DNA of 64,000 nt from a virus: the IMG/VR virus record IMGVR_UViG_3300011113_000642, positions 30,855 through 94,854 of that record; one strand, written 5' to 3'. Numbering within the stretch: the stretch's first letter is position 1; every line of letters begins with the position of its first letter. Below, in pieces: positions 1 to 64,000 of this stretch. The notes beneath the pieces were generated by a model that made no database searches, was not told the DNA's origin, and saw only the letters and a list, made by a program, of their open reading frames with translations. Position numbers and translations under genes: made by a program.

Positions 1-1
1 G

Positions 2-514
2 TATCGTCCCAGCGATCAGGCTGGAGATTATATGTTTGATTTGCGTTATCAAATGACCTTATTTGATTTCTTTGGTCTGTATTTTAATCAAGGTGGCTTG
101 TCTCAAGGACCCATGGCATCTTATATGGAAGCCATGCAATACATTTCGTTGATTAACGATGTATTTAATTATCCTTGCTCTTATACCTATACTAAATCTA
201 CAAATCGCTTATTTTTAGAACTTGAAACAAGTAAACTACAACTGGGAAATTATTTAATGGTTGAAGCTTATGTTCAAGTTAATCCGGATTATTATACAAG
301 AGTTTGGGGAGACCGTATTTTTCAAAGACATTATGCAGCAGTATTAAAGAAGCAATGGGCACAAAATCTTCTTAAATTTTCTGGAATGCCTTTACCCGGT
401 GGAGCACAGCTAAACGCCCCAGCAATGATGCAAGAGGCGGCACGGGAATTAGAAGCCATAGAAATATTATTAACCAAGACACAAGAACTTCCACCAGATC
501 CGCTAATAGGCTAA
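2..514 (+). CDS. 13: Neck protein gp13, C-terminal part
   Basis: C-terminal 170 residues of the T4 gp13 neck (head completion) protein; the reading frame is open from base 2, so the N-terminus lies before the window. The tail carries the family's LPGGAQLN segment followed by an acidic helix (MMQEAARELEAIE) like the end of T4 gp13. With gp14 it forms the collar that closes the filled head and takes the tail. The next gene, gp14, starts two bases after the stop, as in the T4 order 13-14-15. Identity rests on both sequence and order; the missing N-terminus cannot be assessed. Confidence 0.85.
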   Translation, partial: YRPSDQAGDYMFDLRYQMTLFDFFGLYFNQGGLSQGPMASYMEAMQYISLINDVFNYPCSYTYTKSTNRLFLELETSKLQLGNYLMVEAYVQVNPDYYTRVWGDRIFQRHYAAVLKKQWAQNLLKFSGMPLPGGAQLNAPAMMQEAARELEAIEILLTKTQELPPDPLIG

Positions 515-515
515 A

Positions 516-1193
516 ATGGCTACAAACCCTTATATTAACTTAACTTCTTATGGTCCAGAACAAAAACTGATCGAAGATATTACAGTTGAATTGATTCAAG
601 GAGTTGGCCAAGATTGTTATTATGTTCCAAGAAAGTATTTTAATATAGACAAAATATTTGGAGAAGATCCAGCATCTTCTTTTGAAAAAGCCTATCAGGT
701 TGAAATGTATATTCAATCATATAAAGGATTTGAAGGTACTGATGTAATTACACAATTTGGTTTAGAAATTAAAGACAAAATATCTTTGCTTCTTGCACGA
801 AGAAGATTTAAGGAAGAAGTTACCGATTTAGATAGCACAATAATAAGACCCAGAGAAGGTGATTTAATTTACTTTCCCCTTTCAAAGTCTTTATTTGAGA
901 TTAACTTTGTTGAACACGAAAATCCAATGTATCCACTTGGAAAATTGTATTCGTATCAAATAACTGCAGAACTTTTCACCTACAGTTACGAAACAATTGC
1001 AACAAACAATACGGCAATCAATTCTCCTTACACAAGCACAACAGCAGGTCTTTCTGGGTCTACTATCATTCCATTGGCCAACAATCTTGGTACTACTTAT
1101 GGAATTAATGATGTGTTACATACTGAAGGTAATTCTTATGGCTTTGATCCCAATGACCCCTTTAATGAAGGAGGATGCTCTGGGGGAGCATAA
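516..1193 (+). CDS. 14: Neck protein gp14
   Basis: 225 residues, close to T4 gp14 (256). Recognisable family blocks are the CYYVPRKY segment near residue 34 followed by IFGEDP, and the EGDLIYFPLSKSLFEI stretch near residue 115, both matching T4 gp14 closely in pattern. It is a head-tail connector protein acting with gp13 before tail attachment. It sits between gp13 and gp15, ending six bases before the gp15 start. The Gly/Asn-rich C-terminus (after about residue 170) is poorly conserved. Confidence 0.92.
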   Translation: MATNPYINLTSYGPEQKLIEDITVELIQGVGQDCYYVPRKYFNIDKIFGEDPASSFEKAYQVEMYIQSYKGFEGTDVITQFGLEIKDKISLLLARRRFKEEVTDLDSTIIRPREGDLIYFPLSKSLFEINFVEHENPMYPLGKLYSYQITAELFTYSYETIATNNTAINSPYTSTTAGLSGSTIIPLANNLGTTYGINDVLHTEGNSYGFDPNDPFNEGGCSGGA

Positions 1194-1198
1194 CAATT

Positions 1199-1858
1199 AT
1201 GTTTGGTTATTTTTACAATCAAAATTTACGTAAATTGGTGGTAGCCTTTGGTTCTCTATTTTCTAATATAGAGATTGCTCACAAAGATCCCAATACTGGA
1301 ACAAATAAAAATATTCGGGTTCCAATTCACTATTCTCCCCAAGAAAAGTTTATTCAAAGACTTTTGCAGCCTTCTTCTATTACTACAGGAACTAGAGTTG
1401 AAATACAAGTTCCAATTATTAGCTTCAATATAAACAATATTATTGTTGATAATGGGAGAAAGTTTAATCGATTTGCAAGAAACGATAGCGTAGGTGCCGG
1501 CTGTCCAGATGGTTCTGCAATAGAATCACAAATTCCGGTAAACGTTTCATTTAATTTATTTGTCTATACAAGGCACACAGACGATATGTTACAAATTGTG
1601 GAACAAATTATGCCATACTTTGTTCCAGATCACACCATCACAATGGATTTAAACTCTGTACAGCAAAATGTAAATATTCCAATTATATTGGTTAATAATA
1701 ATTTATCTGAAAGATATGATGGAGACTTTTCAAGTCGTAGATTAAATATTGCGTCGTTTCAATTTTTGGCTAAGTCTTGGATTTTTGGAAAAGTACAAAG
1801 CGCAACAGGAATTACAGGCTTTGTAAGTGGAGCAACAACAGGCATTGTTTTTGACTAA
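1199..1858 (+). CDS. 15: Tail sheath stabiliser/completion protein gp15
   Basis: 219 residues from the ATG at 1199; the opening MFGYFYNQNLRK and FGSLFSNIEI match the start of T4 gp15 (MFGYFYN...), which decides this start over an in-frame upstream ATG at 1175 lying inside gp14. A second family block, YTRHTDDMLQIVEQIMPYF, is near residue 125. gp15 caps the end of the contractile tail and joins it to the neck. It is shorter than T4 gp15 (272) at the C-terminus, where the T4 protein has a variable Pro-rich tail. Confidence 0.94.
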   Translation: MFGYFYNQNLRKLVVAFGSLFSNIEIAHKDPNTGTNKNIRVPIHYSPQEKFIQRLLQPSSITTGTRVEIQVPIISFNINNIIVDNGRKFNRFARNDSVGAGCPDGSAIESQIPVNVSFNLFVYTRHTDDMLQIVEQIMPYFVPDHTITMDLNSVQQNVNIPIILVNNNLSERYDGDFSSRRLNIASFQFLAKSWIFGKVQSATGITGFVSGATTGIVFD

Positions 1859-1860
1859 TT

Positions 1861-2310
1861 ATGAGTATTAATAAAAATTTAAGCAAACTCTTTAATGTTG
1901 GTGAGTTAAAAAACGAACCAACAAATAAAAATCTTGTTGGTGGTACTTTTGATTCAGAATCCTTTCAAAAAGATTATGAATTAGTAAGATCCAATTTAAA
2001 AGACTTAATAGGAAATGGAAACACAGCATTAGAATCTGCTTTAAAAGTAGCTACTGAATCCGATAGCCCAAGGGCTTATGAAGTTGTGGCTATTCTTTTA
2101 AAGACAATGGCCGATTTAAACAATAATGTTCTGGATGTTCATAAAAAAGCAAAAGATACAACGGCGGCACCAGCTACAAAAATCACACAAACAAACAATT
2201 CAGTATTTGTGGGATCAACCAAAGATTTACAAAATCTTTTAAATAAAGAAAGAAGCACCGAAAAAATTATCGATGCAGAGGTTGTGAATGATGAACCAAA
2301 ACAAAAATAA
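1861..2310 (+). CDS. 16: Small terminase subunit gp16
   Basis: 149 residues, like T4 gp16 (164). The central helical block SALKVATESDSPRAYEVVAI corresponds to the T4 segment with SPRHMEVFATL, followed by a helix with MADLNNNVLDVHK, and a C-terminal NNSVFVGSTKDLQ like T4 NATVFMGSPTEL. The protein forms the ring that regulates the packaging motor. It overlaps the gp17 start by 23 bases, suggesting coupled translation of the two terminase subunits. Confidence 0.92.
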   Translation: MSINKNLSKLFNVGELKNEPTNKNLVGGTFDSESFQKDYELVRSNLKDLIGNGNTALESALKVATESDSPRAYEVVAILLKTMADLNNNVLDVHKKAKDTTAAPATKITQTNNSVFVGSTKDLQNLLNKERSTEKIIDAEVVNDEPKQK

Positions 2311-3946
2311 TCAGGGTTATCGGAATAATCCTAAACTTAAGCCCCCCGGCGTAGAGTTACAATATTCAAAAGAAGAGTTGAACGAGTACATTAAGTGTGC
2401 CAAGGATCCTGTTTATTTTTGTAGTAAATATGTAAAGGTAAAAACTCTTGATAAAGGTGTTATGCCATTTAAATTGTATGATTATCAAGAAACATTTGTT
2501 CGTAAAATTCATGAAAATAGATTTGTAATTTCTAAATGGCCCAGGCAATCGGGTAAATCTACCTCCGTAATTGGTTATATTTGTCATTATGTTACATTTA
2601 ATCAAAGCGTAAATGTCGCCATTCTCGCAAATAAATTAAAAACCGCAAAGGATGAGTTGTTTGCAAAATTACAATTAGCTTATGAAAACTTACCACAATT
2701 TTTACAGCAGGGTGTTGTAGAGTGGAATAAAACAAGTTTTAAGCTAGAAAATGGTTCAAGAGTTGTCTGCGATGCAACATCTTCGTCTGCTATTCGTGGT
2801 GGTTCTTATAACCTTTTGCTATTGGATGAATATGCCTTCTTGCCATCTCATATAGCAGAAGAATTTTATTCGTCAACTTATCCCACCATTTCTGCTGGTA
2901 CTACGACAAAACTTATTATTGTATCTACGCCAAATGGCATGAATCACTTTCATAAACTTTGGGTGGACGCAAATCGTCCTGCGGGCCACAAACTTAAAAA
3001 TAAATTCGTCCCCGTGGAAGTAAGTTGGCGTGACGTACCAATTACACCAGGCGGTCCAAAACGAAATGATGAATGGGCAGCAGAACAAATCGCCAATACT
3101 AGCCCCGAACAATTTGAACAGGAATATGGTTGTAGTTTTTTGGGATCTTCAAATACATTAATTTCATCAACTAAATTAAATGTTTTGGCCCCAGAAGAAC
3201 CAATTAGCGAAAATTCTGATGGTTACAGAGTTTATGAAACTCCACAAAAAGAAAAAACTTACTTTTTGCAGGCAGATGTATCTCGGGGGCAAGGGTCAGA
3301 TTATTCGGCATTTACTATTATAGAAGCAAATAGTACTCCGTATAAAGTAGTAGCCACTTACAGAAATAATACAATTAGCCCTTTTAATTTTCCAACAGTA
3401 ATATTAAATGCTGCCAAATCTTATAATAATGCCTATGTATTAATTGAAACAAATGATTTGGGTGGTCAAGTGTCAAACATTTTGCATGCAGACTTGGAAT
3501 ATGAAAATGTTCTTATGACAAAAGTTTTGGGTAGAAAGGGTCAAATTTTATCTCAAGGGTTTGGTGGTATAGGAAAAAATGAAATGGGTATACGCACTAC
3601 TGCCCAAACTAAAAAAATTGGTTGTGCCATTTTAAAAAGACTAATAGAAGAAGACAAAATTCTTTTAAATGATGAGCGTATAATTGCCGAGTTAATGGCT
3701 TTCGTTTCTAGATCTAATACATATAAGGCAGAAGAAGGACAAACAGACGATTTGGTTATGAGTTTGGTGTTTTTTGCATGGTTAACGAGACAAGATTATT
3801 TTGCAGATCTTTTAGAGCAAGCAAAGTTTAATTATGAGGAAGCAATGAAGCCGGAAGATGATAATATTTTGTTTATTCCTAACCAAAAAAATGATGATGA
3901 TGAAAATGAATTTGTTCAGGGTGGTGTTGTTTGGTATCCCACATAA
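2288..3946 (+). CDS. 17: Large terminase subunit gp17 (ATPase/nuclease)
   Basis: 552 residues. N-terminal ATPase: Walker A KWPRQSGKST at residues 83-92, Walker B LLLLDEYAF with D180-E181, and the coupling IIVSTPNG motif near 215. C-terminal RNase H-like nuclease begins with ADVSRG near residue 328; a late Asp lies in EGQTDDLVMSL near 487. It packages and cuts concatemeric DNA at the portal. Two adjacent ATGs (2288 and 2291) are possible starts. No intein or intron interrupts it, unlike some relatives. Confidence 0.96.
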   Translation: MMNQNKNNQGYRNNPKLKPPGVELQYSKEELNEYIKCAKDPVYFCSKYVKVKTLDKGVMPFKLYDYQETFVRKIHENRFVISKWPRQSGKSTSVIGYICHYVTFNQSVNVAILANKLKTAKDELFAKLQLAYENLPQFLQQGVVEWNKTSFKLENGSRVVCDATSSSAIRGGSYNLLLLDEYAFLPSHIAEEFYSSTYPTISAGTTTKLIIVSTPNGMNHFHKLWVDANRPAGHKLKNKFVPVEVSWRDVPITPGGPKRNDEWAAEQIANTSPEQFEQEYGCSFLGSSNTLISSTKLNVLAPEEPISENSDGYRVYETPQKEKTYFLQADVSRGQGSDYSAFTIIEANSTPYKVVATYRNNTISPFNFPTVILNAAKSYNNAYVLIETNDLGGQVSNILHADLEYENVLMTKVLGRKGQILSQGFGGIGKNEMGIRTTAQTKKIGCAILKRLIEEDKILLNDERIIAELMAFVSRSNTYKAEEGQTDDLVMSLVFFAWLTRQDYFADLLEQAKFNYEEAMKPEDDNILFIPNQKNDDDENEFVQGGVVWYPT

Positions 3947-3949
3947 ATT

Positions 3950-3957
3950 ACTAAATA
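3950..3957 (+). promoter_or_regulatory. T4-type late promoter box for gp18
   Basis: ACTAAATA, one mismatch class from the T4 late octamer TATAAATA, 24 bases before the gp18 ATG and following the gp17 stop. A GAGG Shine-Dalgarno lies between box and start. Late promoters of this type are recognised by gp55-RNA polymerase, and gp55 is encoded here at 27683. Confidence 0.5.
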
Positions 3958-3981
3958 TTTAAACGGTAGAGGAATACTTAA

Positions 3982-5292
3982 ATGGCCAACGACAAACTTA
4001 GCTCTTTTAATAGTAGCAATCAATTTTTTGTAGAAACCGCAATCAATCCTTTAATCTGCGGTGTTCTAATGGGCAACACCTACAATGCAGGTTTTACTTT
4101 TAATGGAGTTTGTGGTCCCACTATGGATCCGGGTGGTATTTTTGGTTGGCTAATTTATAGCAGAACATCCAGAACCAATCCAGTTGGAACTACCGCAGAT
4201 TCTTACATTACATATACAAATTCCCAAGATTTGGTTTATGATTTAAATCAGTTGAGTGGGATAACAAATGCTCTATTGACCGGTTCTTCTGGTGGAAATA
4301 CTCACGCATTTTTTACAAATAGAGGGACAGATCCGGCAAATTCAATTACAAATATCGGAACATTGAATAACGGTATTGATTTCTTATTTGCTCTTAATTA
4401 TTTGGCATACGGTGGTAATTTAGTTATTGCACCAAAAACACAAGGGCTGGATCAATATATTGCCGACAGTGATACTTATTTTGATGCAGTTGTTGCAAGA
4501 GAAGCTGGTGCCTCATTATGCCAATGGTTGGAAACACAACCCTATACAATGGGAATTTTTCCAAGTATAGCAGTGGACGGTGTCACCGGACTTGGTATTA
4601 CGATGGCAAATTACGCTTCGCTGTTCAGCAGTTCATCTTTGGTAACAGGAACAACCGTTGCAAATAGAATTTTTAATGTTCGTGGCATAAAAACTGTTGC
4701 AGATCTAGACACAACAACCCTATATCCAAACAGCCGTTTGACTTATGACTTGCCCGCATCAGTAGATGTAGCCGGTTTCTTTAACAGATCAAAAAATCAA
4801 AATAAGTTATATTTAACCGTGGCTGGTTTAGATTTATCTACCATTTTAAATGGAAAAATTTCAAACGGCTCTATTGATTGGTCCAACGCCATTAAAACAA
4901 CACTAAGAACCAATAGGGTAAATTTCTTTGTAAATTATACTCAAAACAATTTCTTAGGATCTGATTTAACTGGTGCAACTGCAAATGCAACAATTTTATC
5001 AGAAAATAGAATCGGCCCGGCAAATCTTAAAGTTGCTTTAAATAAACTCTTAAATGATATTGGTTTGAAGTATTTGTACAAAATTAATAATGCTCAAACA
5101 AGAGCACAAATTACCGCAGAAATTCAAACTGGTTTAGATCCATTTGCTCCATTCATCGATACTACCAAGACACAAATTGTTTGCAACAATTCCAACAATA
5201 CTGATAATGGTAGCTCTTTGACTATGCAAGTAGTAATTCAACCAATCCTTTCAATTGAATCCTTCGGAGTCACTGTAACACTCACACAATAA
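3982..5292 (+). CDS. 18: Contractile tail sheath protein gp18 (short form)
   Basis: 436 residues against 659 in T4. Order (after gp17, before gp19), the Gly/Ser/Thr-rich composition and the C-terminal segment with IEIQTGLDPFAPFID-like helix followed by strand-rich tail (MQVVIQPILSIESFGVTVTLTQ region) fit the sheath C-terminal domain that packs on the tube. N-terminal region FVETAINPLICGVLMGNTYNAG is the likely linker strand. The short length suggests loss of the outward-facing inserted domains seen in T4. Its last base is the first base of the gp19 ATG. Confidence 0.8.
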   Translation: MANDKLSSFNSSNQFFVETAINPLICGVLMGNTYNAGFTFNGVCGPTMDPGGIFGWLIYSRTSRTNPVGTTADSYITYTNSQDLVYDLNQLSGITNALLTGSSGGNTHAFFTNRGTDPANSITNIGTLNNGIDFLFALNYLAYGGNLVIAPKTQGLDQYIADSDTYFDAVVAREAGASLCQWLETQPYTMGIFPSIAVDGVTGLGITMANYASLFSSSSLVTGTTVANRIFNVRGIKTVADLDTTTLYPNSRLTYDLPASVDVAGFFNRSKNQNKLYLTVAGLDLSTILNGKISNGSIDWSNAIKTTLRTNRVNFFVNYTQNNFLGSDLTGATANATILSENRIGPANLKVALNKLLNDIGLKYLYKINNAQTRAQITAEIQTGLDPFAPFIDTTKTQIVCNNSNNTDNGSSLTMQVVIQPILSIESFGVTVTLTQ

Positions 5293-5840
5293 TGGCAAGC
5301 AACAATTCCATAATCAATTTTAAAACTGGTTTTAATGGCGGTACTCGCGCCAATAGATTTCGCGTTTATCCAACATGGCCAAATTTAGGTTCATTGGTCC
5401 CAGAACAAGAAGAGGCATCTTTTAAAATTGTTTCAGCTTCATTGCCGGCAACTCAGATTAATACCATAGTCGTGCCATACCGAGGTCGCCAAATTACATT
5501 TCCCGGTGACAGAATGTATAGTACCTGGGCAATTGGAATATATGACGATGGAAACACCAAAACTCTTTGGAAAGGACTACATAAGTGGGCCGAAGAGATG
5601 GATGGTCACCTTACACACACCGTGGCTAATAATGATTATAGCTATAAAACATGGCAGACAACTTGGAGAGTCGAACAATTGAATCCAAACGGCGGTGTTT
5701 TAAAAACAATTTTTCTTGAAAAGTGTTGGCCATCTGTTATTGGTGAAATTAATCTAAACATGGCCGAAGTTGGATTTGTTGGCTTTAGTGCTACTTTAAC
5801 CTTTGATTTTCTTAGAATTAAAGACAATTATAATTCATAA
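5292..5840 (+). CDS. 19: Tail tube protein gp19, copy 1
   Basis: 182 residues; T4 gp19 has 163. Family features: an N-terminal FNGGTRANRFRVYPTWP strand, ASLPATQI turn, the GRQITFPGDRMYSTWAIGIYDD block matching the T4 VAGDRTFDDWTVTVMND pattern, and C-terminal LEKCWPSVIGEINLNM like T4 IKGLWPTNVGELQLDW. It should build the inner tail tube. The ATG overlaps the gp18 stop (TAATG). The neighbouring gene is a diverged second copy. Confidence 0.9.
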   Translation: MASNNSIINFKTGFNGGTRANRFRVYPTWPNLGSLVPEQEEASFKIVSASLPATQINTIVVPYRGRQITFPGDRMYSTWAIGIYDDGNTKTLWKGLHKWAEEMDGHLTHTVANNDYSYKTWQTTWRVEQLNPNGGVLKTIFLEKCWPSVIGEINLNMAEVGFVGFSATLTFDFLRIKDNYNS

Positions 5841-5851
5841 TAAGGAAAATT

Positions 5852-6376
5852 ATGCTTATAAATTTTAAAGAAAACTTCAATGGTGGTACAAGATCAAATA
5901 GATTTCGTATAACTGGTAATTTTCCTTTTGGTGGCCAATTTACAGATTATCATGTTAGGGCTACAACAATTCCCACAGTTTCTACTAAAAATTTAAGTTA
6001 CGATTATTTTGGAAGAAAGTATTATTATCCGGGTGAAAAAGAATACGGAACTTGGTCTTTTCAATCATGGGATGATATTGATGATAATAATATGTGGGGA
6101 AAATTGCAGCGCTGGCAGGATAGAATAAACAATCACGATACAAATAAAACAACAGATCTAAAAACTCAAAATGTTTATAAAGCCTACGATTGGTTTGTTG
6201 ATCATCTAGATTTAAATGATAGAAGAGAGCCATTAAAAAGATTTATTCTTCATGGTTGCTGGCCAGCAGCAATTCAGCCAGTTACTTTAAATATGGGCAG
6301 TCCAAACGTGTTAAATAGTTTTAACGTTATTATTGTTTTTGATTATCTTGAAATTTTAGGTGTGACCAGAAGGTGA
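5852..6376 (+). CDS. Tail tube-like protein, gp19 paralogue (copy 2)
   Basis: 174 residues with the same landmarks as the preceding gene in the same order: INFKENFNGGTRSNRFRI, ATTIPTVS, GRKYYYPGEKEYGTWSFQSWDD and LHGCWPAAIQPVTLNM. The pair clearly arose by duplication, with considerable divergence. It may replace gp19 in part of the tube, form a tube cap or terminator, or be a baseplate-proximal ring. A good AAGGA ribosome site precedes the ATG at 5852. Confidence 0.85.
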   Translation: MLINFKENFNGGTRSNRFRITGNFPFGGQFTDYHVRATTIPTVSTKNLSYDYFGRKYYYPGEKEYGTWSFQSWDDIDDNNMWGKLQRWQDRINNHDTNKTTDLKTQNVYKAYDWFVDHLDLNDRREPLKRFILHGCWPAAIQPVTLNMGSPNVLNSFNVIIVFDYLEILGVTRR

Positions 6377-6381
6377 AAAAA

Positions 6382-7941
6382 ATGGAAGTAGATATTTTTG
6401 GATTTCAATTTGGAAAAAAACCTGCTACAAAAGTAGAAAAAGAATCGCAGTCAATTCAATCATTTACCGCTCCAGAAGTATATGACGGAACTGTAACTGT
6501 TGAAGCTGGTGGGTTTTTTGGTACGGTATTAGATTATGCAACAACAATGCGCGATGAACAGCAATCGGTCATCCAATACCGAAATATGTCTGTTTATCCA
6601 GAATTGGATAATGCCATTGATGAAATTGTAAACGCCGCTATTGTTCCCGGAACAGACGGAAAGCCAGTAAAACTTGATCTTTCAAATTGTCCAGTTTCAG
6701 ACAATATAAAAAATAAAATTTATAAAGAATTTGAAACAGTTTTACATTTATTAGATTTTAATCATAAATCGTATGAAGTTTTTCGTAGATGGTACATAGA
6801 TTCAAAAATTTATTATAACATCATAATAGACAAAGAACTTCCTATGGAAGGTATTCAGGAAATTATTCCAATTGATCCTTTAAAGATTAAAAAAGTTCGT
6901 AAACTTAAAAAAGAAATGGATAAAGGTACAAATGGTACCCCAGTCCAATTAGTTAAAGATATTGAAGAATTTTACGTTTATACAAATACCGATAAAGAAT
7001 CATATATTATGACCGGTCCACAAGGATTGCATTTATCCTTGGACAGCGTAGTATACGTTCCTTCCGGTTTAATTGATTTGAATACCAAGAGAGTATTGGG
7101 TTACTTACACAAAGCAATTCGCCCATTGAATATGTTACGACAAATGGAAGATGCTTTGTTGGTTTACCGTATTGCCCGTGCTCCAGAGCGCCGTGTATTT
7201 TATGTCGATGTTGGACAACTTCCAAAACAAAAAGCAGAACAATACATGAGAGACATGATGAGTCGTTTCCGCACAAGACTCATCTATAATCAAGATACCG
7301 GTGAAATCAGAGATGAACGGAAGTTTATGTCTGTATTGGAAGATTACTGGTTGCCTCGCCGCGAAGGATCTCGGGGCACCGAAATCAGCACGCTTCCTGG
7401 TGCACAATCACTTTCACAAATTGAAGATGCCGAATACTTTAAGAAGAAACTATACGGTTCACTTAACGTTCCACTTAGCCGCCTAACACCGGAAAGCACC
7501 GGATTTAATATGGGTCGCTCAAGTGAAATTACTAGAGAAGAAATTAAGTTTTACAAATTTATTGAGCGTTTAAGATTCCAGTTTTCAAAACTTTTTATGG
7601 ATACTTTAAGAGTTCAACTTCTTTTAAAGGGAGTTATGACAGATGAAGACTGGAGACAATTAAAGTCTGATATTAAGTTTGTCTTTAATACCGACAATTA
7701 TTTTTGGGATTTAAAGGAAGCAGAAATTTTAGCAGAACGGTTAAAAATGCTTTCGTTTGTTGAACCTTATATTGGTAAATACTTCTCTACCGAATATGTA
7801 AAGAAAAATATTTTGAAATATTTACCAGAAGAATTGGTTGAACTTGAAAAACAAATGGCAACCGACAGACAACGAATTGCACAGGAACAAGCAGCAATGG
7901 CAGCACAACAAGCTGCGCAGGCAGGAACTGTAGAGGGATAA
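6382..7941 (+). CDS. 20: Portal vertex protein gp20
   Basis: 519 residues from ATG 6382 (T4 gp20 has 524). An in-frame GTG at 6373 exists, but AGAAGGTG just before 6382 is a good ribosome site for the ATG. Typical portal blocks are RNMSVYPELDNAIDEIVNAA near residue 70, the RIARAPERRVFYVDVGQLPK segment near 265 and LYGSLNVPLSRL followed by FNMGRSSEITREEIKF near 365-390. The C-terminus is Gln/Ala-rich. It forms the dodecameric DNA channel and nucleates head assembly. Confidence 0.96.
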   Translation: MEVDIFGFQFGKKPATKVEKESQSIQSFTAPEVYDGTVTVEAGGFFGTVLDYATTMRDEQQSVIQYRNMSVYPELDNAIDEIVNAAIVPGTDGKPVKLDLSNCPVSDNIKNKIYKEFETVLHLLDFNHKSYEVFRRWYIDSKIYYNIIIDKELPMEGIQEIIPIDPLKIKKVRKLKKEMDKGTNGTPVQLVKDIEEFYVYTNTDKESYIMTGPQGLHLSLDSVVYVPSGLIDLNTKRVLGYLHKAIRPLNMLRQMEDALLVYRIARAPERRVFYVDVGQLPKQKAEQYMRDMMSRFRTRLIYNQDTGEIRDERKFMSVLEDYWLPRREGSRGTEISTLPGAQSLSQIEDAEYFKKKLYGSLNVPLSRLTPESTGFNMGRSSEITREEIKFYKFIERLRFQFSKLFMDTLRVQLLLKGVMTDEDWRQLKSDIKFVFNTDNYFWDLKEAEILAERLKMLSFVEPYIGKYFSTEYVKKNILKYLPEELVELEKQMATDRQRIAQEQAAMAAQQAAQAGTVEG

Positions 7942-7942
7942 A

Positions 7943-8356
7943 ATGCAAAATACCACACATTTATTGCTAAAGCATGGATTAAAATACTTGGTTTTAGAAA
8001 ACCAAGATTTATTTAAGCAAAATATTACACAAGCCTTAGCAATAAAATTGCATGAAAGTTTTGGTGAAATTAAAAAAGATGTTTGCCAAAATTTGCTTCT
8101 TTCTACGGAAAATACCGAAGCTTCTGAAGATTTAAATGAATTTGTAAGTTTTATTGAAAAATTTACTCCAGGAACTTATAAATTTAAAAATGGTTCTAGT
8201 ATAAATATTTCTGAATCTGATGTGAAATACTTAAAGTGTCTTTTTGAAAATCTAAGCCCCAAAAATAGAAGTAAAATGGTTTCAGAAATTTTAAATGATG
8301 GAGCAGCATTCAAACAACACGTAATGTTTTCACAGAAAGTAAAAAACCTATTATGA
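7943..8356 (+). CDS. Putative prohead core protein (gp67/68 position)
   Basis: 137 residues, helical, Lys/Glu/Asn-rich, with no motif I can assign. It begins one base after the gp20 stop and overlaps the next small gene by ATGA. In T4 the genes between portal and protease (67 and 68) encode prohead core proteins cleaved by gp21, so position suggests the same job. That is an inference from order only; sequence similarity to T4 gp67 or gp68 is not evident by eye. Confidence 0.4.
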   Translation: MQNTTHLLLKHGLKYLVLENQDLFKQNITQALAIKLHESFGEIKKDVCQNLLLSTENTEASEDLNEFVSFIEKFTPGTYKFKNGSSINISESDVKYLKCLFENLSPKNRSKMVSEILNDGAAFKQHVMFSQKVKNLL

Positions 8357-8517
8357 AAAATAACATCCGCCAAATGATCAAAAATGTAATTGAAGAAAAT
8401 GCCGTAACCTTTAAGGAGCAAACTGGCAAAGTTCTTTATACTAAAGTTGGTCAAAAACTACAAGAACAATATAAGGCCGTAGCCAAACAAGTTTTTTCTA
8501 AGAAAGAACAAGAATGA
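8353..8517 (+). CDS. Small helical protein (54 aa), likely prohead core
   Basis: A 54-residue frame that begins in an ATGA overlap with the upstream gene and ends in an ATGA overlap with gp21, so it is fully embedded in a translationally coupled chain. The protein is basic and helical: FKEQTGKVLYTKVGQKLQ then EQYKAVAKQVFSKK. Its place between portal and prohead protease matches the T4 core genes 67/68. Function is inferred from position and no motif proves it. Confidence 0.6.
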   Translation: MKNNIRQMIKNVIEENAVTFKEQTGKVLYTKVGQKLQEQYKAVAKQVFSKKEQE

Positions 8518-9161
8518 AACTAATCACTGAACTTACTGAAGATATTAAGTACGTTAAAGAAAATGTTGGTAACGGTGAAAAGACCTACTTCATTGAGGGT
8601 GTTTTTATGCAATCAGGTGTAAAAAACCGCAATGGTCGTGTTTATCCACAAGGTACTCTTTTAAAAGAATGCAACAGATACATTAATGAATATGTTAACA
8701 AAGGTCGTGCTCTCGGTGAATTGAATCACCCAACTGGGCCAACCGTAAATCTGGATCGTGTATCTCACATTGTAAAAGAACTTCATGAAGATGGCCATAA
8801 TGTTTATGGTAAAGCCAAAGTTCTTGACACCCCAATGGGTAGAATTGTTAAAAATCTTATTGAAGAGGGTGCTCAACTAGGCGTATCAACCCGTGGTATG
8901 GGTTCATTAAAATCGAAGGGTGGATATCAAGAAGTTCAAGAAGATTTTATGTTGGCTGCAATTGATATTGTTGCCGATCCTTCTGCACCAAATGCATTTG
9001 TAAATGGTATTATGGAAGGTCGTGAATGGATGTTTATCGATGGTATTTGGCAAGAAAGACAAGCAGCCGAAGCCAAAAAATTAATCCGCGAATCTTCCAA
9101 AAAAGACTTAAATAAAAATATTGTAAAGGTTTTCCAAGATTACTTTAAGAAACTAGGATGA
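8514..9161 (+). CDS. 21: Prohead core protease gp21
   Basis: 215 residues, near T4 gp21 (212). The family's catalytic His sits in ALGELNHP (near residue 72) and the Ser in LGVSTRGMG (near residue 124); FIEGVFMQSGVKNRNGRVYP near 25 is the conserved N-terminal strand region. It is a serine protease of the herpesvirus-assemblin type that processes core and capsid proteins at (L/I)-x-E sites during head maturation. Start overlaps the upstream gene (ATGA), and the next gene again overlaps its stop. Confidence 0.95.
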   Translation: MKLITELTEDIKYVKENVGNGEKTYFIEGVFMQSGVKNRNGRVYPQGTLLKECNRYINEYVNKGRALGELNHPTGPTVNLDRVSHIVKELHEDGHNVYGKAKVLDTPMGRIVKNLIEEGAQLGVSTRGMGSLKSKGGYQEVQEDFMLAAIDIVADPSAPNAFVNGIMEGREWMFIDGIWQERQAAEAKKLIRESSKKDLNKNIVKVFQDYFKKLG

Positions 9162-9868
9162 GTAATATTCTTCCACAACATGCCACCAAATATTTGGTAG
9201 AGTCTTTAAATAAAAGAACTACTCAAAATATTAAATTGGAACTAGCTGAGGCGTTGGGTGCAACTAAAACCCCCAAAGCAGCAACAGGCAATAGAAGTTC
9301 TGAAAGTTCTAGTGGTGGGTATGGCGTAGGTGTTGGAGAACAAGAAACCGATACTTCTAAAAATTTTACAAACGTTTTATTTGGTTCTAAGGAAAAAGCA
9401 GTAGATCCATTAGTTGGTGCTGGATTGGCTTATGGTATTGGAAAAACAGCAACAATTGGAGCCGATATTTTAGATAAATTCGGAGTACAGTGGTTGGGTG
9501 ACGTAGCACTTAAGGGGGCTGGTGTAAAACTTCCTAGCGGAAAGGGGCCTATTGGCGATATTGGTAGGGCTTTAGCCGGCAAAGCTTTGGTGGGTATTCC
9601 GGGTGCTGTTTCAAGTTTATTGCGGCAAGTTGGTGATATTAGTGGTGCTGGTTGGGCAGAAGCTCAATTGGGAAATATTGGCCGAAGTGAAATGCAATTA
9701 GCCGCACAGGGGGCCGGATCACCGTGGACTCCCTTTGTTTTACCTGGTCAAGCTAAAGGTAAACAGCAGGGGTATGACCCAAATAAAGAAGCTGACGAAG
9801 CGATGGCAGCTGCCGAAAGAGCAGAAAAAATTAAACGATATAGAAGGCGCGGATATAATATTCCATAA
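9158..9868 (+). CDS. Unknown Gly/Ala-rich protein between gp21 and gp22
   Basis: 236 residues, unrecognised. N-terminal helix (HATKYLVESLNKRT), a Ser/Gly linker near 45-60, then a hydrophobic Gly/Ala-rich region about residues 85-175 (VDPLVGAGLAYGIGKTATI and similar) able to form membrane-active helices, and a basic C-terminus (EKIKRYRRRGY). It is ATGA-coupled to the gp21 protease gene and precedes the scaffold gene, so it is probably made with the core and packaged in the head. Style resembles the large protein beginning at 62087. Function unknown. Confidence 0.7.
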   Translation: MSNILPQHATKYLVESLNKRTTQNIKLELAEALGATKTPKAATGNRSSESSSGGYGVGVGEQETDTSKNFTNVLFGSKEKAVDPLVGAGLAYGIGKTATIGADILDKFGVQWLGDVALKGAGVKLPSGKGPIGDIGRALAGKALVGIPGAVSSLLRQVGDISGAGWAEAQLGNIGRSEMQLAAQGAGSPWTPFVLPGQAKGKQQGYDPNKEADEAMAAAERAEKIKRYRRRGYNIP

Positions 9869-9879
9869 TTTTGTAAACT

Positions 9880-9887
9880 TATAAATA
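9880..9887 (+). promoter_or_regulatory. Late promoter box before gp22
   Basis: Exact TATAAATA, 21 bases before the gp22 ATG, with an AAGGA ribosome site in the leader. Exact match to the T4 late -10 octamer. Confidence 0.65.
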
Positions 9888-9908
9888 ATTAACAAGGATT
9901 CCTTTCAC

Positions 9909-10940
9909 ATGAAAAATAGAAAAAATACCCAAATTAACGAAGAACAAGTTGCCATGACCGGATACCCAATGTCCGCTGGCGGCTCTGATAGAGATATGTC
10001 TGGTCGTGGCTCAATGATTCCACAACCAGTAGTTACTGGCACTCCAGTCACAATGACTCCTCAAATTCCAACCACCATGGCCAAAAAAACAATGGCTCCA
10101 GTTGCAGCACCAGTTGCAACTTCAAAGGAATCAGAGGAAAATGAGGAGGCCGAGGAAATAGAAAACGAGTCTGAGTCCGAAGAAACCGAAGAGGCCATCG
10201 AAACTAACGAAGAGTTGAACGCCCAATTCCGCGATTCTTTGATTTCTCTTCTTGGTGAAGACGTTGATCCATCCGTTGTCACCAAACTTGAAGCTGTTTT
10301 TGAAGCTGCTGTAACAGATCGTGTTGAGCGCACTGTTGCTCAAATTGTTGAAAGTGTAGATGGCAACGTTAAAACTTATCTTGATGAAGTCACCGAATCT
10401 CTAGTAGAAAAGGTTGATGATTATCTTGATTATGTTGTTGAAGAATGGATGACCGAAAATGCAGTAGCTGTTGAGCAAGGTATCAAGACTCAAATTGCTG
10501 AAAACTTTATCAGTGGTCTAAAAAATCTCTTTGAAAATCACTACATTGATGTTCCAGCAGAGAAGTACAATGTTCTTGATGAACTCTATGCACAAAATCG
10601 TGAACTAGAGACCAAACTAAATGAATCCGTCAAGAATAACATGAATCTTAAGAAGGAAATTTCACTAACTGAATGCGCAGGCATATTTGTTGCTGAAACC
10701 CGCGATCTCGCTGATACTCAAGTAGCTAAACTTCAAGGTTTAATGGAAAACGTTTCCTTTGAAACCCCCGAAGAATATCGCGAAAAGCTCGTTGCTATTC
10801 GTGAAAATTACTTAACTCGCCCACGCCCAGCTGCCAAGGTAGCTGAGCCAGAACAAACTTTTGCTCCAGTAAAGCAAGTCCCCTCAACTCTTGTTGAGAG
10901 CTATGTTGGTGCACTAGGTAGACTTAATAAAAAAGTCTAA
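9909..10940 (+). CDS. 22: Prohead scaffold core protein gp22
   Basis: 343 residues (T4 gp22 has 269). Low-complexity N-terminus rich in Pro/Met, a strongly acidic Glu/Ser block at about residues 73-104, then long helical, coiled-coil-like sequence, typical of the major scaffold that is degraded by gp21. Located directly before the capsid gene as in T4. Codon choice is more C-ending than in the tail genes, as in gp23, fitting high expression. Preceded by an exact late promoter octamer. Confidence 0.85.
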   Translation: MKNRKNTQINEEQVAMTGYPMSAGGSDRDMSGRGSMIPQPVVTGTPVTMTPQIPTTMAKKTMAPVAAPVATSKESEENEEAEEIENESESEETEEAIETNEELNAQFRDSLISLLGEDVDPSVVTKLEAVFEAAVTDRVERTVAQIVESVDGNVKTYLDEVTESLVEKVDDYLDYVVEEWMTENAVAVEQGIKTQIAENFISGLKNLFENHYIDVPAEKYNVLDELYAQNRELETKLNESVKNNMNLKKEISLTECAGIFVAETRDLADTQVAKLQGLMENVSFETPEEYREKLVAIRENYLTRPRPAAKVAEPEQTFAPVKQVPSTLVESYVGALGRLNKKV

Positions 10941-10951
10941 TTTTAAATTTT

Positions 10952-10959
10952 ACTAAATA
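10952..10959 (+). promoter_or_regulatory. Late promoter box before gp23
   Basis: ACTAAATA, 30 bases before the gp23 ATG; the leader carries an ACTAGGAG ribosome site. A leader of similar design (ACTAAATA then ACTAGGAG) precedes the ribonucleotide reductase gene at 56842. Confidence 0.5.
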
Positions 10960-10989
10960 ATTTCAACTCACTAGGAGATAATAACTACA

Positions 10990-12399
10990 ATGCAATTTCA
11001 AGAAAACACACCATATGATATTCTCACCGAGAAGTGGGACCCTGTCATTAATCACGAAGCTCTTCCCAAGATTCAAGACGATTACCGCAAGAAGGTAACC
11101 GCCGTTCTCTTGGAGAACCAAGAACAAGCTCTTCGCCAACAACACCTCATTGAGGATATGGGTGGCAATGCTAATCTTGGTGGTCCAGCAACTTCTACTG
11201 GATACAATAACGGTCAAGTTTCTGGTTACGACCCAGTTCTAATCAGCTTGATTCGTCGTTCTATGCCAAACCTAATGGCATATGATATCTGCGGCGTTCA
11301 ACCAATGACCGCCCCAACCGGCCTTATCTTTGCTATGCGTGCCAACTACCAATACGGTGGTACAGGCTACACCTATGGCAATGCTGGTTATGTCGAAGCC
11401 ATGTTCCAAGAGCCACAACCATCTTACGGTGGTTCTGGTTGGACTCTAAACGCAACCTTTGCTGCTTCTAAAGGTCTTTCCGCTGGTTGGAACTATGCTT
11501 CCGGTGTAACTTCAACCGCTGCACAACTTGCTGCTCTTCGTGGTATTCTAACCGCTGATGGTGAAGGTATCGGTAAGAGTGGTAATTATGCTAACTGGAA
11601 TCAAATGGCCTTCTCAATCGACCGTGTTGCTGTCCAAGCTCGTACACGCGCTCTAAGCAGCAACTATACTGTCGAATTGGCTCAAGACCTCAAGGCTGTT
11701 CACGGTCTCGATGCTGAAGCCGAACTCGCAAATCTTCTCAGCACCGAAATTCTTGCTGAAATTAATCGCGAGATCGTCAAGACCATCTACTACGTTGCTA
11801 AGACAGGTACTCAACAACCTGATATTCAACAAAGGGGTGTTTACGATCTTGATATTGATTCTGATGGTCGTTGGTCTGCTGAACGCTTCCGTGGTCTCAG
11901 TTTCCAAATTGAGCGCGAATGCAATCAAATTGCCAAGGAAACCCGTCGTGGTAAGGGTAACTTCATTATCTGCGATAGCGATACCGCAGCTGCCCTCGCC
12001 ATGTCTGGCTTCATGAGCCTCAGCCCAGCAATTGCTCCTCAACTAAACGTTGATGATACTCAAAGCACATTTGCTGGTATTTTGAGTGGTAAGATCCGCG
12101 TCTACATCGATCCATATAGCCCAGCAGGATTTAACTTCTTCGTTACTGGCTATAAGGGCGAATCGCCATATGACGCTGGTCTCTTCTACTGCCCATACGT
12201 TCCTCTCCAAATGGTTCGTGCAGTAGATCCAAATACTTTCCAACCACGTATTGCCTTCAAGACCCGTTATGGTGTAGTTGCTAACCCATTCGTTATCAAC
12301 ACCACCACCGGCCAACCAGATGGTGAAACTCTCACCGCCGGCTTGAACCACTATTACCGCTTAACTAGCGTTACCAACCTCCACGGTAACACTATCTAA
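10990..12399 (+). CDS. 23: Major capsid protein gp23
   Basis: 469 residues (T4 gp23 has 521). Hallmark blocks: SLIRRSMPNLMAYDICGVQP near residues 92-111 followed by MTAPTGLIFAMRANY, and ECNQIAKETRRGKGNFI near 310. The N-terminal propeptide should be cut by gp21 after E55 in the LIE site of QQHLIEDMGG, matching the T4 cleavage context. The gene is clearly enriched in C-ending codons relative to its neighbours. A strong terminator follows it. No separate gp24 vertex gene is in the window. Confidence 0.97.
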   Translation: MQFQENTPYDILTEKWDPVINHEALPKIQDDYRKKVTAVLLENQEQALRQQHLIEDMGGNANLGGPATSTGYNNGQVSGYDPVLISLIRRSMPNLMAYDICGVQPMTAPTGLIFAMRANYQYGGTGYTYGNAGYVEAMFQEPQPSYGGSGWTLNATFAASKGLSAGWNYASGVTSTAAQLAALRGILTADGEGIGKSGNYANWNQMAFSIDRVAVQARTRALSSNYTVELAQDLKAVHGLDAEAELANLLSTEILAEINREIVKTIYYVAKTGTQQPDIQQRGVYDLDIDSDGRWSAERFRGLSFQIERECNQIAKETRRGKGNFIICDSDTAAALAMSGFMSLSPAIAPQLNVDDTQSTFAGILSGKIRVYIDPYSPAGFNFFVTGYKGESPYDAGLFYCPYVPLQMVRAVDPNTFQPRIAFKTRYGVVANPFVINTTTGQPDGETLTAGLNHYYRLTSVTNLHGNTI

Positions 12400-12430
12400 T
12401 AGGTAACTAGAAGAAAGTAAGTAATAACGA

Positions 12431-12464
12431 AGACCTCCCCAGAAATGGGGAGGTCTTTCTTTTT
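12431..12464 (+). terminator. Intrinsic terminator after gp23
   Basis: Perfect 10-base-pair stem AGACCTCCCC / GGGGAGGTCT (12431-12440 with 12447-12456), six-base loop, followed by a T-rich run. It ends the capsid operon and isolates the next gene, which has its own late promoter box two bases later. Confidence 0.93.
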
Positions 12465-12465
12465 G

Positions 12466-12473
12466 GATAAATA
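12466..12473 (+). promoter_or_regulatory. Late promoter box, apparently leaderless
   Basis: GATAAATA directly after the terminator. By T4 spacing the start of transcription falls at about 12479, the A of the next gene's ATG, so the mRNA would have no leader. Confidence 0.5.
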
Positions 12474-12478
12474 ATAGT

Positions 12479-12997
12479 ATGAGTTGTATTCAAAACATCA
12501 ACCCACTTTATAACAGTTATTTTACATTAATTTTTGGAAGAGGTACAGATCAATTTGAACTGACTTGCCAAAAAGCAAACTTACCTGGATGCACTGTACC
12601 AGATACAGCACAACCAACAATTTTTGGTACAACTGTACCAATTCCAACAATGCAGTTTAACTATGAAACTTTAAATGTAGAATTTATTGTTGATTCGGAA
12701 TTAGAAAATTGGAAAAGTTTATATTCTTGGATGAGAAATATGGCAAATATTGAAACAGATGAAGAATATAATTTAACTTATCAAAGCTGGCACCACGAAG
12801 CAACTTTAACAATTTTTGATCCGGCCACCAAATGTTCAAATTTAGTAGTTACCTTTAAATACATTATTCCAACAAATTTGAGTGGTTTAATTTTTCAAAG
12901 TGATAGCGCAGATGCAATTTTACAAAAAGCTACCTGCCGTTTTAAATTTTCCTATTATACACTTTCTCCAGACGCTCCCAATAAATTAAAATCTTAA
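12479..12997 (+). CDS. Third tail tube-like protein (gp19 superfamily)
   Basis: 172 residues. The pattern NSYFTLIFGRGTDQFELTCQ, the KANLPGCTVPDT turn, a pair of central strands with FIVDSELENWKSLYSWM and a strand-rich C-terminus follow the tube-protein plan of gp19 and of myoviral tube-initiator and completion proteins. It stands alone after the gp23 terminator with its own late promoter. It could be a tube terminator (gp3-like) or baseplate tube protein rather than the main tube. It overlaps the leftward LSm gene by four bases (shared TTAA). Confidence 0.6.
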   Translation: MSCIQNINPLYNSYFTLIFGRGTDQFELTCQKANLPGCTVPDTAQPTIFGTTVPIPTMQFNYETLNVEFIVDSELENWKSLYSWMRNMANIETDEEYNLTYQSWHHEATLTIFDPATKCSNLVVTFKYIIPTNLSGLIFQSDSADAILQKATCRFKFSYYTLSPDAPNKLKS

Positions 12998-13671
12998 ATA
13001 TAATCTTCTGGGTTATCTGACCAGCTTTCAGCTGAATTGGGGTTTCCCTCTGGATTAAATGGTATTTCATTCGTTGTAGGTTTAACTCTGCTGCGTTTTT
13101 TCTTCTTGGGTGGGGTCTTGGGCTGTTCTTGAAGTGGTTCGCTTATAGAGGATTCTGGCAATAATGGAGGTAATTCTTCAGAATTTTCCTCCTCTAACAT
13201 TTCTTCAAATGCCCCCTCTGCCTCAAAAGTTTCAATTAAATCATTTACAAAATTTACAAAATCTTCATTATTAAAAAGTTCATTTAATAATTGCAAGCCA
13301 TGTTCTGGATTTAAAAATTCATCCCCATTTCCATTTGTTATTATGGAAGAAGGATCAGTTTTCATAGTAATAAAAAACATATCATACATTTTTTTTAGTT
13401 CCCCTATGGGGGAAGCAATGTACATAATACTATTTCTGTTTATTGTAATTTCAAAATTTTCAACATTAACAGCGTAATTAGTCAGTTTTACAAGTTCAAC
13501 AATATTTCCATTTTCATCTTTACTGTAACCATTTTCAATTTTTGCTGGTAAGGTTAAAACTATTTTATCAACGGTTGCATCACGAATTATTCCTAATAAC
13601 TCGTCACCATTAATAAGCTTTACGACTCTTACAATCCCATCGAAATGAGATGCGGGTACTAGGTCAGACAT
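12994..13671 (-). CDS. LSm/Hfq-like protein with acidic and basic tail
   Basis: 225 residues. The first about 90 read as an Sm fold: VRVVKLINGDELLGIIRD (Sm1-like, with NGDELxG) then the Sm2-like end ITINRNSIMYIASP. The rest is Glu-rich (about 150-185) followed by a Lys/Arg/Pro cluster (PKKKKRSRVKP). Sm-like proteins of this type occur in T4-like marine phages; Sm/Hfq rings bind U-rich RNA. The gene follows uvsW with an SD of GGAGG and a late box across the uvsW stop. A role in RNA regulation is inferred, not shown. Confidence 0.7.
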   Translation of the reverse strand: MSDLVPASHFDGIVRVVKLINGDELLGIIRDATVDKIVLTLPAKIENGYSKDENGNIVELVKLTNYAVNVENFEITINRNSIMYIASPIGELKKMYDMFFITMKTDPSSIITNGNGDEFLNPEHGLQLLNELFNNEDFVNFVNDLIETFEAEGAFEEMLEEENSEELPPLLPESSISEPLQEQPKTPPKKKKRSRVKPTTNEIPFNPEGNPNSAESWSDNPEDYI

Positions 13672-13686
13672 AGCAGCCCTCCTAAT

Positions 13687-15195
13687 TTATTTATCTTTAG
13701 GGTGATCTGCAATACCTATAGAAATAATTTTATGATCAAACTTTTCTCTTGTGTATATTTTTACACGCTCTTCAAAATGTTTGAGTACATGATTTTTATG
13801 CGACTTCCAAGATAAGTCGTCAACAATATCATATACTTTGAGAGATTTTTTTCTATCAGATACTCTTAAACCTCTACCGATGCTCTGTAGCAATCTAATT
13901 ACAGATTTAGTAGGAGAGGCAAAGATGATATTATCAAGATTAACAATGTTGATACCAGCACTAGTAGTGCCATAGCTAGCCACAAGGATGGCGTCTTTTT
14001 CTTTATCAATGACTCTGCGGATATATTCTCTTGCTTCTGCGTCTGTTTTGCCTGATATGAAATAAACTTTTCTATCGCCTGCAGCTGCTTCAATGAGAGA
14101 CGCGAGGGGTCTTCCATGGATCTCGACATAGTTGAAGAGAATAAGGGTGTTACCTTTGGTTCGGAGGGCAAGTTCTTTGATAAATTGGTTTCTTTGCTCA
14201 TGGGTTACCACCCATTTTATTTCATCTGCATAACGCTGTTTTTTGACTAGTTGTTTTTCTTCGTCCTTATATTTAAGGATTATACAATCTACATCAAGCT
14301 TTGCAAGCAATCCCTTATTCATTAAGTTTTTGGTTTGAATAAACTGAATTGCTGGACCAAGAATACCTTCAATACTAAGTCTGTGCGCTTGAGTTTGTTG
14401 AAGGGTTCCAGTTGTTCCTATTCTAAACCAAGCTTTAGAAAGTTTTTGACCAATAAAGTTTATAGATTCTGCTTTTGCTTGGTGGCATTCGTCAAAAAAT
14501 ATCGCATCAAATTGATCAAACCAAACTTTCGGTAATTTATAAATTGATTGCCAAGTAGATATTACTATCTGTTTATTTGTATCTTTTTCTTGGCCAGCCG
14601 ATATTTTGTGAATGTATTTTTTACATGACCAGGATTTGTCTTGACTGGAATAATCAAAAAAATCGGCCTCCATCTGATTGACGAGGCCAACGGTCGGAAC
14701 TAGAATTAAAATTTTGCGGTCTGTATTTAAAACCTTTTGCAGATATCGAACCAATACGTATATAATAAGACTTTTGCCTGAGCCAGTCGGTGATATTATT
14801 ACTGATCGATGATTGTTCAATGCATGCAAGATAGCCTGTTGCTGGTGAGCATGCATACGTACAGCCTGCTTGCGGACGGAGACCTTCAGTGATTCGTAAA
14901 AATGAGCAAGTTGTTCCTCGGTAGCACATAGAGGATTTTTACTCTCTTTAATATTTAGTGAGTATCCACGATCTTTGGAAAACTTTTCAAGGTAAGTTTT
15001 TAAACCTCTTGGTAGGGTGGAAGACAAAATATCATATAACCGTATTTTACCATCCCATAACCTACGTTTAAACATAGGCATATACTGAGCCCCCGGAACC
15101 ATAAATGAAAAATAGTCCCGCAGTTCTTGTTTTAGTCCTTTTTCTGTCTTTACATAATAACGGACTTCATCAATAGATTCAACATCAATATCCAC
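13687..15195 (-). CDS. uvsW: UvsW DNA/RNA helicase
   Basis: 502 residues, as in T4 UvsW. SF2 motifs: Walker A SPTGSGKS at 135-142, DECH box at 235-238 (FFDECHQAK), TGTLQQ (motif III-like) near 268, motif V/VI QSIGRGLRVSDRK near 435. UvsW unwinds branched recombination intermediates and R-loops, shutting off origin-dependent replication and driving the recombination mode. It lies between uvsY and the LSm gene, all leftward; seven bases separate it from uvsY. Confidence 0.96.
   Translation of the reverse strand: MDIDVESIDEVRYYVKTEKGLKQELRDYFSFMVPGAQYMPMFKRRLWDGKIRLYDILSSTLPRGLKTYLEKFSKDRGYSLNIKESKNPLCATEEQLAHFYESLKVSVRKQAVRMHAHQQQAILHALNNHRSVIISPTGSGKSLIIYVLVRYLQKVLNTDRKILILVPTVGLVNQMEADFFDYSSQDKSWSCKKYIHKISAGQEKDTNKQIVISTWQSIYKLPKVWFDQFDAIFFDECHQAKAESINFIGQKLSKAWFRIGTTGTLQQTQAHRLSIEGILGPAIQFIQTKNLMNKGLLAKLDVDCIILKYKDEEKQLVKKQRYADEIKWVVTHEQRNQFIKELALRTKGNTLILFNYVEIHGRPLASLIEAAAGDRKVYFISGKTDAEAREYIRRVIDKEKDAILVASYGTTSAGINIVNLDNIIFASPTKSVIRLLQSIGRGLRVSDRKKSLKVYDIVDDLSWKSHKNHVLKHFEERVKIYTREKFDHKIISIGIADHPKDK
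13688..13695 (-). promoter_or_regulatory. Late promoter box before LSm gene
   Basis: GATAAATA on the minus strand, overlapping the uvsW stop codon, 16 bases before the LSm ATG with a GGAGG site between. Confidence 0.45.
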
Positions 15196-15202
15196 ATAAT
15201 AT

Positions 15203-15640
15203 TTAGACGATACCGTTCATCATTTTTTGCCAGTCAATTGCTGACTTGATGGTAAAATTCCTATTATTCAAAGCTTTTAAAAATTCTTCAACCATTTTAA
15301 CTTTAACTTCTAGTACAGCAATTTTAGATTTCATCTTGATAAGTTTTTCATCACCTTCGATAAACTTTTCAACATCTGTTTTTAAAATATCAAGATCAAA
15401 TGGCTCTTCGTTCCACGCCTCAAGTTCTTCTTTGGATGCCTTACCAGTTAAAATTTTCCATTTACGTAATTTTTGAATTGCATAATCATTTTGATTTTTA
15501 GTCAAAAGCAATTTAAAATCTGACAATAAATTGAGGTACTTTCCATGAATCTGTGGTATCTTTAAAGCTTCGTTTCCAAGTTCTGTAGAATCCACTTGAG
15601 AGTCTTTAGTTATATTGTTTTTTAGATCTTCTAAATCCAT
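15203..15640 (-). CDS. uvsY: UvsY recombination mediator
   Basis: 145 residues (T4 UvsY has 137). MDLEDLKNNITKDSQVDSTE matches the T4 opening MRLEDLQEELKKDVFIDSTK, followed by KIPQIHGKYLNLLSDFKLLL and a C-terminal helix ending in FTIKSAIDWQKMM. UvsY loads UvsX onto single-stranded DNA coated with gp32. It heads the leftward uvsY-uvsW-LSm run and has a sigma70-like promoter predicted to give a leaderless mRNA. Confidence 0.93.
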   Translation of the reverse strand: MDLEDLKNNITKDSQVDSTELGNEALKIPQIHGKYLNLLSDFKLLLTKNQNDYAIQKLRKWKILTGKASKEELEAWNEEPFDLDILKTDVEKFIEGDEKLIKMKSKIAVLEVKVKMVEEFLKALNNRNFTIKSAIDWQKMMNGIV

Positions 15641-15646
15641 ATTACC

Positions 15647-15674
15647 AGTGTACTTTGAAGGTAAATAAAGTCAA
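15647..15674 (-). promoter_or_regulatory. Sigma70-like promoter for uvsY, leaderless geometry
   Basis: On the minus strand: TTGACT (15669-15674), 16-base spacer, TACACT (15647-15652), then exactly six bases to the uvsY ATG. No Shine-Dalgarno is visible. Faces the promoter of the glycan island; the two -35 boxes are 9 bases apart. Confidence 0.6.
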
Positions 15675-15683
15675 CTAAATATC

Positions 15684-15713
15684 TTGACTATCTTATTCAA
15701 TGTATTATATTAT
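15684..15713 (+). promoter_or_regulatory. Sigma70-like promoter of the glycan island
   Basis: TTGACT at 15684-15689 with TATATT at 15706-15711 (16-base spacer) or TATTAT at 15708-15713 (18). A GAGG ribosome site at 15718-15721 precedes the ATG at 15726. Divergent from the uvsY promoter. Confidence 0.6.
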
Positions 15714-15725
15714 TTGTGAGGTTAT

Positions 15726-16361
15726 ATGATTATAGATCTTCGCGAAATACCAGTAGTCTGGATTAATTTAGATTCTGCAACAGAAAATGCTAAAGTTATG
15801 CAGGATCGTTTAAATCAACGTGGATTTAAAAATACTTACAGAAAATCTGCTAGAATTATTGTTGCTCCACCCGGAACAATTCCAAGCAATGCTCATTATG
15901 TTGGTTGTGCACAATCACATATTGATATTTTAGATGATTCAAATTATGGTACGCCTCTTTTAATTTTAGAAGATGATGCTGAATTTTCTGAAGCATTTAA
16001 TCCTATAATTAATATTCCAGATAATGCAGATGGTATTTATTTAGGAGTTTCTACTGGAAATAGAGGATACAAAACAAAAAGATATAATCAAGATTACTTA
16101 AGAATTGGTGGTATTTTGGCCACACACGCAATTTTATATGTAAAACCAGATTTTAAAACTATAATGTCACAGGCCGCTAAACATTGCATATACGATTTAC
16201 AACAACCATGGGATGTAGGTGCAGCTTCTGTGCAGTTTCATACTAAAGTTTATACTCCAAATAAGCCTTATTTTTATCAAGCAGATTCTCGACAATCTGC
16301 AAATAAATGGCAATTTTTTACTGATCAAGAATTGGAAGATAGAAATTCGGAATATTTATGA
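15726..16361 (+). CDS. GT25-like glycosyltransferase
   Basis: 211 residues. VVWINLDSATENA near residue 10, the GCAQSHIDIL block near 60 and LLILEDDAEF near 80 are the features of the LPS-biosynthesis glycosyltransferase family 25 (typically galactosyl- or glucosyltransferases), in which the EDD acidic motif binds metal and sugar nucleotide. First gene of the island, ATGA-overlapping the next. Acceptor and donor cannot be told from sequence. Confidence 0.75.
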   Translation: MIIDLREIPVVWINLDSATENAKVMQDRLNQRGFKNTYRKSARIIVAPPGTIPSNAHYVGCAQSHIDILDDSNYGTPLLILEDDAEFSEAFNPIINIPDNADGIYLGVSTGNRGYKTKRYNQDYLRIGGILATHAILYVKPDFKTIMSQAAKHCIYDLQQPWDVGAASVQFHTKVYTPNKPYFYQADSRQSANKWQFFTDQELEDRNSEYL

Positions 16362-17146
16362 TTACATTTAAATCTTTAGGCAATTATGGTAGATTTGGAA
16401 ATCAAATGTTTCAATACGCTACGCTTTTTGCAATAGCCAAAAAAAGAAAATATCAATTTGGTGTACCGTATAAAAATCGCCACCAAAACGATTACACGGA
16501 TTTTTGTTTACCAGATTGTTTTCCAAATTTAACAGCAAAAAATTCATCTGACGCAAATATTAAATTTGTAGCACAACAATTTATTTTTGAATACAATCCG
16601 GGTATTTTTGGTATTCTAGACGACACCGATATACGTGGTTATTTTCAAAGTGAAAAATATTTTGTTGATTACCGTGAACAACTTTTAAAAGAATATGAAT
16701 TTAGTAAGCAAATAAAAGATAAAGCTTTAGATATAAGGTCACTGACACAAAAACAAGCTATATCGATTCACATTCGTTTGGGTGATTATGTCAACCAACA
16801 ACAAAATCATCCTGTTTGTTCGATTGATTATTACGCTGAAGCATTGGAACAACTTCCAGATGACTTGCTGATTTATGTTTTTAGTGATGAAAATAAAAAA
16901 GCCGAACAAATTTTTAAATCATTGAATAAAAAAATAGTGTTCACAGAATCATCGGACAAATATGTTGATATGTGTACTATGGCATTATGTGATTATCATA
17001 TCATAGCTAATAGTTCTTTTAGCTGGTGGGGGGCATGGTTGTCTAATTCCAAGAAAGTAATAGCCCCATCTAAATGGTTTGGTAATGCTGAACACATGCC
17101 AAAGAATTGGTCAGATGTTTATTGTGAAGGATGGGTTGTAATATGA
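16358..17146 (+). CDS. GT11 alpha-1,2-fucosyltransferase-like
   Basis: 262 residues, usual for bacterial GT11. N-terminal GRFGNQMFQYATLFAIAKK, the GYFQSEKYF block near 94, HIRLGDYV at 138-145 (the GDP-fucose-binding HxRxGD(Y/F) motif), DLLIYVFSDE, and NSSFSWWGAWLS near 227 are all family signatures. GT11 enzymes add fucose alpha-1,2 to a terminal galactose. Start and stop overlap both neighbours (ATGA). Its donor would need GDP-fucose; a GDP-mannose 4,6-dehydratase is encoded at 22355, but no evident fucose synthase. Confidence 0.92.
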   Translation: MITFKSLGNYGRFGNQMFQYATLFAIAKKRKYQFGVPYKNRHQNDYTDFCLPDCFPNLTAKNSSDANIKFVAQQFIFEYNPGIFGILDDTDIRGYFQSEKYFVDYREQLLKEYEFSKQIKDKALDIRSLTQKQAISIHIRLGDYVNQQQNHPVCSIDYYAEALEQLPDDLLIYVFSDENKKAEQIFKSLNKKIVFTESSDKYVDMCTMALCDYHIIANSSFSWWGAWLSNSKKVIAPSKWFGNAEHMPKNWSDVYCEGWVVI

Positions 17147-17982
17147 ATACAGAAAATGTTACAGCCATAATTCCAATAAGAATTGATTCACCAGAACGAT
17201 TAAAAAATATTAATACAACAATTTCCTTTTTATTAAAATTTTATAACTGTAAAATTATAGTAAAAGAAGTTGATGCAAATCAAAAAGTTTTTTTAAAAAA
17301 TAATCCAAGACTTACTTACATTTTTGAACAAACAAATGATTTATCTTATTTTCACAGAACCAAAATATTAAATGATATGTTATTTCTTGTTGAAACAAAA
17401 TACACAATCAATTATGATTGTGATATATTGATTCCACAAGAAAATATGTACAAAACATTAAAAATGTTAGAAGAGGGATATGATTTTGTTTTTCCTTATG
17501 CAAAAGGAACTTTTTTAACATATTGGAATTTTAATGATCAGCAAATAGAAAAAATTTTATCTGACACCGATACATCTTGGTTGTCTTATTTGTTAAAAAA
17601 ATACCCCATATCAACGATTCATCCAGGCTTAGAAGTATTTAAAAAATTAAATTTAGGCAAAATAATTACAGCTGGGGGAATTCAATTTATTAAAACAGAT
17701 TCATATAAAAAAGCATTTGGAGAAAACGAATCTTTTATAGATTGGGGTCCAGAAGATCAGGAAAGGTTATATAGATTTTTTATTTTAGGATATAAGATAG
17801 GCTGGATTGATTTTAACTGTGTAATTCATATGAATCACCCAAAATCAGCAGCGACTGACGCCAATAATATGTACAATCAAAAAAACCACGAATTGTGGGA
17901 TTACATTACAAGTACATTTAAAACTAAAGAACAGTTAACAGATTATTTAAAATTGTTACCTTATACAAATAGGTTTTTATGA
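17143..17982 (+). CDS. GT2/GT7-like glycosyltransferase (GT-A fold)
   Basis: 279 residues from the ATG at 17143, chosen because it forms an ATGA overlap with the fucosyltransferase stop. N-terminus VTAIIPIRIDSPERLKN is GT2-like; NYDCDILIP near residue 90 carries the DxD; DWGPEDQERLYRFFILGY near 205 resembles the galactosyltransferase C-terminal (WGxED) block, and H-x-N-H-P follows. It probably moves a hexose or N-acetylhexosamine. Substrate unknown. Confidence 0.75.
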   Translation: MNTENVTAIIPIRIDSPERLKNINTTISFLLKFYNCKIIVKEVDANQKVFLKNNPRLTYIFEQTNDLSYFHRTKILNDMLFLVETKYTINYDCDILIPQENMYKTLKMLEEGYDFVFPYAKGTFLTYWNFNDQQIEKILSDTDTSWLSYLLKKYPISTIHPGLEVFKKLNLGKIITAGGIQFIKTDSYKKAFGENESFIDWGPEDQERLYRFFILGYKIGWIDFNCVIHMNHPKSAATDANNMYNQKNHELWDYITSTFKTKEQLTDYLKLLPYTNRFL

Positions 17983-18911
17983 AAAACACAAAGTATAAAA
18001 TTATTTTTTGGGGTTATCCACTACACACCGACACATTAAGTTATGTGTGGCATGCTCTGAAGAGAGCATTTGAATATCTTGGTTATGAATGTTATTGGTT
18101 TGATGACAATACATGTCCAGATAACTTTAATTATGAAAACTGTGTGTTTGTTACTGAAGGTAAGGCATGCAATAAGATGCCTATCCTAAAGGACAATACT
18201 TATATTGTGCATTATCTACATCAACCAGAACGGTTTCTCGGTAATGTCAATAGATTGATAGACATGAGGTATATGATAGATCGCCATTTTGGTGATCCGT
18301 TGTATACATGGGAATTTGATAAAAACAATTGCATTAAATTAGATGACGGGATTTATTATGATAATAATGCAGTACCTTATGAAAAAATTTACATAGCTTG
18401 GGCTACAAATTTATTACCACATGAAATAAATTTTGAAAATCGTTTTATCGAAAGAAAACCAGTTTTTAATTTTATAGGATCCATAAGCCCGAGCCATCAA
18501 TGGGGGCAGCATGATCAAATTCAAGAATTTATGGATGAATGTAGTAAAAACAACATTGTTTGTAACCATTACAATCCTTGGGTCAACCCACAAACGGAAG
18601 AAAATTTAATAAAATTAACACAGGAGTCTATTATTGCTCCAGACTTTCGTGGTCCAAAACATTTAGAAATAGGTCTTATGCCTTGTAGGTTATTTAAAAA
18701 CATATCCTATGGCCAATTAGGATTAACAAATTCGCCAAGAGCACATTATTATTTAGAAGAGACCACCGTTTTTTCTAACTCACCGTCTGAAATATTTTAT
18801 TTAGGGATGAATAATAAGACCAACTATGATTTGATAAAAAAACAAATGGAGTTAGTCAAAGCAAAACATACTTACATAAATAGAATACGTGGGCTGATTA
18901 AATTATTATAA
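17979..18911 (+). CDS. Putative GT-B-like glycosyltransferase
   Basis: 310 residues. Opens with IIFWGYPLHTDTLSYVWHAL, a Rossmann-like GT-B start, and has a C-terminal half with FNFIGSISPSHQWGQHDQI and ECSKNNIVCNHY, then FRGPKHLEIGLMPCRLFKNISYG, reminiscent of the nucleotide-sugar side of GT-B enzymes (an E-x-G and an R-x-F motif). No firm family. ATGA overlap with the previous gene ties it to the operon. Confidence 0.5.
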   Translation: MKNTKYKIIFWGYPLHTDTLSYVWHALKRAFEYLGYECYWFDDNTCPDNFNYENCVFVTEGKACNKMPILKDNTYIVHYLHQPERFLGNVNRLIDMRYMIDRHFGDPLYTWEFDKNNCIKLDDGIYYDNNAVPYEKIYIAWATNLLPHEINFENRFIERKPVFNFIGSISPSHQWGQHDQIQEFMDECSKNNIVCNHYNPWVNPQTEENLIKLTQESIIAPDFRGPKHLEIGLMPCRLFKNISYGQLGLTNSPRAHYYLEETTVFSNSPSEIFYLGMNNKTNYDLIKKQMELVKAKHTYINRIRGLIKLL

Positions 18912-18927
18912 CAAAGTGAGTATTTAA

Positions 18928-19536
18928 ATGTTTTATAGTGATGCAAAACAAGATGAATTTATAGCTAGATTATTAAATTTTTCTAAAAAAGGTTTTTATG
19001 TTGATATTGGAAGCTGTGGTGCGATAGAATCGAACAATACTTATTTTTTTGAAAGTTTAATGTGGAATGGAATATGCATAGAACTTGAAGCTAGGTATAA
19101 CCATACTTATTCCGCTCGTAATTGCAAATATCTAAATGCAGACGCATTGAAGATAAATTATAAAAAATTATTTGAAGAAGTATCTGCTCCAGACAATATT
19201 GATTATTTGTCTTTAGACATTGACACACAGAGTGTTAATGTTTTAAAATTGTTACCCTTTGACACTTACATTTTTAAAATTATAACAATCGAACACGATG
19301 CATATCTATATGGTGACATCTATAAGTCAGAACAAACTAATATTTTGGCTTCTTTTGGATATATAAAACTGTTTGAAAATGTTTTTGTCCAACAAGTTGG
19401 TTTTAATAAATTAAATTGCCCCTTTGAAGACTGGTGGGTTCATCCTAGTTTTTTTGATTTAAACAAGTTAACTAATTTAAAATCCTGCAACGTATATCCA
19501 TCCGAAATAATAGAAAAGTTAAAAAACTATGATTAA
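18928..19536 (+). CDS. FkbM-type methyltransferase
   Basis: 202 residues. YVDIGSCGAIESNNTYFFES is SAM motif I in FkbM form, followed by the acidic GICIELEARY strand end and DYLSLDIDTQSVNVLKLLPF (motif IV region) and ITIEHDAYLYG. FkbM enzymes O-methylate sugars and polyketides. It overlaps the next gene, a second FkbM-type protein, by eight bases. Confidence 0.75.
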   Translation: MFYSDAKQDEFIARLLNFSKKGFYVDIGSCGAIESNNTYFFESLMWNGICIELEARYNHTYSARNCKYLNADALKINYKKLFEEVSAPDNIDYLSLDIDTQSVNVLKLLPFDTYIFKIITIEHDAYLYGDIYKSEQTNILASFGYIKLFENVFVQQVGFNKLNCPFEDWWVHPSFFDLNKLTNLKSCNVYPSEIIEKLKNYD

Positions 19537-20158
19537 AAAATTTTTTGCTGAACACAATTTTGACGAATATATCAGAAATAAATTTTTTTCAGATTATTCA
19601 AAACCCGGGACAATAGTTGAAGTTGGCGCAGCTACTCCGGATTTTATTTCAATGTCCAGACATTTTAAATTAAATAACTGGCGGACAATCGTTGTGGAAC
19701 CAAATCCCCATTTTGTTGAACTACACAAGCAATTAAATAATGAAATATATCCTTATGCTTGTTCATTTGAAAATAAAGATGATGTAGATTTTACATTAGT
19801 TCACGTCAATAATGGTCAAATTACAAATCATTCATTTTCTTCTTTTTATATAAAAGAAGAATATATTGCAAAAAATCACAACTGGCCCACTACATTACCA
19901 AAAACTACAATCAAAGTTAAACAGCGAACTTTAGATTTTATTTTACAAGAAGCAAACGTTAATGAAATTGACTTGCTTGTGGTTGATGTAGAGGGTTGGG
20001 AAATTGAAGTAATAAAAGGATTAACAAGAATAAAACCAAAACTTATAATATTGGAAAATATATTTAATAATATGGATTATAGAAGATATATGGTCTCCAT
20101 TGGTTATAGTTTTTTAGAACATCGTTACAACGATGATGTATACACCTTAGTATCTTAA
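19529..20158 (+). CDS. FkbM-type methyltransferase, second copy
   Basis: 209 residues. TIVEVGAATPDFISMSRHFK (motif I), TIVVEPNPHFVELHKQL (acidic E of motif II), TIKVKQRTLDFILQEANVNEIDLLVVDVEGWEIEVIKGL (the FkbM D-x-E-G-x-E core) give a confident family call. Likely O-methylation of a sugar made by this island. It shares little beyond the fold with the preceding gene, so the two may act at different positions. Confidence 0.85.
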   Translation: MIKKFFAEHNFDEYIRNKFFSDYSKPGTIVEVGAATPDFISMSRHFKLNNWRTIVVEPNPHFVELHKQLNNEIYPYACSFENKDDVDFTLVHVNNGQITNHSFSSFYIKEEYIAKNHNWPTTLPKTTIKVKQRTLDFILQEANVNEIDLLVVDVEGWEIEVIKGLTRIKPKLIILENIFNNMDYRRYMVSIGYSFLEHRYNDDVYTLVS

Positions 20159-20160
20159 AT

Positions 20161-21075
20161 ATGAATAATTCATTAGTTATTGTGACGGGAATTTTAGGTC
20201 AAGATGGTCATTACTTAAATCATATTCTTTTAGAAAAAGGATTTGACATTATTGGTATTGACAAAGTTAAAAATCAAACACATAAAAATAAAAATTATAA
20301 TTTATTATTTGAGAATCTTACAAATTTAAATGTAGTAAACAATATTGTAAAAAAGTATAAACCTTATGCGGTTTTTAATTTAGCAGGATTTTCAAATGTT
20401 TTTGACCCGTGGGCAGACCATGATACTGTAGTAGAATCAACGAGCAGAATTCCAGAAAATTTTATTAGTGCAATACGCCATCACTCCCCAGAAACAAGAT
20501 TTTGTCAGGCATCATCTTGTTTAGTATTCGGAAATACTGACACGATAGTTCAAACAGAAAAAACCGCAAGAGCCCCATCATATCTTTATGGTGTATGTAA
20601 AAATTACATAGATACCCTAATACAAGAATCTAGAAAAGATTTAGGACTTCATTTTACTTCGGCTATATTTTATAATCACGAATCACCGTATAGAGGTGAT
20701 CAATTTTTTACAAAAAAAATAATAAATTTTGCAAAAACTTACAATAAACAAAATATATTACAATTAAAAAATTTAAATGTTCAAAAAGATATTGGTTTTG
20801 CGGGCGAGTATATGGAAGCTATGTTTAAAATAGCAACATCGTCAAAACCTGATGACTATATTGTTTCCACAAATAAACTTGTAGATTTAAATTTTATTAT
20901 TGATAAAATTTGTCAGCTATCTGGTCACAATCTTTGGGACAATATTACCGTAGATGATCGACATGGTAATAACAAAATATTATGTGGCGACAATTCTAAA
21001 ATTAAAACAGAACTAAACTGGTCACCGAAATATGACTGGGAATCGACAATAGAATTAATTTGGAACAATATATAA
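20161..21075 (+). CDS. GDP-mannose dehydratase-like SDR lacking catalytic Glu
   Basis: 304 residues of extended short-chain dehydrogenase fold. VTGILGQDGHYLNHILLEKG matches the GMD-type NAD(P) site, and NHESPYRGDQFFTKKI matches GMD exactly in pattern. The active-site SSSEMFG of true GMDs reads SSCLVFG here (Glu to Leu); the YxxxK (YGVCK near residue 143) is kept. Loss of the base for dehydration argues against ordinary 4,6-dehydratase activity; an epimerase, reductase or regulatory partner of the true GMD at 22355 is possible. Confidence 0.75.
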   Translation: MNNSLVIVTGILGQDGHYLNHILLEKGFDIIGIDKVKNQTHKNKNYNLLFENLTNLNVVNNIVKKYKPYAVFNLAGFSNVFDPWADHDTVVESTSRIPENFISAIRHHSPETRFCQASSCLVFGNTDTIVQTEKTARAPSYLYGVCKNYIDTLIQESRKDLGLHFTSAIFYNHESPYRGDQFFTKKIINFAKTYNKQNILQLKNLNVQKDIGFAGEYMEAMFKIATSSKPDDYIVSTNKLVDLNFIIDKICQLSGHNLWDNITVDDRHGNNKILCGDNSKIKTELNWSPKYDWESTIELIWNNI

Positions 21076-21076
21076 T

Positions 21077-21104
21077 TTGTTTTTGATAAAATACGTGGTA
21101 TAAT
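21077..21104 (+). promoter_or_regulatory. Extended -10 promoter inside the glycan island
   Basis: TGGTATAAT (extended -10, TATAAT at 21099-21104) with a weak -35 TTGTTT at 21077-21082 and 16-base spacer. An AAGGA site precedes the ATG at 21123. It would transcribe the second half of the island separately. Confidence 0.55.
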
Positions 21105-21122
21105 TTAAACTTAAGGAAAAAT

Positions 21123-22352
21123 ATGAATAAAGAATTTAATTTACTCAGTCTTGATAGTCTTTATGTATCTGATTTTTTAAATGACAACGAAAAGCCGAGA
21201 GGTGGAAAATACTCATTAGACATTGTGCTAGATACCACAATTAATGCACCACGTTTAAAAACAGTGGCACCATCGGGTGTAATGTATGGCAAGTATTGGT
21301 ATCGTTCTGGTATCAATTCATCAATGAAAACCGAACTACAAAATATCGTAGAAACGATTAAATCACGATTTAAACTTGTAGAAAATGACATTTGGTTGGA
21401 TATTGCGTGCAATGACGGCACGCTTCTTTCTTTTGTCCCAAAGACTTGCATTCGTGTTGGTATCGATCCAGCTGACAATTCTTATGTCCAAGAATCAAAG
21501 CAATTTGCCAATGCAATTGTTCAAGATTATTTTTCTTTAAATGCTTGGCAAAAAACTCCTTTTGCAAAGCAAAAGGCAAAAGTCATCACTTCTATCGCGG
21601 TTTTTTATGATTTAGATGACCCAATGTCATTTGTAAATGACATAAAAAACGTCTTAGCAAAAGATGGTTTGTGGGTGTTACAACTAAGTTATACCCCACT
21701 TATGTTAAAGCAACTTGCTTTTGACAATATTTGCCATGAACACGTTTACTATTATTCAGTAGAAAATTTAAAAATTTTGTTTGAAAAATGTGGAATGAAA
21801 ATAGTAGACGTTGAATTAAATGATGTCAACGGAGGTTCATTTCGTGTCTTTGTTATGAACAAGGAAGGAAATAAATCAAAGTACGGGACAGCTCCTCTAA
21901 GAGACGTTGCTTCATATAGAATTGATTCACTTCTTCAATACGAAAAAACTTTAAATCTTTCTTCTATTAAAACATGGAATGATTTTAAACAAAAAATCGA
22001 TAATTTAAAAGATGAAGTAGTATCCTTTATCAAGGAAGCCAAAAAAAATGGCAAAACTGTTTGGGGATATGGCGCTTCTACCAAAGGAAACACATTATTG
22101 CAGTATTTTGGTTTAGATCATACTATGATTGATGCCATAGCCGAAAGAAGTCCCTATAAGTGGGGATTGAAGACCGTAGGAACAGGAATTCCAATCAAAT
22201 CTGAGGCAGATATGCGTCAAGCACACCCAGATTATCTACTTGTACTACCGTGGCACTTTATATCTGAATTTATTGAAAGAGAAAAAGACTACTTGGGCAA
22301 AGGTGGAAAGTTTATTGTTCCATGCCCTTCATTTAAAGTTATTGGACTATAA
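21123..22352 (+). CDS. Sugar C-methyltransferase-like, zinc-site cysteines missing
   Basis: 409 residues. Follows the plan of deoxysugar C-methyltransferases (NovU/TylCIII type): partial N-terminal domain (residues 20-75), SAM domain with WLDIACNDGTLLSFV near 91-105, the ICHEHVYYYSVENLK block near 203, and a C-terminal Rossmann-like domain (VWGYGASTKGNTLLQYF near 315). The N-terminal zinc-binding cysteines are absent: no Cys occurs before C96. It therefore may have a changed or structurally compensated N-domain. Expected role: C-methylation of a keto-deoxysugar nucleotide, fitting the GMD next to it. Confidence 0.75.
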   Translation: MNKEFNLLSLDSLYVSDFLNDNEKPRGGKYSLDIVLDTTINAPRLKTVAPSGVMYGKYWYRSGINSSMKTELQNIVETIKSRFKLVENDIWLDIACNDGTLLSFVPKTCIRVGIDPADNSYVQESKQFANAIVQDYFSLNAWQKTPFAKQKAKVITSIAVFYDLDDPMSFVNDIKNVLAKDGLWVLQLSYTPLMLKQLAFDNICHEHVYYYSVENLKILFEKCGMKIVDVELNDVNGGSFRVFVMNKEGNKSKYGTAPLRDVASYRIDSLLQYEKTLNLSSIKTWNDFKQKIDNLKDEVVSFIKEAKKNGKTVWGYGASTKGNTLLQYFGLDHTMIDAIAERSPYKWGLKTVGTGIPIKSEADMRQAHPDYLLVLPWHFISEFIEREKDYLGKGGKFIVPCPSFKVIGL

Positions 22353-22354
22353 TT

Positions 22355-23344
22355 ATGACACAAAAAATTGCTTTAATTGCTGGTGTAAACGGACAAGACG
22401 GTTCCTATTTGAGCAAATTGCTTCTTGATAAGGGATATAGGGTTATCGGTTTGAAGAGAAGAACAAGCTCAATAACAACAGATCGCATAGATGATATTAT
22501 TTCTAATCCAAATTTTGTATTAAGATACTATGATCTTTTGGATGCGGCTTCTGCTTATAGTTTAATCTCTGAGTACAAACCAGATGAAGTATATAATCTA
22601 GCAGCACAGTCTCACGTAAAAGTATCTTATGAGTTACCTCACTATACAGTGGATACTATTGTGACTGGTACTTTAAACCTTTTAGAGGCTATCAAATTAC
22701 TAAAACCAAATACAAAATTTTATCAGGCATCTTCCTCCGAAATGTTTGGAGACAACCCAGTTATTCCTGACAAGGGATATAATGAAGATTCACAGTTGAT
22801 ACCAGTATCGCCTTATGCAGCAGCTAAGGTGTGTGCCCATCATCTTGTTCAAATTTATAGAAAATCATATAATTTACATGCATCATGTGGAATTCTTTTT
22901 AATCATGAATCACCTTATAGGGGTGAAACATTTGTAACTAAAAAAATTACCATGGCTGCCGCCAAGATAAAGCTAGGAATGCAAAAAAAACTTTATCTAG
23001 GAAATCTCTATAGCAAAAGAGATTGGGGGTTTACTGGTGACTACGTAAAAGCAATGTGGCTAATGCTACAGCAAGAAATTCCAGACGATTATGTTATAGC
23101 CTCTGGGACAACCCACACGATTGAAGAATTTTTAGTTCAAGTTTTTGATTATGCCGAGTTGGGCGATTATAAACAGTTTGTAGAAATTGATTTAAAATTA
23201 TTTAGACCTTCGGAAGTGCCCTACCTATTGGGCGATTCAACAAAGGCTAAAACCAAATTAAACTGGAACACCGATACGAATATGATTAAACTTGCACATA
23301 TGATGTATGACTTTGATTATAAAAGTTTTAGTCTTAAACAATGA
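22355..23344 (+). CDS. gmd: GDP-mannose 4,6-dehydratase
   Basis: 329 residues. Cofactor site ALIAGVNGQDGSYLSKLLLD, LKRRTSSITTDRID, VYNLAAQSHVKVSYE, the intact active site ASSSEMFGDNP with Ser/Glu and YAAAKVCAH (YxxxK), and NHESPYRGETFVTKKIT. It makes GDP-4-keto-6-deoxy-D-mannose, precursor of GDP-fucose, GDP-rhamnose and related sugars. Starts three bases after the C-methyltransferase gene and overlaps the next by four. Confidence 0.95.
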   Translation: MTQKIALIAGVNGQDGSYLSKLLLDKGYRVIGLKRRTSSITTDRIDDIISNPNFVLRYYDLLDAASAYSLISEYKPDEVYNLAAQSHVKVSYELPHYTVDTIVTGTLNLLEAIKLLKPNTKFYQASSSEMFGDNPVIPDKGYNEDSQLIPVSPYAAAKVCAHHLVQIYRKSYNLHASCGILFNHESPYRGETFVTKKITMAAAKIKLGMQKKLYLGNLYSKRDWGFTGDYVKAMWLMLQQEIPDDYVIASGTTHTIEEFLVQVFDYAELGDYKQFVEIDLKLFRPSEVPYLLGDSTKAKTKLNWNTDTNMIKLAHMMYDFDYKSFSLKQ

Positions 23345-24303
23345 AAATTGCACTTATTGGCCCCGGAATAATGGAAATACCTCCCCCTAAATGGGGAGCT
23401 GTAGAAATGGTTATATGGGATAACTACAATATTTTAATGGAAGCTGGGTATCAAGTAGACATTATAAATACACCAAACCATCAAGCCATTGTAGATACGG
23501 TAAATAGAAATAACTATGATGTAATTCATTTACATTATGATGTTTTTTCTTATTTGATACCGTATTTTAAAGCTAAAGTAAAAATTTTGTCAAGCCATTA
23601 TCCTTTTATAGAAAAAAAGGAGCAATACCCCGCAGATGGTTATGATAAAATCGTAAATCATATTATCAACAATAAAGATTTTTATATTTTTGCTTCGTCA
23701 CAAAAAGACATAAACACATTTGTTTCGTATGGTGCAAATGAAGAAAAAACTTTTTTGTGTCGTTTAGGTGTAAAGCATGATTCTTATGATTACAATTTTA
23801 ATGCTTTATATGATAAAACTCTTTGTTTTTCTCAGATTGTAGATAGAAAAAGACAGTTTAAAATTCAAGATATAAATGGTATTGATTTTGTTGGGCGATT
23901 AGATGATTCAAAATTTGTAAATAAAAAAACTTATTTGGGTGAATTCGACAGAACCATTTTAAACAAAGAAATAACCAAATATACAAATTTTATTTTGTTA
24001 AGTAAAACAGAAAATACAACGCCTTTAGTTGTGAAAGAAGCGCTAATATGTGGACTTGGTTTAGTAGTTACTGAACCAGTTGCATACGAGCTCGATTTAT
24101 CCAAACCATTTATCTCAATAATACCAGAAGATAAAATTGATGATAAACAATATATTGCAAATACTGTAAATCAAAATAAAAACATCTCTATGAACATGAG
24201 AGATGAGATAAGAAATTATGGTATTACAAAGTTTGACATAAAAAATATTTTATTAAATGAATATATTCCAAAAATAAAAAAGTTAATGGAGACAGCTAAA
24301 TGA
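23341..24303 (+). CDS. GT4-like glycosyltransferase, copy 1
   Basis: 320 residues, GT-B fold. MKIALIGPGIMEIPPPKWGA then VEMVIWDNYNIL is the N-terminal loop typical of bacterial GT4 enzymes; the C-terminal half has FVGRLDDSKF and TTPLVVKEALICGLGLVVTE (the ExxxxGxP-like donor site: KEAL-x-CGL). Closely resembles the gene at 25102, with one GT-A gene between, so the trio arose by duplication. ATGA overlaps on both sides. Confidence 0.85.
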   Translation: MKIALIGPGIMEIPPPKWGAVEMVIWDNYNILMEAGYQVDIINTPNHQAIVDTVNRNNYDVIHLHYDVFSYLIPYFKAKVKILSSHYPFIEKKEQYPADGYDKIVNHIINNKDFYIFASSQKDINTFVSYGANEEKTFLCRLGVKHDSYDYNFNALYDKTLCFSQIVDRKRQFKIQDINGIDFVGRLDDSKFVNKKTYLGEFDRTILNKEITKYTNFILLSKTENTTPLVVKEALICGLGLVVTEPVAYELDLSKPFISIIPEDKIDDKQYIANTVNQNKNISMNMRDEIRNYGITKFDIKNILLNEYIPKIKKLMETAK

Positions 24304-25100
24304 AATGCAAATATACATTTTTTTATGTAGTTGGGGGAAAAGATTTATATTATGAACAACTTCAAACATCAATAAAAAGTTTGCAAAGAATTAATTCACC
24401 ATTTAAAATTAAAATTTTAGATATTGGTAAAAAACTCAAGTCAGAAAACAACATGGAAGTTATACACACCGATGTCGATATAAAAGATAAACACGTGTTT
24501 TGGCAATACAAATATAACATATGCCAAACATTAGATACTGACCATGGTATCTATCTTGATTGTGATACTGTTGTGTGTTATAATATGTTGGAAAATTTAT
24601 TCAACAAAATAGGTTCTTCTTTTGGAGCAATTCCACATTTTTATGTTAAAAATTTTGAAAACTATTTAAATATTTTTAATACAACAAAAACAAAAGAGTA
24701 TTGCGAGCAACACAACCTATCTAAGGAACATGTCTTTAATACTGCTGGTGTTTTTTTATTTTCAAATAATAAAGCCTGCAAAAATATTTTAAAAGAAACG
24801 TTTGATTTGCACAACACAGTTTATTCTGAAAAAACATCATACCAAGAAGGTTTATATGATGAAACCTTTTTGTCTACAGTTTTAAAAAATTACCACTATA
24901 CCAAATTGAATGGATCTGCAAACCATTGTTCTGCCAATCTGATGCCTATTGAAATTCAAAATAATATATTGGTTGGAAAAAATCCATTTGATGATAATTA
25001 CGAGCCAATTTTTGTTTTACACGGTTCTTCTAAAAGACAAAAAGAGGCTCAAGATTTTACTGGAAATATAAAAGAAAAAATTATAGAGTTTTGGAGTTAA
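24300..25100 (+). CDS. GT-A (GT8-like) glycosyltransferase
   Basis: 266 residues. YTFFYVVGGKDLYYEQLQTS opens a GT-A domain; GIYLDCDTVVCYNM near residue 85 carries the DxD metal site; FNTAGVFLFSNN near 155 and a C-terminal VLHGSSKR fit GT8-type retaining enzymes. Donor unknown. Sits between two GT4-like paralogues with overlap at its start and one base gap at its end. Confidence 0.7.
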   Translation: MKCKYTFFYVVGGKDLYYEQLQTSIKSLQRINSPFKIKILDIGKKLKSENNMEVIHTDVDIKDKHVFWQYKYNICQTLDTDHGIYLDCDTVVCYNMLENLFNKIGSSFGAIPHFYVKNFENYLNIFNTTKTKEYCEQHNLSKEHVFNTAGVFLFSNNKACKNILKETFDLHNTVYSEKTSYQEGLYDETFLSTVLKNYHYTKLNGSANHCSANLMPIEIQNNILVGKNPFDDNYEPIFVLHGSSKRQKEAQDFTGNIKEKIIEFWS

Positions 25101-25101
25101 T

Positions 25102-26070
25102 ATGAAAATTGCAATTGTTGGTCCTGGCTTAATGGAAATACCCCCTAAAAATTGGGGGGCGGTAGAATCATTAATATGGGATTATTATGAATATTTAAAA
25201 CAAAAAAATGTTTTGGTAGATATCATAAATCATCCAAACATGAATGAAGTCGCCAATCATCTCAATAATACAGAATATGATTTCATTCATGTTCAATATG
25301 ACGATCATGCTGGACCTTTAAGCCATCTATTAAAAAAGCCTTTTTGTACAACAATGCATTATGGTTATATAAAAGAACACTATCCAACCTATGGAGGTTG
25401 GAAACCAATTTTTGATGGTATTTTAAAAAGTCCGGGAATTTTTTCTTTATCACCAGAAATTACTAAATTAGTAAAAAGCTCTGGCTATTCTAGTTTTATT
25501 AGAACGTTGCGTAATGGAGCTAGAACTAAAGATTTTGCGTTTAAACACGAAGGAACAAAGAGCGCAGTCTGCCTTGGAAAAATTGAAAACAGAAAACAAC
25601 AAAGTTTTTTAGCAAGTAGATGTAAAAATAAATGTAACATAGATTTTGTGGGACCGATTGTAGACTCTTCCTTTAAAGAAAACAATACCTGCAAATATGG
25701 TGGTGTATGGAGCAAGCCAGATCTGTATCAAAAGATGACAGATTATAAATGTTTGGTTTTACTCAGTGATGGTGAAGCTGCACCTCTGGTTGTACCCGAA
25801 GCCCTTTCAGCTGGTTTAAGCATAGTTGTTTCGAAAACAGCAGCAGCTAATTTAGACACCTCCCTCCCCTTTATACATGTTATCGATAACCCGAAGCAAG
25901 AAAACATTGAACATATTATAAATGAAACTATAGAAAACAACTCTAAATATAGAAAACAAATAAGGCAGTATGCACTTGATGTTTTTGATTGGAATGTAGT
26001 GTGTAACGATTATATCAAATATGTGAAAGAATTTATAAATGAAACTAGCCTTTGCCACAATAGCAACTAA
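25102..26070 (+). CDS. GT4-like glycosyltransferase, copy 2
   Basis: 322 residues. MKIAIVGPGLMEIPPKNWGA and VESLIWDYYEYLK match the opening of the gene at 23341 almost position for position; KSAVCLGKIENRKQQ, CNIDFVGPIVDSSFK and AAPLVVPEALSAGLSIVVSK form the donor-binding half (PEAL-x-AGL). Overlaps the following GT6 gene by 32 bases in another frame. Donor and acceptor unknown. Confidence 0.87.
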   Translation: MKIAIVGPGLMEIPPKNWGAVESLIWDYYEYLKQKNVLVDIINHPNMNEVANHLNNTEYDFIHVQYDDHAGPLSHLLKKPFCTTMHYGYIKEHYPTYGGWKPIFDGILKSPGIFSLSPEITKLVKSSGYSSFIRTLRNGARTKDFAFKHEGTKSAVCLGKIENRKQQSFLASRCKNKCNIDFVGPIVDSSFKENNTCKYGGVWSKPDLYQKMTDYKCLVLLSDGEAAPLVVPEALSAGLSIVVSKTAAANLDTSLPFIHVIDNPKQENIEHIINETIENNSKYRKQIRQYALDVFDWNVVCNDYIKYVKEFINETSLCHNSN

Positions 26071-26749
26071 CAAGTACGCAGCGTATGCAAAAAATTTAAT
26101 TGAAACAATAGATCGGTATGCGTTTACAGGATCTAATGTTGAAGTTTGTGTAGTTATTTATACAAACAATGAAAAAAATTTTTTAAATTATACGCCAACA
26201 AACATAAAAATAAAAACGGTAAATATAACACATGTTCCGTTTCCTTTGATTTCTTTATTAAGGTATCACTACTACACCTCCGATGATTCTTTAAAAAATT
26301 ATGATTATGTTTATCACATTGATTGTGATATGTTGTTGCAAGACAATGTTGGTGAAGAAATTGTTGGAGATCGAGTTTGTGTGGAACACCCGGGTTTTTT
26401 CCAACAATTTAATAATTTAAATTTTCCATATGATAGAAATCCTGTTGCAAATGCCTATGTTAAAATGGGTTTAGGTACAAAGTATTATCAAAATTGTTTG
26501 CAGGGTGGTTCTGTTAATGAATTTTTTAACATGAGCGTAGAACTGCGAAATCGAATAGAAGAAGATTTAAGAAAAAACTATATTGCGCTGTGGCACGATG
26601 AGAGTTATATGAATAAGTATATGGTGGACAATCCTCCAACCTTAATTTTGCCAACAACATATGCTCAACCACAAGGCTGGCCATCATACGGGCCAACTAA
26701 AATTTTACATGTAGACAAAAATCATTTAGAGGTTAGAAAAACAAAATGA
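26039..26749 (+). CDS. GT6 (ABO/alpha-1,3-galactosyltransferase-like) enzyme
   Basis: 236 residues. The sequence follows the vertebrate ABO/alpha-1,3-galactosyltransferase core: YVYHIDCDMLLQDNVGEEI with DxD at 95-97, EHPGFFQQ at 116-123, the QGGSVNEF segment near 155-162 and WHDESYMNKY at 185-194 (human WHDESHLNKY). GT6 enzymes add Gal or GalNAc alpha-1,3 to a galactose, in ABO enzymes one bearing alpha-1,2 fucose. It lacks the transmembrane stem, as microbial members do. The same island carries a GT11 fucosyltransferase and a GalE-like epimerase that could supply acceptor and donor. Confidence 0.93.
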   Translation: MKLAFATIATNKYAAYAKNLIETIDRYAFTGSNVEVCVVIYTNNEKNFLNYTPTNIKIKTVNITHVPFPLISLLRYHYYTSDDSLKNYDYVYHIDCDMLLQDNVGEEIVGDRVCVEHPGFFQQFNNLNFPYDRNPVANAYVKMGLGTKYYQNCLQGGSVNEFFNMSVELRNRIEEDLRKNYIALWHDESYMNKYMVDNPPTLILPTTYAQPQGWPSYGPTKILHVDKNHLEVRKTK

Positions 26750-27642
26750 ATTATTTAATAACAGGTGGTGCCGGATTTATTGGATCAAATTTGGTCAATA
26801 AGTTGGTTGATGATGGACACATCGTGTCTGTCATAGACAATCTTTCTTCTGACGCACACGACTCATTTTATTTCAATAACAGTGCATCATATTATCTTTA
26901 CGATGTAAATGATCATGTAATGTGTTCTGATGTCTTTAACAGACATAATCCCGATTACGTCCTTCATCTCGCAGCTGAAGCAAGAATACAAAACTGTGTT
27001 GAAGACCCCACAAAGGCATACGAAACAAATCTAATTGGAACATTAAATATTTTGTCTTTGTGTAAAAAATATAATGTTAAAAGACTTGTTTTGTCTACAA
27101 CATCGGCAATATATGGATTAAAAAATACGGGCCCTTTAAACGAGGATATGCCCCCAGATTGTTTAAATGCATACTCACTGAGTAAGTACAATGCCGAACA
27201 AGCATGTAAACTTTATAGTTCTATGTATGGAGTAGATACTGTTGGATTGCGATATTTTAATGTCTATGGTCCAAACCAACCAAAAAAAGGACCTTATGCT
27301 CCAGTAATAGGGGTATTTACCAGACAAAAAAAAGCGAATCAAAACCTAACGGTTGTAGGTGATGGTGAACAAACTAGAGATTATGTCCACGTGTCTGATG
27401 TAGTCAAAGCTAATTTGTTGGCCGCAACACATAAAAAAAATTTATTTGGTGAAATTTTTAACGTTGGAACTGGTAAAAATTATTCTGTAAATTGGATTGC
27501 ATCAAAAATAGAGCCAAATTCAACCAAAATTACTCGCATACCACCAAGACAGGGCGAAGCGCGGGATACAATAGCAAATACCTCCAAGATTGAAAATATT
27601 TTAGGCTGGAAAGCAGATATCTCATTAGAAAACTGCATTTAA
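26746..27642 (+). CDS. UDP-sugar 4-epimerase (GalE-like)
   Basis: 298 residues, extended SDR. ITGGAGFIGSNLVNKLVDDG (NAD site), LAAEARIQNCVEDPTKAYETN, active site LSTTSAIYG and YSLSKYNAE (YxxxK), RYFNVYGPNQ and RDYVHVSDVV. These fit UDP-glucose/UDP-GlcNAc 4-epimerases, which make UDP-Gal or UDP-GalNAc. It overlaps the GT6 gene by four bases (ATGA), consistent with donor supply to that enzyme. Slightly short at the C-terminus (GalE is about 330), ending at the promoter of gene 55. Confidence 0.88.
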   Translation: MNYLITGGAGFIGSNLVNKLVDDGHIVSVIDNLSSDAHDSFYFNNSASYYLYDVNDHVMCSDVFNRHNPDYVLHLAAEARIQNCVEDPTKAYETNLIGTLNILSLCKKYNVKRLVLSTTSAIYGLKNTGPLNEDMPPDCLNAYSLSKYNAEQACKLYSSMYGVDTVGLRYFNVYGPNQPKKGPYAPVIGVFTRQKKANQNLTVVGDGEQTRDYVHVSDVVKANLLAATHKKNLFGEIFNVGTGKNYSVNWIASKIEPNSTKITRIPPRQGEARDTIANTSKIENILGWKADISLENCI

Positions 27643-27647
27643 GCTAC

Positions 27648-27676
27648 TTGACAATATCTTTTTATTAGATTATAAT
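27648..27676 (+). promoter_or_regulatory. Consensus sigma70 promoter of gene 55, leaderless geometry
   Basis: Perfect TTGACA (27648-27653), 17-base spacer, perfect TATAAT (27671-27676), then six bases to the GTG start at 27683, which coincides with the expected +1. No Shine-Dalgarno. Confidence 0.85.
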
Positions 27677-27682
27677 AGCATT

Positions 27683-28258
27683 GTGAAAAAACCAAAGAAA
27701 AAGAAAAAGCCATCTGATGCAGATTATGTAAGTAATCAAGAGCTTTATGATGCTTTAGTAGAATATCGTAAAAAATGTGACGAAGCTGAAAATGCTGGGC
27801 GCAAACAACCAAAGTTACCAGATTTTATAGGCGAATGCATTTTAAAAATAGCAAGCAGGCTTTCATATAGACCCAACTTTGCCAATTATCCCTATAGAGA
27901 AGAAATGGTGTCAGATGCCGTTTTAAATTGCATAACATATATTGATAACTTTGATCCCAGCAAGTCTACAAGCCCATTTGGGTACTTAACGCAGATTTGC
28001 TGGTTTTCTTTTGTACGTATAATAAACAGAGAAAAGAAAGAAAAGTATACACAATATAGATTTGCAGAACAGCAAAATGATAAAGACTTTCATAATTGGT
28101 TTAATGAAACATATGCGGGCATTGATACAGGTAGACGAGATTTTTTTGGTTTAACAGATTCAGATATGGAAAGATTTGATACTCTGTTTAGCCCAAAGCC
28201 TAAAATTAAAGGCAAAAAGAAAAAGAAGAAAACTCGCAAAGACGTATTAGATATATGA
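27683..28258 (+). CDS. 55: Late transcription sigma factor gp55
   Basis: 191 residues (T4 gp55 has 185). DYVSNQELYDALVEYRKK matches T4 YVNNKELLQAIIDWK; RPNFANYPYREEMVSDAVLN and NFDPSKSTSPFGYLTQICWFSFVR (sigma region 2-like) match the T4 core. Both ends are Lys-rich. It directs host RNA polymerase to TATAAATA-type promoters. GTG start; no earlier in-frame ATG fits, and the start lies at the predicted +1 of a consensus promoter. Overlaps gp47 by four bases. Confidence 0.94.
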   Translation: MKKPKKKKKPSDADYVSNQELYDALVEYRKKCDEAENAGRKQPKLPDFIGECILKIASRLSYRPNFANYPYREEMVSDAVLNCITYIDNFDPSKSTSPFGYLTQICWFSFVRIINREKKEKYTQYRFAEQQNDKDFHNWFNETYAGIDTGRRDFFGLTDSDMERFDTLFSPKPKIKGKKKKKKTRKDVLDI

Positions 28259-29301
28259 AAGCAGTAATTTTAAACGATACCCACTTTGGGTATAAAGCCG
28301 ATTCTCCAATTGTATTGGAATATTTTTTATCGTTTTTTGAAGATCAGTTATTTCCATACTTACAAAAAAACGATATCAAAACTATATTTCATTTAGGAGA
28401 TATTTTTGATCGTAGAAAATACATAAACTTTAAAACTCTTTCCCAAGTACGTAAGAGATTTTTTGAGCCATTGCGAGATATGAATATTAAGTGTATTGCT
28501 ATTTGTGGAAATCACGATACATATTACAAAAACAATAATAAGGTAAACTCATTAGATGAATTGGTCTCACAATACTCTAATTGGGAAATTTATTCAGAAC
28601 CCACAGAAATCAAATTAAAAGACTGCTGTGTTGCTCTCGTTCCTTGGATTAATCCAGAAAATGAAGAAACCACGGCAAAATTTATATCAGAAACAACTTG
28701 CTCTTTACTTTTGGGGCATTTAGAATTATACGGCTTTCAAAGTATTAGAGGAATATTTGTGGAGCAGGGATATGAACCAAAACACTTTGATAAATTTGAA
28801 TATGTTCTTACTGGGCATTATCACATCAAGTCTAGTCGCGATAATATACATTACCTGGGAACGCAGTATGAGATGGCTTTCTCGGATGTCGAGGAAGAGA
28901 AGGGATTTCATGTATTCGACTTCAGTGAACGTACATTATCGTTTGTTACAAATACAAAAAAGCTTTTCTACACGTTTGATTATAACGAAGACGACCCGCA
29001 ATCCTTGGATTATACAGCATTTAAAGACTGTTATGTTAAAATATTTGTCAAGAAGCGTACTAAGGCTGCAGCTTTTGAAAAGTACCTTGACAAATTTTAT
29101 GAAGCGGGAGTGGCAGAGTTGGCAGTAACAGAAGAAGTAAATACAAATCCAGAACTAATCGCAGTCGATGTGCATAAAGATACACTTCAACTTTTACATG
29201 AAGAGTTGAGTCTAATTGAGGACAAGTCAATTAACAAAAATAAACTTGCCAAGATAGTGGATGAAGCGTATAATATGGCATTATCCAAGGATGAAGAGTG
29301 A
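28255..29301 (+). CDS. 47: Recombination endonuclease subunit gp47
   Basis: 348 residues (T4 gp47 has 339). SbcD/Mre11-type metallophosphoesterase: D8 and H10 in NDTHFG, GDIFDRR with D49, CGNHDT with N86-H87-D88, GHLELYG and GHYH further on. With gp46 it forms the Mre11-Rad50-like nuclease that processes double-strand ends for recombination-dependent replication. It overlaps the gp55 stop and the gp46 start. Confidence 0.96.
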   Translation: MKAVILNDTHFGYKADSPIVLEYFLSFFEDQLFPYLQKNDIKTIFHLGDIFDRRKYINFKTLSQVRKRFFEPLRDMNIKCIAICGNHDTYYKNNNKVNSLDELVSQYSNWEIYSEPTEIKLKDCCVALVPWINPENEETTAKFISETTCSLLLGHLELYGFQSIRGIFVEQGYEPKHFDKFEYVLTGHYHIKSSRDNIHYLGTQYEMAFSDVEEEKGFHVFDFSERTLSFVTNTKKLFYTFDYNEDDPQSLDYTAFKDCYVKIFVKKRTKAAAFEKYLDKFYEAGVAELAVTEEVNTNPELIAVDVHKDTLQLLHEELSLIEDKSINKNKLAKIVDEAYNMALSKDEE

Positions 29302-31019
29302 TTGAATTTTTATCTGTTCGTTTTAAAAACTTTGGTTCATTCGGGGCTAACTTTTCTGAAATTAATTTAAATAGCCGTAATACCACATTAGTGACTGGTA
29401 CAAATGGCCACGGAAAGTCCTTTGCTTTATTGGACTCTTTGTGCTTTGGATTGTTTGGAAAGCCCTTTAGGCCCATTAACATACCTCAATTAGTAAATAC
29501 TGTAAATGGTAAGAACTGTGTCGTTGAAATAGAGTTTAATAAGGGTAATAGTCATTATTTAATTCGTCGTGGTTTATCCCCAAAAATTTTTGAAATTTAT
29601 AAGGATAAAGAACTTATAGATCAAAATGCCAAATCCAAAGATTATCAAGAAATGTTTGAAGAACAAATTCTTGGATTTGATTATTCTGCATTCAAACAAG
29701 TAGTCATTCTTGGTAAGTCTAACTTTATACCTTTCATGCAGCTAACGCCTGCAGAGCGCAGAAAGATTATTGAAGGTTTACTGGAATTAGATATTCTTGC
29801 TGATATGAATGTCTATGTTAGAGGACAACTAGGTTCTTTAAAAGTTTCTATTGCAGAGCATGACAGTTTACTTAAAATTGCACATGAAAAAATAAAGTCT
29901 CAAAAAGAATTTATTGATCAGGTAAAAACAAGTAATGCTGATGATATTAAACTTTTAGAAGATAGAATTAAAGAATATCGCGACCAAATAAAAGAAGACA
30001 CCAAACAAAAAACCATTTTACTAAGTAAGCATACCGCTTTACAAGATACTGCAAAAAGTATTAAGAAAAAAATTGACGCTTTAAAAGATGTTCCTGGTAT
30101 GTTATTAAAAGCAGAAACACTTAAAGAAACAATCTTAGATGAGATTAAAACTTTAGAGCAAAATGCTATATGCAAGTGCTGTGGCCAATCTTTACCAGAA
30201 GAACAAAGAAAAAAACATATAGCAGAAAAAAGAGAAAAAGCAGAAAACTGCTTTGAGGCTTTAAAGGTTGCTACAAGAAAAACTAAAGAACTGGATGAAT
30301 TAAACAAATCTTATAATGAACTTTTGCCAGAAATAGAAACTTTGGCAAATGATATAAATGGTTACAGTTATAGAATTGGCAATAGTGAATCCAATATAAA
30401 AGTTTTGGAAAAAGATAAAAAGGATAAAGAAGCAGCAAACAACCTGACTAATTTACTAGTCAGTTTGAAAGATTCCGAGGATAAAAAGAATGAACTTGCA
30501 CAAAAATTGGAAGGCTATATTCAAGAACAAATTCATCATGATGTTGTATATGATATTCTCAAAGATAGTGGACTTAAGAGCAGGATTATTAAACACTATG
30601 TTCCCATCATCAATGGACTCGTCAACAAGTTCCTCGGAAAACTTAATCTCTATGTTGACTTCACCATCGATGAGGAGTTCAAGGAAACAATCAAGTCACG
30701 ATACAGAGATGCATTCTCATATTCCTCTTTCTCTGAGGGAGAGAAACAACGCATCGACCTTGCCATACTGTTAACTTGGCGAGAAATTGCAAAGATGAAA
30801 AACAGTTTAAACTGCAATCTTTTAATTTTTGATGAAATTTTAGATTCATCTTTGGATGCTGCTGGTACAGAGGCTTTCTTAAAAATTCTTAATAAAATGA
30901 AAAATAAGTGTTCTATTTTCATCATTAGCCACAAAGCAGATCAACTTATTGATAAATTTGATCAATCATTGCAGTTTGAAAAGAAAAATAATTTTTCTAA
31001 GATTAAAACACAGATATAA
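29298..31019 (+). CDS. 46: Recombination endonuclease subunit gp46
   Basis: 573 residues (T4 gp46 has 560). Rad50/SbcC-like: Walker A TGTNGHGKS ending at residue 41, coiled coils from about 180 to 430 interrupted by a zinc hook around C292-C295 (CKCCGQ), signature SFSEGEKQRIDLAILL near 475, Walker B LLIFDEILDSSLD near 515. Start GTG in a GTGA overlap with gp47. The stop lies inside a TATAAATA octamer. Confidence 0.96.
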   Translation: MIEFLSVRFKNFGSFGANFSEINLNSRNTTLVTGTNGHGKSFALLDSLCFGLFGKPFRPINIPQLVNTVNGKNCVVEIEFNKGNSHYLIRRGLSPKIFEIYKDKELIDQNAKSKDYQEMFEEQILGFDYSAFKQVVILGKSNFIPFMQLTPAERRKIIEGLLELDILADMNVYVRGQLGSLKVSIAEHDSLLKIAHEKIKSQKEFIDQVKTSNADDIKLLEDRIKEYRDQIKEDTKQKTILLSKHTALQDTAKSIKKKIDALKDVPGMLLKAETLKETILDEIKTLEQNAICKCCGQSLPEEQRKKHIAEKREKAENCFEALKVATRKTKELDELNKSYNELLPEIETLANDINGYSYRIGNSESNIKVLEKDKKDKEAANNLTNLLVSLKDSEDKKNELAQKLEGYIQEQIHHDVVYDILKDSGLKSRIIKHYVPIINGLVNKFLGKLNLYVDFTIDEEFKETIKSRYRDAFSYSSFSEGEKQRIDLAILLTWREIAKMKNSLNCNLLIFDEILDSSLDAAGTEAFLKILNKMKNKCSIFIISHKADQLIDKFDQSLQFEKKNNFSKIKTQI

Positions 31020-31022
31020 ATA
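31015..31022 (+). promoter_or_regulatory. Late promoter-like octamer at the gp46 stop
   Basis: Exact TATAAATA spanning the gp46 stop codon, 37 bases before the small gene at 31060 and just ahead of a sigma70-like promoter. It would allow late expression of the clamp operon; it may also be chance in AT-rich DNA. Confidence 0.4.
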
Positions 31023-31024
31023 TA

Positions 31025-31053
31025 TTGGACAAACAGTTTTTTGGAGATATAAT
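31025..31053 (+). promoter_or_regulatory. Sigma70-like promoter, leaderless geometry, clamp operon
   Basis: TTGGACA (31025-31031), 16-base spacer, TATAAT (31048-31053), then six bases to the ATG at 31060. Same TTGGACA form as the dut promoter (46113) and TGGACA of the gp41 promoter (53450). Confidence 0.75.
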
Positions 31054-31059
31054 AGCAAC

Positions 31060-31212
31060 ATGAATAATGAGAGTTTTGAGAAGTTTACCAATCGCCGTAA
31101 GAACAAGCAATCTAACTTCGGAAAAAAGCAACAGAATAGAAATAAGCGTGGTAACAGACACGCACAAAAGCAGCAACTAAACGACTCTGTATATCGTAAA
31201 GATTTTGATTAA
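31060..31212 (+). CDS. Small basic protein (50 aa)
   Basis: 50 residues from the ATG at 31060, which sits six bases after a TATAAT box; a longer in-frame frame upstream would run through gp46 and the promoter, so this start is preferred. Composition is extreme: Asn, Lys, Gln and Arg (NRRKNKQSNFGKKQQNRNKR) with an acidic end (VYRKDFD). No family recognised; likely disordered and nucleic-acid binding. It leads the gp45-gp44-gp62-regA run. Confidence 0.65.
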   Translation: MNNESFEKFTNRRKNKQSNFGKKQQNRNKRGNRHAQKQQLNDSVYRKDFD

Positions 31213-31229
31213 TTTATATAAGGATTTAT

Positions 31230-31901
31230 ATGACAACTGTGACTAAAATGCGTTTATCTAAAGAAACCTATACCATTCTTAAAAATTTTGCTTCTATTAA
31301 TTCGAATATTTATATTCGTCCGGGAAATACTCTCAAGACAATGTCTTTGGGAAAGAATATGTTTGTTCAAGCCAAAGTTGCAGAAGAATTTGATGTTGAT
31401 GTGCTTATTTGGGATCTAAATCAGTTTCTAGGAATTGTAAGCATGTTTGGCAACCCGGACCTAGAGTTCCATGATAAGTATGTAATTATATCTAATGGCC
31501 GTTCTAGTGTTACATACTATTACGCAGAGGAGTCAACACTTACTTATCCATCAAAAGATGTAAAACTTCCTCCAGTAACTACAAGTTTTGATCTTGATGA
31601 ACACGATTTAGCAGAAATACTAAAAGCCTCTAGTATTCTTCAGGTTAACAAGCTTAGGATTGTTTGCGGTGATGGTGTAATTAAGGTAGTTGTTGATGAT
31701 GATTCAAAGGCTATTAAAAATAATTTTGAAATTGTTATCTCTGAAAACTACAGTGGTGGAGAGTTTGATGGAGTTATTGATGTTTCTGAGATCAAGTTTA
31801 TTCCAGGATCATATGCGGTTCATCTAACAGACTCATATATCTCTAAGTTTACACACAAGTCTCTAGATCTTTCATATTATTTGGCTATTAAAAAGGACTG
31901 A
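31230..31901 (+). CDS. 45: Sliding clamp gp45
   Basis: 223 residues (T4 gp45 has 228). Opening KMRLSKETYTILKNFASINSN, followed by the LSM-like pattern KTMSLGKNMFVQAKV and DLNQFLGIVSMFGNPDLEF, match T4 gp45. The trimeric ring tethers gp43 to DNA and, in T4, activates late transcription by contacting gp55 and gp33. Good AAGGA site before the ATG. Followed directly by the loader genes. Confidence 0.95.
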   Translation: MTTVTKMRLSKETYTILKNFASINSNIYIRPGNTLKTMSLGKNMFVQAKVAEEFDVDVLIWDLNQFLGIVSMFGNPDLEFHDKYVIISNGRSSVTYYYAEESTLTYPSKDVKLPPVTTSFDLDEHDLAEILKASSILQVNKLRIVCGDGVIKVVVDDDSKAIKNNFEIVISENYSGGEFDGVIDVSEIKFIPGSYAVHLTDSYISKFTHKSLDLSYYLAIKKD

Positions 31902-31903
31902 TT

Positions 31904-32848
31904 GTGTCTGATATAAATAACCTTCTTTGGGTAGAAAAATATCGCCCAAAGACTCTATCTGATTGCATTCTACCTATTGACCTTAATACTGTTTTGAATG
32001 GTATGGTTAAAGAAGGTAGTATACCAAATATGATGCTTTATGGTAAAGCTGGTACGGGCAAAACTACAGTTGCACGTGCAATTGCGCATGATATTGATGC
32101 AGATAGCATTATAATTAACTGCTCAGAAGAAAACGGAATTGACACACTAAGAACAAAAATTCGTAGTTATTGTTCTACCGTTTCTCTTAATGGTGGTCTT
32201 AAGGTTGTAATACTTGATGAGTTTGATTATGCTAATGCGCAGTCAATACAGCCAGCATTGCGCGGAGCAATAGAAGAGTTTGCTAAAAATTGCAGATTTA
32301 TCATGACCTGCAATTATAAAAGTCGTATTATTGACCCCCTGCACTCTCGGTGTACGGGTCTTGATTTTACAATTCCTAGTTCAGAAAAAGCTCAAATTGC
32401 TACAAATATTCTTAAGCGTATTGAGCATATCTTAACTGCAGAAAACATTCCTTATGAAAAGCCTGTACTCGTAAACCTTATTAAAAAACACTTTCCTGAT
32501 ATTCGTAGAATTATCAATGAACTTCAGAGATATGCTGCCTCTGGTAGGATTGATGTTGGAATTCTTGCGCAAGGAAGCACAGAGTCTTATAAAGAACTTA
32601 TTGGCTACATGAAGCAAAAAGACTTTGCTGCTTGCAGAAAATGGGTTGTTCAAAATTTAGATTTAAACACGGCTGACTTTTTTAAGAGGCTTTATAATGA
32701 GCTCTACACGGCTTTAAAGCACAATTCTATTCCGCAGGCAATTCTCATCATTGCAAACTACCAATATAAGTCAGCATTTGCAGCAGACCAAGAAATTAAT
32801 ACTATGGCATTAATTGTTGAAATTATGATGGAATGTGAGTTTAACTAA
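31904..32848 (+). CDS. 44: Clamp loader large subunit gp44
   Basis: 314 residues (T4 gp44 has 319). AAA+ ATPase: WVEKYRPKTLSDCI box II, Walker A GKAGTGKTT at 47-55, Walker B VVILDEFDYA with DEFD at 105-108, sensor 1 FIMTCNYKSRI and SRC box DPLHSRC. GTG start two bases after gp45. With gp62 it opens and loads the gp45 ring. Confidence 0.96.
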   Translation: MSDINNLLWVEKYRPKTLSDCILPIDLNTVLNGMVKEGSIPNMMLYGKAGTGKTTVARAIAHDIDADSIIINCSEENGIDTLRTKIRSYCSTVSLNGGLKVVILDEFDYANAQSIQPALRGAIEEFAKNCRFIMTCNYKSRIIDPLHSRCTGLDFTIPSSEKAQIATNILKRIEHILTAENIPYEKPVLVNLIKKHFPDIRRIINELQRYAASGRIDVGILAQGSTESYKELIGYMKQKDFAACRKWVVQNLDLNTADFFKRLYNELYTALKHNSIPQAILIIANYQYKSAFAADQEINTMALIVEIMMECEFN

Positions 32849-33228
32849 TGGAATTGAAGGACTATTTATCCAGCATAAACCACACCAAAACACCTATTAT
32901 GGATACCGACGAACTTGCTATAAAGTCTTATCCATCGTATGTTGTAAATAAATGCATGTCTTATTTTTCGGATACTATTTTTTATGCAAATGAAATGAAC
33001 TGTGCTCCATGGTTAAATTCCAAAAGCCAGTTTGATTTTTATCGACTTGGAATCCGCAAAAAGAAGCGATTTTCTCCTTGGCTTCGTAAAGAAACTGAAG
33101 AAAATATAAACTTAATAAAACAAGCTTTTGGCTATACAGATCAGAAAGCAAGGGAAGTGCTAAATATATTGGGTTCAGAAGACCTTCAAAAGATTAAAAA
33201 ATCTTTGGACACAGGTGGAACTCGATAA
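32848..33228 (+). CDS. 62: Clamp loader small subunit gp62
   Basis: 126 residues against 187 in T4, so a short form. YPSYVVNKCMSYFSDTIFYANEMN and FDFYRLGIRKKKRFSPWLRK match the N-terminal half of gp62. It overlaps the gp44 stop (TAATG), preserving the T4 order 45-44-62-regA. The C-terminal extension of T4 gp62 is missing. Confidence 0.92.
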   Translation: MELKDYLSSINHTKTPIMDTDELAIKSYPSYVVNKCMSYFSDTIFYANEMNCAPWLNSKSQFDFYRLGIRKKKRFSPWLRKETEENINLIKQAFGYTDQKAREVLNILGSEDLQKIKKSLDTGGTR

Positions 33229-33243
33229 TTTAAGGAATGTGAT

Positions 33244-33669
33244 ATGTCTGATCTATCTAAGAATGTATTTAAAGGTGTAGGAGTACAAGTAAAACTTTTT
33301 GATGAAGAAGACTTCATGGTAGTACGCGAAACTTTATCGCGAATTGGAGTCTCGCCAAAAGGTAAAAAGGTTTTATACCAATCGTGTCATTTAGTACACA
33401 AAGATGGTGTTTACGCTATTGCCCATTTTAAAGAATTATTTGCTTTGGATGATCTTCCTGCAAATGTCTCGGAAGAAGATATTCAACGTAGAAATGCTAT
33501 TATAAAACTTTTAGAGGAATGGGAATTAATTGAAGTTGTAAATAAGGATAGCATAAAAAATGCTATGCCTATAAGTGGTTTAAAAATTATTAAACACAGT
33601 GAAAAAAACAATTGGGAACTTGTACCAAAATTTAATACTGGTTCTCTTCGTAAATTTTTTAATTCATAA
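33244..33669 (+). CDS. regA: RegA translational repressor
   Basis: 141 residues (T4 RegA has 122). VKLFDEEDFMVVRETLSRIG, KKVLYQSCHLVHKDGVYAIAHFKE, RNAIIKLLEEWELIEVV and NWELVPKFNTGSLRKFF align with T4 RegA throughout. RegA binds AU-rich sites over ribosome-binding regions of early mRNAs, including its own. Leaderless mRNAs predicted in this phage would lack such leader sites, which raises a question about its targets here. Confidence 0.95.
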   Translation: MSDLSKNVFKGVGVQVKLFDEEDFMVVRETLSRIGVSPKGKKVLYQSCHLVHKDGVYAIAHFKELFALDDLPANVSEEDIQRRNAIIKLLEEWELIEVVNKDSIKNAMPISGLKIIKHSEKNNWELVPKFNTGSLRKFFNS

Positions 33670-33677
33670 GGATGCAC

Positions 33678-34895
33678 ATGTATAATTTAACTCTTGCAAT
33701 GATCGTAAAAAACGAGGCACCAAACATCGAAAGATGCTTAACCTCAGTCGCACCATTTATTAATTATTATGTAATCTGTGATACAGGTTCTACTGATAAC
33801 ACCAAAGAAATTATTAAAAAGTTCTTTGATGAAAAAGGAATTCCAGGAGAAATTCACGATCATGAATGGTCTGACTTTGGTACAAATCGTTCCAAAGCTC
33901 TTGAACTTTGCTATGGAAAGACTAAATGGGCTATCATGATTGATGCCGACGATTTTATTACCGGTACTCTTCCAGTTGATAAATTTGATGATTCTTTAGA
34001 TGGTTATGTGGTACAAATTCAAAGAGGTGAGTTCCGTTGGTTGCGTGCTCAGCTTTTTAATCTTGGTAAAAAGAAGTGGTGGTATGAAGAGCCACTACAC
34101 GAATATGCAATTTGTGAACAGCCCATGAATGTTAAAAAACTAGATGGTGATTATGCCTGGGAAGTAAGAACCGAGGGTTGCCGCGCAAGATCTTTTGCAA
34201 ATGATATTGAAAAGTATAAAAAAGATTATGAAACTTTAAAGGGTTATTTAGAAAAAGATCCAAACCAACCACGAAAACAATTCTATGCTGCTCAGTCTGC
34301 ATTTGATTCAAGGATGTTTGATATTGCAGAGCAAGAATACCTAAAAAGAATTGCTTTGGGTTCTTGGCCAGAAGAAGTATTTTTCTCTTGGATGCGTGTT
34401 GGTATGTGCCGAGAATTTTTAAATAAACCTGTTGAACAAATTGCTGATGCATTTATGATGGCCTTTGAAGTCGCTCCACACCGAGTAGAGCCATTATATC
34501 ATCTTTCTTGCATCTATCGTAAGTATGATCGTCCAAGAAACGCATTTTTAGTTGCATCTCTGGGCCTTACTATTCCGATTCCTGAAAATGATATTTTGTT
34601 TGTTGATCGTGCTAATTACCTTTGGGGTATTTACGATGAAATTGGTACAACAGCATTTTATGCTGGAAGAGCACAAATTGGCCTTTTAGCTTGTGAAAAG
34701 CTTCTAAAGGAAACACATATGCCGGAGGAGCATCGGGGGCGTATAGCCAATAATCATAAAATTTATGTTGAACATATGAAAAAAATGCAAGAAGAGTATT
34801 TAAAACAGCAAGAGGCTTTGTCGCAAAAAATACAAAAAGAGGCCAATAAAACTACATTGGTAATTAATCCAGAAGCGGCTACAGTAAAGCTTTGA
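33678..34895 (+). CDS. GT2 glycosyltransferase with TPR-like C-terminal region
   Basis: 405 residues from the ATG at 33678, which is six bases after AAGGA; another ATG at 33672 is too close to that site. TLAMIVKNEAPNIERCLTSV, YYVICDTGSTDNTKEII and AIMIDADDFI (DxDD) are a SunS/GT2-like domain, residues 1-190. The second half is helical with repeated aromatic pairs, like TPR arrays, ending in a Gln/Lys-rich coil. Such enzymes glycosylate proteins or LPS; here it sits alone between regA and the fibre genes, so virion fibre glycosylation is a fair guess. Confidence 0.85.
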   Translation: MYNLTLAMIVKNEAPNIERCLTSVAPFINYYVICDTGSTDNTKEIIKKFFDEKGIPGEIHDHEWSDFGTNRSKALELCYGKTKWAIMIDADDFITGTLPVDKFDDSLDGYVVQIQRGEFRWLRAQLFNLGKKKWWYEEPLHEYAICEQPMNVKKLDGDYAWEVRTEGCRARSFANDIEKYKKDYETLKGYLEKDPNQPRKQFYAAQSAFDSRMFDIAEQEYLKRIALGSWPEEVFFSWMRVGMCREFLNKPVEQIADAFMMAFEVAPHRVEPLYHLSCIYRKYDRPRNAFLVASLGLTIPIPENDILFVDRANYLWGIYDEIGTTAFYAGRAQIGLLACEKLLKETHMPEEHRGRIANNHKIYVEHMKKMQEEYLKQQEALSQKIQKEANKTTLVINPEAATVKL

Positions 34896-34909
34896 TAAAA
34901 TCTTAGTGT

Positions 34910-34917
34910 CCTAAATA
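34910..34917 (+). promoter_or_regulatory. Late promoter-like box before fibre operon
   Basis: CCTAAATA, 52 bases before the gene at 34970, followed at once by a strong hairpin (34928-34956). The hairpin would lie near the 5' end of the transcript. Confidence 0.4.
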
Positions 34918-34927
34918 TAGATGAACA

Positions 34928-34959
34928 AATAATGGCCTTTTTATAAGGCCATTATTTTT
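34928..34959 (+). terminator. Hairpin terminator after the GT2 gene
   Basis: Perfect ten-base stem AATAATGGCC / GGCCATTATT (34928-34937 with 34947-34956), nine-base loop TTTTTATAA, then TTT. The next gene's GGAG site follows immediately at 34960. Either a terminator closing the early operon or a 5' hairpin on the fibre mRNA. Confidence 0.75.
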
Positions 34960-34969
34960 GGAGAACTAA

Positions 34970-35365
34970 ATGGCAGATAGTTTTGATCCTACTGTAATTA
35001 GAGGCGACACCCTACGCTGGCAAATGGCACTTCAGGATAGCACTGGAGCCACTTATAACTTAACGGGCGTTACCCTTAGTTTGCAGGTTCGTAAATCTTA
35101 TTTTCCAGGTGCAACCCTATTTTCTACATCTTTGTATGTGACTTCTGGAAGTACTCTTTATACTTTAGATGGAATTACTGGGGGCCTTTCAGCAACAGGA
35201 ACTGGTGGAATATGCAATATTTGCATTGGATCAGCGTATACTGTTAATTTTCCGCAATATTCTGGTGGTTTTTATGATATACAAGCAGTTAAACCAAATA
35301 ATGCTGGTGTAGATACACTATTGCGTGGAAAAATTAATGTTCTTCCAGATGTAACGGAGGCATAA
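34970..35365 (+). CDS. Small beta-rich virion protein at head of fibre operon
   Basis: 131 residues. DPTVIRGDTLRWQMALQDSTGATYNLTGVTLSLQVRK is an Ig-like beta pattern found at the N-terminus of phage baseplate/fibre accessory proteins; the end TLLRGKINVLPDVTEA is a final strand. Strong GGAG site; two bases before the collagen-like fibre gene. Probably a fibre or baseplate attachment protein; no precise family. Confidence 0.6.
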   Translation: MADSFDPTVIRGDTLRWQMALQDSTGATYNLTGVTLSLQVRKSYFPGATLFSTSLYVTSGSTLYTLDGITGGLSATGTGGICNICIGSAYTVNFPQYSGGFYDIQAVKPNNAGVDTLLRGKINVLPDVTEA

Positions 35366-35367
35366 TT

Positions 35368-37512
35368 GTGACAGATATTATTTCTTCCAGTAATGAAATA
35401 CCTGTTGTTAATGTAACAGTTAATACAAATTCGCTGGCTAGAGTTGAAGTTACTCCTGGCGGTGGGATTGGTGGAGGAGGAGGGGGTCCGGGTTCTACGG
35501 GGGCGACTGGCCCAATGGGGCCAACCGGTCCAACCGGACCAACTGGTTCTCAGGGAATAACTGGTAATACTGGCCCGACTGGACCAATAGGACCACAAGG
35601 AAATACTGGAGCAACAGGACCGACAGGATCTACTGGTTTACCTGGAGATATATTTGCTACTTCTTCTACTACTTCGGTTAATCTTTCATCAATAACTATA
35701 GGTTCCGAAGTATCTCTCAGCACAGAAACTGGTTTAGCATATACCAAAGTGCAAGACATTTTAATAGCAAGTGGACTTACAAACTATTTTAATGCACAAA
35801 TCATATCATATATTGGAGCGACACTAAATGTTTCTGTTACCGGGATAACTGGCTCGGGAACTTGGAATAATTGGGACATAAATTTGGCTGGCCCCATAGG
35901 TCAAGCTGGTCCTCAAGGCCCACAAGGTATTCAAGGAAACACGGGGGCTACTGGTGCTATACCAACAGAATATGTTGCTAACTTTAATGGACTTACAGGA
36001 AATGTATTAACTTCATTTGTTTCTGGATTGAATGGAAGCACTGGAATACAACTTATAACATTTTCAAATCCAAATCCTCCATATGGAGATTCTTTAACTA
36101 TTAGAAATACGGGTGTTTTGTCATATAATGGCACTGGTGGAAATGTTGTTGGCGTTTCTTCTCTCGCAGTTAGTTCTGGGCTTCTTCGACTTAGTGGGGC
36201 AACCGGGGATGTAACTATCAGCAACAATGGTGTTTTGTCATTTAATGAGCAAAATGGTCATATTCAAGGTGTTAATTCTGTAAATGGAGCAACAGGTTCC
36301 GTTCAAGCAGTTAACCGAATCAATGGTATTACTGGAAATATCGGTTTAACATCTGGTTCGGGAATAGCAATTTCTTCATCTGGAAATACTTTTACTGTTT
36401 CTAATAGTGGTGTTTTATCTGTTAGTATAGTGTCTCCTGGTGGAATTAATTTGGGTGGTTCATCATCAAATATAACTCTTTCAAATGGTGGTGTTTTAAG
36501 TTTTAATAATTCTAGTGGAAATGTTGTCGGTGTTTCTTCGGTTTCTGGTTTAACTGGTTCTATTGGAATTTCAGCAGGAAATAATATTATAATTTCTTTA
36601 AGTGGAAATACTTTAATAATTGGTGCTACTGGAACAATAGGAAATACAGGTAATACGGGACCAACAGGACCTGAAGGACCACAGGGTATTCAAGGCATAC
36701 AAGGTATTCGGGGAAATACAGGTAATACGGGACCAACAGGACCTGAAGGACCACAGGGTATTCAAGGCATACAAGGTATTCAAGGCATACAAGGTATTCA
36801 GGGAAATACAGGTAATACGGGACCAACAGGACCATTACCAACAAATTTTATTTCTTTCTTTAATGGGTATACGGGTATAGTAGGTATTAGTGCCGGCAGT
36901 AATATTACAATAACTCCATCTACTTCAGCTAGTGGAACAACGTTTACTATTGCTTCTACTGCTTCTGGAAGCGGTGGTTCCACATTTATTCCAGACCTTA
37001 GACCTTTGGGTGTTACTGCTGACATTATTGCAATGCGTAATGGTGGCTGGACTTTGGCAAAACCAAATAGTATTTCTTTCCCTCAAGTAAATTTGGGAGC
37101 AATAGCCGTTACAATTGGTGGTTTAACATCATGGAGTGCTGCAAAATTTCGATCTACAGTATATGCGGGCTCTACATTATGGTTAACATTAGGTGATGGA
37201 ACATTTTTATGTTTTAACAGAGCAGAAATAGATCCTTTTCTTATTGCTAATGGTGGTTTTTCTGCAGGTCCAGCAACACAGATGACTATTTTACAAGGCT
37301 TAGGAGTGACTTGGCCATCGGGAACAATAACAAATCATACAAATGTTCAAGGTGGAGCGCCCAACGGTCAAAATCAAACATTGTGGGTTAATTGGATGGA
37401 CGGTGGAAATTATATAATCCATTCGGGCTGGGCAATTAAATTAAGTGGAATTACTTCTGGTGGTGTTGGTAGTGGAGGAATTGGTGGTGGTGGAGGCATC
37501 CAGCCATTATAA
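35368..37512 (+). CDS. Collagen-like tail fibre protein A (714 aa)
   Basis: GTG start with GGAGG seven bases upstream. Gly-X-Y repeats in three blocks: about residues 41-94 (starting PGSTGATGPMGPTGP), 175-196, and 415-490 with many Ile-Gln-Gly units. Between them are beta repeats of the form NTGVLSxNGxxGNVxGVSS, and a C-terminal globular domain (from about 540) ending in a Gly-rich tail. The third block contains 72-base direct DNA repeats. Collagen-like triple helices are common rigid shafts in phage fibres; the C-terminal domain is the likely receptor-binding part. Confidence 0.8.
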   Translation: MTDIISSSNEIPVVNVTVNTNSLARVEVTPGGGIGGGGGGPGSTGATGPMGPTGPTGPTGSQGITGNTGPTGPIGPQGNTGATGPTGSTGLPGDIFATSSTTSVNLSSITIGSEVSLSTETGLAYTKVQDILIASGLTNYFNAQIISYIGATLNVSVTGITGSGTWNNWDINLAGPIGQAGPQGPQGIQGNTGATGAIPTEYVANFNGLTGNVLTSFVSGLNGSTGIQLITFSNPNPPYGDSLTIRNTGVLSYNGTGGNVVGVSSLAVSSGLLRLSGATGDVTISNNGVLSFNEQNGHIQGVNSVNGATGSVQAVNRINGITGNIGLTSGSGIAISSSGNTFTVSNSGVLSVSIVSPGGINLGGSSSNITLSNGGVLSFNNSSGNVVGVSSVSGLTGSIGISAGNNIIISLSGNTLIIGATGTIGNTGNTGPTGPEGPQGIQGIQGIRGNTGNTGPTGPEGPQGIQGIQGIQGIQGIQGNTGNTGPTGPLPTNFISFFNGYTGIVGISAGSNITITPSTSASGTTFTIASTASGSGGSTFIPDLRPLGVTADIIAMRNGGWTLAKPNSISFPQVNLGAIAVTIGGLTSWSAAKFRSTVYAGSTLWLTLGDGTFLCFNRAEIDPFLIANGGFSAGPATQMTILQGLGVTWPSGTITNHTNVQGGAPNGQNQTLWVNWMDGGNYIIHSGWAIKLSGITSGGVGSGGIGGGGGIQPL
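36640..36829 (+). repeat. 72-base tandem repeats within collagen-like block
   Basis: A 72-base unit beginning GGAAATACAGGTAATACGGG starts at 36640 and 36712, and again at 36802 after an 18-base insertion of the GGCATACAAGGTATTCAA type. Units are nearly identical in DNA, so the expansion is recent. They encode GNTGNTGPTGPEGPQG followed by IQG triplets. Confidence 0.85.
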
Positions 37513-37515
37513 ATA
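37508..37515 (+). promoter_or_regulatory. Late promoter box before fibre protein B
   Basis: Exact TATAAATA overlapping the stop of the preceding fibre gene; ATG begins ten bases later, so the leader would be only about five bases. Confidence 0.55.
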
Positions 37516-37525
37516 ATTTAAACTA

Positions 37526-39535
37526 ATGTTCTTTGGAAAGAACAAAACATCTCTAAAATTGGCTAAACAGCACCCAGAATTGCTGATGGGGTGTGAGTAT
37601 TATATAATAGAATCTTCAAATAACCCAAAGAAGATTAAAGTTGGTTCTGGTATTTCTCAATTATATTTGCGTAACTCTGATGGTGAAGAATATCTTATAG
37701 AAGGTAATAGCACAAAAATCAAAGAACTTTTTACTCCTTCCAAAACTTATGAAAGTATGGAAGGAAAACTTTTTAAAACAACAAAGCCATTTGGTAATTT
37801 TTTTCAATTCCAAATGCTTAAAGAAATTGCTCCTTGCCAGTACGATGAAAAAATTCAATTAGGTAATGGTATCTCGGAGCATTACTTCATTGTTAAGGGT
37901 TCAAATAAAATTGTAAAAGTTTATGGCAACTCTAGCCAGATTAAAAATCTTTTAGAAGAAGTCAATATACCAAAGCCAGCGGTGGTTCCTGCGCCAAAAT
38001 TACAAACTAAAATTGAAGTAGTAGAAAAAGTTATTATAAAAGAAACAACTCCAGTTATTGGTGCACAAGGACTTCAAGGAGAAAAAGGTCTAAAAGGAGA
38101 ACGGGGAGACCGTGGAGAACGCGGTGAAATTGGTCCACGTGGTCCAGAAGGCAAAGAAGGCCCGCAAGGAATACCGGGCCCACCGGGACCAGAAGGACCC
38201 AGAGGCCCACAAGGACAAAAAGGTGATCCTGGTATTCCAGGTGAAAGGGGCGAAAAAGGCGAGCGTGGAGATATTGGTCCCATTGGCCCACAAGGTGAAA
38301 AAGGTGAACCCGGTAATGATGGTTTACAAGGACCTATAGGTGAACGGGGGCCACAGGGAGAGAAAGGTGATATTGGTGAAACTGGTCCTCAAGGAGAACA
38401 AGGTATTCCCGGTCCAATTGGTCCCGTGGGACCACGGGGACCTGCTGGTATTCAAGGACCAAAAGGCGAACAAGGTGAACAAGGTATACCTGGTCCTCCC
38501 GGAGAAAGTTCAATTGTAAATGTTGAATATCCTTTAGTTCTTGAAGATAATACTATATCTCTTGATAAAAATCATATCACCAAGATACTTGAAAAATTTA
38601 AAGGCACATCTTCTGATGAGTTAGCCCAACAACTCAGCAGACTTGCGACTCCCGGTGGTGGAGCGGTGGGAATTATAAGAAGAGTTGGCAATCAAGACAC
38701 ACGAATAATAAAATCTGTAAATGATTTAATTTTTACTGGTTCGGGTGTTACGATTACTAAAAAAAGAAAAAACGTAGAAATTAATATTGCTGGTGTTGAG
38801 GGGGCAGTTACAAAATTAACAGCAGGGGCGGGAATTACATTATCACCAGAAACGGGAATTGGTGATGTGACTATTACAAATCTTATTTCGTTAAAGGCAC
38901 TTCCCGGTTCAATACAATTTGCCAATTCCGGTGTTGATGATTTAGATGCAAGCGCAAGATTTAAATTTATCAAAACAACCTCAACTTTAGAAGTTCCCGG
39001 TGCACTTGAACTAAATTCTACCGCTGGTTACGCTTCATATATTCAATTTCCTAATGGCACAACACAGGGTACAGCTCCTAATAGATTTTATTATCAAACT
39101 ACATCTCCCTCTGGTGTAACGCAAGGTGACCGTTGGATGGACTCTGACAATGGTATTGAATATGTTTATATCTACGATGGTAACACAAATCAATGGGTGC
39201 AGCCCACAAACACGGGCGGCTCCAGTACCACAACAATTTCTGTTCTTACAACTACTTCAGTAACGGGAGCAACGTATGCAGCTCTTCCAACGGATTATTA
39301 TATTGGTGTAAGTTATGCTGGACCAGTAACAGTTACACTTCCAACTAACCCAGAAACCGGAAGAGAAATTGTAGTAAAAGATGAATCCGGAAACGCAGGC
39401 AACGGAGTCAATCGTCAAATCACGGTTGTCGGAGCCACTACATCACATAAGATTGATAATCAAAGTTCTGCAATAATTAACCTAGACAATGCTGGTCTGC
39501 ATTTTATCTACAGATCCGGCTGGAGAATAATATAA
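37526..39535 (+). CDS. Collagen-like tail fibre protein B (669 aa)
   Basis: Residues 1-150 hold two similar beta repeats (KKIKVGSGISQLYLRN... / DEKIQLGNGISEHYFIVKG), then a charged segment, then an uninterrupted collagen-like domain of about 50 Gly-X-Y triplets (179-328) rich in charged GEKGERGD-type triplets, unlike the neutral Thr/Asn-type triplets of fibre A. After it comes a globular region with ITKLTAGAGITLSPETGIGDVTI and a C-terminal domain with RIINLD-type strands ending LHFIYRSGWRII, seen in many phage fibre tips. Last base overlaps the next gene's ATG. Confidence 0.82.
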   Translation: MFFGKNKTSLKLAKQHPELLMGCEYYIIESSNNPKKIKVGSGISQLYLRNSDGEEYLIEGNSTKIKELFTPSKTYESMEGKLFKTTKPFGNFFQFQMLKEIAPCQYDEKIQLGNGISEHYFIVKGSNKIVKVYGNSSQIKNLLEEVNIPKPAVVPAPKLQTKIEVVEKVIIKETTPVIGAQGLQGEKGLKGERGDRGERGEIGPRGPEGKEGPQGIPGPPGPEGPRGPQGQKGDPGIPGERGEKGERGDIGPIGPQGEKGEPGNDGLQGPIGERGPQGEKGDIGETGPQGEQGIPGPIGPVGPRGPAGIQGPKGEQGEQGIPGPPGESSIVNVEYPLVLEDNTISLDKNHITKILEKFKGTSSDELAQQLSRLATPGGGAVGIIRRVGNQDTRIIKSVNDLIFTGSGVTITKKRKNVEINIAGVEGAVTKLTAGAGITLSPETGIGDVTITNLISLKALPGSIQFANSGVDDLDASARFKFIKTTSTLEVPGALELNSTAGYASYIQFPNGTTQGTAPNRFYYQTTSPSGVTQGDRWMDSDNGIEYVYIYDGNTNQWVQPTNTGGSSTTTISVLTTTSVTGATYAALPTDYYIGVSYAGPVTVTLPTNPETGREIVVKDESGNAGNGVNRQITVVGATTSHKIDNQSSAIINLDNAGLHFIYRSGWRII

Positions 39536-40770
39536 TGTCATACCTATTCAATGATCTCGTTGGGTTCAAGGATAATGCAATAGATGCATTTAATCGTCTT
39601 AAAGTTGCAAATCCATTTACAGTATTTGACAGCCAAAACAGATATCAACCAAATGACAAGTGGGATATATTTGGAGTAACTGGAGGAACATATTCGTATT
39701 CCTTAAATGAAAGTGCCGTTAATTTAATAGTTGGTACAACTGCAGGCTCTAAAGTTACAAGAGAAACCAAAAGAGTGTTCCCTTATCAGCCCGGTAAATC
39801 TCTTTTAGTATTAAGCACATTTGCATTCAATCAGCCAAAAACTGGATTGAGACAAAGAATTGGATACTTTGGAATTACTGGTGGCGCTACAGCTGGAATT
39901 CCATACAATGGAGTTTATCTAGAACAAAATGGATTAACTCTAAGCATGAATTTGGTCTCTGCTTCTTTGGGCACAACCATAACAGCCAACCAATCGGATT
40001 GGAATGGAGATGTTTTTGATGGAACTGGTTCTTCTGGCAGAGATTTGGATATAACAAAGGCAAACATTTTTTGGATGGATATTGAATGGCTTGGAGTTGG
40101 TGATGTAAGAACTGGATTCTTTGTAGATGGAAGACCAGTTATTGCACACACATTTCACAATGATAATATAAATTCTACAGCCTACATGACTACGGCATGT
40201 CTTCCAATTAGATATGAACTTGAAAATTTGACAGGGCAGACAGGAGGCAGCCAATCAAAACAAATTTGTTCGTCAGTAGTTTCTGAAGGTGGTTATGAAG
40301 GATTCAGCAGACGATATAATATTTCTACAGATGCCACCACACTTACTTTGGTATCTGCTGGAACATATTATCCCGTTTTGTCAATTAGATTGAATTCAAA
40401 CAGATTGGATTCAATCATAGTCCCATCAAATATTAGTGCTATCGTAGAATCTGCTGGCGCAGCATGGGTGCATTACCGAATTGTTTTGGGTGGAACTTTT
40501 ACTGGCACCGCACCAACCTGGCACACCCATTATAATGGAAATGTAGATTACGTTGTACATGTAAACACTACTGGTTTGACCGGGGCAACGGATGTTGTTG
40601 GTGGTTACATAAATGCAGGTGGAGTGTCAGATATCAGTTCTCAGAATGATTTTAATTTCCAATTGGGAAGAACTCAAACTGGTGTGAGTGATATCATAAC
40701 ATTGGTTGCTGCTGGGGCATCACCAAATGTAAAATTTGCAGCAGACCTTTCTTGGTTCGAAATAGTATAA
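39535..40770 (+). CDS. Virion structural protein, probable fibre-associated
   Basis: 411 residues. AIDAFNRLKVANPFTVFDSQNRYQPND near residue 15 and GYFGITGGATAGIPYNGVYLEQNG near 105 are beta-rich blocks that I associate with a conserved virion protein of T4-like marine phages. KANIFWMDIEWLGVGDVRTGFFVDGRPVIAHTFH (about 175-210) is a lectin-like jelly-roll pattern. It sits between two collagen-like genes in the same operon (TAATG overlap upstream). Function unproven. Confidence 0.6.
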   Translation: MSYLFNDLVGFKDNAIDAFNRLKVANPFTVFDSQNRYQPNDKWDIFGVTGGTYSYSLNESAVNLIVGTTAGSKVTRETKRVFPYQPGKSLLVLSTFAFNQPKTGLRQRIGYFGITGGATAGIPYNGVYLEQNGLTLSMNLVSASLGTTITANQSDWNGDVFDGTGSSGRDLDITKANIFWMDIEWLGVGDVRTGFFVDGRPVIAHTFHNDNINSTAYMTTACLPIRYELENLTGQTGGSQSKQICSSVVSEGGYEGFSRRYNISTDATTLTLVSAGTYYPVLSIRLNSNRLDSIIVPSNISAIVESAGAAWVHYRIVLGGTFTGTAPTWHTHYNGNVDYVVHVNTTGLTGATDVVGGYINAGGVSDISSQNDFNFQLGRTQTGVSDIITLVAAGASPNVKFAADLSWFEIV

Positions 40771-40773
40771 ATA
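40766..40773 (+). promoter_or_regulatory. Late promoter box before fibre protein C
   Basis: Exact TATAAATA overlapping the upstream stop codon; the ATG at 40781 follows seven bases later, predicting a leader of about two bases. Confidence 0.55.
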
Positions 40774-40780
40774 TTAAGAC

Positions 40781-41650
40781 ATGCCATTAGATTTTCCCAC
40801 ATCTCCAGCACTGAATGAAATTTACACTTTTGGTGGACGTTCTTGGCAATGGAACGGAACCGCTTGGGATGTTTATAGTACCGTCAGCGGAACTGTAGTT
40901 ACAACTTTAAATGGTTTGTCCGGTGGCGTAACTTTGGCTGCAGGGTCAAATATTACTTTGTCGCCAGTGGGCAATACTATAACCATTGCATCAAGTGGAG
41001 GTGGAGGAGGAGGAACTGGAAATAATTTTACGGAATCCACATCTGCACCAACTCCGTTATTTGCTGGAGATCGGTGGTTTGACACAGACGAAGGAAATTT
41101 ATATACAGCTGTTACCGATGATAGCGGATTAATTTGGGTTCAACTGAACGCTGGAATTGTAGGAGCATCTGGACCAGCGGGCAACACTGGAGCCACAGGA
41201 GCCACAGGACCACAAGGAAACACTGGAGCCACAGGAGCCACGGGACCACAAGGAAACACTGGTGCTACTGGACCACAAGGAAACACTGGAGCCACAGGAG
41301 CCACGGGACCACAAGGAAACACTGGAGCCACAGGACCACAAGGAAACACTGGTGCTACTGGACCAGTTGGAGATTATGTAATTTCTTTGAGGGGTCTAAC
41401 TGGAGCAGTAGGACTCACTAACAACAGCGGAATCGGTTTAAGTGTTTCTGGTCAGACCCTTACTTTTAGCAACACAGGAGTTTTGAGTGTTAATGGTTTA
41501 ACCGGAGTAGTCACTTTTGCAGCAGGATCTGGAATAACTCTTTCTACATTGGGAAATACCATCACAATAGGAAATGGATATAACATTACTTCTGGTACAG
41601 CTGCACCAACAGGTGGAGTCAGCGGCGATATTTACATTCAGTACACATAA
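40781..41650 (+). CDS. Collagen-like fibre protein C (289 aa)
   Basis: N-terminal tag [22 protein letters not shown] (residues 4-25) is a fibre attachment-like motif shared with the gene at 43531. Collagen-like block about 127-197 is built from GNTGATGPQ and [12 protein letters not shown] units. Then the module [16 protein letters not shown] plus [17 protein letters not shown], also shared with 43531. It ends abruptly in a short tail without a large tip domain, so it may be a shaft or carry the following small proteins as tips. Confidence 0.8.
41170..41365 (+). repeat. 27- and 36-base collagen-coding tandem repeats
   Basis: Repeats of GGAAACACTGGAGCCACAGG-type DNA with 27-base (nine-residue) and 36-base (twelve-residue) periods, nearly identical between copies. 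Similar units recur at about 43650-43715 in the next collagen-like gene. Confidence 0.85.
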
Positions 41651-41661
41651 AGGAAAAATAA

Positions 41662-42102
41662 ATGTCCACATTACAAACGCGATTATCACAAGACGATGTA
41701 AAAGACTTACCAGATTGGCAAGTCGCAAATATTTTAAATTTACCAGATCCATCTTTACCTATAATAACAGAATGGGAAAAGACATCAATTGGAATAGGAA
41801 CGATATTGGATATATTGGGACCAACCGAAGGATCAATATTTCTTGACACTGTATCTTCAGCAGCAAATAGCAACTCTATTCTTAAATGGGGAATGAAGAT
41901 ATTGGAAAATTCGAACTTAGACATATCATTGCAAAGCACAAGAGATTCATTGACTATACTCAAGAACAATGGCATGATAACAGACTCACAACTTGATGCT
42001 CTTTTCTCCGTTTCTCGCAGACAGAGATACCCGTCATGGTCAGAGTATCATGGAATTGAAGTAACGGCGAGAACAGTTGGATTGGCAAGAGGAGGAATAT
42101 AA
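41662..42102 (+). CDS. Small virion-associated protein (146 aa), unknown
   Basis: 146 residues, mixed helix: STLQTRLSQDDVKDLPDWQVANILNLPD then a helical domain and SQLDALFSVSRRQRYPSWSEYHGIEVTARTVGLARGG at the end. The C-terminal SRRQxYPSWSEYHGI(E)VTxRTVGLARGG pattern is what I would expect of a short phage tail protein of the fibre locus. Followed one base later by the next gene with TAATATGG. No function assigned. Confidence 0.55.
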   Translation: MSTLQTRLSQDDVKDLPDWQVANILNLPDPSLPIITEWEKTSIGIGTILDILGPTEGSIFLDTVSSAANSNSILKWGMKILENSNLDISLQSTRDSLTILKNNGMITDSQLDALFSVSRRQRYPSWSEYHGIEVTARTVGLARGGI

Positions 42103-42103
42103 T

Positions 42104-42517
42104 ATGGCAATCGCAAAATGGGCAACACCTTCGGCGCGTTCAAGCAACTTTGCGGGAACAACACTCAATTCTCTCGCCAACGCCGGAGAATCTGCGGTAG
42201 TGACATATGACAACAGCACCAATCGTGATTTATATGGAGTGGTCACCATTAAGTTGGGAAGCATCACTCCGAGTACAGGTGGTTCGATAACATTGCGTGT
42301 CACTCTCAACGATGGAACTGACACGGCAGACCGCATCGGTGGCGATCTGTATGTTGTGCCGCTGACAAGTGGTGCATCGGCCAAGGTAGCTGTCATCAAC
42401 ATGGTGAGACTGTATCCTTACTCTATGCGTTTTTCTGTAATTAACAACAGCGGAGTTGCTTTCAATGCTGGTAGCAATGAAATGTATGTCCGTCCTTGGA
42501 ACGAGGATGTGACCTGA
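42104..42517 (+). CDS. Small beta-rich fibre-locus protein (137 aa)
   Basis: 137 residues from ATG 42104, with GAGGA upstream; a longer in-frame ATG at 42077 lies inside the previous gene. Beta-strand pattern (AVVTYDNSTNRDLYGVVTIKLG, GSITLRVTLNDGTDTADRIGGDLYVVPL). Base composition is clearly GC-richer than the collagen-like neighbours, continuing through 43507. Overlaps the next gene by one base (TGATG). Likely a fibre tip or accessory protein. Confidence 0.6.
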   Translation: MAIAKWATPSARSSNFAGTTLNSLANAGESAVVTYDNSTNRDLYGVVTIKLGSITPSTGGSITLRVTLNDGTDTADRIGGDLYVVPLTSGASAKVAVINMVRLYPYSMRFSVINNSGVAFNAGSNEMYVRPWNEDVT

Positions 42518-43338
42518 TGCCGCGAGGTGTCAGCCGTATTGATGAGGCGATGCTACAGAGGCGGCTTTGGTCACCTAATCTGCTGCGGCCTGCGCTGTGG
42601 TTGGACGCTGCTGATGCTTCTACAGTTTCAGTAGCAACAGGCGTAAGTGAGTGGCGAGATAAAAGCGGCAACAATCGGCACTTTACACAGTCAACACCCG
42701 CAAGCCAGCCAGCGTATAATCTCAACGGCATCAACGGTCTCGGAAGCATCTCCTACGACCCGACAAATGATGCGCTGCAGCGCACACCCGAGGCTTGGGC
42801 ATTTCAGTACCCAATAACTGCATTCATCGTATTCAGAGCGGCAGCATTTACTAACGCCTACAACTCATTATTTGAGTTTTATACTACCAATGGCCCTGGA
42901 AATGCGGGGTGGAGTGACCTCATCAAAAGCAATGGAAGGTCTGCGATTTATGCAACAACTACCGCAGGAACGCAGCCGAATTATGATGGAGCGGGAGTGG
43001 CTACTTACGTTACAAATCGAACCTACATTTTCACAGGTGTACATCAAAACAATTCATTGATTGGGCTTCAGAACGGAAACACAGACGGTAGCAACGCAGG
43101 CTCCTATACCTTACGGACGAATTTAGGGGTATCTCCCTTATACATCGGCTCATCGCCTCTGTTCAGCCGATACACTAACTGGCAAATAGGTGAAGTTATT
43201 ATCACAAATAATGCGGCGCTATCGACATCTGACCGATTGAAGGTTGAAGGGTATCTTGCGTGGAAATGGGGCATCGCTGCTGACGTGGTGGTGAGCAGCC
43301 CCTTCGCTAACCGCCCTCCGCTGATCGGAGATTCATGA
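42517..43338 (+). CDS. LamG/concanavalin-like lectin-domain protein
   Basis: 273 residues from ATG 42517 (TGATG with the previous stop). PALWLDAADASTVSVATGVSEWRDKSGNNRHF near residue 23 opens the jelly-roll, and DRLKVEGYLAWKWGI near 245 closes it; these are typical of LamG-like domains in environmental bacteria and phages. It may bind carbohydrate at the cell surface. GC-richer than the surrounding genes, with codon use to match, suggesting recent acquisition. Confidence 0.75.
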   Translation: MPRGVSRIDEAMLQRRLWSPNLLRPALWLDAADASTVSVATGVSEWRDKSGNNRHFTQSTPASQPAYNLNGINGLGSISYDPTNDALQRTPEAWAFQYPITAFIVFRAAAFTNAYNSLFEFYTTNGPGNAGWSDLIKSNGRSAIYATTTAGTQPNYDGAGVATYVTNRTYIFTGVHQNNSLIGLQNGNTDGSNAGSYTLRTNLGVSPLYIGSSPLFSRYTNWQIGEVIITNNAALSTSDRLKVEGYLAWKWGIAADVVVSSPFANRPPLIGDS

Positions 43339-43339
43339 C

Positions 43340-43507
43340 ATGCCACTAAGAATACGAACACCGTCCATTAGTTCACCCTCCACCAATTCCATATGGTGGC
43401 TTAATGTTGGTGGAGTGTGGAAGCAGGGAACCGTGTGGATCAATGTGAGTGGGGTCTGGAAACAGGCTACGAGGATCTGGTTCAATGTTTCGGGGACTTG
43501 GAAGTAA
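43340..43507 (+). CDS. Trp-rich repeat peptide (55 aa)
   Basis: A 55-residue frame one base after the LamG-like gene. It carries repeats of the form (V/I)W-x-x-V(S/G)G(V/T)WK: WWLNVGGVWKQG, VWINVSGVWKQA, IWFNVSGTWK. Such VxVxGxWK repeats occur in phage tail-fibre proteins as short stacked strands. High Trp content (eight residues) and GC-rich composition, as in the two genes before it. Likely a cargo of the same transferred segment. Confidence 0.65.
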   Translation: MPLRIRTPSISSPSTNSIWWLNVGGVWKQGTVWINVSGVWKQATRIWFNVSGTWK

Positions 43508-43515
43508 ATAATAGG

Positions 43516-43523
43516 GATAAATA
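43516..43523 (+). promoter_or_regulatory. Late promoter box before fibre protein D
   Basis: GATAAATA, seven bases before the ATG at 43531, the same spacing as at 40766-40781; the leader would be about two bases. Confidence 0.5.
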
Positions 43524-43530
43524 TTAAGTA

Positions 43531-45129
43531 ATGGCAATCAATTTTCCCAATAGTCCCGCACCAAATGAAATATACACCTTCAATGGATTATCTTGGAGGT
43601 GGACTGGTTCATCGTGGACAAGTTTGGGAACGGCTGTTATAGGTGCAACAGGAGCCACTGGACCACAAGGAAACACTGGTGCAACTGGGCCCCAAGGAAA
43701 CACTGGTGCAACTGGACCTGTTGGCGATTATGTCATTTCTATCCGTGGTCTTACAGGTGCGGTAGGAATCACCAACGGCAGCGGAATCGGTCTGAGTGTT
43801 TCTGGTCAGACAATGACCTTCAGCAATACTGGAGTTTTGAGCATTGACGGTGGTACTGGTGCCATTACGAATGTTGCTAGAACTAATGTTGATAATAATT
43901 TTAGTGCAAGTCAAACTATTAGTTTAATTAATCCATTCTTAAATCTTGAAGATACGAATACATCAAATATGATTACATTTGATGTGTCTTCAAAAAGTAT
44001 AACTTTTATTGATAATACAGTAGATGATGGTGTTGAAACAACACTTTATTTTAATCCTGTGGGTGCTATCGGTTTTGTAAATACTGGAATTACTTTTCCA
44101 AGTTATAGTACCGTTTTAGCTGGTCTTGCTGGAACTCAAACTTTTACTGGAATTAATACATTTACATCTAGAACAAACTTTAATAGTGGTATAAGTGCTT
44201 CTGGTGGAATAACATTTGCAAATGATATTCGTGTTAATAGTCTTACGGTTGGAAGAGGTGCTGGAAATGTAGATAGTAATGTTGCAATAGGTTTTAATTC
44301 TTTTGATGCCAATGTAAGTGGTAGTAATAATATTGCTATTGGTTATGATGCACTAGGTTCAAATACTATAGGTAATAACAATGCAGCAATTGGACGTTCT
44401 GCTTTGGGTGCTAATACTACAGGAACTGATAATGTTGCTATAGGAAATTCATCATTACAAAATATAACTACAAGCTCCAAAAATATTGCAATAGGTTCTG
44501 ATGCCGGTCGATTACGAGCAAATGGTAATGTTTTAACAAGTGCAACTGGCGGTATTTACATTGGATATAATTCAAGAGGATTTACTTTAGCACAAACTAA
44601 CGAAATTGTAATAGGAACAGATGCACTTGGTTTGGGTTCCAATACAGCAGTCATCGGGGCAACTTCACAAACAGCCGCGACAATTTATGGATTGTTGAAT
44701 ACTCCGGGTGGTTTGAGTGCTGCCGGTGCAACTTTCAGTTCACTTGTAATATTTAATGCCGGAATTTCTGCGGCTGGTGGAGTAACCTTTAGCGGAACAA
44801 TTGCTTCTGATACTGGTTACAGAATTACATCAAACGCAATAAATGCACAGACCGGAACCACATACACGTTCTTGGCTTCAGATAATGGTAAAATTGTTAC
44901 ATTTAACAATGGTTCTGCAATAACTGTAACTATACCCACAGGACTTCCTGTTGGCTTCAACTGCACAGGAATCCAGCTAGGTGCAGGACAAGTAGGATTT
45001 ACCACAGAATCAGGAGTTACACTTCAAAGTTATGGAAATCAATACAAAATGATAGGTCAGCATGCTTCTGCTACTATTATTGAATATTCAAATAACATTG
45101 TGAATCTTTCAGGAAATTTAATTGTATGA
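43531..45129 (+). CDS. Fibre/adhesin protein D with adhesin-head-like repeats (532 aa)
   Basis: N-terminal tag INFPNSPAPNEIYTFNGLSW, a short collagen-like block (about 37-63) and the module [18 protein letters not shown] are all shared with fibre C. Residues about 245-375 carry repeats N(x)AIG(x)xA/SL (NVAIGFNSF, NIAIGYDAL, NAAIGRSAL, NVAIGNSSL, NIAIGSDAG), the head repeat pattern of YadA-like trimeric adhesins, which form a left-handed beta-roll. C-terminal strands follow. A trimeric, host-binding fibre is likely. Confidence 0.8.
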   Translation: MAINFPNSPAPNEIYTFNGLSWRWTGSSWTSLGTAVIGATGATGPQGNTGATGPQGNTGATGPVGDYVISIRGLTGAVGITNGSGIGLSVSGQTMTFSNTGVLSIDGGTGAITNVARTNVDNNFSASQTISLINPFLNLEDTNTSNMITFDVSSKSITFIDNTVDDGVETTLYFNPVGAIGFVNTGITFPSYSTVLAGLAGTQTFTGINTFTSRTNFNSGISASGGITFANDIRVNSLTVGRGAGNVDSNVAIGFNSFDANVSGSNNIAIGYDALGSNTIGNNNAAIGRSALGANTTGTDNVAIGNSSLQNITTSSKNIAIGSDAGRLRANGNVLTSATGGIYIGYNSRGFTLAQTNEIVIGTDALGLGSNTAVIGATSQTAATIYGLLNTPGGLSAAGATFSSLVIFNAGISAAGGVTFSGTIASDTGYRITSNAINAQTGTTYTFLASDNGKIVTFNNGSAITVTIPTGLPVGFNCTGIQLGAGQVGFTTESGVTLQSYGNQYKMIGQHASATIIEYSNNIVNLSGNLIV

Positions 45130-45896
45130 TTACACCAAGCGGTAAAATTGGAATAATCGACAGTCTTCGAAATTACTCTACTGATGGATTGATTTTGAAT
45201 GTGGATTTTTCCAACGACTATGGATTTGCAGGCAATACTGCAAACGATTTGTCAAACAGCACAGTAAAATATTCAACTCCGGGTGGTTATGTTGCTCTTG
45301 TATCGGGTTCAACTGCTATGCCCGGTTACATTGATTTAGATGGGTCAACAGACTACTTAATCGCAGGCTCAACTCTATCTGCATTTGCAGGACTCACCGC
45401 ATTCACGATTGACGCTTGGGTTAAGTTAGATACTTCGCTAACACGGGCAATAGTATCAAACAACGCCGCCGCAGCCGGGTCAGCAAACAAAGGGTTTGCT
45501 CTTATTATCCTTTCTGATAGAACTCCAAGAATAAACCTGAATACAGGATCAGTAAGTTATATCGGCACACTCTCTGGTTTGACTATGGGTACGGGTGAAT
45601 GGACAAATTGGTTCATAACCGTAGAGGAAACGGTTGTTGGTACAACATCCGTAATGAAAGGAAAAGTATTCAGACCCGCAGGACGGTCTGCATCTGATTT
45701 TACGGGAGTATCCATCAGTATAGGAGCACAAGGAATCACAAGCAGCAATCTCATAGCAATCGGAAGACGCTCCACAGCAGCCCTTCAGTATTGGGATGGA
45801 ATGATTGGTGCTGTAAAGGTATACAACAGAGTACTGCCCGAGTCCGAAATGGATTTCAACTACAACGCAGCAAAAACACGCTATGGTCATACATAA
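45126..45896 (+). CDS. LamG-like lectin-domain protein at fibre locus
   Basis: 256 residues. YSTDGLILNVDFSNDYGF, DLDGSTDYLIAGSTLSAFAGLTAFTIDAWVKLD near residue 72 and IGAVKVYNRVLPESEMDFNY near 224 are the canonical LamG/pentraxin-like sandwich pattern, the last being the closing strand motif. It overlaps the adhesin-like gene (ATGA), so it may be its receptor-binding partner. GC rises in the second half of the gene. Confidence 0.82.
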   Translation: MITPSGKIGIIDSLRNYSTDGLILNVDFSNDYGFAGNTANDLSNSTVKYSTPGGYVALVSGSTAMPGYIDLDGSTDYLIAGSTLSAFAGLTAFTIDAWVKLDTSLTRAIVSNNAAAAGSANKGFALIILSDRTPRINLNTGSVSYIGTLSGLTMGTGEWTNWFITVEETVVGTTSVMKGKVFRPAGRSASDFTGVSISIGAQGITSSNLIAIGRRSTAALQYWDGMIGAVKVYNRVLPESEMDFNYNAAKTRYGHT

Positions 45897-46134
45897 TACA
45901 CCACTATATTATGCAATTGTAAATTTTACAGATGTAAATTTACTAAATTTTGAAGAATTTATAACTTCTTTAGAAGGTATTAGATATTCCCTAGATGGAA
46001 CGAAAGCATTAGTAAAGTGGAAAGAAATGCAGATACCACAAAGTATTCAAAATTTAAATTTTGAAGGACCATATAATCAAACTCAAATTTTACAAATTAC
46101 ACAATCATTAAATTGGACAGAATCTGAAACGTAA
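45883..46134 (+). CDS. Conserved small protein, unknown (83 aa)
   Basis: 83 residues, no motif recognised: YYAIVNFTDVNLLNFEEFITSLEGIRYSLDGTKALVKWK then a short helical end. Overlaps the LamG-like gene by 14 bases in another frame. Similar small acidic proteins follow fibre genes in other T4-like phages, possibly as chaperones; that is speculation. It contains the -35 box of the dut promoter in its last codons. Confidence 0.5.
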   Translation: MVIHNTPLYYAIVNFTDVNLLNFEEFITSLEGIRYSLDGTKALVKWKEMQIPQSIQNLNFEGPYNQTQILQITQSLNWTESET

Positions 46135-46141
46135 GTATAAT
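46113..46141 (+). promoter_or_regulatory. Sigma70-like promoter of dut, leaderless geometry
   Basis: TTGGACA (46113-46119), 16-base spacer, TATAAT (46136-46141), six bases to the ATG at 46148. No Shine-Dalgarno. Same layout as the promoter at 31025. Confidence 0.75.
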
Positions 46142-46147
46142 ATACCC

Positions 46148-46666
46148 ATGATCCTCCAATACTTTAAACACTCCCCAGACATTGTAGACCCAAATTTTCA
46201 AACTCGTATGGCAGCTTGTTTTGATTTAGCTGCCTATATTCCCAAAAACGAGAAGATTAAAATTTACAAAGGCAAAAGTTTTACTGAAATTTTACCAGAA
46301 TACGACTCGTCCAACGACAAGACCTTCATCGCCCTGATGCCCGGAGAAAGGGCTCTAATTCGTACTGGATTGACTTTTAACGTGCCCGAGCAGTATTCTA
46401 TCCGTCTACACCCCCGTTCAGGGATGGCCCTTAAATACGGTTTAACGCTGGCCAATTGTGAGGGTATTGTGGACGAAGATTACACACATGAGACCAAAAT
46501 TATTGTCTTGAACACCAATACCGAAGAATCTATCAAAATTTATGATAGGGATAGAATTGCTCAGGCTGAGGTAGTTGAATACGAGCAATGCTACTTCCAA
46601 GAGGTATATAAAGAACCCGACCAGAAATCTGATCGGGTTGGTGGGTTCGGAAGTACTGGAACGTAA
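46148..46666 (+). CDS. dut: dUTPase
   Basis: 172 residues, trimeric dUTPase motifs in order: ACFDLAAY (motif 1, near 23), HPRSGMALKYG (motif 2, near 92), ANCEGIVDEDYTHETKIIVLN (motif 3, with catalytic Asp), YDRDRIAQAEVV (motif 4), RVGGFGSTG (motif 5, near the end). An insert of about 25 residues lies between motifs 1 and 2. It removes dUTP and makes dUMP for ThyX (56110). Monocistronic, with a leaderless-type promoter. Confidence 0.95.
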   Translation: MILQYFKHSPDIVDPNFQTRMAACFDLAAYIPKNEKIKIYKGKSFTEILPEYDSSNDKTFIALMPGERALIRTGLTFNVPEQYSIRLHPRSGMALKYGLTLANCEGIVDEDYTHETKIIVLNTNTEESIKIYDRDRIAQAEVVEYEQCYFQEVYKEPDQKSDRVGGFGSTGT

Positions 46667-46679
46667 TATTTATTCAATA

Positions 46680-47342
46680 TTATTGTCGATATTTTCTTTT
46701 ATTTTTTGCAATAAAAAAACAACTCAATCCAATAAAACTTACTGGTTCTGGAACCAAAATTGGTTGATTACATATATCTAAATCTTCTGTTGGCAAATAT
46801 AATCCAGAATTATATGCATTTAAAGGCAAAAAATTGTAAGTAAAGTTATTCGGAATTGCAATATTAGGTAAAACTTTTGGATTGCTAATAGAGTCATCTG
46901 ATAGAGACTTTATTTTAGGAAAAAAAGTATTTTCTTCGTTATTTACATAACTAGTTTCTATTTGTTGTATAGAATTTATATTTTTTTTATTTTCTTCTTT
47001 ATTGTGTTCCGAACTGATTGAAAGCTCATCTACTAGTTCGTATGGTTTAATATTATTTTTTGATATTTTTTTGTCAAAATTTAATGGCTGTTCTTTATTT
47101 TCAATATTTGAATTATTTTCTTTAATTTTAGTTTTTTCTGGACTTTCTACAGAAGATATAGCCGTTTTTGTGGTATCTAATACAGCTATTAAAGCTTTAG
47201 CACCTTGCTCACCCAAAAGAGTAATTGCTGCAGTGCAAACTATAGTCATTACATAAACTTTTTTTTGTAATTTTTTAACGTTTTGTTTTGCTTCTTCACA
47301 AAGTTTTGCACAGGGTTCGCATACTTGTGGTTTATTTGCCAT
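46680..47342 (-). CDS. PEP-CTERM-like anchored protein
   Basis: 220 residues. N-terminus MANKPQVCEPCAKLCEEAKQ has a CxxC-type cluster, then a hydrophobic helix (about 31-60), an Asn/Lys/Glu-rich middle, and a C-terminus VPEPVSFIGLSCFFIA followed by KNKRKYRQ (197-220). The V-P-E-P, short hydrophobic stretch and basic end form a PEP-CTERM sorting signal, which host exosortases process to anchor proteins in the envelope. No classical signal peptide is evident. Unrecognised otherwise. First in a leftward run of four membrane-linked genes. Confidence 0.6.
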   Translation of the reverse strand: MANKPQVCEPCAKLCEEAKQNVKKLQKKVYVMTIVCTAAITLLGEQGAKALIAVLDTTKTAISSVESPEKTKIKENNSNIENKEQPLNFDKKISKNNIKPYELVDELSISSEHNKEENKKNINSIQQIETSYVNNEENTFFPKIKSLSDDSISNPKVLPNIAIPNNFTYNFLPLNAYNSGLYLPTEDLDICNQPILVPEPVSFIGLSCFFIAKNKRKYRQ

Positions 47343-47398
47343 AATAGTCTTTCTGCTCTAATAGAGACTAATATAAATAATCCACTTTAAAATTTTTT

Positions 47399-47710
47399 TT
47401 ATTTGGATGTATCGGGGTCAATAGAAACTTTTTTGACTTTAGTACTAATTGTTGTGCTTTGTGGTTCTTCCTCAAGGCAGTTTATTGGTTTTTTAATCAA
47501 ATTTCTATAGCCCCACATTAAACCAAGAAGTGCAACAGGACCATACCAAAACAACCATCCATAAGACATTTCTGTTGGTCCGGGTTGTGCAATGTGATCT
47601 TTTAATTGCATCATAACAACATTATCAGATGTGTTATCTGGAACAATTTCTGGATTGGTGCTGCAGGCTACAAGAAAAGTTAGTGTTAAAATAGATAAAA
47701 TATATTTCAT
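47399..47710 (-). CDS. Small lipoprotein with membrane helix
   Basis: 103 residues. MKYILSILTLTFLVAC is a lipoprotein signal peptide with lipobox L13-V14-A15-C16. A hydrophobic helix (WLFWYGPVALLGLMWGYRNL, about 51-70) follows, then a Lys/Ser-rich tail. AAGGAG site. The topology (outer-lipidated end plus an inner helix) could suit a spanin-like or superinfection-immunity role, but no family is recognised. Confidence 0.6.
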   Translation of the reverse strand: MKYILSILTLTFLVACSTNPEIVPDNTSDNVVMMQLKDHIAQPGPTEMSYGWLFWYGPVALLGLMWGYRNLIKKPINCLEEEPQSTTISTKVKKVSIDPDTSK

Positions 47711-47719
47711 GGTTGCTCC

Positions 47720-48157
47720 TTATGATTTTCTGTTTGCTGCTGCCGAACCAAAATAGAATCCAACAATACTTAATAAAATTTCTCTATTTTCAGAAGACCA
47801 GAAGAATCCATTAATTTCTACAAATACCTTCTTGCTAGTTTCTGGAATTAAGCCAAATAAACCCTCGGGATTCTTTACATCTACCTCAATAAAAGTTGGT
47901 ACACCAAAGAATGGTAAAATAAAGGGTGCTGCAAAAGCTCCAAATAGAACTGTAAGGACGATAATTTGCCGTACAACTCTACCCGCATCAAGTGGTACTC
48001 GTTCTGCAGCTTTATTTTGATTTTCTGTAGTTTGTTTGTTTGCCTGAATAAGTCTCTCAAATATTTCTTTTTGATCTTGGCTTTTTTGAGCCATGTAACG
48101 AAAAAGAAACCCAGTTGCTCCACCAGCTACCATACTTATTAATTCTGTCGAAAACAT
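47720..48157 (-). CDS. Holin-like membrane protein (145 aa)
   Basis: Three hydrophobic stretches: about 1-22 (Gly-rich), 63-86 (QIIVLTVLFGAFAAPFILPF) and 124-142 (EILLSIVGFYFGSAAA). A short charged coil lies between the first two. It lies between the lipoprotein gene and a GAF-like membrane protein gene, all leftward. The layout recalls holin genes, but no endolysin is visible in the window, so the lysis role is an inference. Confidence 0.5.
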   Translation of the reverse strand: MFSTELISMVAGGATGFLFRYMAQKSQDQKEIFERLIQANKQTTENQNKAAERVPLDAGRVVRQIIVLTVLFGAFAAPFILPFFGVPTFIEVDVKNPEGLFGLIPETSKKVFVEINGFFWSSENREILLSIVGFYFGSAAANRKS

Positions 48158-48165
48158 AATTTACC

Positions 48166-48756
48166 TCAGTTCTTTTGATAGGAAAGTTGAATTTCTATTG
48201 AATCTCTTGTAGTTTCTGCGTAATCCATTATTGAATTTTGATTTTCCATGTCTGGTGCAAAATCAAAATGCCACTGTAATAAAATAAAACCTATATTTAA
48301 ATTTTTAGATCGCAATGGTAAACAGGCGTAATGTGAAATATTTTCATCTTCAAAAAAGTGTTTTGCGTAAGAATTTGGCATTGCTTCTACGTGGTGTATG
48401 GTTGGTTTATTTTCAAGAATTTTATGAAGCAAAGGAATAAAAAGAGAACAAAGAACATTTTTAAATTTTAATGATTGAGAAATATAGCCTCTATGGGAAG
48501 ATTCATGGGTGATTGAAAATTTTCTCATTGATATACCATCCATAAAGTATTCGCCATTGTGGAATTGTAAAATGCTTACCCTCATCGCTTTACTGTTAAC
48601 ACGAAGTTCTGTTAAGAGTTCATGAATTTCTGTGTGTATTGCAATAAAATTATCTGTTTTTTTACTAGATGACCAAAATTTTTTAATTCCGTAGCCCAAA
48701 CCTAAAATTCCAGCTACAGAATATGCTACTATTTCAAATACTTTTGGTAAATCCAT
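48166..48756 (-). CDS. Membrane-anchored GAF-like protein
   Basis: 196 residues. An N-terminal membrane helix (about 6-27) is followed by a GAF-like fold: MRVSILQFHNGEYFMDGISMRKFSITHES, then LPLRSKNLNIGFILLQW. The QFHNG...S-M-x-K-x-S-x-T-x-E pattern is familiar from phage and bacterial membrane proteins of unknown job. It is preceded by a late promoter box on the minus strand. Sensor-like regulation of lysis is possible but unproven. Confidence 0.6.
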   Translation of the reverse strand: MDLPKVFEIVAYSVAGILGLGYGIKKFWSSSKKTDNFIAIHTEIHELLTELRVNSKAMRVSILQFHNGEYFMDGISMRKFSITHESSHRGYISQSLKFKNVLCSLFIPLLHKILENKPTIHHVEAMPNSYAKHFFEDENISHYACLPLRSKNLNIGFILLQWHFDFAPDMENQNSIMDYAETTRDSIEIQLSYQKN

Positions 48757-48776
48757 AAAAAAACTCCGTGTCTTAA

Positions 48777-48784
48777 TATTTAGA
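48777..48784 (-). promoter_or_regulatory. Late promoter box of the leftward membrane-gene run
   Basis: TCTAAATA on the minus strand, 20 bases before the ATG at 48756, with a CGGAG site in the leader. Divergent from the promoter of the DUF1599 gene. Confidence 0.45.
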
Positions 48785-48785
48785 C

Positions 48786-48815
48786 TTGACGAGCCCCCAA
48801 TATGGGGTATATTAT
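48786..48815 (+). promoter_or_regulatory. Sigma70-like promoter of the DUF1599-polymerase operon
   Basis: TTGACG (48786-48791) with TATATT at 48808-48813 (16-base spacer) or TATTAT at 48810-48815 (18). The ATG at 48822 follows six to eight bases after the -10, again leaderless geometry. A CCCCCAATATGGGG inverted repeat occupies the spacer and may be an operator. Confidence 0.65.
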
Positions 48816-48821
48816 TAGCCT

Positions 48822-49148
48822 ATGACTACAAGAGAAGACTTATTTAAACTACACGAATCAATCTCCAAAGAAGCCCTAGAATTGATGAAAAAGAAGAACA
48901 ATGACTATGCTTCTGGTTCTGACCCTTTTATGAATTTTCGTAGAGCAGAATATCTGGGTTTTGCTACCGCAGAACTGGGAGTTCTTATTCGTATGACAGA
49001 CAAGATGTCCAGAATTTCTACCTATCTCAATCAAGGTAAACTTTCATTGTCTAATGAGAGCGTTTATGACGCTATTGTTGACATTGTTAACTATAGTGTT
49101 ATACTTGCTGGTCTTCTTAAAGACAAGGAATCAAAGAACGCTAAATGA
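48822..49148 (+). CDS. DUF1599-family protein (nucleotide modification-associated)
   Basis: 108 residues. LMKKKNNDYASGSDPFMNFRRAE near residue 21, then GVLIRMTDKMSRI near 64 and AIVDIVNYSVILAGLL near 88, fit the DUF1599 domain, which is found in phages and has been linked to modified-nucleotide operons; the fold resembles MazG-like all-helical pyrophosphatases. It is ATGA-coupled to the DNA polymerase gene, so a role in the dNTP pool is plausible. Confidence 0.75.
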   Translation: MTTREDLFKLHESISKEALELMKKKNNDYASGSDPFMNFRRAEYLGFATAELGVLIRMTDKMSRISTYLNQGKLSLSNESVYDAIVDIVNYSVILAGLLKDKESKNAK

Positions 49149-51646
49149 AATTTTATACTGCATGTGCTCTTAAAGGGAACAAGGTTCTTGTTCGTGGCTA
49201 TCGCAATGGAGAACGATTCAGCGAATCGGTTGCATTTAAGCCATCTCTTTTTATTCGTTCTGAAAAGGAGAGCAAGTATCGTACCCTTAAGCAGGTCAAA
49301 GTAAAACGAATGATCTTTGATACCTTGTATGATTGCAGAGAATTTCTTGATCAATATAGAGAACTCGATGACTGTCCGATTTATGGAAACACTGATTTTG
49401 TCACTCAGTATATCATGGAGACTTATCAGGGTGAGATGGTTTACGATCTTTCCAAGATCAAGATAGCCTATCTAGATCTTGAGTGTGAATCTGAGGGTGG
49501 ATTCCCAGATTTGGATAACCCAAATGAAAAAGTAAATCTTATGAGTATACGTATATCAGGCGTTACTCATGTGATTAGTTTTACTCCAATCACATTGCCA
49601 GATTGCAAAGTTTATATGGTTAGTAATGAGAAAGAACTTCTCAAAAAAACTTTTGAAATACTAGCAAAGGAAGATGTTGATGTCCTTACTGGATGGAATA
49701 TCAAGCTGTTCGATATTCCCTACATAATTGGTAGGGCATTACTTTATTTTGAGGAGAAGGAAATCCAGAGTTGGTTGCCATTTGGTTTGATGAAGGTTCG
49801 TCAAACTGATATAGGCGGTAAGATGTATAAACTCTATGAACTTCCTGGATACACAATCCTGGATTACATGGATCTATACAAGAAGTTCTCTGGTACGAGT
49901 CAGGAAAGTTATGCCTTGCAAAACATAGCAAAGGTGGAACTGGATGCTCAAAAATTGGATTATAGCGAATACGGTTCACTTCGGGAGTTTTATCGTCAAA
50001 ACTTTCAAAAGTTTGCGGAATATAACGTCCAAGATGCTATCCTGGTTGAACGACTTGACGATAAACTAAAGCTTATTGATCTGGCAGTTTCTATTGCATA
50101 TGAAGCAAAAATAACTTTTGATACAGTATTTTTTGCCACTCGTATTTGGGAAACCATTTGCTGTGATTATTTGATGCAAAGAGATATTATTCCTCCACTG
50201 AAGCGGAGTTATGCAAAAGATGAACAGTTTGTTGGTGCCTATGTCAAAGATGTTACGCCTGGATTGTACAAAAATGTTGTAAGCTTTGATGCCACCAGCC
50301 TATATCCTTCCATTATTATGCAATGGAATATTTCACCTGATACATGTACAAAAGTCGATACATCAATGAATGCTGATGATTTTTTGCATGGGATTAGAAA
50401 AGATATACCAGATTTGTTGGAGGATGCAGAAAACAAATCTTCATGTATGGCTTGCAATGGATCTATGTTTACAAGAGATGTTCAAGGCTTTATTCCAATC
50501 TTGATTGAACGTACATTCAATCAAAGAAAAGAGGCAAAGTCAAGGATGATTGAACTGGAAAAAGAATATGAACAAACGAAGAACAAAGAGTTACTACCCA
50601 GAATTGCCGCCCTCAAGATACGCCAATCTGTTAAGAAGATTTTGGCAAACAGCCTTTATGGTTGTCTTGGCAATCCTGCCTTTGTGTATTCATCTCCTGA
50701 GTTGGCTACTGCCGTCACAGTCACAGGACAAGTCATTATCCGCAAAGCGGAAATGGCAATGAATTCTTATATTCAAAGCCTCGCTAAAGATAAAAAAGAT
50801 TATGTTCTTGCAGTTGACACAGATTCTGTATACTTAAATCTTGATGCTATAGTACAAAAAATTTCTGAGAAAACTAAAATACCAAATGTAACAGAATTTA
50901 TCAATCAAATCTGTGAACAAAAGATTCAGCCAGAGCTAACAAAAGAGATGAAAATTTTATCTCATTCTCTTGGTTGCGCTGAAAATAAAATTATATTTAA
51001 GCGTGAAGCAATTGCATCTGCTGGAATGTTTATTGCCAAAAAACGATATGCACTTCTCGTTCAAGATCTTGAAGGCGTTCGTTTTGCTGAGCCAAAACTT
51101 AAAATCATGGGCTTGGAAACTGCAAGAAGCAGCACCCCACTTGTAGTGCGTAACAAACTAAAAGATTGTATTAAGATTATCCTTACAAAAACTCCCGAGG
51201 AGCTGCGAAAGTATGTGGATGAATTTTATGATGAATTTATGAAATTACCTATTGAGGATGTCGCATCTCCTCGGGGTGTTAAGGGTATGAACAAATATGC
51301 AGATGTTAGTAATATTTACAAACTTGGAACGCCGATTGCAACGAAAGCAGCATTGTTGCATAATGCTTATGTTAAAAAACTAAATCTTACAAAAGATGTT
51401 CCTGCAATCAAGGAAAATGATAAAATCAAGTTTGTATTTGTTAATGTTCCAAACCCATATGGTAAAGCAAATCGTGATGCTGTTATGGGCTTTGTTGGTA
51501 AGCCACCAAAAGAGTTTCAACTAGAAAAGTATATTGATACCAAGAAACAATTTGATAAAACATTTGGCGAGCCTTTAGAAAATATTTTAACTGCAATTGG
51601 TTGGTCTATAAGTAATAAACTTACACTTGAAGAATTTTTTGTGTGA
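49145..51646 (+). CDS. 43: DNA polymerase gp43 (family B)
   Basis: 833 residues (T4 gp43 has 898). Exo I YLDLECES with D111 and E113, Exo II WNIKLFDIPYII near 183, Exo III YNVQDAILVERL near 295; polymerase motif A VVSFDATSLYPSII near 378-392, motif B KKILANSLYGCLGNP near 496-510, motif C AVDTDSVY near 556-562. The motif A has DATSLYPS where DxxSLYPS is usual. The C-terminus should bind gp45. No intein. Overlaps the DUF1599 gene. Confidence 0.97.
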   Translation: MKFYTACALKGNKVLVRGYRNGERFSESVAFKPSLFIRSEKESKYRTLKQVKVKRMIFDTLYDCREFLDQYRELDDCPIYGNTDFVTQYIMETYQGEMVYDLSKIKIAYLDLECESEGGFPDLDNPNEKVNLMSIRISGVTHVISFTPITLPDCKVYMVSNEKELLKKTFEILAKEDVDVLTGWNIKLFDIPYIIGRALLYFEEKEIQSWLPFGLMKVRQTDIGGKMYKLYELPGYTILDYMDLYKKFSGTSQESYALQNIAKVELDAQKLDYSEYGSLREFYRQNFQKFAEYNVQDAILVERLDDKLKLIDLAVSIAYEAKITFDTVFFATRIWETICCDYLMQRDIIPPLKRSYAKDEQFVGAYVKDVTPGLYKNVVSFDATSLYPSIIMQWNISPDTCTKVDTSMNADDFLHGIRKDIPDLLEDAENKSSCMACNGSMFTRDVQGFIPILIERTFNQRKEAKSRMIELEKEYEQTKNKELLPRIAALKIRQSVKKILANSLYGCLGNPAFVYSSPELATAVTVTGQVIIRKAEMAMNSYIQSLAKDKKDYVLAVDTDSVYLNLDAIVQKISEKTKIPNVTEFINQICEQKIQPELTKEMKILSHSLGCAENKIIFKREAIASAGMFIAKKRYALLVQDLEGVRFAEPKLKIMGLETARSSTPLVVRNKLKDCIKIILTKTPEELRKYVDEFYDEFMKLPIEDVASPRGVKGMNKYADVSNIYKLGTPIATKAALLHNAYVKKLNLTKDVPAIKENDKIKFVFVNVPNPYGKANRDAVMGFVGKPPKEFQLEKYIDTKKQFDKTFGEPLENILTAIGWSISNKLTLEEFFV

Positions 51647-51662
51647 GGGAGAATATTAAGAA

Positions 51663-51926
51663 ATGGTAAAGAGGATTAAATCTAGATATGGTGATGAAAG
51701 AATTATCACATCTCTTAAAAATGGACGTTACAAAATCGAAGGCAGGACTTTGTATACTCGTCATGGGGACGGCTTATTTGACTTTGAAGGTGGTCCATGT
51801 TATATCGTTGGCGATAGACTTCTTGATGTTAAAAGCAACCCTATAATTGAAAAAATTGAAATTGATCAAAATGTAGTTGACAAAGACTACGCAGCTGTTA
51901 TACTGCATACTAGAAAGGCACAATAA
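51663..51926 (+). CDS. Unknown protein between gp43 and uvsX (87 aa)
   Basis: 87 residues, beta-rich: RIITSLKNGRYKIEGRTLYTRHGDGLFDFEGGPCYIVGDRLL. No family recognised. GAGG-type site upstream; its stop touches the next gene's start (TAATG). Operon position suggests DNA metabolism, nothing more. Confidence 0.55.
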   Translation: MVKRIKSRYGDERIITSLKNGRYKIEGRTLYTRHGDGLFDFEGGPCYIVGDRLLDVKSNPIIEKIEIDQNVVDKDYAAVILHTRKAQ

Positions 51927-52126
51927 TGATTAAGGAAGTGCGTAAACTTATTGCTTATTTTTATGCTACCGTGAAGCGTAATTTTTTACTCCAAGATTGG
52001 ATGGAAAGATTGCAGGCAATTTTTATGGGTCTTGTTGCCGGAATTACCTTAAATATTGGTGAACCGGTGCTAACTGGACTTGTGCTTTTGGCTGCACTTG
52101 TAGATCCAAAGTGGTTTAAAGAATAA
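51926..52126 (+). CDS. Small membrane protein (66 aa)
   Basis: 66 residues. A basic, aromatic amphipathic N-terminus (KEVRKLIAYFYATVKRNFLLQDW) is followed by hydrophobic helices (LQAIFMGLVAGITLNIG and VLTGLVLLAALV). ATG overlaps the previous stop. No family recognised; small membrane proteins in T4-like replication operons sometimes anchor replication complexes, but there is no direct evidence here. Confidence 0.55.
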   Translation: MIKEVRKLIAYFYATVKRNFLLQDWMERLQAIFMGLVAGITLNIGEPVLTGLVLLAALVDPKWFKE

Positions 52127-52128
52127 TT

Positions 52129-53151
52129 ATGTCAAAGTATCTAAAAAATTTAATAAGCAAAGTAAATAACCCAGACGCAGCAATCGTATCAGAAGGACTT
52201 GAGGGCGCAGATGTAACCGGTTTTATTGATACCGGTTCTTATGCACTTAATGCACTTCTTTCTGGTTCTCTGTTTGGGGGGCTACCAAACAATAAGATTT
52301 CTTGCCTAGCAGGAGATCCAGCAACAGGAAAAACCTTCTATGCCATTGGCATCGCAGGCCAGTTCCTAAAGGATCATAAAGACGGAGTTGTGATTTATTT
52401 TGATACCGAGCAAGCCGTCACTTCAGATATGTTTACTGCAAGGGGCGTTGATCCTGAGCGTGTAGCGGTTATTCCTGTTGCTACAATCGAAGAGTTCAAG
52501 ACACAAGCACTCAAAATTGTGAATGATATTCTTGAACAACCAGAGGATGACCGCAAACCAGTGTTTATGATTCTTGACTCACTCGGAATGTTGTCTACTG
52601 AAAAGGAAATGAATGATTCTGCTGAGGGCAAAAATGTTCGCGATATGACCAAAGCCCAACAGACAAAAGCAACATTCCGTGTGCTTACGCTTAAACTTGG
52701 TAAGGCAAAGATTCCAATGCTTCTTACTAATCACACATATCAAGTTATTGGCGCTTATGTTCCAACTAAAGAATTGGGTGGTGGTATTGGGCTTAAGTAT
52801 GCTGCCAGTAATATTCTTACTCTTTCAAAGAGCAAGGACAAGACTGATGAAGGAGTTGTTGGAAACTTTATCAAGTGCACAAATTATAAAAATAGATTTG
52901 TTAAAGAAAACATGCAAGTTGAAACTCGTTTAAATTATACTTCAGGTCTTAGTCGGTATTATGGACTAACTGATCTTGCAATCAAGTATAACATCTTCAA
53001 GAAAGTTTCTACTCGGATTGAACTTCCTGATGGTTCAAAAGTATTTGAAAAAAATATTGACGATGAACCAGAAAAGTATTTTACAAAAGATATTCTAGAT
53101 AAGCTAGATACTGAAGTACAAAAGGATTTTAAGTATGGCCAAGGTTCCTGA
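52129..53151 (+). CDS. uvsX: UvsX RecA-like recombinase
   Basis: 340 residues (T4 UvsX has 391). Walker A AGDPATGKT at 61-69, DTEQAV near 90, Walker B PVFMILDSLGML near 150, and the L2-like loop TNHTYQVIGAYVPTKELGGG near 205-224 fit UvsX. It catalyses strand exchange with UvsY and gp32. Overlaps the following small gene by 17 bases in another frame. Confidence 0.95.
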   Translation: MSKYLKNLISKVNNPDAAIVSEGLEGADVTGFIDTGSYALNALLSGSLFGGLPNNKISCLAGDPATGKTFYAIGIAGQFLKDHKDGVVIYFDTEQAVTSDMFTARGVDPERVAVIPVATIEEFKTQALKIVNDILEQPEDDRKPVFMILDSLGMLSTEKEMNDSAEGKNVRDMTKAQQTKATFRVLTLKLGKAKIPMLLTNHTYQVIGAYVPTKELGGGIGLKYAASNILTLSKSKDKTDEGVVGNFIKCTNYKNRFVKENMQVETRLNYTSGLSRYYGLTDLAIKYNIFKKVSTRIELPDGSKVFEKNIDDEPEKYFTKDILDKLDTEVQKDFKYGQGS

Positions 53152-53446
53152 ATATAAGTTTAAAGATGAAGAAATAGTTGGACATGATACATGTCCAATT
53201 GAAATTATGGAGGGGCCCTATATCGGCATCATCTATAAATATGGAAAAATTTCTATGTCAGAAACCGATAATGGCGAACTAAGTGTCAACATGGATATTA
53301 CAATTGTTAAAGCACCCGAAGGATTTGATCAGCAGACTAAAGACTTTACACAGACTGTTGGTGAAATTTTTGTAGACATTGTTGAAAAAAATGTTGTAGC
53401 AGATCAACAGCCCGTGGATCTTGAAGATGATGTTCACCAAGATTAA
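53135..53446 (+). CDS. Unknown protein between uvsX and gp41 (103 aa)
   Basis: 103 residues, acidic: KFKDEEIVGHDTCPIEIMEGPYIGIIYKYGKISMSE then EIFVDIVEKNV. A similar small frame often sits between uvsX and gene 41 in T4-like marine phages (from memory of gene order). No motif. It overlaps uvsX and is followed by the gp41 promoter. Confidence 0.6.
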   Translation: MAKVPEYKFKDEEIVGHDTCPIEIMEGPYIGIIYKYGKISMSETDNGELSVNMDITIVKAPEGFDQQTKDFTQTVGEIFVDIVEKNVVADQQPVDLEDDVHQD

Positions 53447-53449
53447 TGG

Positions 53450-53477
53450 TGGACAAGCCTTTTAATAGAAGTATAAT
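53450..53477 (+). promoter_or_regulatory. Sigma70-like promoter of gene 41, leaderless geometry
   Basis: TGGACA (53450-53455), 16-base spacer, TATAAT (53472-53477), six bases to the ATG at 53484. No Shine-Dalgarno. Confidence 0.7.
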
Positions 53478-53483
53478 CAATAC

Positions 53484-54899
53484 ATGGAAACAGTAATCCT
53501 TAAGAACTTGGTACTCAATGAAGAGTACGCAAGAAAAGTCGTACCATTCCTTCAGGAAGAATATTTTCACGACAAATGTGAACGTTCTATCTTTGGTATA
53601 GTTAGTAAATTTATACTTAAGTATAACAATCTTCCTACCAAAGATGCTGTTCTTATCACTCTAGAAAATGATAAAAGCCTTGGTGAGGTTGAATTTAAGC
53701 GTTGTGTTTCTATTAGTGAGGAAATGTATAAAGAGGGTGAAAAGTCCGATACAATTTGGCTTGTAGAAAACACTGAAAAGTTTTGCAAGGAAAAGGCAAT
53801 CTACAATGGTATCATGGAATCTATTGGTATCATTGAAGGAAAAGATAAAGAAAAAACACAGAATGCCATTCCCGAGATTATGTCAAAAGCACTGTCTGTT
53901 TCTTTTGATACTAGAGTTGGCCACGATTTTCTTGAAGATGTTGACGACAGATATGAGTATTATCACCGAGTAGAGGAAAAGGTTCCTTTTGACTTGGAGA
54001 TGTTTAATGTAATTACCCGAGGCGGTACTAGGAAAAAGACTCTCAATGTCGTTATGGCTGCGTCAGGTGTAGGTAAGAGTGCATTTCTTTGTCATCATGC
54101 TGCAGCATGCCTCTCACAAAATTTGAATGTTCTTTATATTACTCTTGAAATGGCCGAAGAGGAGATTGCCAAAAGAATTGATGCAAACCTTCTTGATACA
54201 GATATGCATGTACTTGAAAGTATGCCACAGGTTCAGTATGAAGGTAAGGTTGAAAGCCTAAAGCGAACTTGTAAGGGCAAACTTATTATTAAAGAGTACC
54301 CAACTGCTGCGGCTAATGTAACTCATTTTCGTAATCTAATGGAAGAACTTAAAATCAAAAAAAAGTTTATTCCAGATGTAATTTTTGTAGATTACCTTAA
54401 TATTTGTTCCTGTGCCAGATTTAAACTTGGTAATGGCATGAATAGCTATACTTACGTTAAAGGCATTGCTGAAGAATTGCGTGGTTTAGCAAAACAGTTT
54501 AACATCCCTCTCTGGACTGCCACACAGGTAAATCGTGAAGGTGCTAAGAGCAGTGATATGGAAATGACCGACACATCAGAAAGCTTTGGCCTTCCACAAA
54601 CTGCTGATTTTTTCTTCGCTCTCATTGAAAATGAAGAATTGGCACAGACTGGTCAGTTGATGGTTAAGCAACTAAAGAATCGTGGCAACGACACAACTAA
54701 GAATAGAAAGTTTTTGATTGGTGTTAATAAATCTAAAATGAAATTTTATGATGTAGATAACAGCAACAATAATTTGATCAACGCCAACAATACAGATGAA
54801 GAAGGATTTGGTTCCGGTTCTGATGGTAAAGCATTTGATCCACAGTTTGGCAAGAAGAAGAACAAGATCGTAAATTGGACCTTTGAAGGCGCTAAATAA
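53484..54899 (+). CDS. 41: Replicative DNA helicase gp41
   Basis: 471 residues (T4 gp41 has 475). DnaB-type: Walker A MAASGVGKSA around 192-199, LYITLEMAEEEIAKRID (H1a), Walker B PDVIFVDYLNICS near 298, H4-like LWTATQVNREG near 345. It unwinds the fork ahead of gp43 and works with gp61 as the primosome. The last base of its stop is the first base of the gp61 ATG. Confidence 0.97.
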   Translation: METVILKNLVLNEEYARKVVPFLQEEYFHDKCERSIFGIVSKFILKYNNLPTKDAVLITLENDKSLGEVEFKRCVSISEEMYKEGEKSDTIWLVENTEKFCKEKAIYNGIMESIGIIEGKDKEKTQNAIPEIMSKALSVSFDTRVGHDFLEDVDDRYEYYHRVEEKVPFDLEMFNVITRGGTRKKTLNVVMAASGVGKSAFLCHHAAACLSQNLNVLYITLEMAEEEIAKRIDANLLDTDMHVLESMPQVQYEGKVESLKRTCKGKLIIKEYPTAAANVTHFRNLMEELKIKKKFIPDVIFVDYLNICSCARFKLGNGMNSYTYVKGIAEELRGLAKQFNIPLWTATQVNREGAKSSDMEMTDTSESFGLPQTADFFFALIENEELAQTGQLMVKQLKNRGNDTTKNRKFLIGVNKSKMKFYDVDNSNNNLINANNTDEEGFGSGSDGKAFDPQFGKKKNKIVNWTFEGAK

Positions 54900-55909
54900 T
54901 GCTATACATTGATAAGAAGTATGTGAATCTTGTTTCAGGATCTTTGCAGAAGTTTAAATGGAAGAAAGATTCTCTAGCCACATGCAGATGTTTTAAGTGT
55001 GGCGACTCAAAAAAGAATAAGGCCAAGACAAGGGGTTACTTTTTTGAGCACAATGGAAATTATGTTTACAAATGTCACAATTGCGGTTTTGCTTGTAACT
55101 TATATTCTGTACTTGAAAGTGTCAGCCCGTCTCTCTGTAAAGAGTATGCGTTCGAAGTTTTTAAAGAGAAGACCCCAGAACCAATTACAAAACCCGAGCC
55201 AGTCAAGCGTCAACCAATTTTCTCTGATCTTGGAACCAGGCTTGACTTACTCAATGAAAACCATAAAGCAGTAACCTATGTTAAATCTAGACAAATACCG
55301 AAAGAAAAACTTAGCAATTTTTATTACTGCAGTGATTTTAGTAGAGTCATGCAATCTTTTGGCAAAACTGGATCTAAGGAAGCCAGACTCGTCATACCGT
55401 TCTATGACGAGGTGGGCTCGCTTATTGGGGTGCAGGGACGCATTTTCGAAGAAACAGAAATCCATAGAAAAAGTAAACAAAAAGATGAAAAAATTCGCTA
55501 CATTACTCTCAAAAAAGAAGGGCAAGAAAGGCTTTGGTACAACTTAAATAAAGTCAACCCAAGAGATACTGTATTTGTTACAGAAGGACCGATTGACTCT
55601 ATGTTTATTCCAAATGCAGTAGCAATGCAGGGTGCTGGATGGCTTGAAGAGTTGCCAGAGAAGATTAAAAAGTCAAATGTTGTGTTTATATTTGACAATG
55701 AGCCACGAAATGAAGAAATTGTTACTTTGATTGGTAAATACATTGATGCTGGTAGAAATGTAGTGATATGGCCGGAAGAGATAAATAAGAAAGACATCAA
55801 TGATATGGTTCTTGCGTATGGAGAACCAACCACACTCAAACTCATAATCAATAATGTTTATTCTGGACTAAAAGCAAAGATGAAGTACACTTACTGGAAG
55901 AAGGTTTAA
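54899..55909 (+). CDS. 61: DNA primase gp61
   Basis: 336 residues (T4 gp61 has 342). N-terminal zinc ribbon CRCFKCGDS and YKCHNCGFA (about 29-65), then a TOPRIM domain with VFVTEGPIDSMFI near 223 (catalytic Glu) and VVFIFDNEPRNEE near 260 (DxE). Makes RNA primers for the lagging strand. Overlaps gp41 (TAATG), preserving the 41-61 primosome pair. Confidence 0.95.
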   Translation: MLYIDKKYVNLVSGSLQKFKWKKDSLATCRCFKCGDSKKNKAKTRGYFFEHNGNYVYKCHNCGFACNLYSVLESVSPSLCKEYAFEVFKEKTPEPITKPEPVKRQPIFSDLGTRLDLLNENHKAVTYVKSRQIPKEKLSNFYYCSDFSRVMQSFGKTGSKEARLVIPFYDEVGSLIGVQGRIFEETEIHRKSKQKDEKIRYITLKKEGQERLWYNLNKVNPRDTVFVTEGPIDSMFIPNAVAMQGAGWLEELPEKIKKSNVVFIFDNEPRNEEIVTLIGKYIDAGRNVVIWPEEINKKDINDMVLAYGEPTTLKLIINNVYSGLKAKMKYTYWKKV

Positions 55910-55910
55910 A

Positions 55911-56144
55911 ATGGATGATAATGATGATATGTCTGAAGAAGATATTTTAAAAGCCAGTGAAGCATATCTTACTTTTGTACACCGTTTTGGTGAATACATT
56001 AAAGAAATGGATCCCGGTCTTTGGTCTAGGGCAAGAGAGTATGCAGCAGATTTTACTCAAATCCCCGGTGTAAAAGTTGAACTTGTAGATAATGATGAGG
56101 ATGATTTAGATGACACAAACAGTGATAAGCATGGAGCAGACTAA
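55911..56144 (+). CDS. Small acidic protein (77 aa)
   Basis: 77 residues, strongly acidic: DDNDDMSEEDILKASE at the start and DNDEDDLDDTNSD near the end, with a helical middle (YLTFVHRFGEYIKEMDPGLW). One base after gp61 and overlapping thyX by 35 bases. No family recognised. Confidence 0.6.
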   Translation: MDDNDDMSEEDILKASEAYLTFVHRFGEYIKEMDPGLWSRAREYAADFTQIPGVKVELVDNDEDDLDDTNSDKHGAD

Positions 56145-56817
56145 GGTTTCAGTTTTAGATTATGGTCATGTACAACTTATTGAATACATGGGTTCTGATC
56201 TCAGCGTTGTCAACGCTGCTAGAGTCTCTTTCAATAAAAAAAGCAAGATAACAGAAGATGGAAAGCTACCTGATAGAGACTGCAAACTTATTTCATATTT
56301 GGCAAAGCACAATCACTTCACTCCGTTTTGCCACCCTCAAATCAGTTTGCGTATTAAGTGCCCGATCTTTGTTCGGGCACAACTAGGCAAGCATCAAATT
56401 GGTTTGACCATGAATGAGGTCAGCCGCCGTTATGTAACTTTTGATCCAGAAATTTATGTTCCTATGTGGCGCTCTGCACCTACTGATGGAGCCAAGCAGG
56501 GAAGCAGTGGTGCAATTGAAGATCTAGATCTCTGTATTAAACTTCGTCAAGAATATGACGGCGTTGCTAAAGAATGTTTGGATCTTTATAATCGTTTGTT
56601 GGCCGATGGCGTTGCTCCTGAGCAAGCACGTTCAATTTTGCCACAAGGAACTTATACGGAATTTGTGTGGACTGGTTCTCTCTATGCATTTGCCCGTGTT
56701 TATAAGCTGAGAATCGACAGTCACGCACAATGGGAAATTCAACAGTATGCAAAAGCAATTGATAAAATAATTGCTCCACTTTTCCCAGTTTCGTGGCATA
56801 CTTTAACAACTAAATAA
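56110..56817 (+). CDS. thyX: Flavin-dependent thymidylate synthase ThyX
   Basis: 235 residues. ARVSFNKKS near 36, LAKHNHFTPFCHPQISLRIKCPIFVRAQLGKHQ and GLTMNEVSRRYV near 100 define a ThyX; the usual RHRxxSxNExSxRY motif reads KHQIGLTMNEVSRRY, so RHR is replaced and one residue is added. C-terminal RIDSHAQWEIQQYAKAI is intact. It makes dTMP from dUMP with FAD and methylene-tetrahydrofolate. Start at 56110 is supported by GAGG; an in-frame ATG at 56131 is an alternative. Confidence 0.92.
   Translation: MTQTVISMEQTKVSVLDYGHVQLIEYMGSDLSVVNAARVSFNKKSKITEDGKLPDRDCKLISYLAKHNHFTPFCHPQISLRIKCPIFVRAQLGKHQIGLTMNEVSRRYVTFDPEIYVPMWRSAPTDGAKQGSSGAIEDLDLCIKLRQEYDGVAKECLDLYNRLLADGVAPEQARSILPQGTYTEFVWTGSLYAFARVYKLRIDSHAQWEIQQYAKAIDKIIAPLFPVSWHTLTTK
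56809..56816 (+). promoter_or_regulatory. Late-type box before the ribonucleotide reductase gene
   Basis: ACTAAATA across the thyX stop, 25 bases before the ATG at 56842. The leader contains ACTAGGAG, as in the gp23 leader. An early enzyme with a late-type box is unexpected. Confidence 0.35.
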
Positions 56818-56841
56818 AGACACCAACTAGGAGTCTCAAAT

Positions 56842-58731
56842 ATGGCAGAAATTTTATCCCCGTTTCAATCGTTTATTTTTATCTCTCGCTATTCCCGTTG
56901 GCTTCCAGACTACAATCGTAGAGAAAGCTGGGAGGAATGTGTTGAGCGTTGGTGGAATTACTTTACAAACAAAGTTCCTCAACTCGCAGAACGCCCTGAT
57001 GTGAAAGAAGCAATTCTTAATCTTGAAGTTCTTCCATCTATGCGTAGTCTAATGACCGCTGGACCGGCATTGGATCACGATAATACTTGTTTGTACAATT
57101 GTTCTTATTTGCCAATTGATTCTCTTGAATCGTTTGCCGAGTTGTTTGTTATTTTGATGAACGGTACAGGCGTTGGTTATTCTGTTGAACGCCAGTATAC
57201 GGATAAACTTCCTATTGTTGCAAACAAAATTGAAAAAGAATTTAACATCGTTTATGTTGTTGAAGACTCCAAAGAAGGTTGGGGAAACTCTGTTAAATTT
57301 TTGATGGATCATTTGTATGCTGGTCGGCACGTCAAATGGGATCTGAGTAAGATTCGTCCTGCAGGCGCAAGACTTAAGACATTTGGTGGTCGTGCTAGTG
57401 GCCCAGCACCACTTGATAATTTATTTAAATTTCTTGTCAAGGTTTTTTACAATGCTCAGGGGCGCAGACTTACTGCTCTTGAGTGCCACGACATTTGCTG
57501 TGCCATTGCAAATGCTGTAATCGTTGGTGGTGTTCGTCGTTCTGCCATGATTTCTTTGAGCGATCTTGCAGATCGTGAAATGGCTCACTGCAAGAGCGGT
57601 GCATGGTGGGAGCAAGCGGGATTCCGTTCTTATGCAAACAACTCTGCTGTATACCGTGGTCGTCCGCCAATGGGCCAGTTCCTAGAAGAATGGACTTCTC
57701 TTTACAACAGTCACAGTGGTGAACGTGGAATGATTAATCGTAAGGCCCTTCAAGATCAGGCTTCTAAATGGGGCCGCGATGAAAACTGTGAGTACGGAAC
57801 AAATCCATGCTCTGAGATCATTTTAAAGCCATTTGAGTTTTGCAATCTTTCAACCGTTGTAGTTCGTCCCGATGACACGGCAGCAACTTTAAAAAAGAAG
57901 ATTGAAATAGCAACAATTATTGGAACTGTTCAGTCTACATTTGTAAACTTCCCATACCTTCGTCCTGAGTGGAAGAAAAACTGTGAAGAAGAAAGACTGC
58001 TTGGCGTAAGCATGACTGGTATTTATGACAACAAACTTACCAGCGGTCTTGAGGGTAAACCAAAGTTAATTCGTCTACTTGAAAGCCTACGGGATCAGGC
58101 AACTGCTACAAATCTCAAGTGGGCAGAGAAACTTGGAATCAATCCTAGCAAGTCTATTACTTGTGTTAAGCCAGAGGGCACAACTTCTTGCTTGGTAGAT
58201 TCTGCGTCTGGATTGCACCCAAGGTACGCTGATTATTATTATCGTCGTATTCGCATTGACAAAAAGGATCCAATCTATAATCTTATGAAGGATCAAGGTG
58301 TACCCTGTGAAGACGATGTAATTAATCCAGGTAACACTGCTGTCTTCACCTTTGCTATGAAGGCCCCAAGAGGAACAGTTACAACTGAAGATCTTCGTGC
58401 TCTAGATCATTTGGATCTTTGGAAGACTTACCAAGAGCATTACTGCCACCATAAGCCATCTATCACTGTAAACTACCGTGATTCAGAATTCCTTGAGGTT
58501 GGTCAGTGGCTTTGGGAAAACTTTGATGTTGCAACCGGCATTTCATTCTTGCCCGGTGGTGATAGCCACACCTATGCTCAAGCCCCCTTTGAGCAGATTG
58601 ATTCTGCCACTTATGCTGCACATCCAAAGGTTAAAGTTAACTTTAAAGATCTCTCTAAATATGAGGCCGAAGATAACACCGAGGCTGCAAAAGAATTTGC
58701 ATGCAGCGCAGGAGGTTGTCAGATAGTGTGA
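56842..58731 (+). CDS. nrdJ: Adenosylcobalamin-dependent (class II) ribonucleotide reductase
   Basis: 629 residues. N-terminal SRYSRWLPDYNRRESWEECVER, CLYNCSYLPIDS (first redox Cys), MNGTGVGYSVERQ, VGGVRRSAMISLSD, and the thiyl-radical site NPCSEI with N321, C323 and E325, second redox Cys in FEFCNLS, and the C-terminal CSAGGC pair. This is the monomeric triphosphate-reductase type of Lactobacillus. It needs B12 from the host. It is complete, with no intein. ThyX just upstream and tRNA-Asn just downstream. Confidence 0.95.
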   Translation: MAEILSPFQSFIFISRYSRWLPDYNRRESWEECVERWWNYFTNKVPQLAERPDVKEAILNLEVLPSMRSLMTAGPALDHDNTCLYNCSYLPIDSLESFAELFVILMNGTGVGYSVERQYTDKLPIVANKIEKEFNIVYVVEDSKEGWGNSVKFLMDHLYAGRHVKWDLSKIRPAGARLKTFGGRASGPAPLDNLFKFLVKVFYNAQGRRLTALECHDICCAIANAVIVGGVRRSAMISLSDLADREMAHCKSGAWWEQAGFRSYANNSAVYRGRPPMGQFLEEWTSLYNSHSGERGMINRKALQDQASKWGRDENCEYGTNPCSEIILKPFEFCNLSTVVVRPDDTAATLKKKIEIATIIGTVQSTFVNFPYLRPEWKKNCEEERLLGVSMTGIYDNKLTSGLEGKPKLIRLLESLRDQATATNLKWAEKLGINPSKSITCVKPEGTTSCLVDSASGLHPRYADYYYRRIRIDKKDPIYNLMKDQGVPCEDDVINPGNTAVFTFAMKAPRGTVTTEDLRALDHLDLWKTYQEHYCHHKPSITVNYRDSEFLEVGQWLWENFDVATGISFLPGGDSHTYAQAPFEQIDSATYAAHPKVKVNFKDLSKYEAEDNTEAAKEFACSAGGCQIV

Positions 58732-58738
58732 CATAAAT

Positions 58739-58811
58739 TCCTCTGTAGCTCAGTAGGTAGAGCGGGAAGCTGTTAACTTCCATGTCACTGGTTCGATTCC
58801 AGTCGGAGGAG
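58739..58811 (+). tRNA. tRNA-Asn (GTT)
   Basis: Full cloverleaf of 73 bases: acceptor TCCTCTG / CGGAGGA with one G-T pair, D arm GCTC...GAGC, anticodon stem GGAAG / CTTCC with loop CTGTTAA (anticodon GTT), T arm ACTGG-TTCGATT-CCAGT. CCA is not encoded. Starts eight bases after the reductase stop. Asn is a very frequent residue in the fibre and glycan genes. Confidence 0.96.
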
Positions 58812-58819
58812 TATAAATA
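58812..58819 (+). promoter_or_regulatory. TATAAATA between tRNA-Asn and its terminator
   Basis: Exact late octamer immediately after the tRNA, with a terminator starting one base later; a transcript from it would start inside the terminator. Function doubtful. Confidence 0.25.
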
Positions 58820-58851
58820 AAAAATTTCACCCAAAAGGTGAAATTTTTTTT
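58820..58851 (+). terminator. Intrinsic terminator after tRNA-Asn
   Basis: Stem AAAATTTCACC / GGTGAAATTTT with a five-base loop, followed by a T run (eight T). Ends the dNTP/tRNA transcript. The A-run side could also work for the opposite strand. Confidence 0.9.
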
Positions 58852-58862
58852 CATAAATATTT

Positions 58863-58955
58863 TTGTCAGGGATGGTGGGTTAGTTCCACGTAATCTTTTT
58901 GGAGTTCTTCGAAGTAGTCTCCATCGTATTACTAAGGAACGACCATCTCTGGCAA
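58863..58955 (+). ncRNA. Candidate structured RNA (about 93 bases)
   Basis: No coding frame. A 14-pair outer helix joins 58863-58876 (TTGTCAGGGATGGT) to 58942-58955 (ACCATCTCTGGCAA) with two G-U pairs; inside are GTTCC / GGAAC (58883-58887 with 58936-58940), GTAAT / ATTAC (58890-58894 with 58928-58932) and GGAG / CTCC (58901-58904 with 58919-58922). Four nested helices in a 159-base gap otherwise without genes. Could be a small RNA, a cis element for the resolvase, or a processed tail of the tRNA transcript; it is not a tRNA. Orientation uncertain. Confidence 0.5.
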
Positions 58956-58958
58956 CGG

Positions 58959-58966
58959 TATAAATA
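58959..58966 (+). promoter_or_regulatory. Late promoter box before the resolvase gene
   Basis: Exact TATAAATA three bases before an ATG at 58970. The start of transcription should be near 58972, inside that ATG, so the usable start is the next in-frame ATG at 58979. Confidence 0.6.
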
Positions 58967-58978
58967 ATTATGTTCACC

Positions 58979-59518
58979 ATGTTAGTCGGCATTGATTATT
59001 CTATAACCAGCCCAGCAATCTGTCTTTTTGATGAAAAGCGAGAATTTTCTTTCTCCAATTGCTCTTTTTACTTTTTAACGAATACTAAAAAGTATGCCAC
59101 AAAAATTGCTCCAAATATTAATGGAGAGGGTTTTGAGGAGTATGCCTACGATACTGAAAGATTTGATACAATTTCAGAGTGGGCTGCAAATTTGTGTATT
59201 GGAGCTGCAGACGTAGCAATTGAGGGCTACGCATACGGGGCACATGGCAAAATTTTTAATTTAGCCGAGAACTGTGGAATTTTGAAATACAAGCTCCATA
59301 AGCTCGCCGTTCCCGTGACGGTCGTGGAGCCCTCCCGCGTCAAGAAACTCGCCACAGGCAAAGGTAACGCTGATAAACAGGCAATGTATGAAGCCTTCAA
59401 GACCGAGACGGGAATAGATTTAGTTCAAATTTTTGAGCAAAAATCTTTAAATAATCCGGTCACGGATATTATCGACAGTTACTATATTTTAAAACATTTG
59501 GTCCAAGCAAAAATTTAA
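58979..59518 (+). CDS. RuvC-like Holliday junction resolvase
   Basis: 179 residues from ATG 58979; the in-frame ATG at 58970 lies at or before the predicted transcript start. MLVGIDYSITSPAICLFD carries the first catalytic Asp (GIDxS), ADVAIEGYAYGA the Glu, and PVTDIIDSYYI the late Asp pair of the RNase H-like RuvC fold. T4 uses gp49 (endonuclease VII) for this job, so this resolvase may replace or complement it. Its stop shares TTAA with the leftward zinc-ribbon gene. Confidence 0.85.
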   Translation: MLVGIDYSITSPAICLFDEKREFSFSNCSFYFLTNTKKYATKIAPNINGEGFEEYAYDTERFDTISEWAANLCIGAADVAIEGYAYGAHGKIFNLAENCGILKYKLHKLAVPVTVVEPSRVKKLATGKGNADKQAMYEAFKTETGIDLVQIFEQKSLNNPVTDIIDSYYILKHLVQAKI

Positions 59519-59820
59519 CGGACAACTCTTCCAGCATTCATTCTGGCACTGTGATCCAATTTTTCATGGAATCGCTTTGGTACTTGACCACTGCTTTTAA
59601 TTTTGTCAATAACCTCTTTAAATTGGCTACCTACAACTTTTTGAGGAGTCAAAGTTGCATCCATTGCAAGAGATGGGGTGCTAGCACCCCAATCACGAAT
59701 AATCTTTTTCTTTTTGCACTTGGGGCAAGGCTTTTTTAAAGGCTCATCTCTATTTGAGAGGCTTAACATTTCATCAAATGTATGTTCACATTTTTCACAT
59801 TTAAAAGCATAATTAGGCAT
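59515..59820 (-). CDS. FmdB-type zinc-ribbon protein
   Basis: 101 residues. MPNYAFKCEKCEHTFDEMLS and PCPKCKKKKIIRDWGA form the FmdB/CxxC-CxxC zinc ribbon (two Cys pairs), then a helical tail (QFKEVIDKIKSSGQVPKRFHEKLDH). Such short ribbons are regulatory or nucleic-acid binding; they are common in T4-like marine phages. Overlaps the HNH gene by eight bases. Confidence 0.8.
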   Translation of the reverse strand: MPNYAFKCEKCEHTFDEMLSLSNRDEPLKKPCPKCKKKKIIRDWGASTPSLAMDATLTPQKVVGSQFKEVIDKIKSSGQVPKRFHEKLDHSARMNAGRVVR

Positions 59821-60310
59821 TTTTGTTTCTCTTAAAAGTAATTAGCATGTGATCAAACAAGAATCCATAAGAAGGCTCTTTTGGTTTATTTTTAATTTCC
59901 ATTTTGGCTTCTTTGGGAGTCCTATTGCCTTTAGACAAATTGCAAGGTTTACATGCAGCAACCATGTTTGTCCATGTCGATCCACCACCACGACAACGAG
60001 GTACAATATGATCTATTGTGGCAGTTTTATCGCAAAGATCTTTGCCACAATATTGGCAAACATATTGATCCCGGTGAAATACATTTCTACGGGTCGGAGG
60101 AACCTTTTTAAAAGGTAGTTTGACGTAATATTTAAGAATTAAAATTTTAGGAATTTTAACAATTTTTGATACTGAAATCAATTCATAAAATTCTGGACTT
60201 GTTTCATCAATCCAAACTTTATCATTTGACATTAACTTAAAAGCTTTGCCGACAGTGATAATATTCAGGGGGGTATTGTCTTGGTTGAGCAAGAGTACTT
60301 GCTTTTTCAT
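59813..60310 (-). CDS. HNH endonuclease
   Basis: 165 residues from the ATG at 60310; VLLLNQDNTPLNIITVGKAFKL is the usual start region of this family. A longer frame reaches 60352 but would share CATG with the opposite gene and lie upstream of the late box CATAAATA (60321-60328). RNVFHRDQYVCQYCGK, TIDHIVPRCRGGGSTWTNMVAACKPCN hold the Cys4 zinc site and the DHIVPR catalytic His. Free-standing HNH: homing or packaging-associated nuclease. Confidence 0.88.
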   Translation of the reverse strand: MKKQVLLLNQDNTPLNIITVGKAFKLMSNDKVWIDETSPEFYELISVSKIVKIPKILILKYYVKLPFKKVPPTRRNVFHRDQYVCQYCGKDLCDKTATIDHIVPRCRGGGSTWTNMVAACKPCNLSKGNRTPKEAKMEIKNKPKEPSYGFLFDHMLITFKRNKNA

Positions 60311-60320
60311 ACCTTTTAAG

Positions 60321-60328
60321 TATTTATG
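60321..60328 (-). promoter_or_regulatory. Late promoter box for the HNH gene
   Basis: CATAAATACTT on the minus strand, extending the match to the T4 late consensus beyond the octamer; AAAAGG and the ATG at 60310 follow. Confidence 0.5.
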
Positions 60329-60332
60329 AAAA

Positions 60333-60340
60333 TCTAAATA
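60333..60340 (+). promoter_or_regulatory. Late promoter box for the gene at 60351
   Basis: TCTAAATA, ten bases before the ATG at 60351; predicted leader of about five bases. Back to back with the HNH late box, five bases away. Confidence 0.45.
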
Positions 60341-60350
60341 TTTTACAGCC

Positions 60351-62018
60351 ATGGATAATAAAAACGATAGAAAATTTTATTGGGAAGTTAAAGATTTTAT
60401 GACTTCACGGAATACACATAACCCTATTCCGTCATACACACCAAAACCAAGTATTGCTGACCAAGCAAAAATAATTTTGGAAAAGAAACAGAATCTTCCA
60501 TCAAAGCCTTTGGAAGTTAATAATACCATAATGAATGCTGCTTGTCAAGTAATTGGTAGGCACCAAAAACAAGAATCCGGCTACGACCCTAAATCTCAGG
60601 CTTTTAGTAAAAATAGTGATGTTAATAGTTTTAGAGGAATGAATGAGGGATATTGGGAAGATTTTAAAGCAGGGTTAGCAGAAGTGGGTAACTTTAAAAC
60701 AAATATTATTGGAAAAGGTCAAGGAGCTGGGAGTTATAATGCAATGCTTCCAATGACAGCAGACGAGTCTAGACAAAAAGCTTCTTTAAGGCGAGCAGGG
60801 CAAGCATTAAATTTAAATGCACGACAATTAAATTTACAACAAGTGGCAAATCCGGGATTGGTAAAACAATCTGATGTTACTAATTTACTTTCTCAAAAAA
60901 CATCTTCTGGTGTAAATTTGCTTGGTGATGCTGATCGCCAAAAAGCAAATGATTTATTTGGTAACTTAGTTGCACAAGAGTTTGAAGATAAAAAGAGTAC
61001 TTCGACAGCAATTGCCGGTGTTGATACAGAAGGGCCACCCTCCAGTTTAAGTGGCTCTCCAACAACTACTGGAGCTTTTGGTATGTCAACACCATCTTTT
61101 GGTGGTGATGTCAGCGATAAAACAAAAGGTTTACTTGCATCTATGGATGCCAAAAAAGTCAGCACAGCTTCTCCTACACCAACAAATGCTGGAGATATTG
61201 ATAAATCGCAAAATTTGAAAAAAGAAAAACGCCGACAACAAACAGCAGAAAGATTGGGAAGAGATCTTGAAAGATTGAGAGGTAAAGATGTTTCTCAATT
61301 AACCGATCTCGAAAAAGTAAAGTTAAGACTTGCACAAGAGCGATTATCTTCTGATTCAGAAATGGCAGAAAGAGTAAAAAAATTAACTGCTCGCGGTGGG
61401 CCTGTACCTCAAGGGCCGACTCCCAGCGGTGGTAATTTAGGTGATGACGAAGATTTAGTTGGCAGAACTTTAAATTTAACGAAAGATCAAACACAAATAG
61501 CCAGAGCAAGAAGAGTGGATGCTGCAGACAGTGATGAACGTATTTCTGGCTCATCTATGTCTTATGGACAATTTCACAATTTAACTGGTCGTAAATATGA
61601 TGCTTTTAGTGATTTGGATCGTAAAATTGTCATTAATATGGCTGGCGGGGGAAAATTAACTCCAGGAAATTATAATCCAAATCAAATGAGTCAAGGTGAA
61701 GCAGGATTTATGACTGGAGCAAATTATGCGTTTAGAGCAAATGAAAGAGAACGTACAGCTAATGCGGCAGCATTTAGACAACAAGATGCAGCAGCAAAAC
61801 AACAGGAACTAGAAAATACACCAGAATATAAAGAAGCTCAAAGAAAACAAGCAGCCCAAAATAGAGCTAATTTAGAAGCAGAAGTTGAGGGAGATCTTGC
61901 TAAAGAATATGGTGTAGACACTGAAACAATAAGAAGAGCTAGAACTGCGGGTGTAAATCCAAGAGATTTAGCAAATCAATCACAACAATCAAGACCAAGC
62001 CCAATGCAACAAACTTAA
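60351..62018 (+). CDS. Large low-complexity probable virion protein (555 aa)
   Basis: 555 residues, unrecognised. FYWEVKDFMTSRNTHNPIPSYTPKPS at the start, then Gln/Asn/Ser/Ala-rich sequence, a Gly/Ser/Pro/Thr linker near 225-275, a basic coiled-coil (KKEKRRQQTAERLGRDLERLRGK near 290), and an Ala/Gln/Arg-rich C-terminus. RKFYW-like opening and disorder resemble internal head or ejected proteins. It has its own late-type promoter and is followed by another giant low-complexity gene. Confidence 0.65.
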   Translation: MDNKNDRKFYWEVKDFMTSRNTHNPIPSYTPKPSIADQAKIILEKKQNLPSKPLEVNNTIMNAACQVIGRHQKQESGYDPKSQAFSKNSDVNSFRGMNEGYWEDFKAGLAEVGNFKTNIIGKGQGAGSYNAMLPMTADESRQKASLRRAGQALNLNARQLNLQQVANPGLVKQSDVTNLLSQKTSSGVNLLGDADRQKANDLFGNLVAQEFEDKKSTSTAIAGVDTEGPPSSLSGSPTTTGAFGMSTPSFGGDVSDKTKGLLASMDAKKVSTASPTPTNAGDIDKSQNLKKEKRRQQTAERLGRDLERLRGKDVSQLTDLEKVKLRLAQERLSSDSEMAERVKKLTARGGPVPQGPTPSGGNLGDDEDLVGRTLNLTKDQTQIARARRVDAADSDERISGSSMSYGQFHNLTGRKYDAFSDLDRKIVINMAGGGKLTPGNYNPNQMSQGEAGFMTGANYAFRANERERTANAAAFRQQDAAAKQQELENTPEYKEAQRKQAAQNRANLEAEVEGDLAKEYGVDTETIRRARTAGVNPRDLANQSQQSRPSPMQQT

Positions 62019-62061
62019 TCTGTTGTAAACAGGCTACTCGGTAAATAATTTATAATTTTTG

Positions 62062-62069
62062 GATAAATA
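62062..62069 (+). promoter_or_regulatory. Late promoter box before the giant Ala/Pro-rich gene
   Basis: GATAAATA, 17 bases before the ATG at 62087, with AAAGAG as ribosome site. Confidence 0.5.
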
Positions 62070-62086
62070 ACTAAAGAGCAATAATT

Positions 62087-64000
62087 ATGGCAAGATCTTT
62101 ACATCCACTAGTTCATAGTTTACTAGAACAAAGATATCAACAAAATTTAGTAAATGAAAATATTGCTTCTGATGCCTGGGAAGGTGTAAAAAGTGGATGG
62201 GGTAAGTTTAGAGGTGCGTGGGAAAAGAAACGAGAAGAATTGGGACAACAATTACAAGATGTAGCCACAGAAACAGGGTTTGCAGATTTTGCTGCAGAAT
62301 ATATTCCTGGTGTTGCTGGAATGGCCGTAGTAGAAGTTCCCCTCGCAAAACAAGATCCAAAAGCATATGATAAAGCCAGATCAGAATTGGCAATGGAATT
62401 GGTTAAAGCAAAAAAACAAGCATTTGATAATAAAGAAACCGGTGTTTCTGAAACTGATATTTTAAGTAGAGCTGTTGCAAATAAACCGGAACTTGCAAAA
62501 ATATTAACCAAAGACGAATATGAAAGTTTGTCTGGTGGGAGCATATCAAATCCTTTACAAATAAATGTAAAGAAAGTAGATGAAAAAGGTAAAGAATCTG
62601 AAACTCCTGCTGTTGTTATGCAAAAATGGTCTGGAATGGATCCAGGAGCAGAAATTCTTTATAGAACTCTTCGTGGAGCCGAAGAAAGCTTATTAACACC
62701 AGAAGGAATAGCAACCGGAGCAGCGTTTGGTGCTGCATTTAAAACTGCCGGTGCAGCCGCTGCTGCTGCTGGTAAAGCAATAGCACCAAAATTAGCACCA
62801 AAAGCGGTTGCTGCTGCTGCTGAAATATTGCCAGGTGCTGCTCGCGCAAGAGGAGCTGAAGAACTAGGTGCTGCTGTTGGTCAACGGGCCGTAGATATTG
62901 CAGGATTGGGTTTGCTAGGATATTCTGGAATAAAAGCCGGTTCTGAAGGTAAACTACCAGAATTTGTTGGTGGTGTTGCAGGTGGTGTCTTACCATTCTC
63001 GGTAGGCGCAAAGGGAGTAGAGTTGGGTGGCAAAGGAGTAAAGGCCGCAACTGCCCCAGAATTAAATGTTATGGGCGAACCATTAAAGCCCGTTCAACAA
63101 CAACCAACAAAATTTCCAGAACCTGAGTGGGTTGGTAAAAAATATCCAGAATTTGTTGCACCCGAAGGAAAAGCTCAAACGTCTGCAAAACCAAGCGAGG
63201 TAAGTGTTTCTCCAAAACCAGCTGAACCATCTGCAAAACCAGAAACACCAAAAGAAACTATTGGTTATGGTGAATTTAAAGCGGTCCCAGAAACTTTACG
63301 TGATTTGGCAACAGCGAGACAAGAGGGGCGCGGAACATGGACTCCCGGTTCCAAGCCTCAAACATTGTATAAATTACAGCCTTCTATATGGAAATTTGGT
63401 GAACAACCAACTGGTCCAAAAATGGGTGAATATTTTGAAGTGCAACCAACTTCTAAACAAGCCCAATCAATTTATGGTTTAGAAACACCAGAAGTATCCG
63501 ATTTTGATGCAAAATTTTTTCCTTATGGTAAACCGGCTGGTTTTGGTAAAGTAGTTGTAAAACCAGTTGGACTACCAAGACCACAAACCAGTGGAATGCC
63601 ACAAACAACAAAAGCAACAACAGCAGAAAAAGCAAAAGCAGTAGCAGCCGGTGTTGCTGGTTTGTTGGGATTAGAGGGCCCAGAGTTTGTTACAAGACAA
63701 GCTCCAGTAAAACCAGAGATTGTTGCAGTTTCAAGAGCACCTAAAGCAACCGAGGCTGCACCAGAAGTAGTTGTCGGGGAGCCCGTTGCAAAAGAAACAA
63801 CAACTGCTGAACCATCGAAAGTAAAAGTAACTCGTAAAGCACCAAAAGTAGGTAAAGAAACAAAAGTACCAGAAGCAGGTAAAGCACCTGCTCAAGCACC
63901 TGCTCAAGCACCTGCTCAAGCACCTCCTCAAGCACCTGCTCAAGCACCTGCTCAAGCACCTGCTCAAGCACCTCCTCAAGCACCTGCTCAAGCACCTGCT
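62087..64000 (+). CDS. Giant Ala/Gly/Pro-rich probable virion protein, 5' part
   Basis: Open from ATG 62087 to the window end: 638 residues and no stop. RSLHPLVHSLLEQRYQQNLV is an N-terminal helix; about 205-330 is Ala/Gly-rich and hydrophobic (long helices that could insert in membranes, e.g. ATGAAFGAAFKTAGAAAAAA); a Pro/Lys/Glu linker follows (from about 335), and from residue 600 an APAQ tandem repeat. The layout echoes the 236-residue protein at 9158 (helix, Gly/Ala-rich membrane-like middle, charged end). Likely late, packaged or ejected. Function unknown. Confidence 0.7.
   Translation, partial: MARSLHPLVHSLLEQRYQQNLVNENIASDAWEGVKSGWGKFRGAWEKKREELGQQLQDVATETGFADFAAEYIPGVAGMAVVEVPLAKQDPKAYDKARSELAMELVKAKKQAFDNKETGVSETDILSRAVANKPELAKILTKDEYESLSGGSISNPLQINVKKVDEKGKESETPAVVMQKWSGMDPGAEILYRTLRGAEESLLTPEGIATGAAFGAAFKTAGAAAAAAGKAIAPKLAPKAVAAAAEILPGAARARGAEELGAAVGQRAVDIAGLGLLGYSGIKAGSEGKLPEFVGGVAGGVLPFSVGAKGVELGGKGVKAATAPELNVMGEPLKPVQQQPTKFPEPEWVGKKYPEFVAPEGKAQTSAKPSEVSVSPKPAEPSAKPETPKETIGYGEFKAVPETLRDLATARQEGRGTWTPGSKPQTLYKLQPSIWKFGEQPTGPKMGEYFEVQPTSKQAQSIYGLETPEVSDFDAKFFPYGKPAGFGKVVVKPVGLPRPQTSGMPQTTKATTAEKAKAVAAGVAGLLGLEGPEFVTRQAPVKPEIVAVSRAPKATEAAPEVVVGEPVAKETTTAEPSKVKVTRKAPKVGKETKVPEAGKAPAQAPAQAPAQAPPQAPAQAPAQAPAQAPPQAPAQAPA
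63884..64000 (+). repeat. 12-base tandem repeat (APAQ), higher-order 48-base period
   Basis: GCACCTGCTCAA repeated 9.75 times to the window end, coding Ala-Pro-Ala-Gln. Every fourth unit has CCT for GCT (APPQ), at 63920 and 63968, giving a 48-base super-repeat; it probably continues past the window. Confidence 0.95.

Follow-up and report, generated by a model that had tools for sequence, protein, structure and literature searches.

The gene under study lies at positions 26039-26749 on the plus strand of the window, by which we mean the whole 64,000-nucleotide stretch of viral DNA analysed, and encodes a glycosyltransferase of family GT6 (236 aa). It belongs to a co-directional glycan island of fourteen genes (15726-27642, plus strand), most of which overlap or nearly touch, with a GC content of 0.309 versus 0.374 elsewhere in the window. 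A UvsW-type DNA helicase gene flanks the island on one side and genes for a late sigma factor, SbcD-SbcC-like proteins and a clamp flank it on the other. All members are read from the plus strand. The island opens with a GT25-like glycosyltransferase (15726-16361; a weak match of 20.3 bits, cut-off 24), a GT11 fucosyltransferase-type enzyme (16358-17146) and a glycosyltransferase with GT7 C-domain similarity (17131-17982; 22.6 bits, cut-off 23). It also holds an FkbM-family methyltransferase (19529-20158), a short SDR resembling GDP-mannose 4,6-dehydratase (GMD; 20161-21075), GMD itself (22355-23344), a GT4-type glycosyltransferase (25102-26070; PF00534, 31 bits), the 3′ end of which overlaps the start of GT6 by 32 bases, and a GalE-like UDP-sugar epimerase (26746-27642).

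The surrounding genome is that of a T4-like phage. The major capsid protein shares 53% identity with its cyanophage counterparts, and the terminase about 50% with those of Pelagibacter, Methylophilales and cyanophages. The cyanobacterial-host marker psbA was not found in the 94.8 kb record, which is possibly incomplete. Several long Gly-X-Y collagen-like tail-fibre proteins are encoded at 35368-45129. Between the replication genes and these fibre genes, and thus outside the island, lies an extra glycosyltransferase (33672-34895; PHROG 13126) with a weak match to the S-glycosyltransferase SunS. The same virus record also encodes a 2490-aa Cys-rich protein (positions 8783-16255 of the record, outside the window).

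We confirmed that 26039-26749, in a T4-like environmental phage, encodes a protein truly related to the human ABO blood-group enzyme. The original prediction of an ABO-like GT6 with a DxD motif was borne out: the translation (MKLAFATIATNKY...IDCDM...EHPGFF...WHDESYMNKY) carries DxD at residues 95-97 and WHDE at 185-188, and matches PF03414 (CAZy GT6) at 107.7 bits, against a curated cut-off of 25. The best solved relatives are BoGT6a of Bacteroides ovatus (E 5e-27), followed by the ABO enzymes (E 3e-23), and these E-values together with the PF03414 score exclude a chance resemblance. The protein was assigned to PHROG 3317, and its start codon agrees with those of phage homologues, despite the 32-base overlap with the preceding gene. 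Since it scores only 140.3 bits against NCBIfam NF041524 (a family 6 glucosyltransferase subfamily), below the cut-off of 250, we regard it as a divergent GT6 member.

An AlphaFold model (pLDDT 93.8), built from 19 viral homologues, has the GT-A fold of the ABO/BoGT6a type. It superposes on BoGT6a with UDP-GalNAc/UDP at a TM of 0.93 and on human GTA/GTB at 0.91-0.92. Residues E188, D95-C-D97 and K227 align with E192, N95-A-N97 and K231 of BoGT6a, and the equivalents of the BoGT6a UDP and catalytic contacts (as given in PMC3961637) are retained, namely Thr10, Tyr13, DxD, His117, Asp187-Glu188 and Lys227. Thus, the structural comparison that had been suggested as a check found the UDP-binding residues intact. 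Identity to BoGT6a is 28%; the Bacteroides enzyme shares substrate-contact residues with the phage protein, but is a metal-independent A-antigen synthase with NxN and the donor triplet A-G-G, whereas the phage protein has DxD and Q-N-C. Human GTA/GTB (28% identity) share DxD and WHDES..NKY, but differ at positions 266/268 and 245, and the phage protein is without their stem/transmembrane part.

The GT11 protein (262 aa; motif HIRLGDY) matches PF01531 (CAZy GT11) at 81.9 bits versus a cut-off of 23.9, and PHROG 2644 at 255.6 bits. A sequence search for solved GT11 relatives found none. In a fold search with its model (pLDDT 93.7), the leading structures were POFUT1, NodZ, AtFUT1 and FUT8 (TM about 0.5-0.6), and the modelled fold is that of a GDP-fucose-type GT-B enzyme. 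The α-1,2-fucosyltransferase motif is HxRRxD, where the window protein reads HIRLGD; in our alignment of GT11 proteins the first Arg is invariant, and the second is Leu in the clade of the window protein and Arg in the cyanophage-type GT11. An α-1,2 linkage is not assured in any case, because one GT11 enzyme, HhFT2, forms an α-1,3 bond (PMC4202792).

Genes for nucleotide-sugar supply accompany the two transferases. The GalE-like epimerase was correctly said to be coupled to GT6, as it starts at 26746 inside an ATGA that overlaps the GT6 stop codon. Its nearest solved relative is 4zrm, a UDP-glucose 4-epimerase; its score against the galE model TIGR01179 (188.3 bits) is below the cut-off of 262.3, so that "GalE-like" is right and "GalE" itself would go too far. 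The GMD gene scores 407.5 bits against TIGR01472 (cut-off 415), and GMD catalyses the first committed step to GDP-fucose. The shorter GMD-like protein at 20161 keeps YxxxK, but reads SSCLVFG, as opposed to SSSEMFG in its GMD paralogue; it appears to have lost the dehydratase Glu, and may possibly act on the product of GMD, as a 4-keto reductase or an epimerase. GDP-fucose synthase was absent from the 94.8 kb record (possibly a fragment), the sole match being the GalE-like gene (63.6 bits); the synthase is present, at 417-467 bits, in eight GT6/GT11 phages.

The GT6 had been described as next to the fucosyltransferase. The GT11 gene is real, and lies upstream in the same co-directional run; however, the two are separated by 8,895 bases and 11 genes. 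The pairing had also been considered the notable part of the locus, with GT6 itself already known from a marine cyanophage. The latter is correct (PMC3961637 refers to GT6 in cyanophages), and P-SSM2 was evidently meant, but we rejected the novelty of the pairing, since P-SSM2 carries both genes in one island, and other sequenced cyanophages, several Synechococcus phages among them, carry them as consecutive genes. Among the papers in the library searched, none was found that remarks on the cyanophage pairing, which does not mean that none exists.

P-SSM2 has GT11, GT6 and an epimerase within 12 kb of sequence that also holds GMD and a GDP-fucose synthase (462 bits). That island (PSSM2_257-271) resembles the one in the window in having GMD, GT11, a DxD GT6, nucleotide-sugar epimerases and GT25; it differs in that GT11 is only 1.5 kb from GT6, the GDP-fucose synthase is a true one, and the GT6, 38% identical to ours, has the A-G-G triplet. 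GT11 directly abuts GT6 in DSL-LC02, DSL-LC03, Bellamy, B23, S-CAM9, SynMITS9220M01, S-PRM1 and S-8S53, and an epimerase precedes them in five of these. Bellamy, S-CAM9, S-PRM1, S-8S53 and SynMITS9220M01 thus share with the window an epimerase, a GT11 and a GT6 of donor class Q-x-C. Their GT6 is about 27% identical to ours, and the three genes are consecutive and overlapping in that order, whereas the window has its epimerase after GT6 and its GT11 8.9 kb upstream. Both families also occur in two phages of 635-642 kb. In two further contigs the order is reversed, with GT6 followed by GT11 about 20 bases away, and Ala replaces the Trp of WHDE that is conserved elsewhere. The window is therefore a further instance of a known and, it appears, conserved phage sugar-building module, and not a first.

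To gauge how general the association is, we surveyed records found through GT6. GT11 was found in 16 of 17 viral contigs with GT6, and 23 of 24 phage GT6 clusters (90% identity; 10 contig clusters and 14 phage-record clusters, from records that are fragments) share a record with GT11, the exception being a 7.7 kb faecal scaffold. The sole neighbourhood control was GMD. Among 50 records found through GMD, GT11 scored over the cut-off in three and GT6 in one, where GT11 lies 2 bases away; GMD-bearing control records carried GT11 in 2 of 49. The contrast between 23/24 and 2/49 gives a Fisher p of about 1e-15 if shared ancestry is ignored, and at the level of lineages (5 of 6 phage GT6 lineages versus 2 of 49 GMD records) p is about 4e-5, with relatedness likewise ignored. 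Two other island genes yielded no usable control: no relatives turned up for the glycosyltransferase at 24300, and for the epimerase there were four loci, of which three form a single cluster.

The reverse association is weak, with GT6 present in only 5 of 50 GT11 records. In a GT6 tree of 112 sequences, phage GT6 fall in about six places, five of them with GT11, and well-supported branches force at least four changes between phage and bacterium. Among bacterial GT6 loci, 42 of 80 have GT11 within 10 kb; the other 38 belong mostly to an A-G-G group of Dependentiae and Chlamydiae. The phage association is therefore strong and one-way, and a single ancestry is insufficient to explain it. Such one-way nesting, in which GT6 is found with GT11 but seldom the reverse, fits a GT6 that consumes the GT11 product.

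Precedent for such an order of steps is found in E. coli O86, where WbwK (GT11) and then WbnI (GT6) make the B antigen (PMC4202792). The likeness is one of family and step order; the O86 genes form a bacterial LPS locus, and their chemistry is proven. With roughly even confidence, we suggest that the window GT6 is a metal-dependent retaining enzyme that would transfer an α-hexose, most likely Gal from UDP-Gal, onto a GT11-fucosylated β-galactoside-like terminus, in a late B-antigen-like step. The family, fold, catalytic residues, neighbourhood and co-occurrence were computed, and from these we infer donor, acceptor, linkage, order and site (virion or host). In this scheme, GMD would form GDP-4-keto-6-deoxymannose, from which GDP-fucose would be made by a fucose synthase that is host-encoded, encoded outside the record, or possibly the GMD-like protein at 20161. 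The GT11 would then add fucose, the epimerase would provide the UDP-sugar, and GT6 would cap the same galactose-like residue with α-Gal (an α-1,3-Gal-type step), as in the O86 B antigen. Methyltransferases and other glycosyltransferases may elaborate the glycan, and the finished product would be displayed on the virion or on the host surface; the collagen-like fibres encoded downstream are plausible acceptors.

Of the H/A/B-like trisaccharide originally envisaged, the order of steps thus remains plausible, given the co-occurrence and the O86 precedent; the product is less certain, in view of donor residues that oppose an A (GalNAc) cap, a Pro in place of Thr245, the missing GDP-fucose synthase and the HIRLGD motif. 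The substitution on the acceptor side bears on a different reading, in which GT6 adds α-Gal or α-Glc to an unfucosylated residue, as an α3GT-like or capsule-type enzyme, and GT6 and GT11 act at different sites along a long glycan. The acceptor-contact Thr245 (Thr134 in BoGT6a) is Pro in the window protein and most of its clade, and Thr, Ser or Ala elsewhere, so that the acceptor-side Thr of the histo-blood-group A/B transferases is lacking here. The distance between the two genes, with several other glycosyltransferases in between, and the 38 bacterial loci that have no GT11 within 10 kb also fit separate sites of action. Nevertheless, GT11 accompanies almost every phage GT6, across separate GT6 lineages, and directly abuts it in many phages; we therefore consider this reading unlikely, though worth keeping in mind.

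The metal-binding motif says little about which GT6 this is. DxD had been offered as a contrast to the NxN of many bacterial enzymes, but it was found in all phage GT6 checked, with the sole exception of one 7.7 kb faecal scaffold, and is common in Dependentiae and Chlamydiae; we therefore rejected it as a distinguishing mark. Its presence leads us to expect metal dependence in phage GT6, and a DxD-type GT6 enzyme of Parachlamydia requires Mg2+ or Mn2+ (PMC3961637). DxD-type GT6 genes were also common in metagenome bins of Dependentiae, Babeliales and Chlamydiae, mostly without GT11 nearby, and their frequency well exceeds that implied by a 2014 statement that nearly all bacterial GT6 are NxN.

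More can be said of the donor. At human positions 266-268, the triplet is Q-N-C in the window GT6 and in its nine-row clade, Q-G-C in most cyanophages, and A-G-G, as in BoGT6a, in P-SSM2 and the huge phages. Polynucleobacter and Kaistia chromosomes encode DxD GT6 with Q-G-C that group beside the cyanophage clade (SH-aLRT 96). We know of no characterised counterpart of Q-N-C, and UDP-Glc or another hexose donor is possible. Use of a GalNAc donor has been proposed to require Gly at 266 or 268 (PMC4692239). The window protein has Q266 and C268, and so lacks the residues of a histo-blood-group A transferase; this favours UDP-Gal (B-like) or another hexose over GalNAc, and from its sequence we predict Gal rather than GalNAc as the donor. 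An A-type enzyme that makes an A-antigen-like cap with GalNAc would agree with Gly at position 235 (HPGF), as in GTA, with the overall likeness to the A synthase BoGT6a, and with the epimerase, in which a by-eye comparison places Thr at the position of E. coli GalE Tyr299, so that epimerisation of UDP-GlcNAc is possible. As the GT6 enzymes known to use GalNAc carry Gly at position 266 or 268, we find this quite improbable. Slightly more doubtful still is simple hitch-hiking, in which T4-like phage glycan islands share a pool of glycosyltransferases and GT6 is inherited with GT11 without functional coupling: many of the phages compared are related cyanophages with often conserved gene order, but the roughly six separate places of phage GT6 in the tree, five with GT11, the rarity of GT11 in GMD-bearing control records and the one-way association all argue against it.

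Our preferred reading of a late, B-antigen-like step can be extended, more tentatively than for the window enzyme itself, to phages at large. Tailed phages that infect aquatic bacteria may possess a histo-blood-group-like capping module that is conserved and has been assembled repeatedly; GT11 would act before GT6, often with the module's own supply of GDP-fucose and UDP-sugar, and the module would decorate virions or remodel the host surface. Its GT6 would fall into two donor classes set by the triplet: enzymes with A-G-G would use GalNAc and be A-like, and those with Q-x-C would use Gal and be B-like, with the window enzyme in a phage-only Q-N-C branch. By itself the window offers a modest gain, as cyanophage genomes with this pairing have been public since P-SSM2; what deserves keeping is the rule that ties GT6 to GT11 in phages generally, together with the prediction of donor classes. 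The one-way dependence of GT6 on GT11 and the two donor classes make concrete predictions that are cheap to follow up. If the caps are truly H/A/B-like, phages in aquatic bacteria would be making blood-group epitopes unconnected with animals; they would then be another environmental reservoir of GT6 genes, and the purpose of phage glycan islands would gain a clear test.
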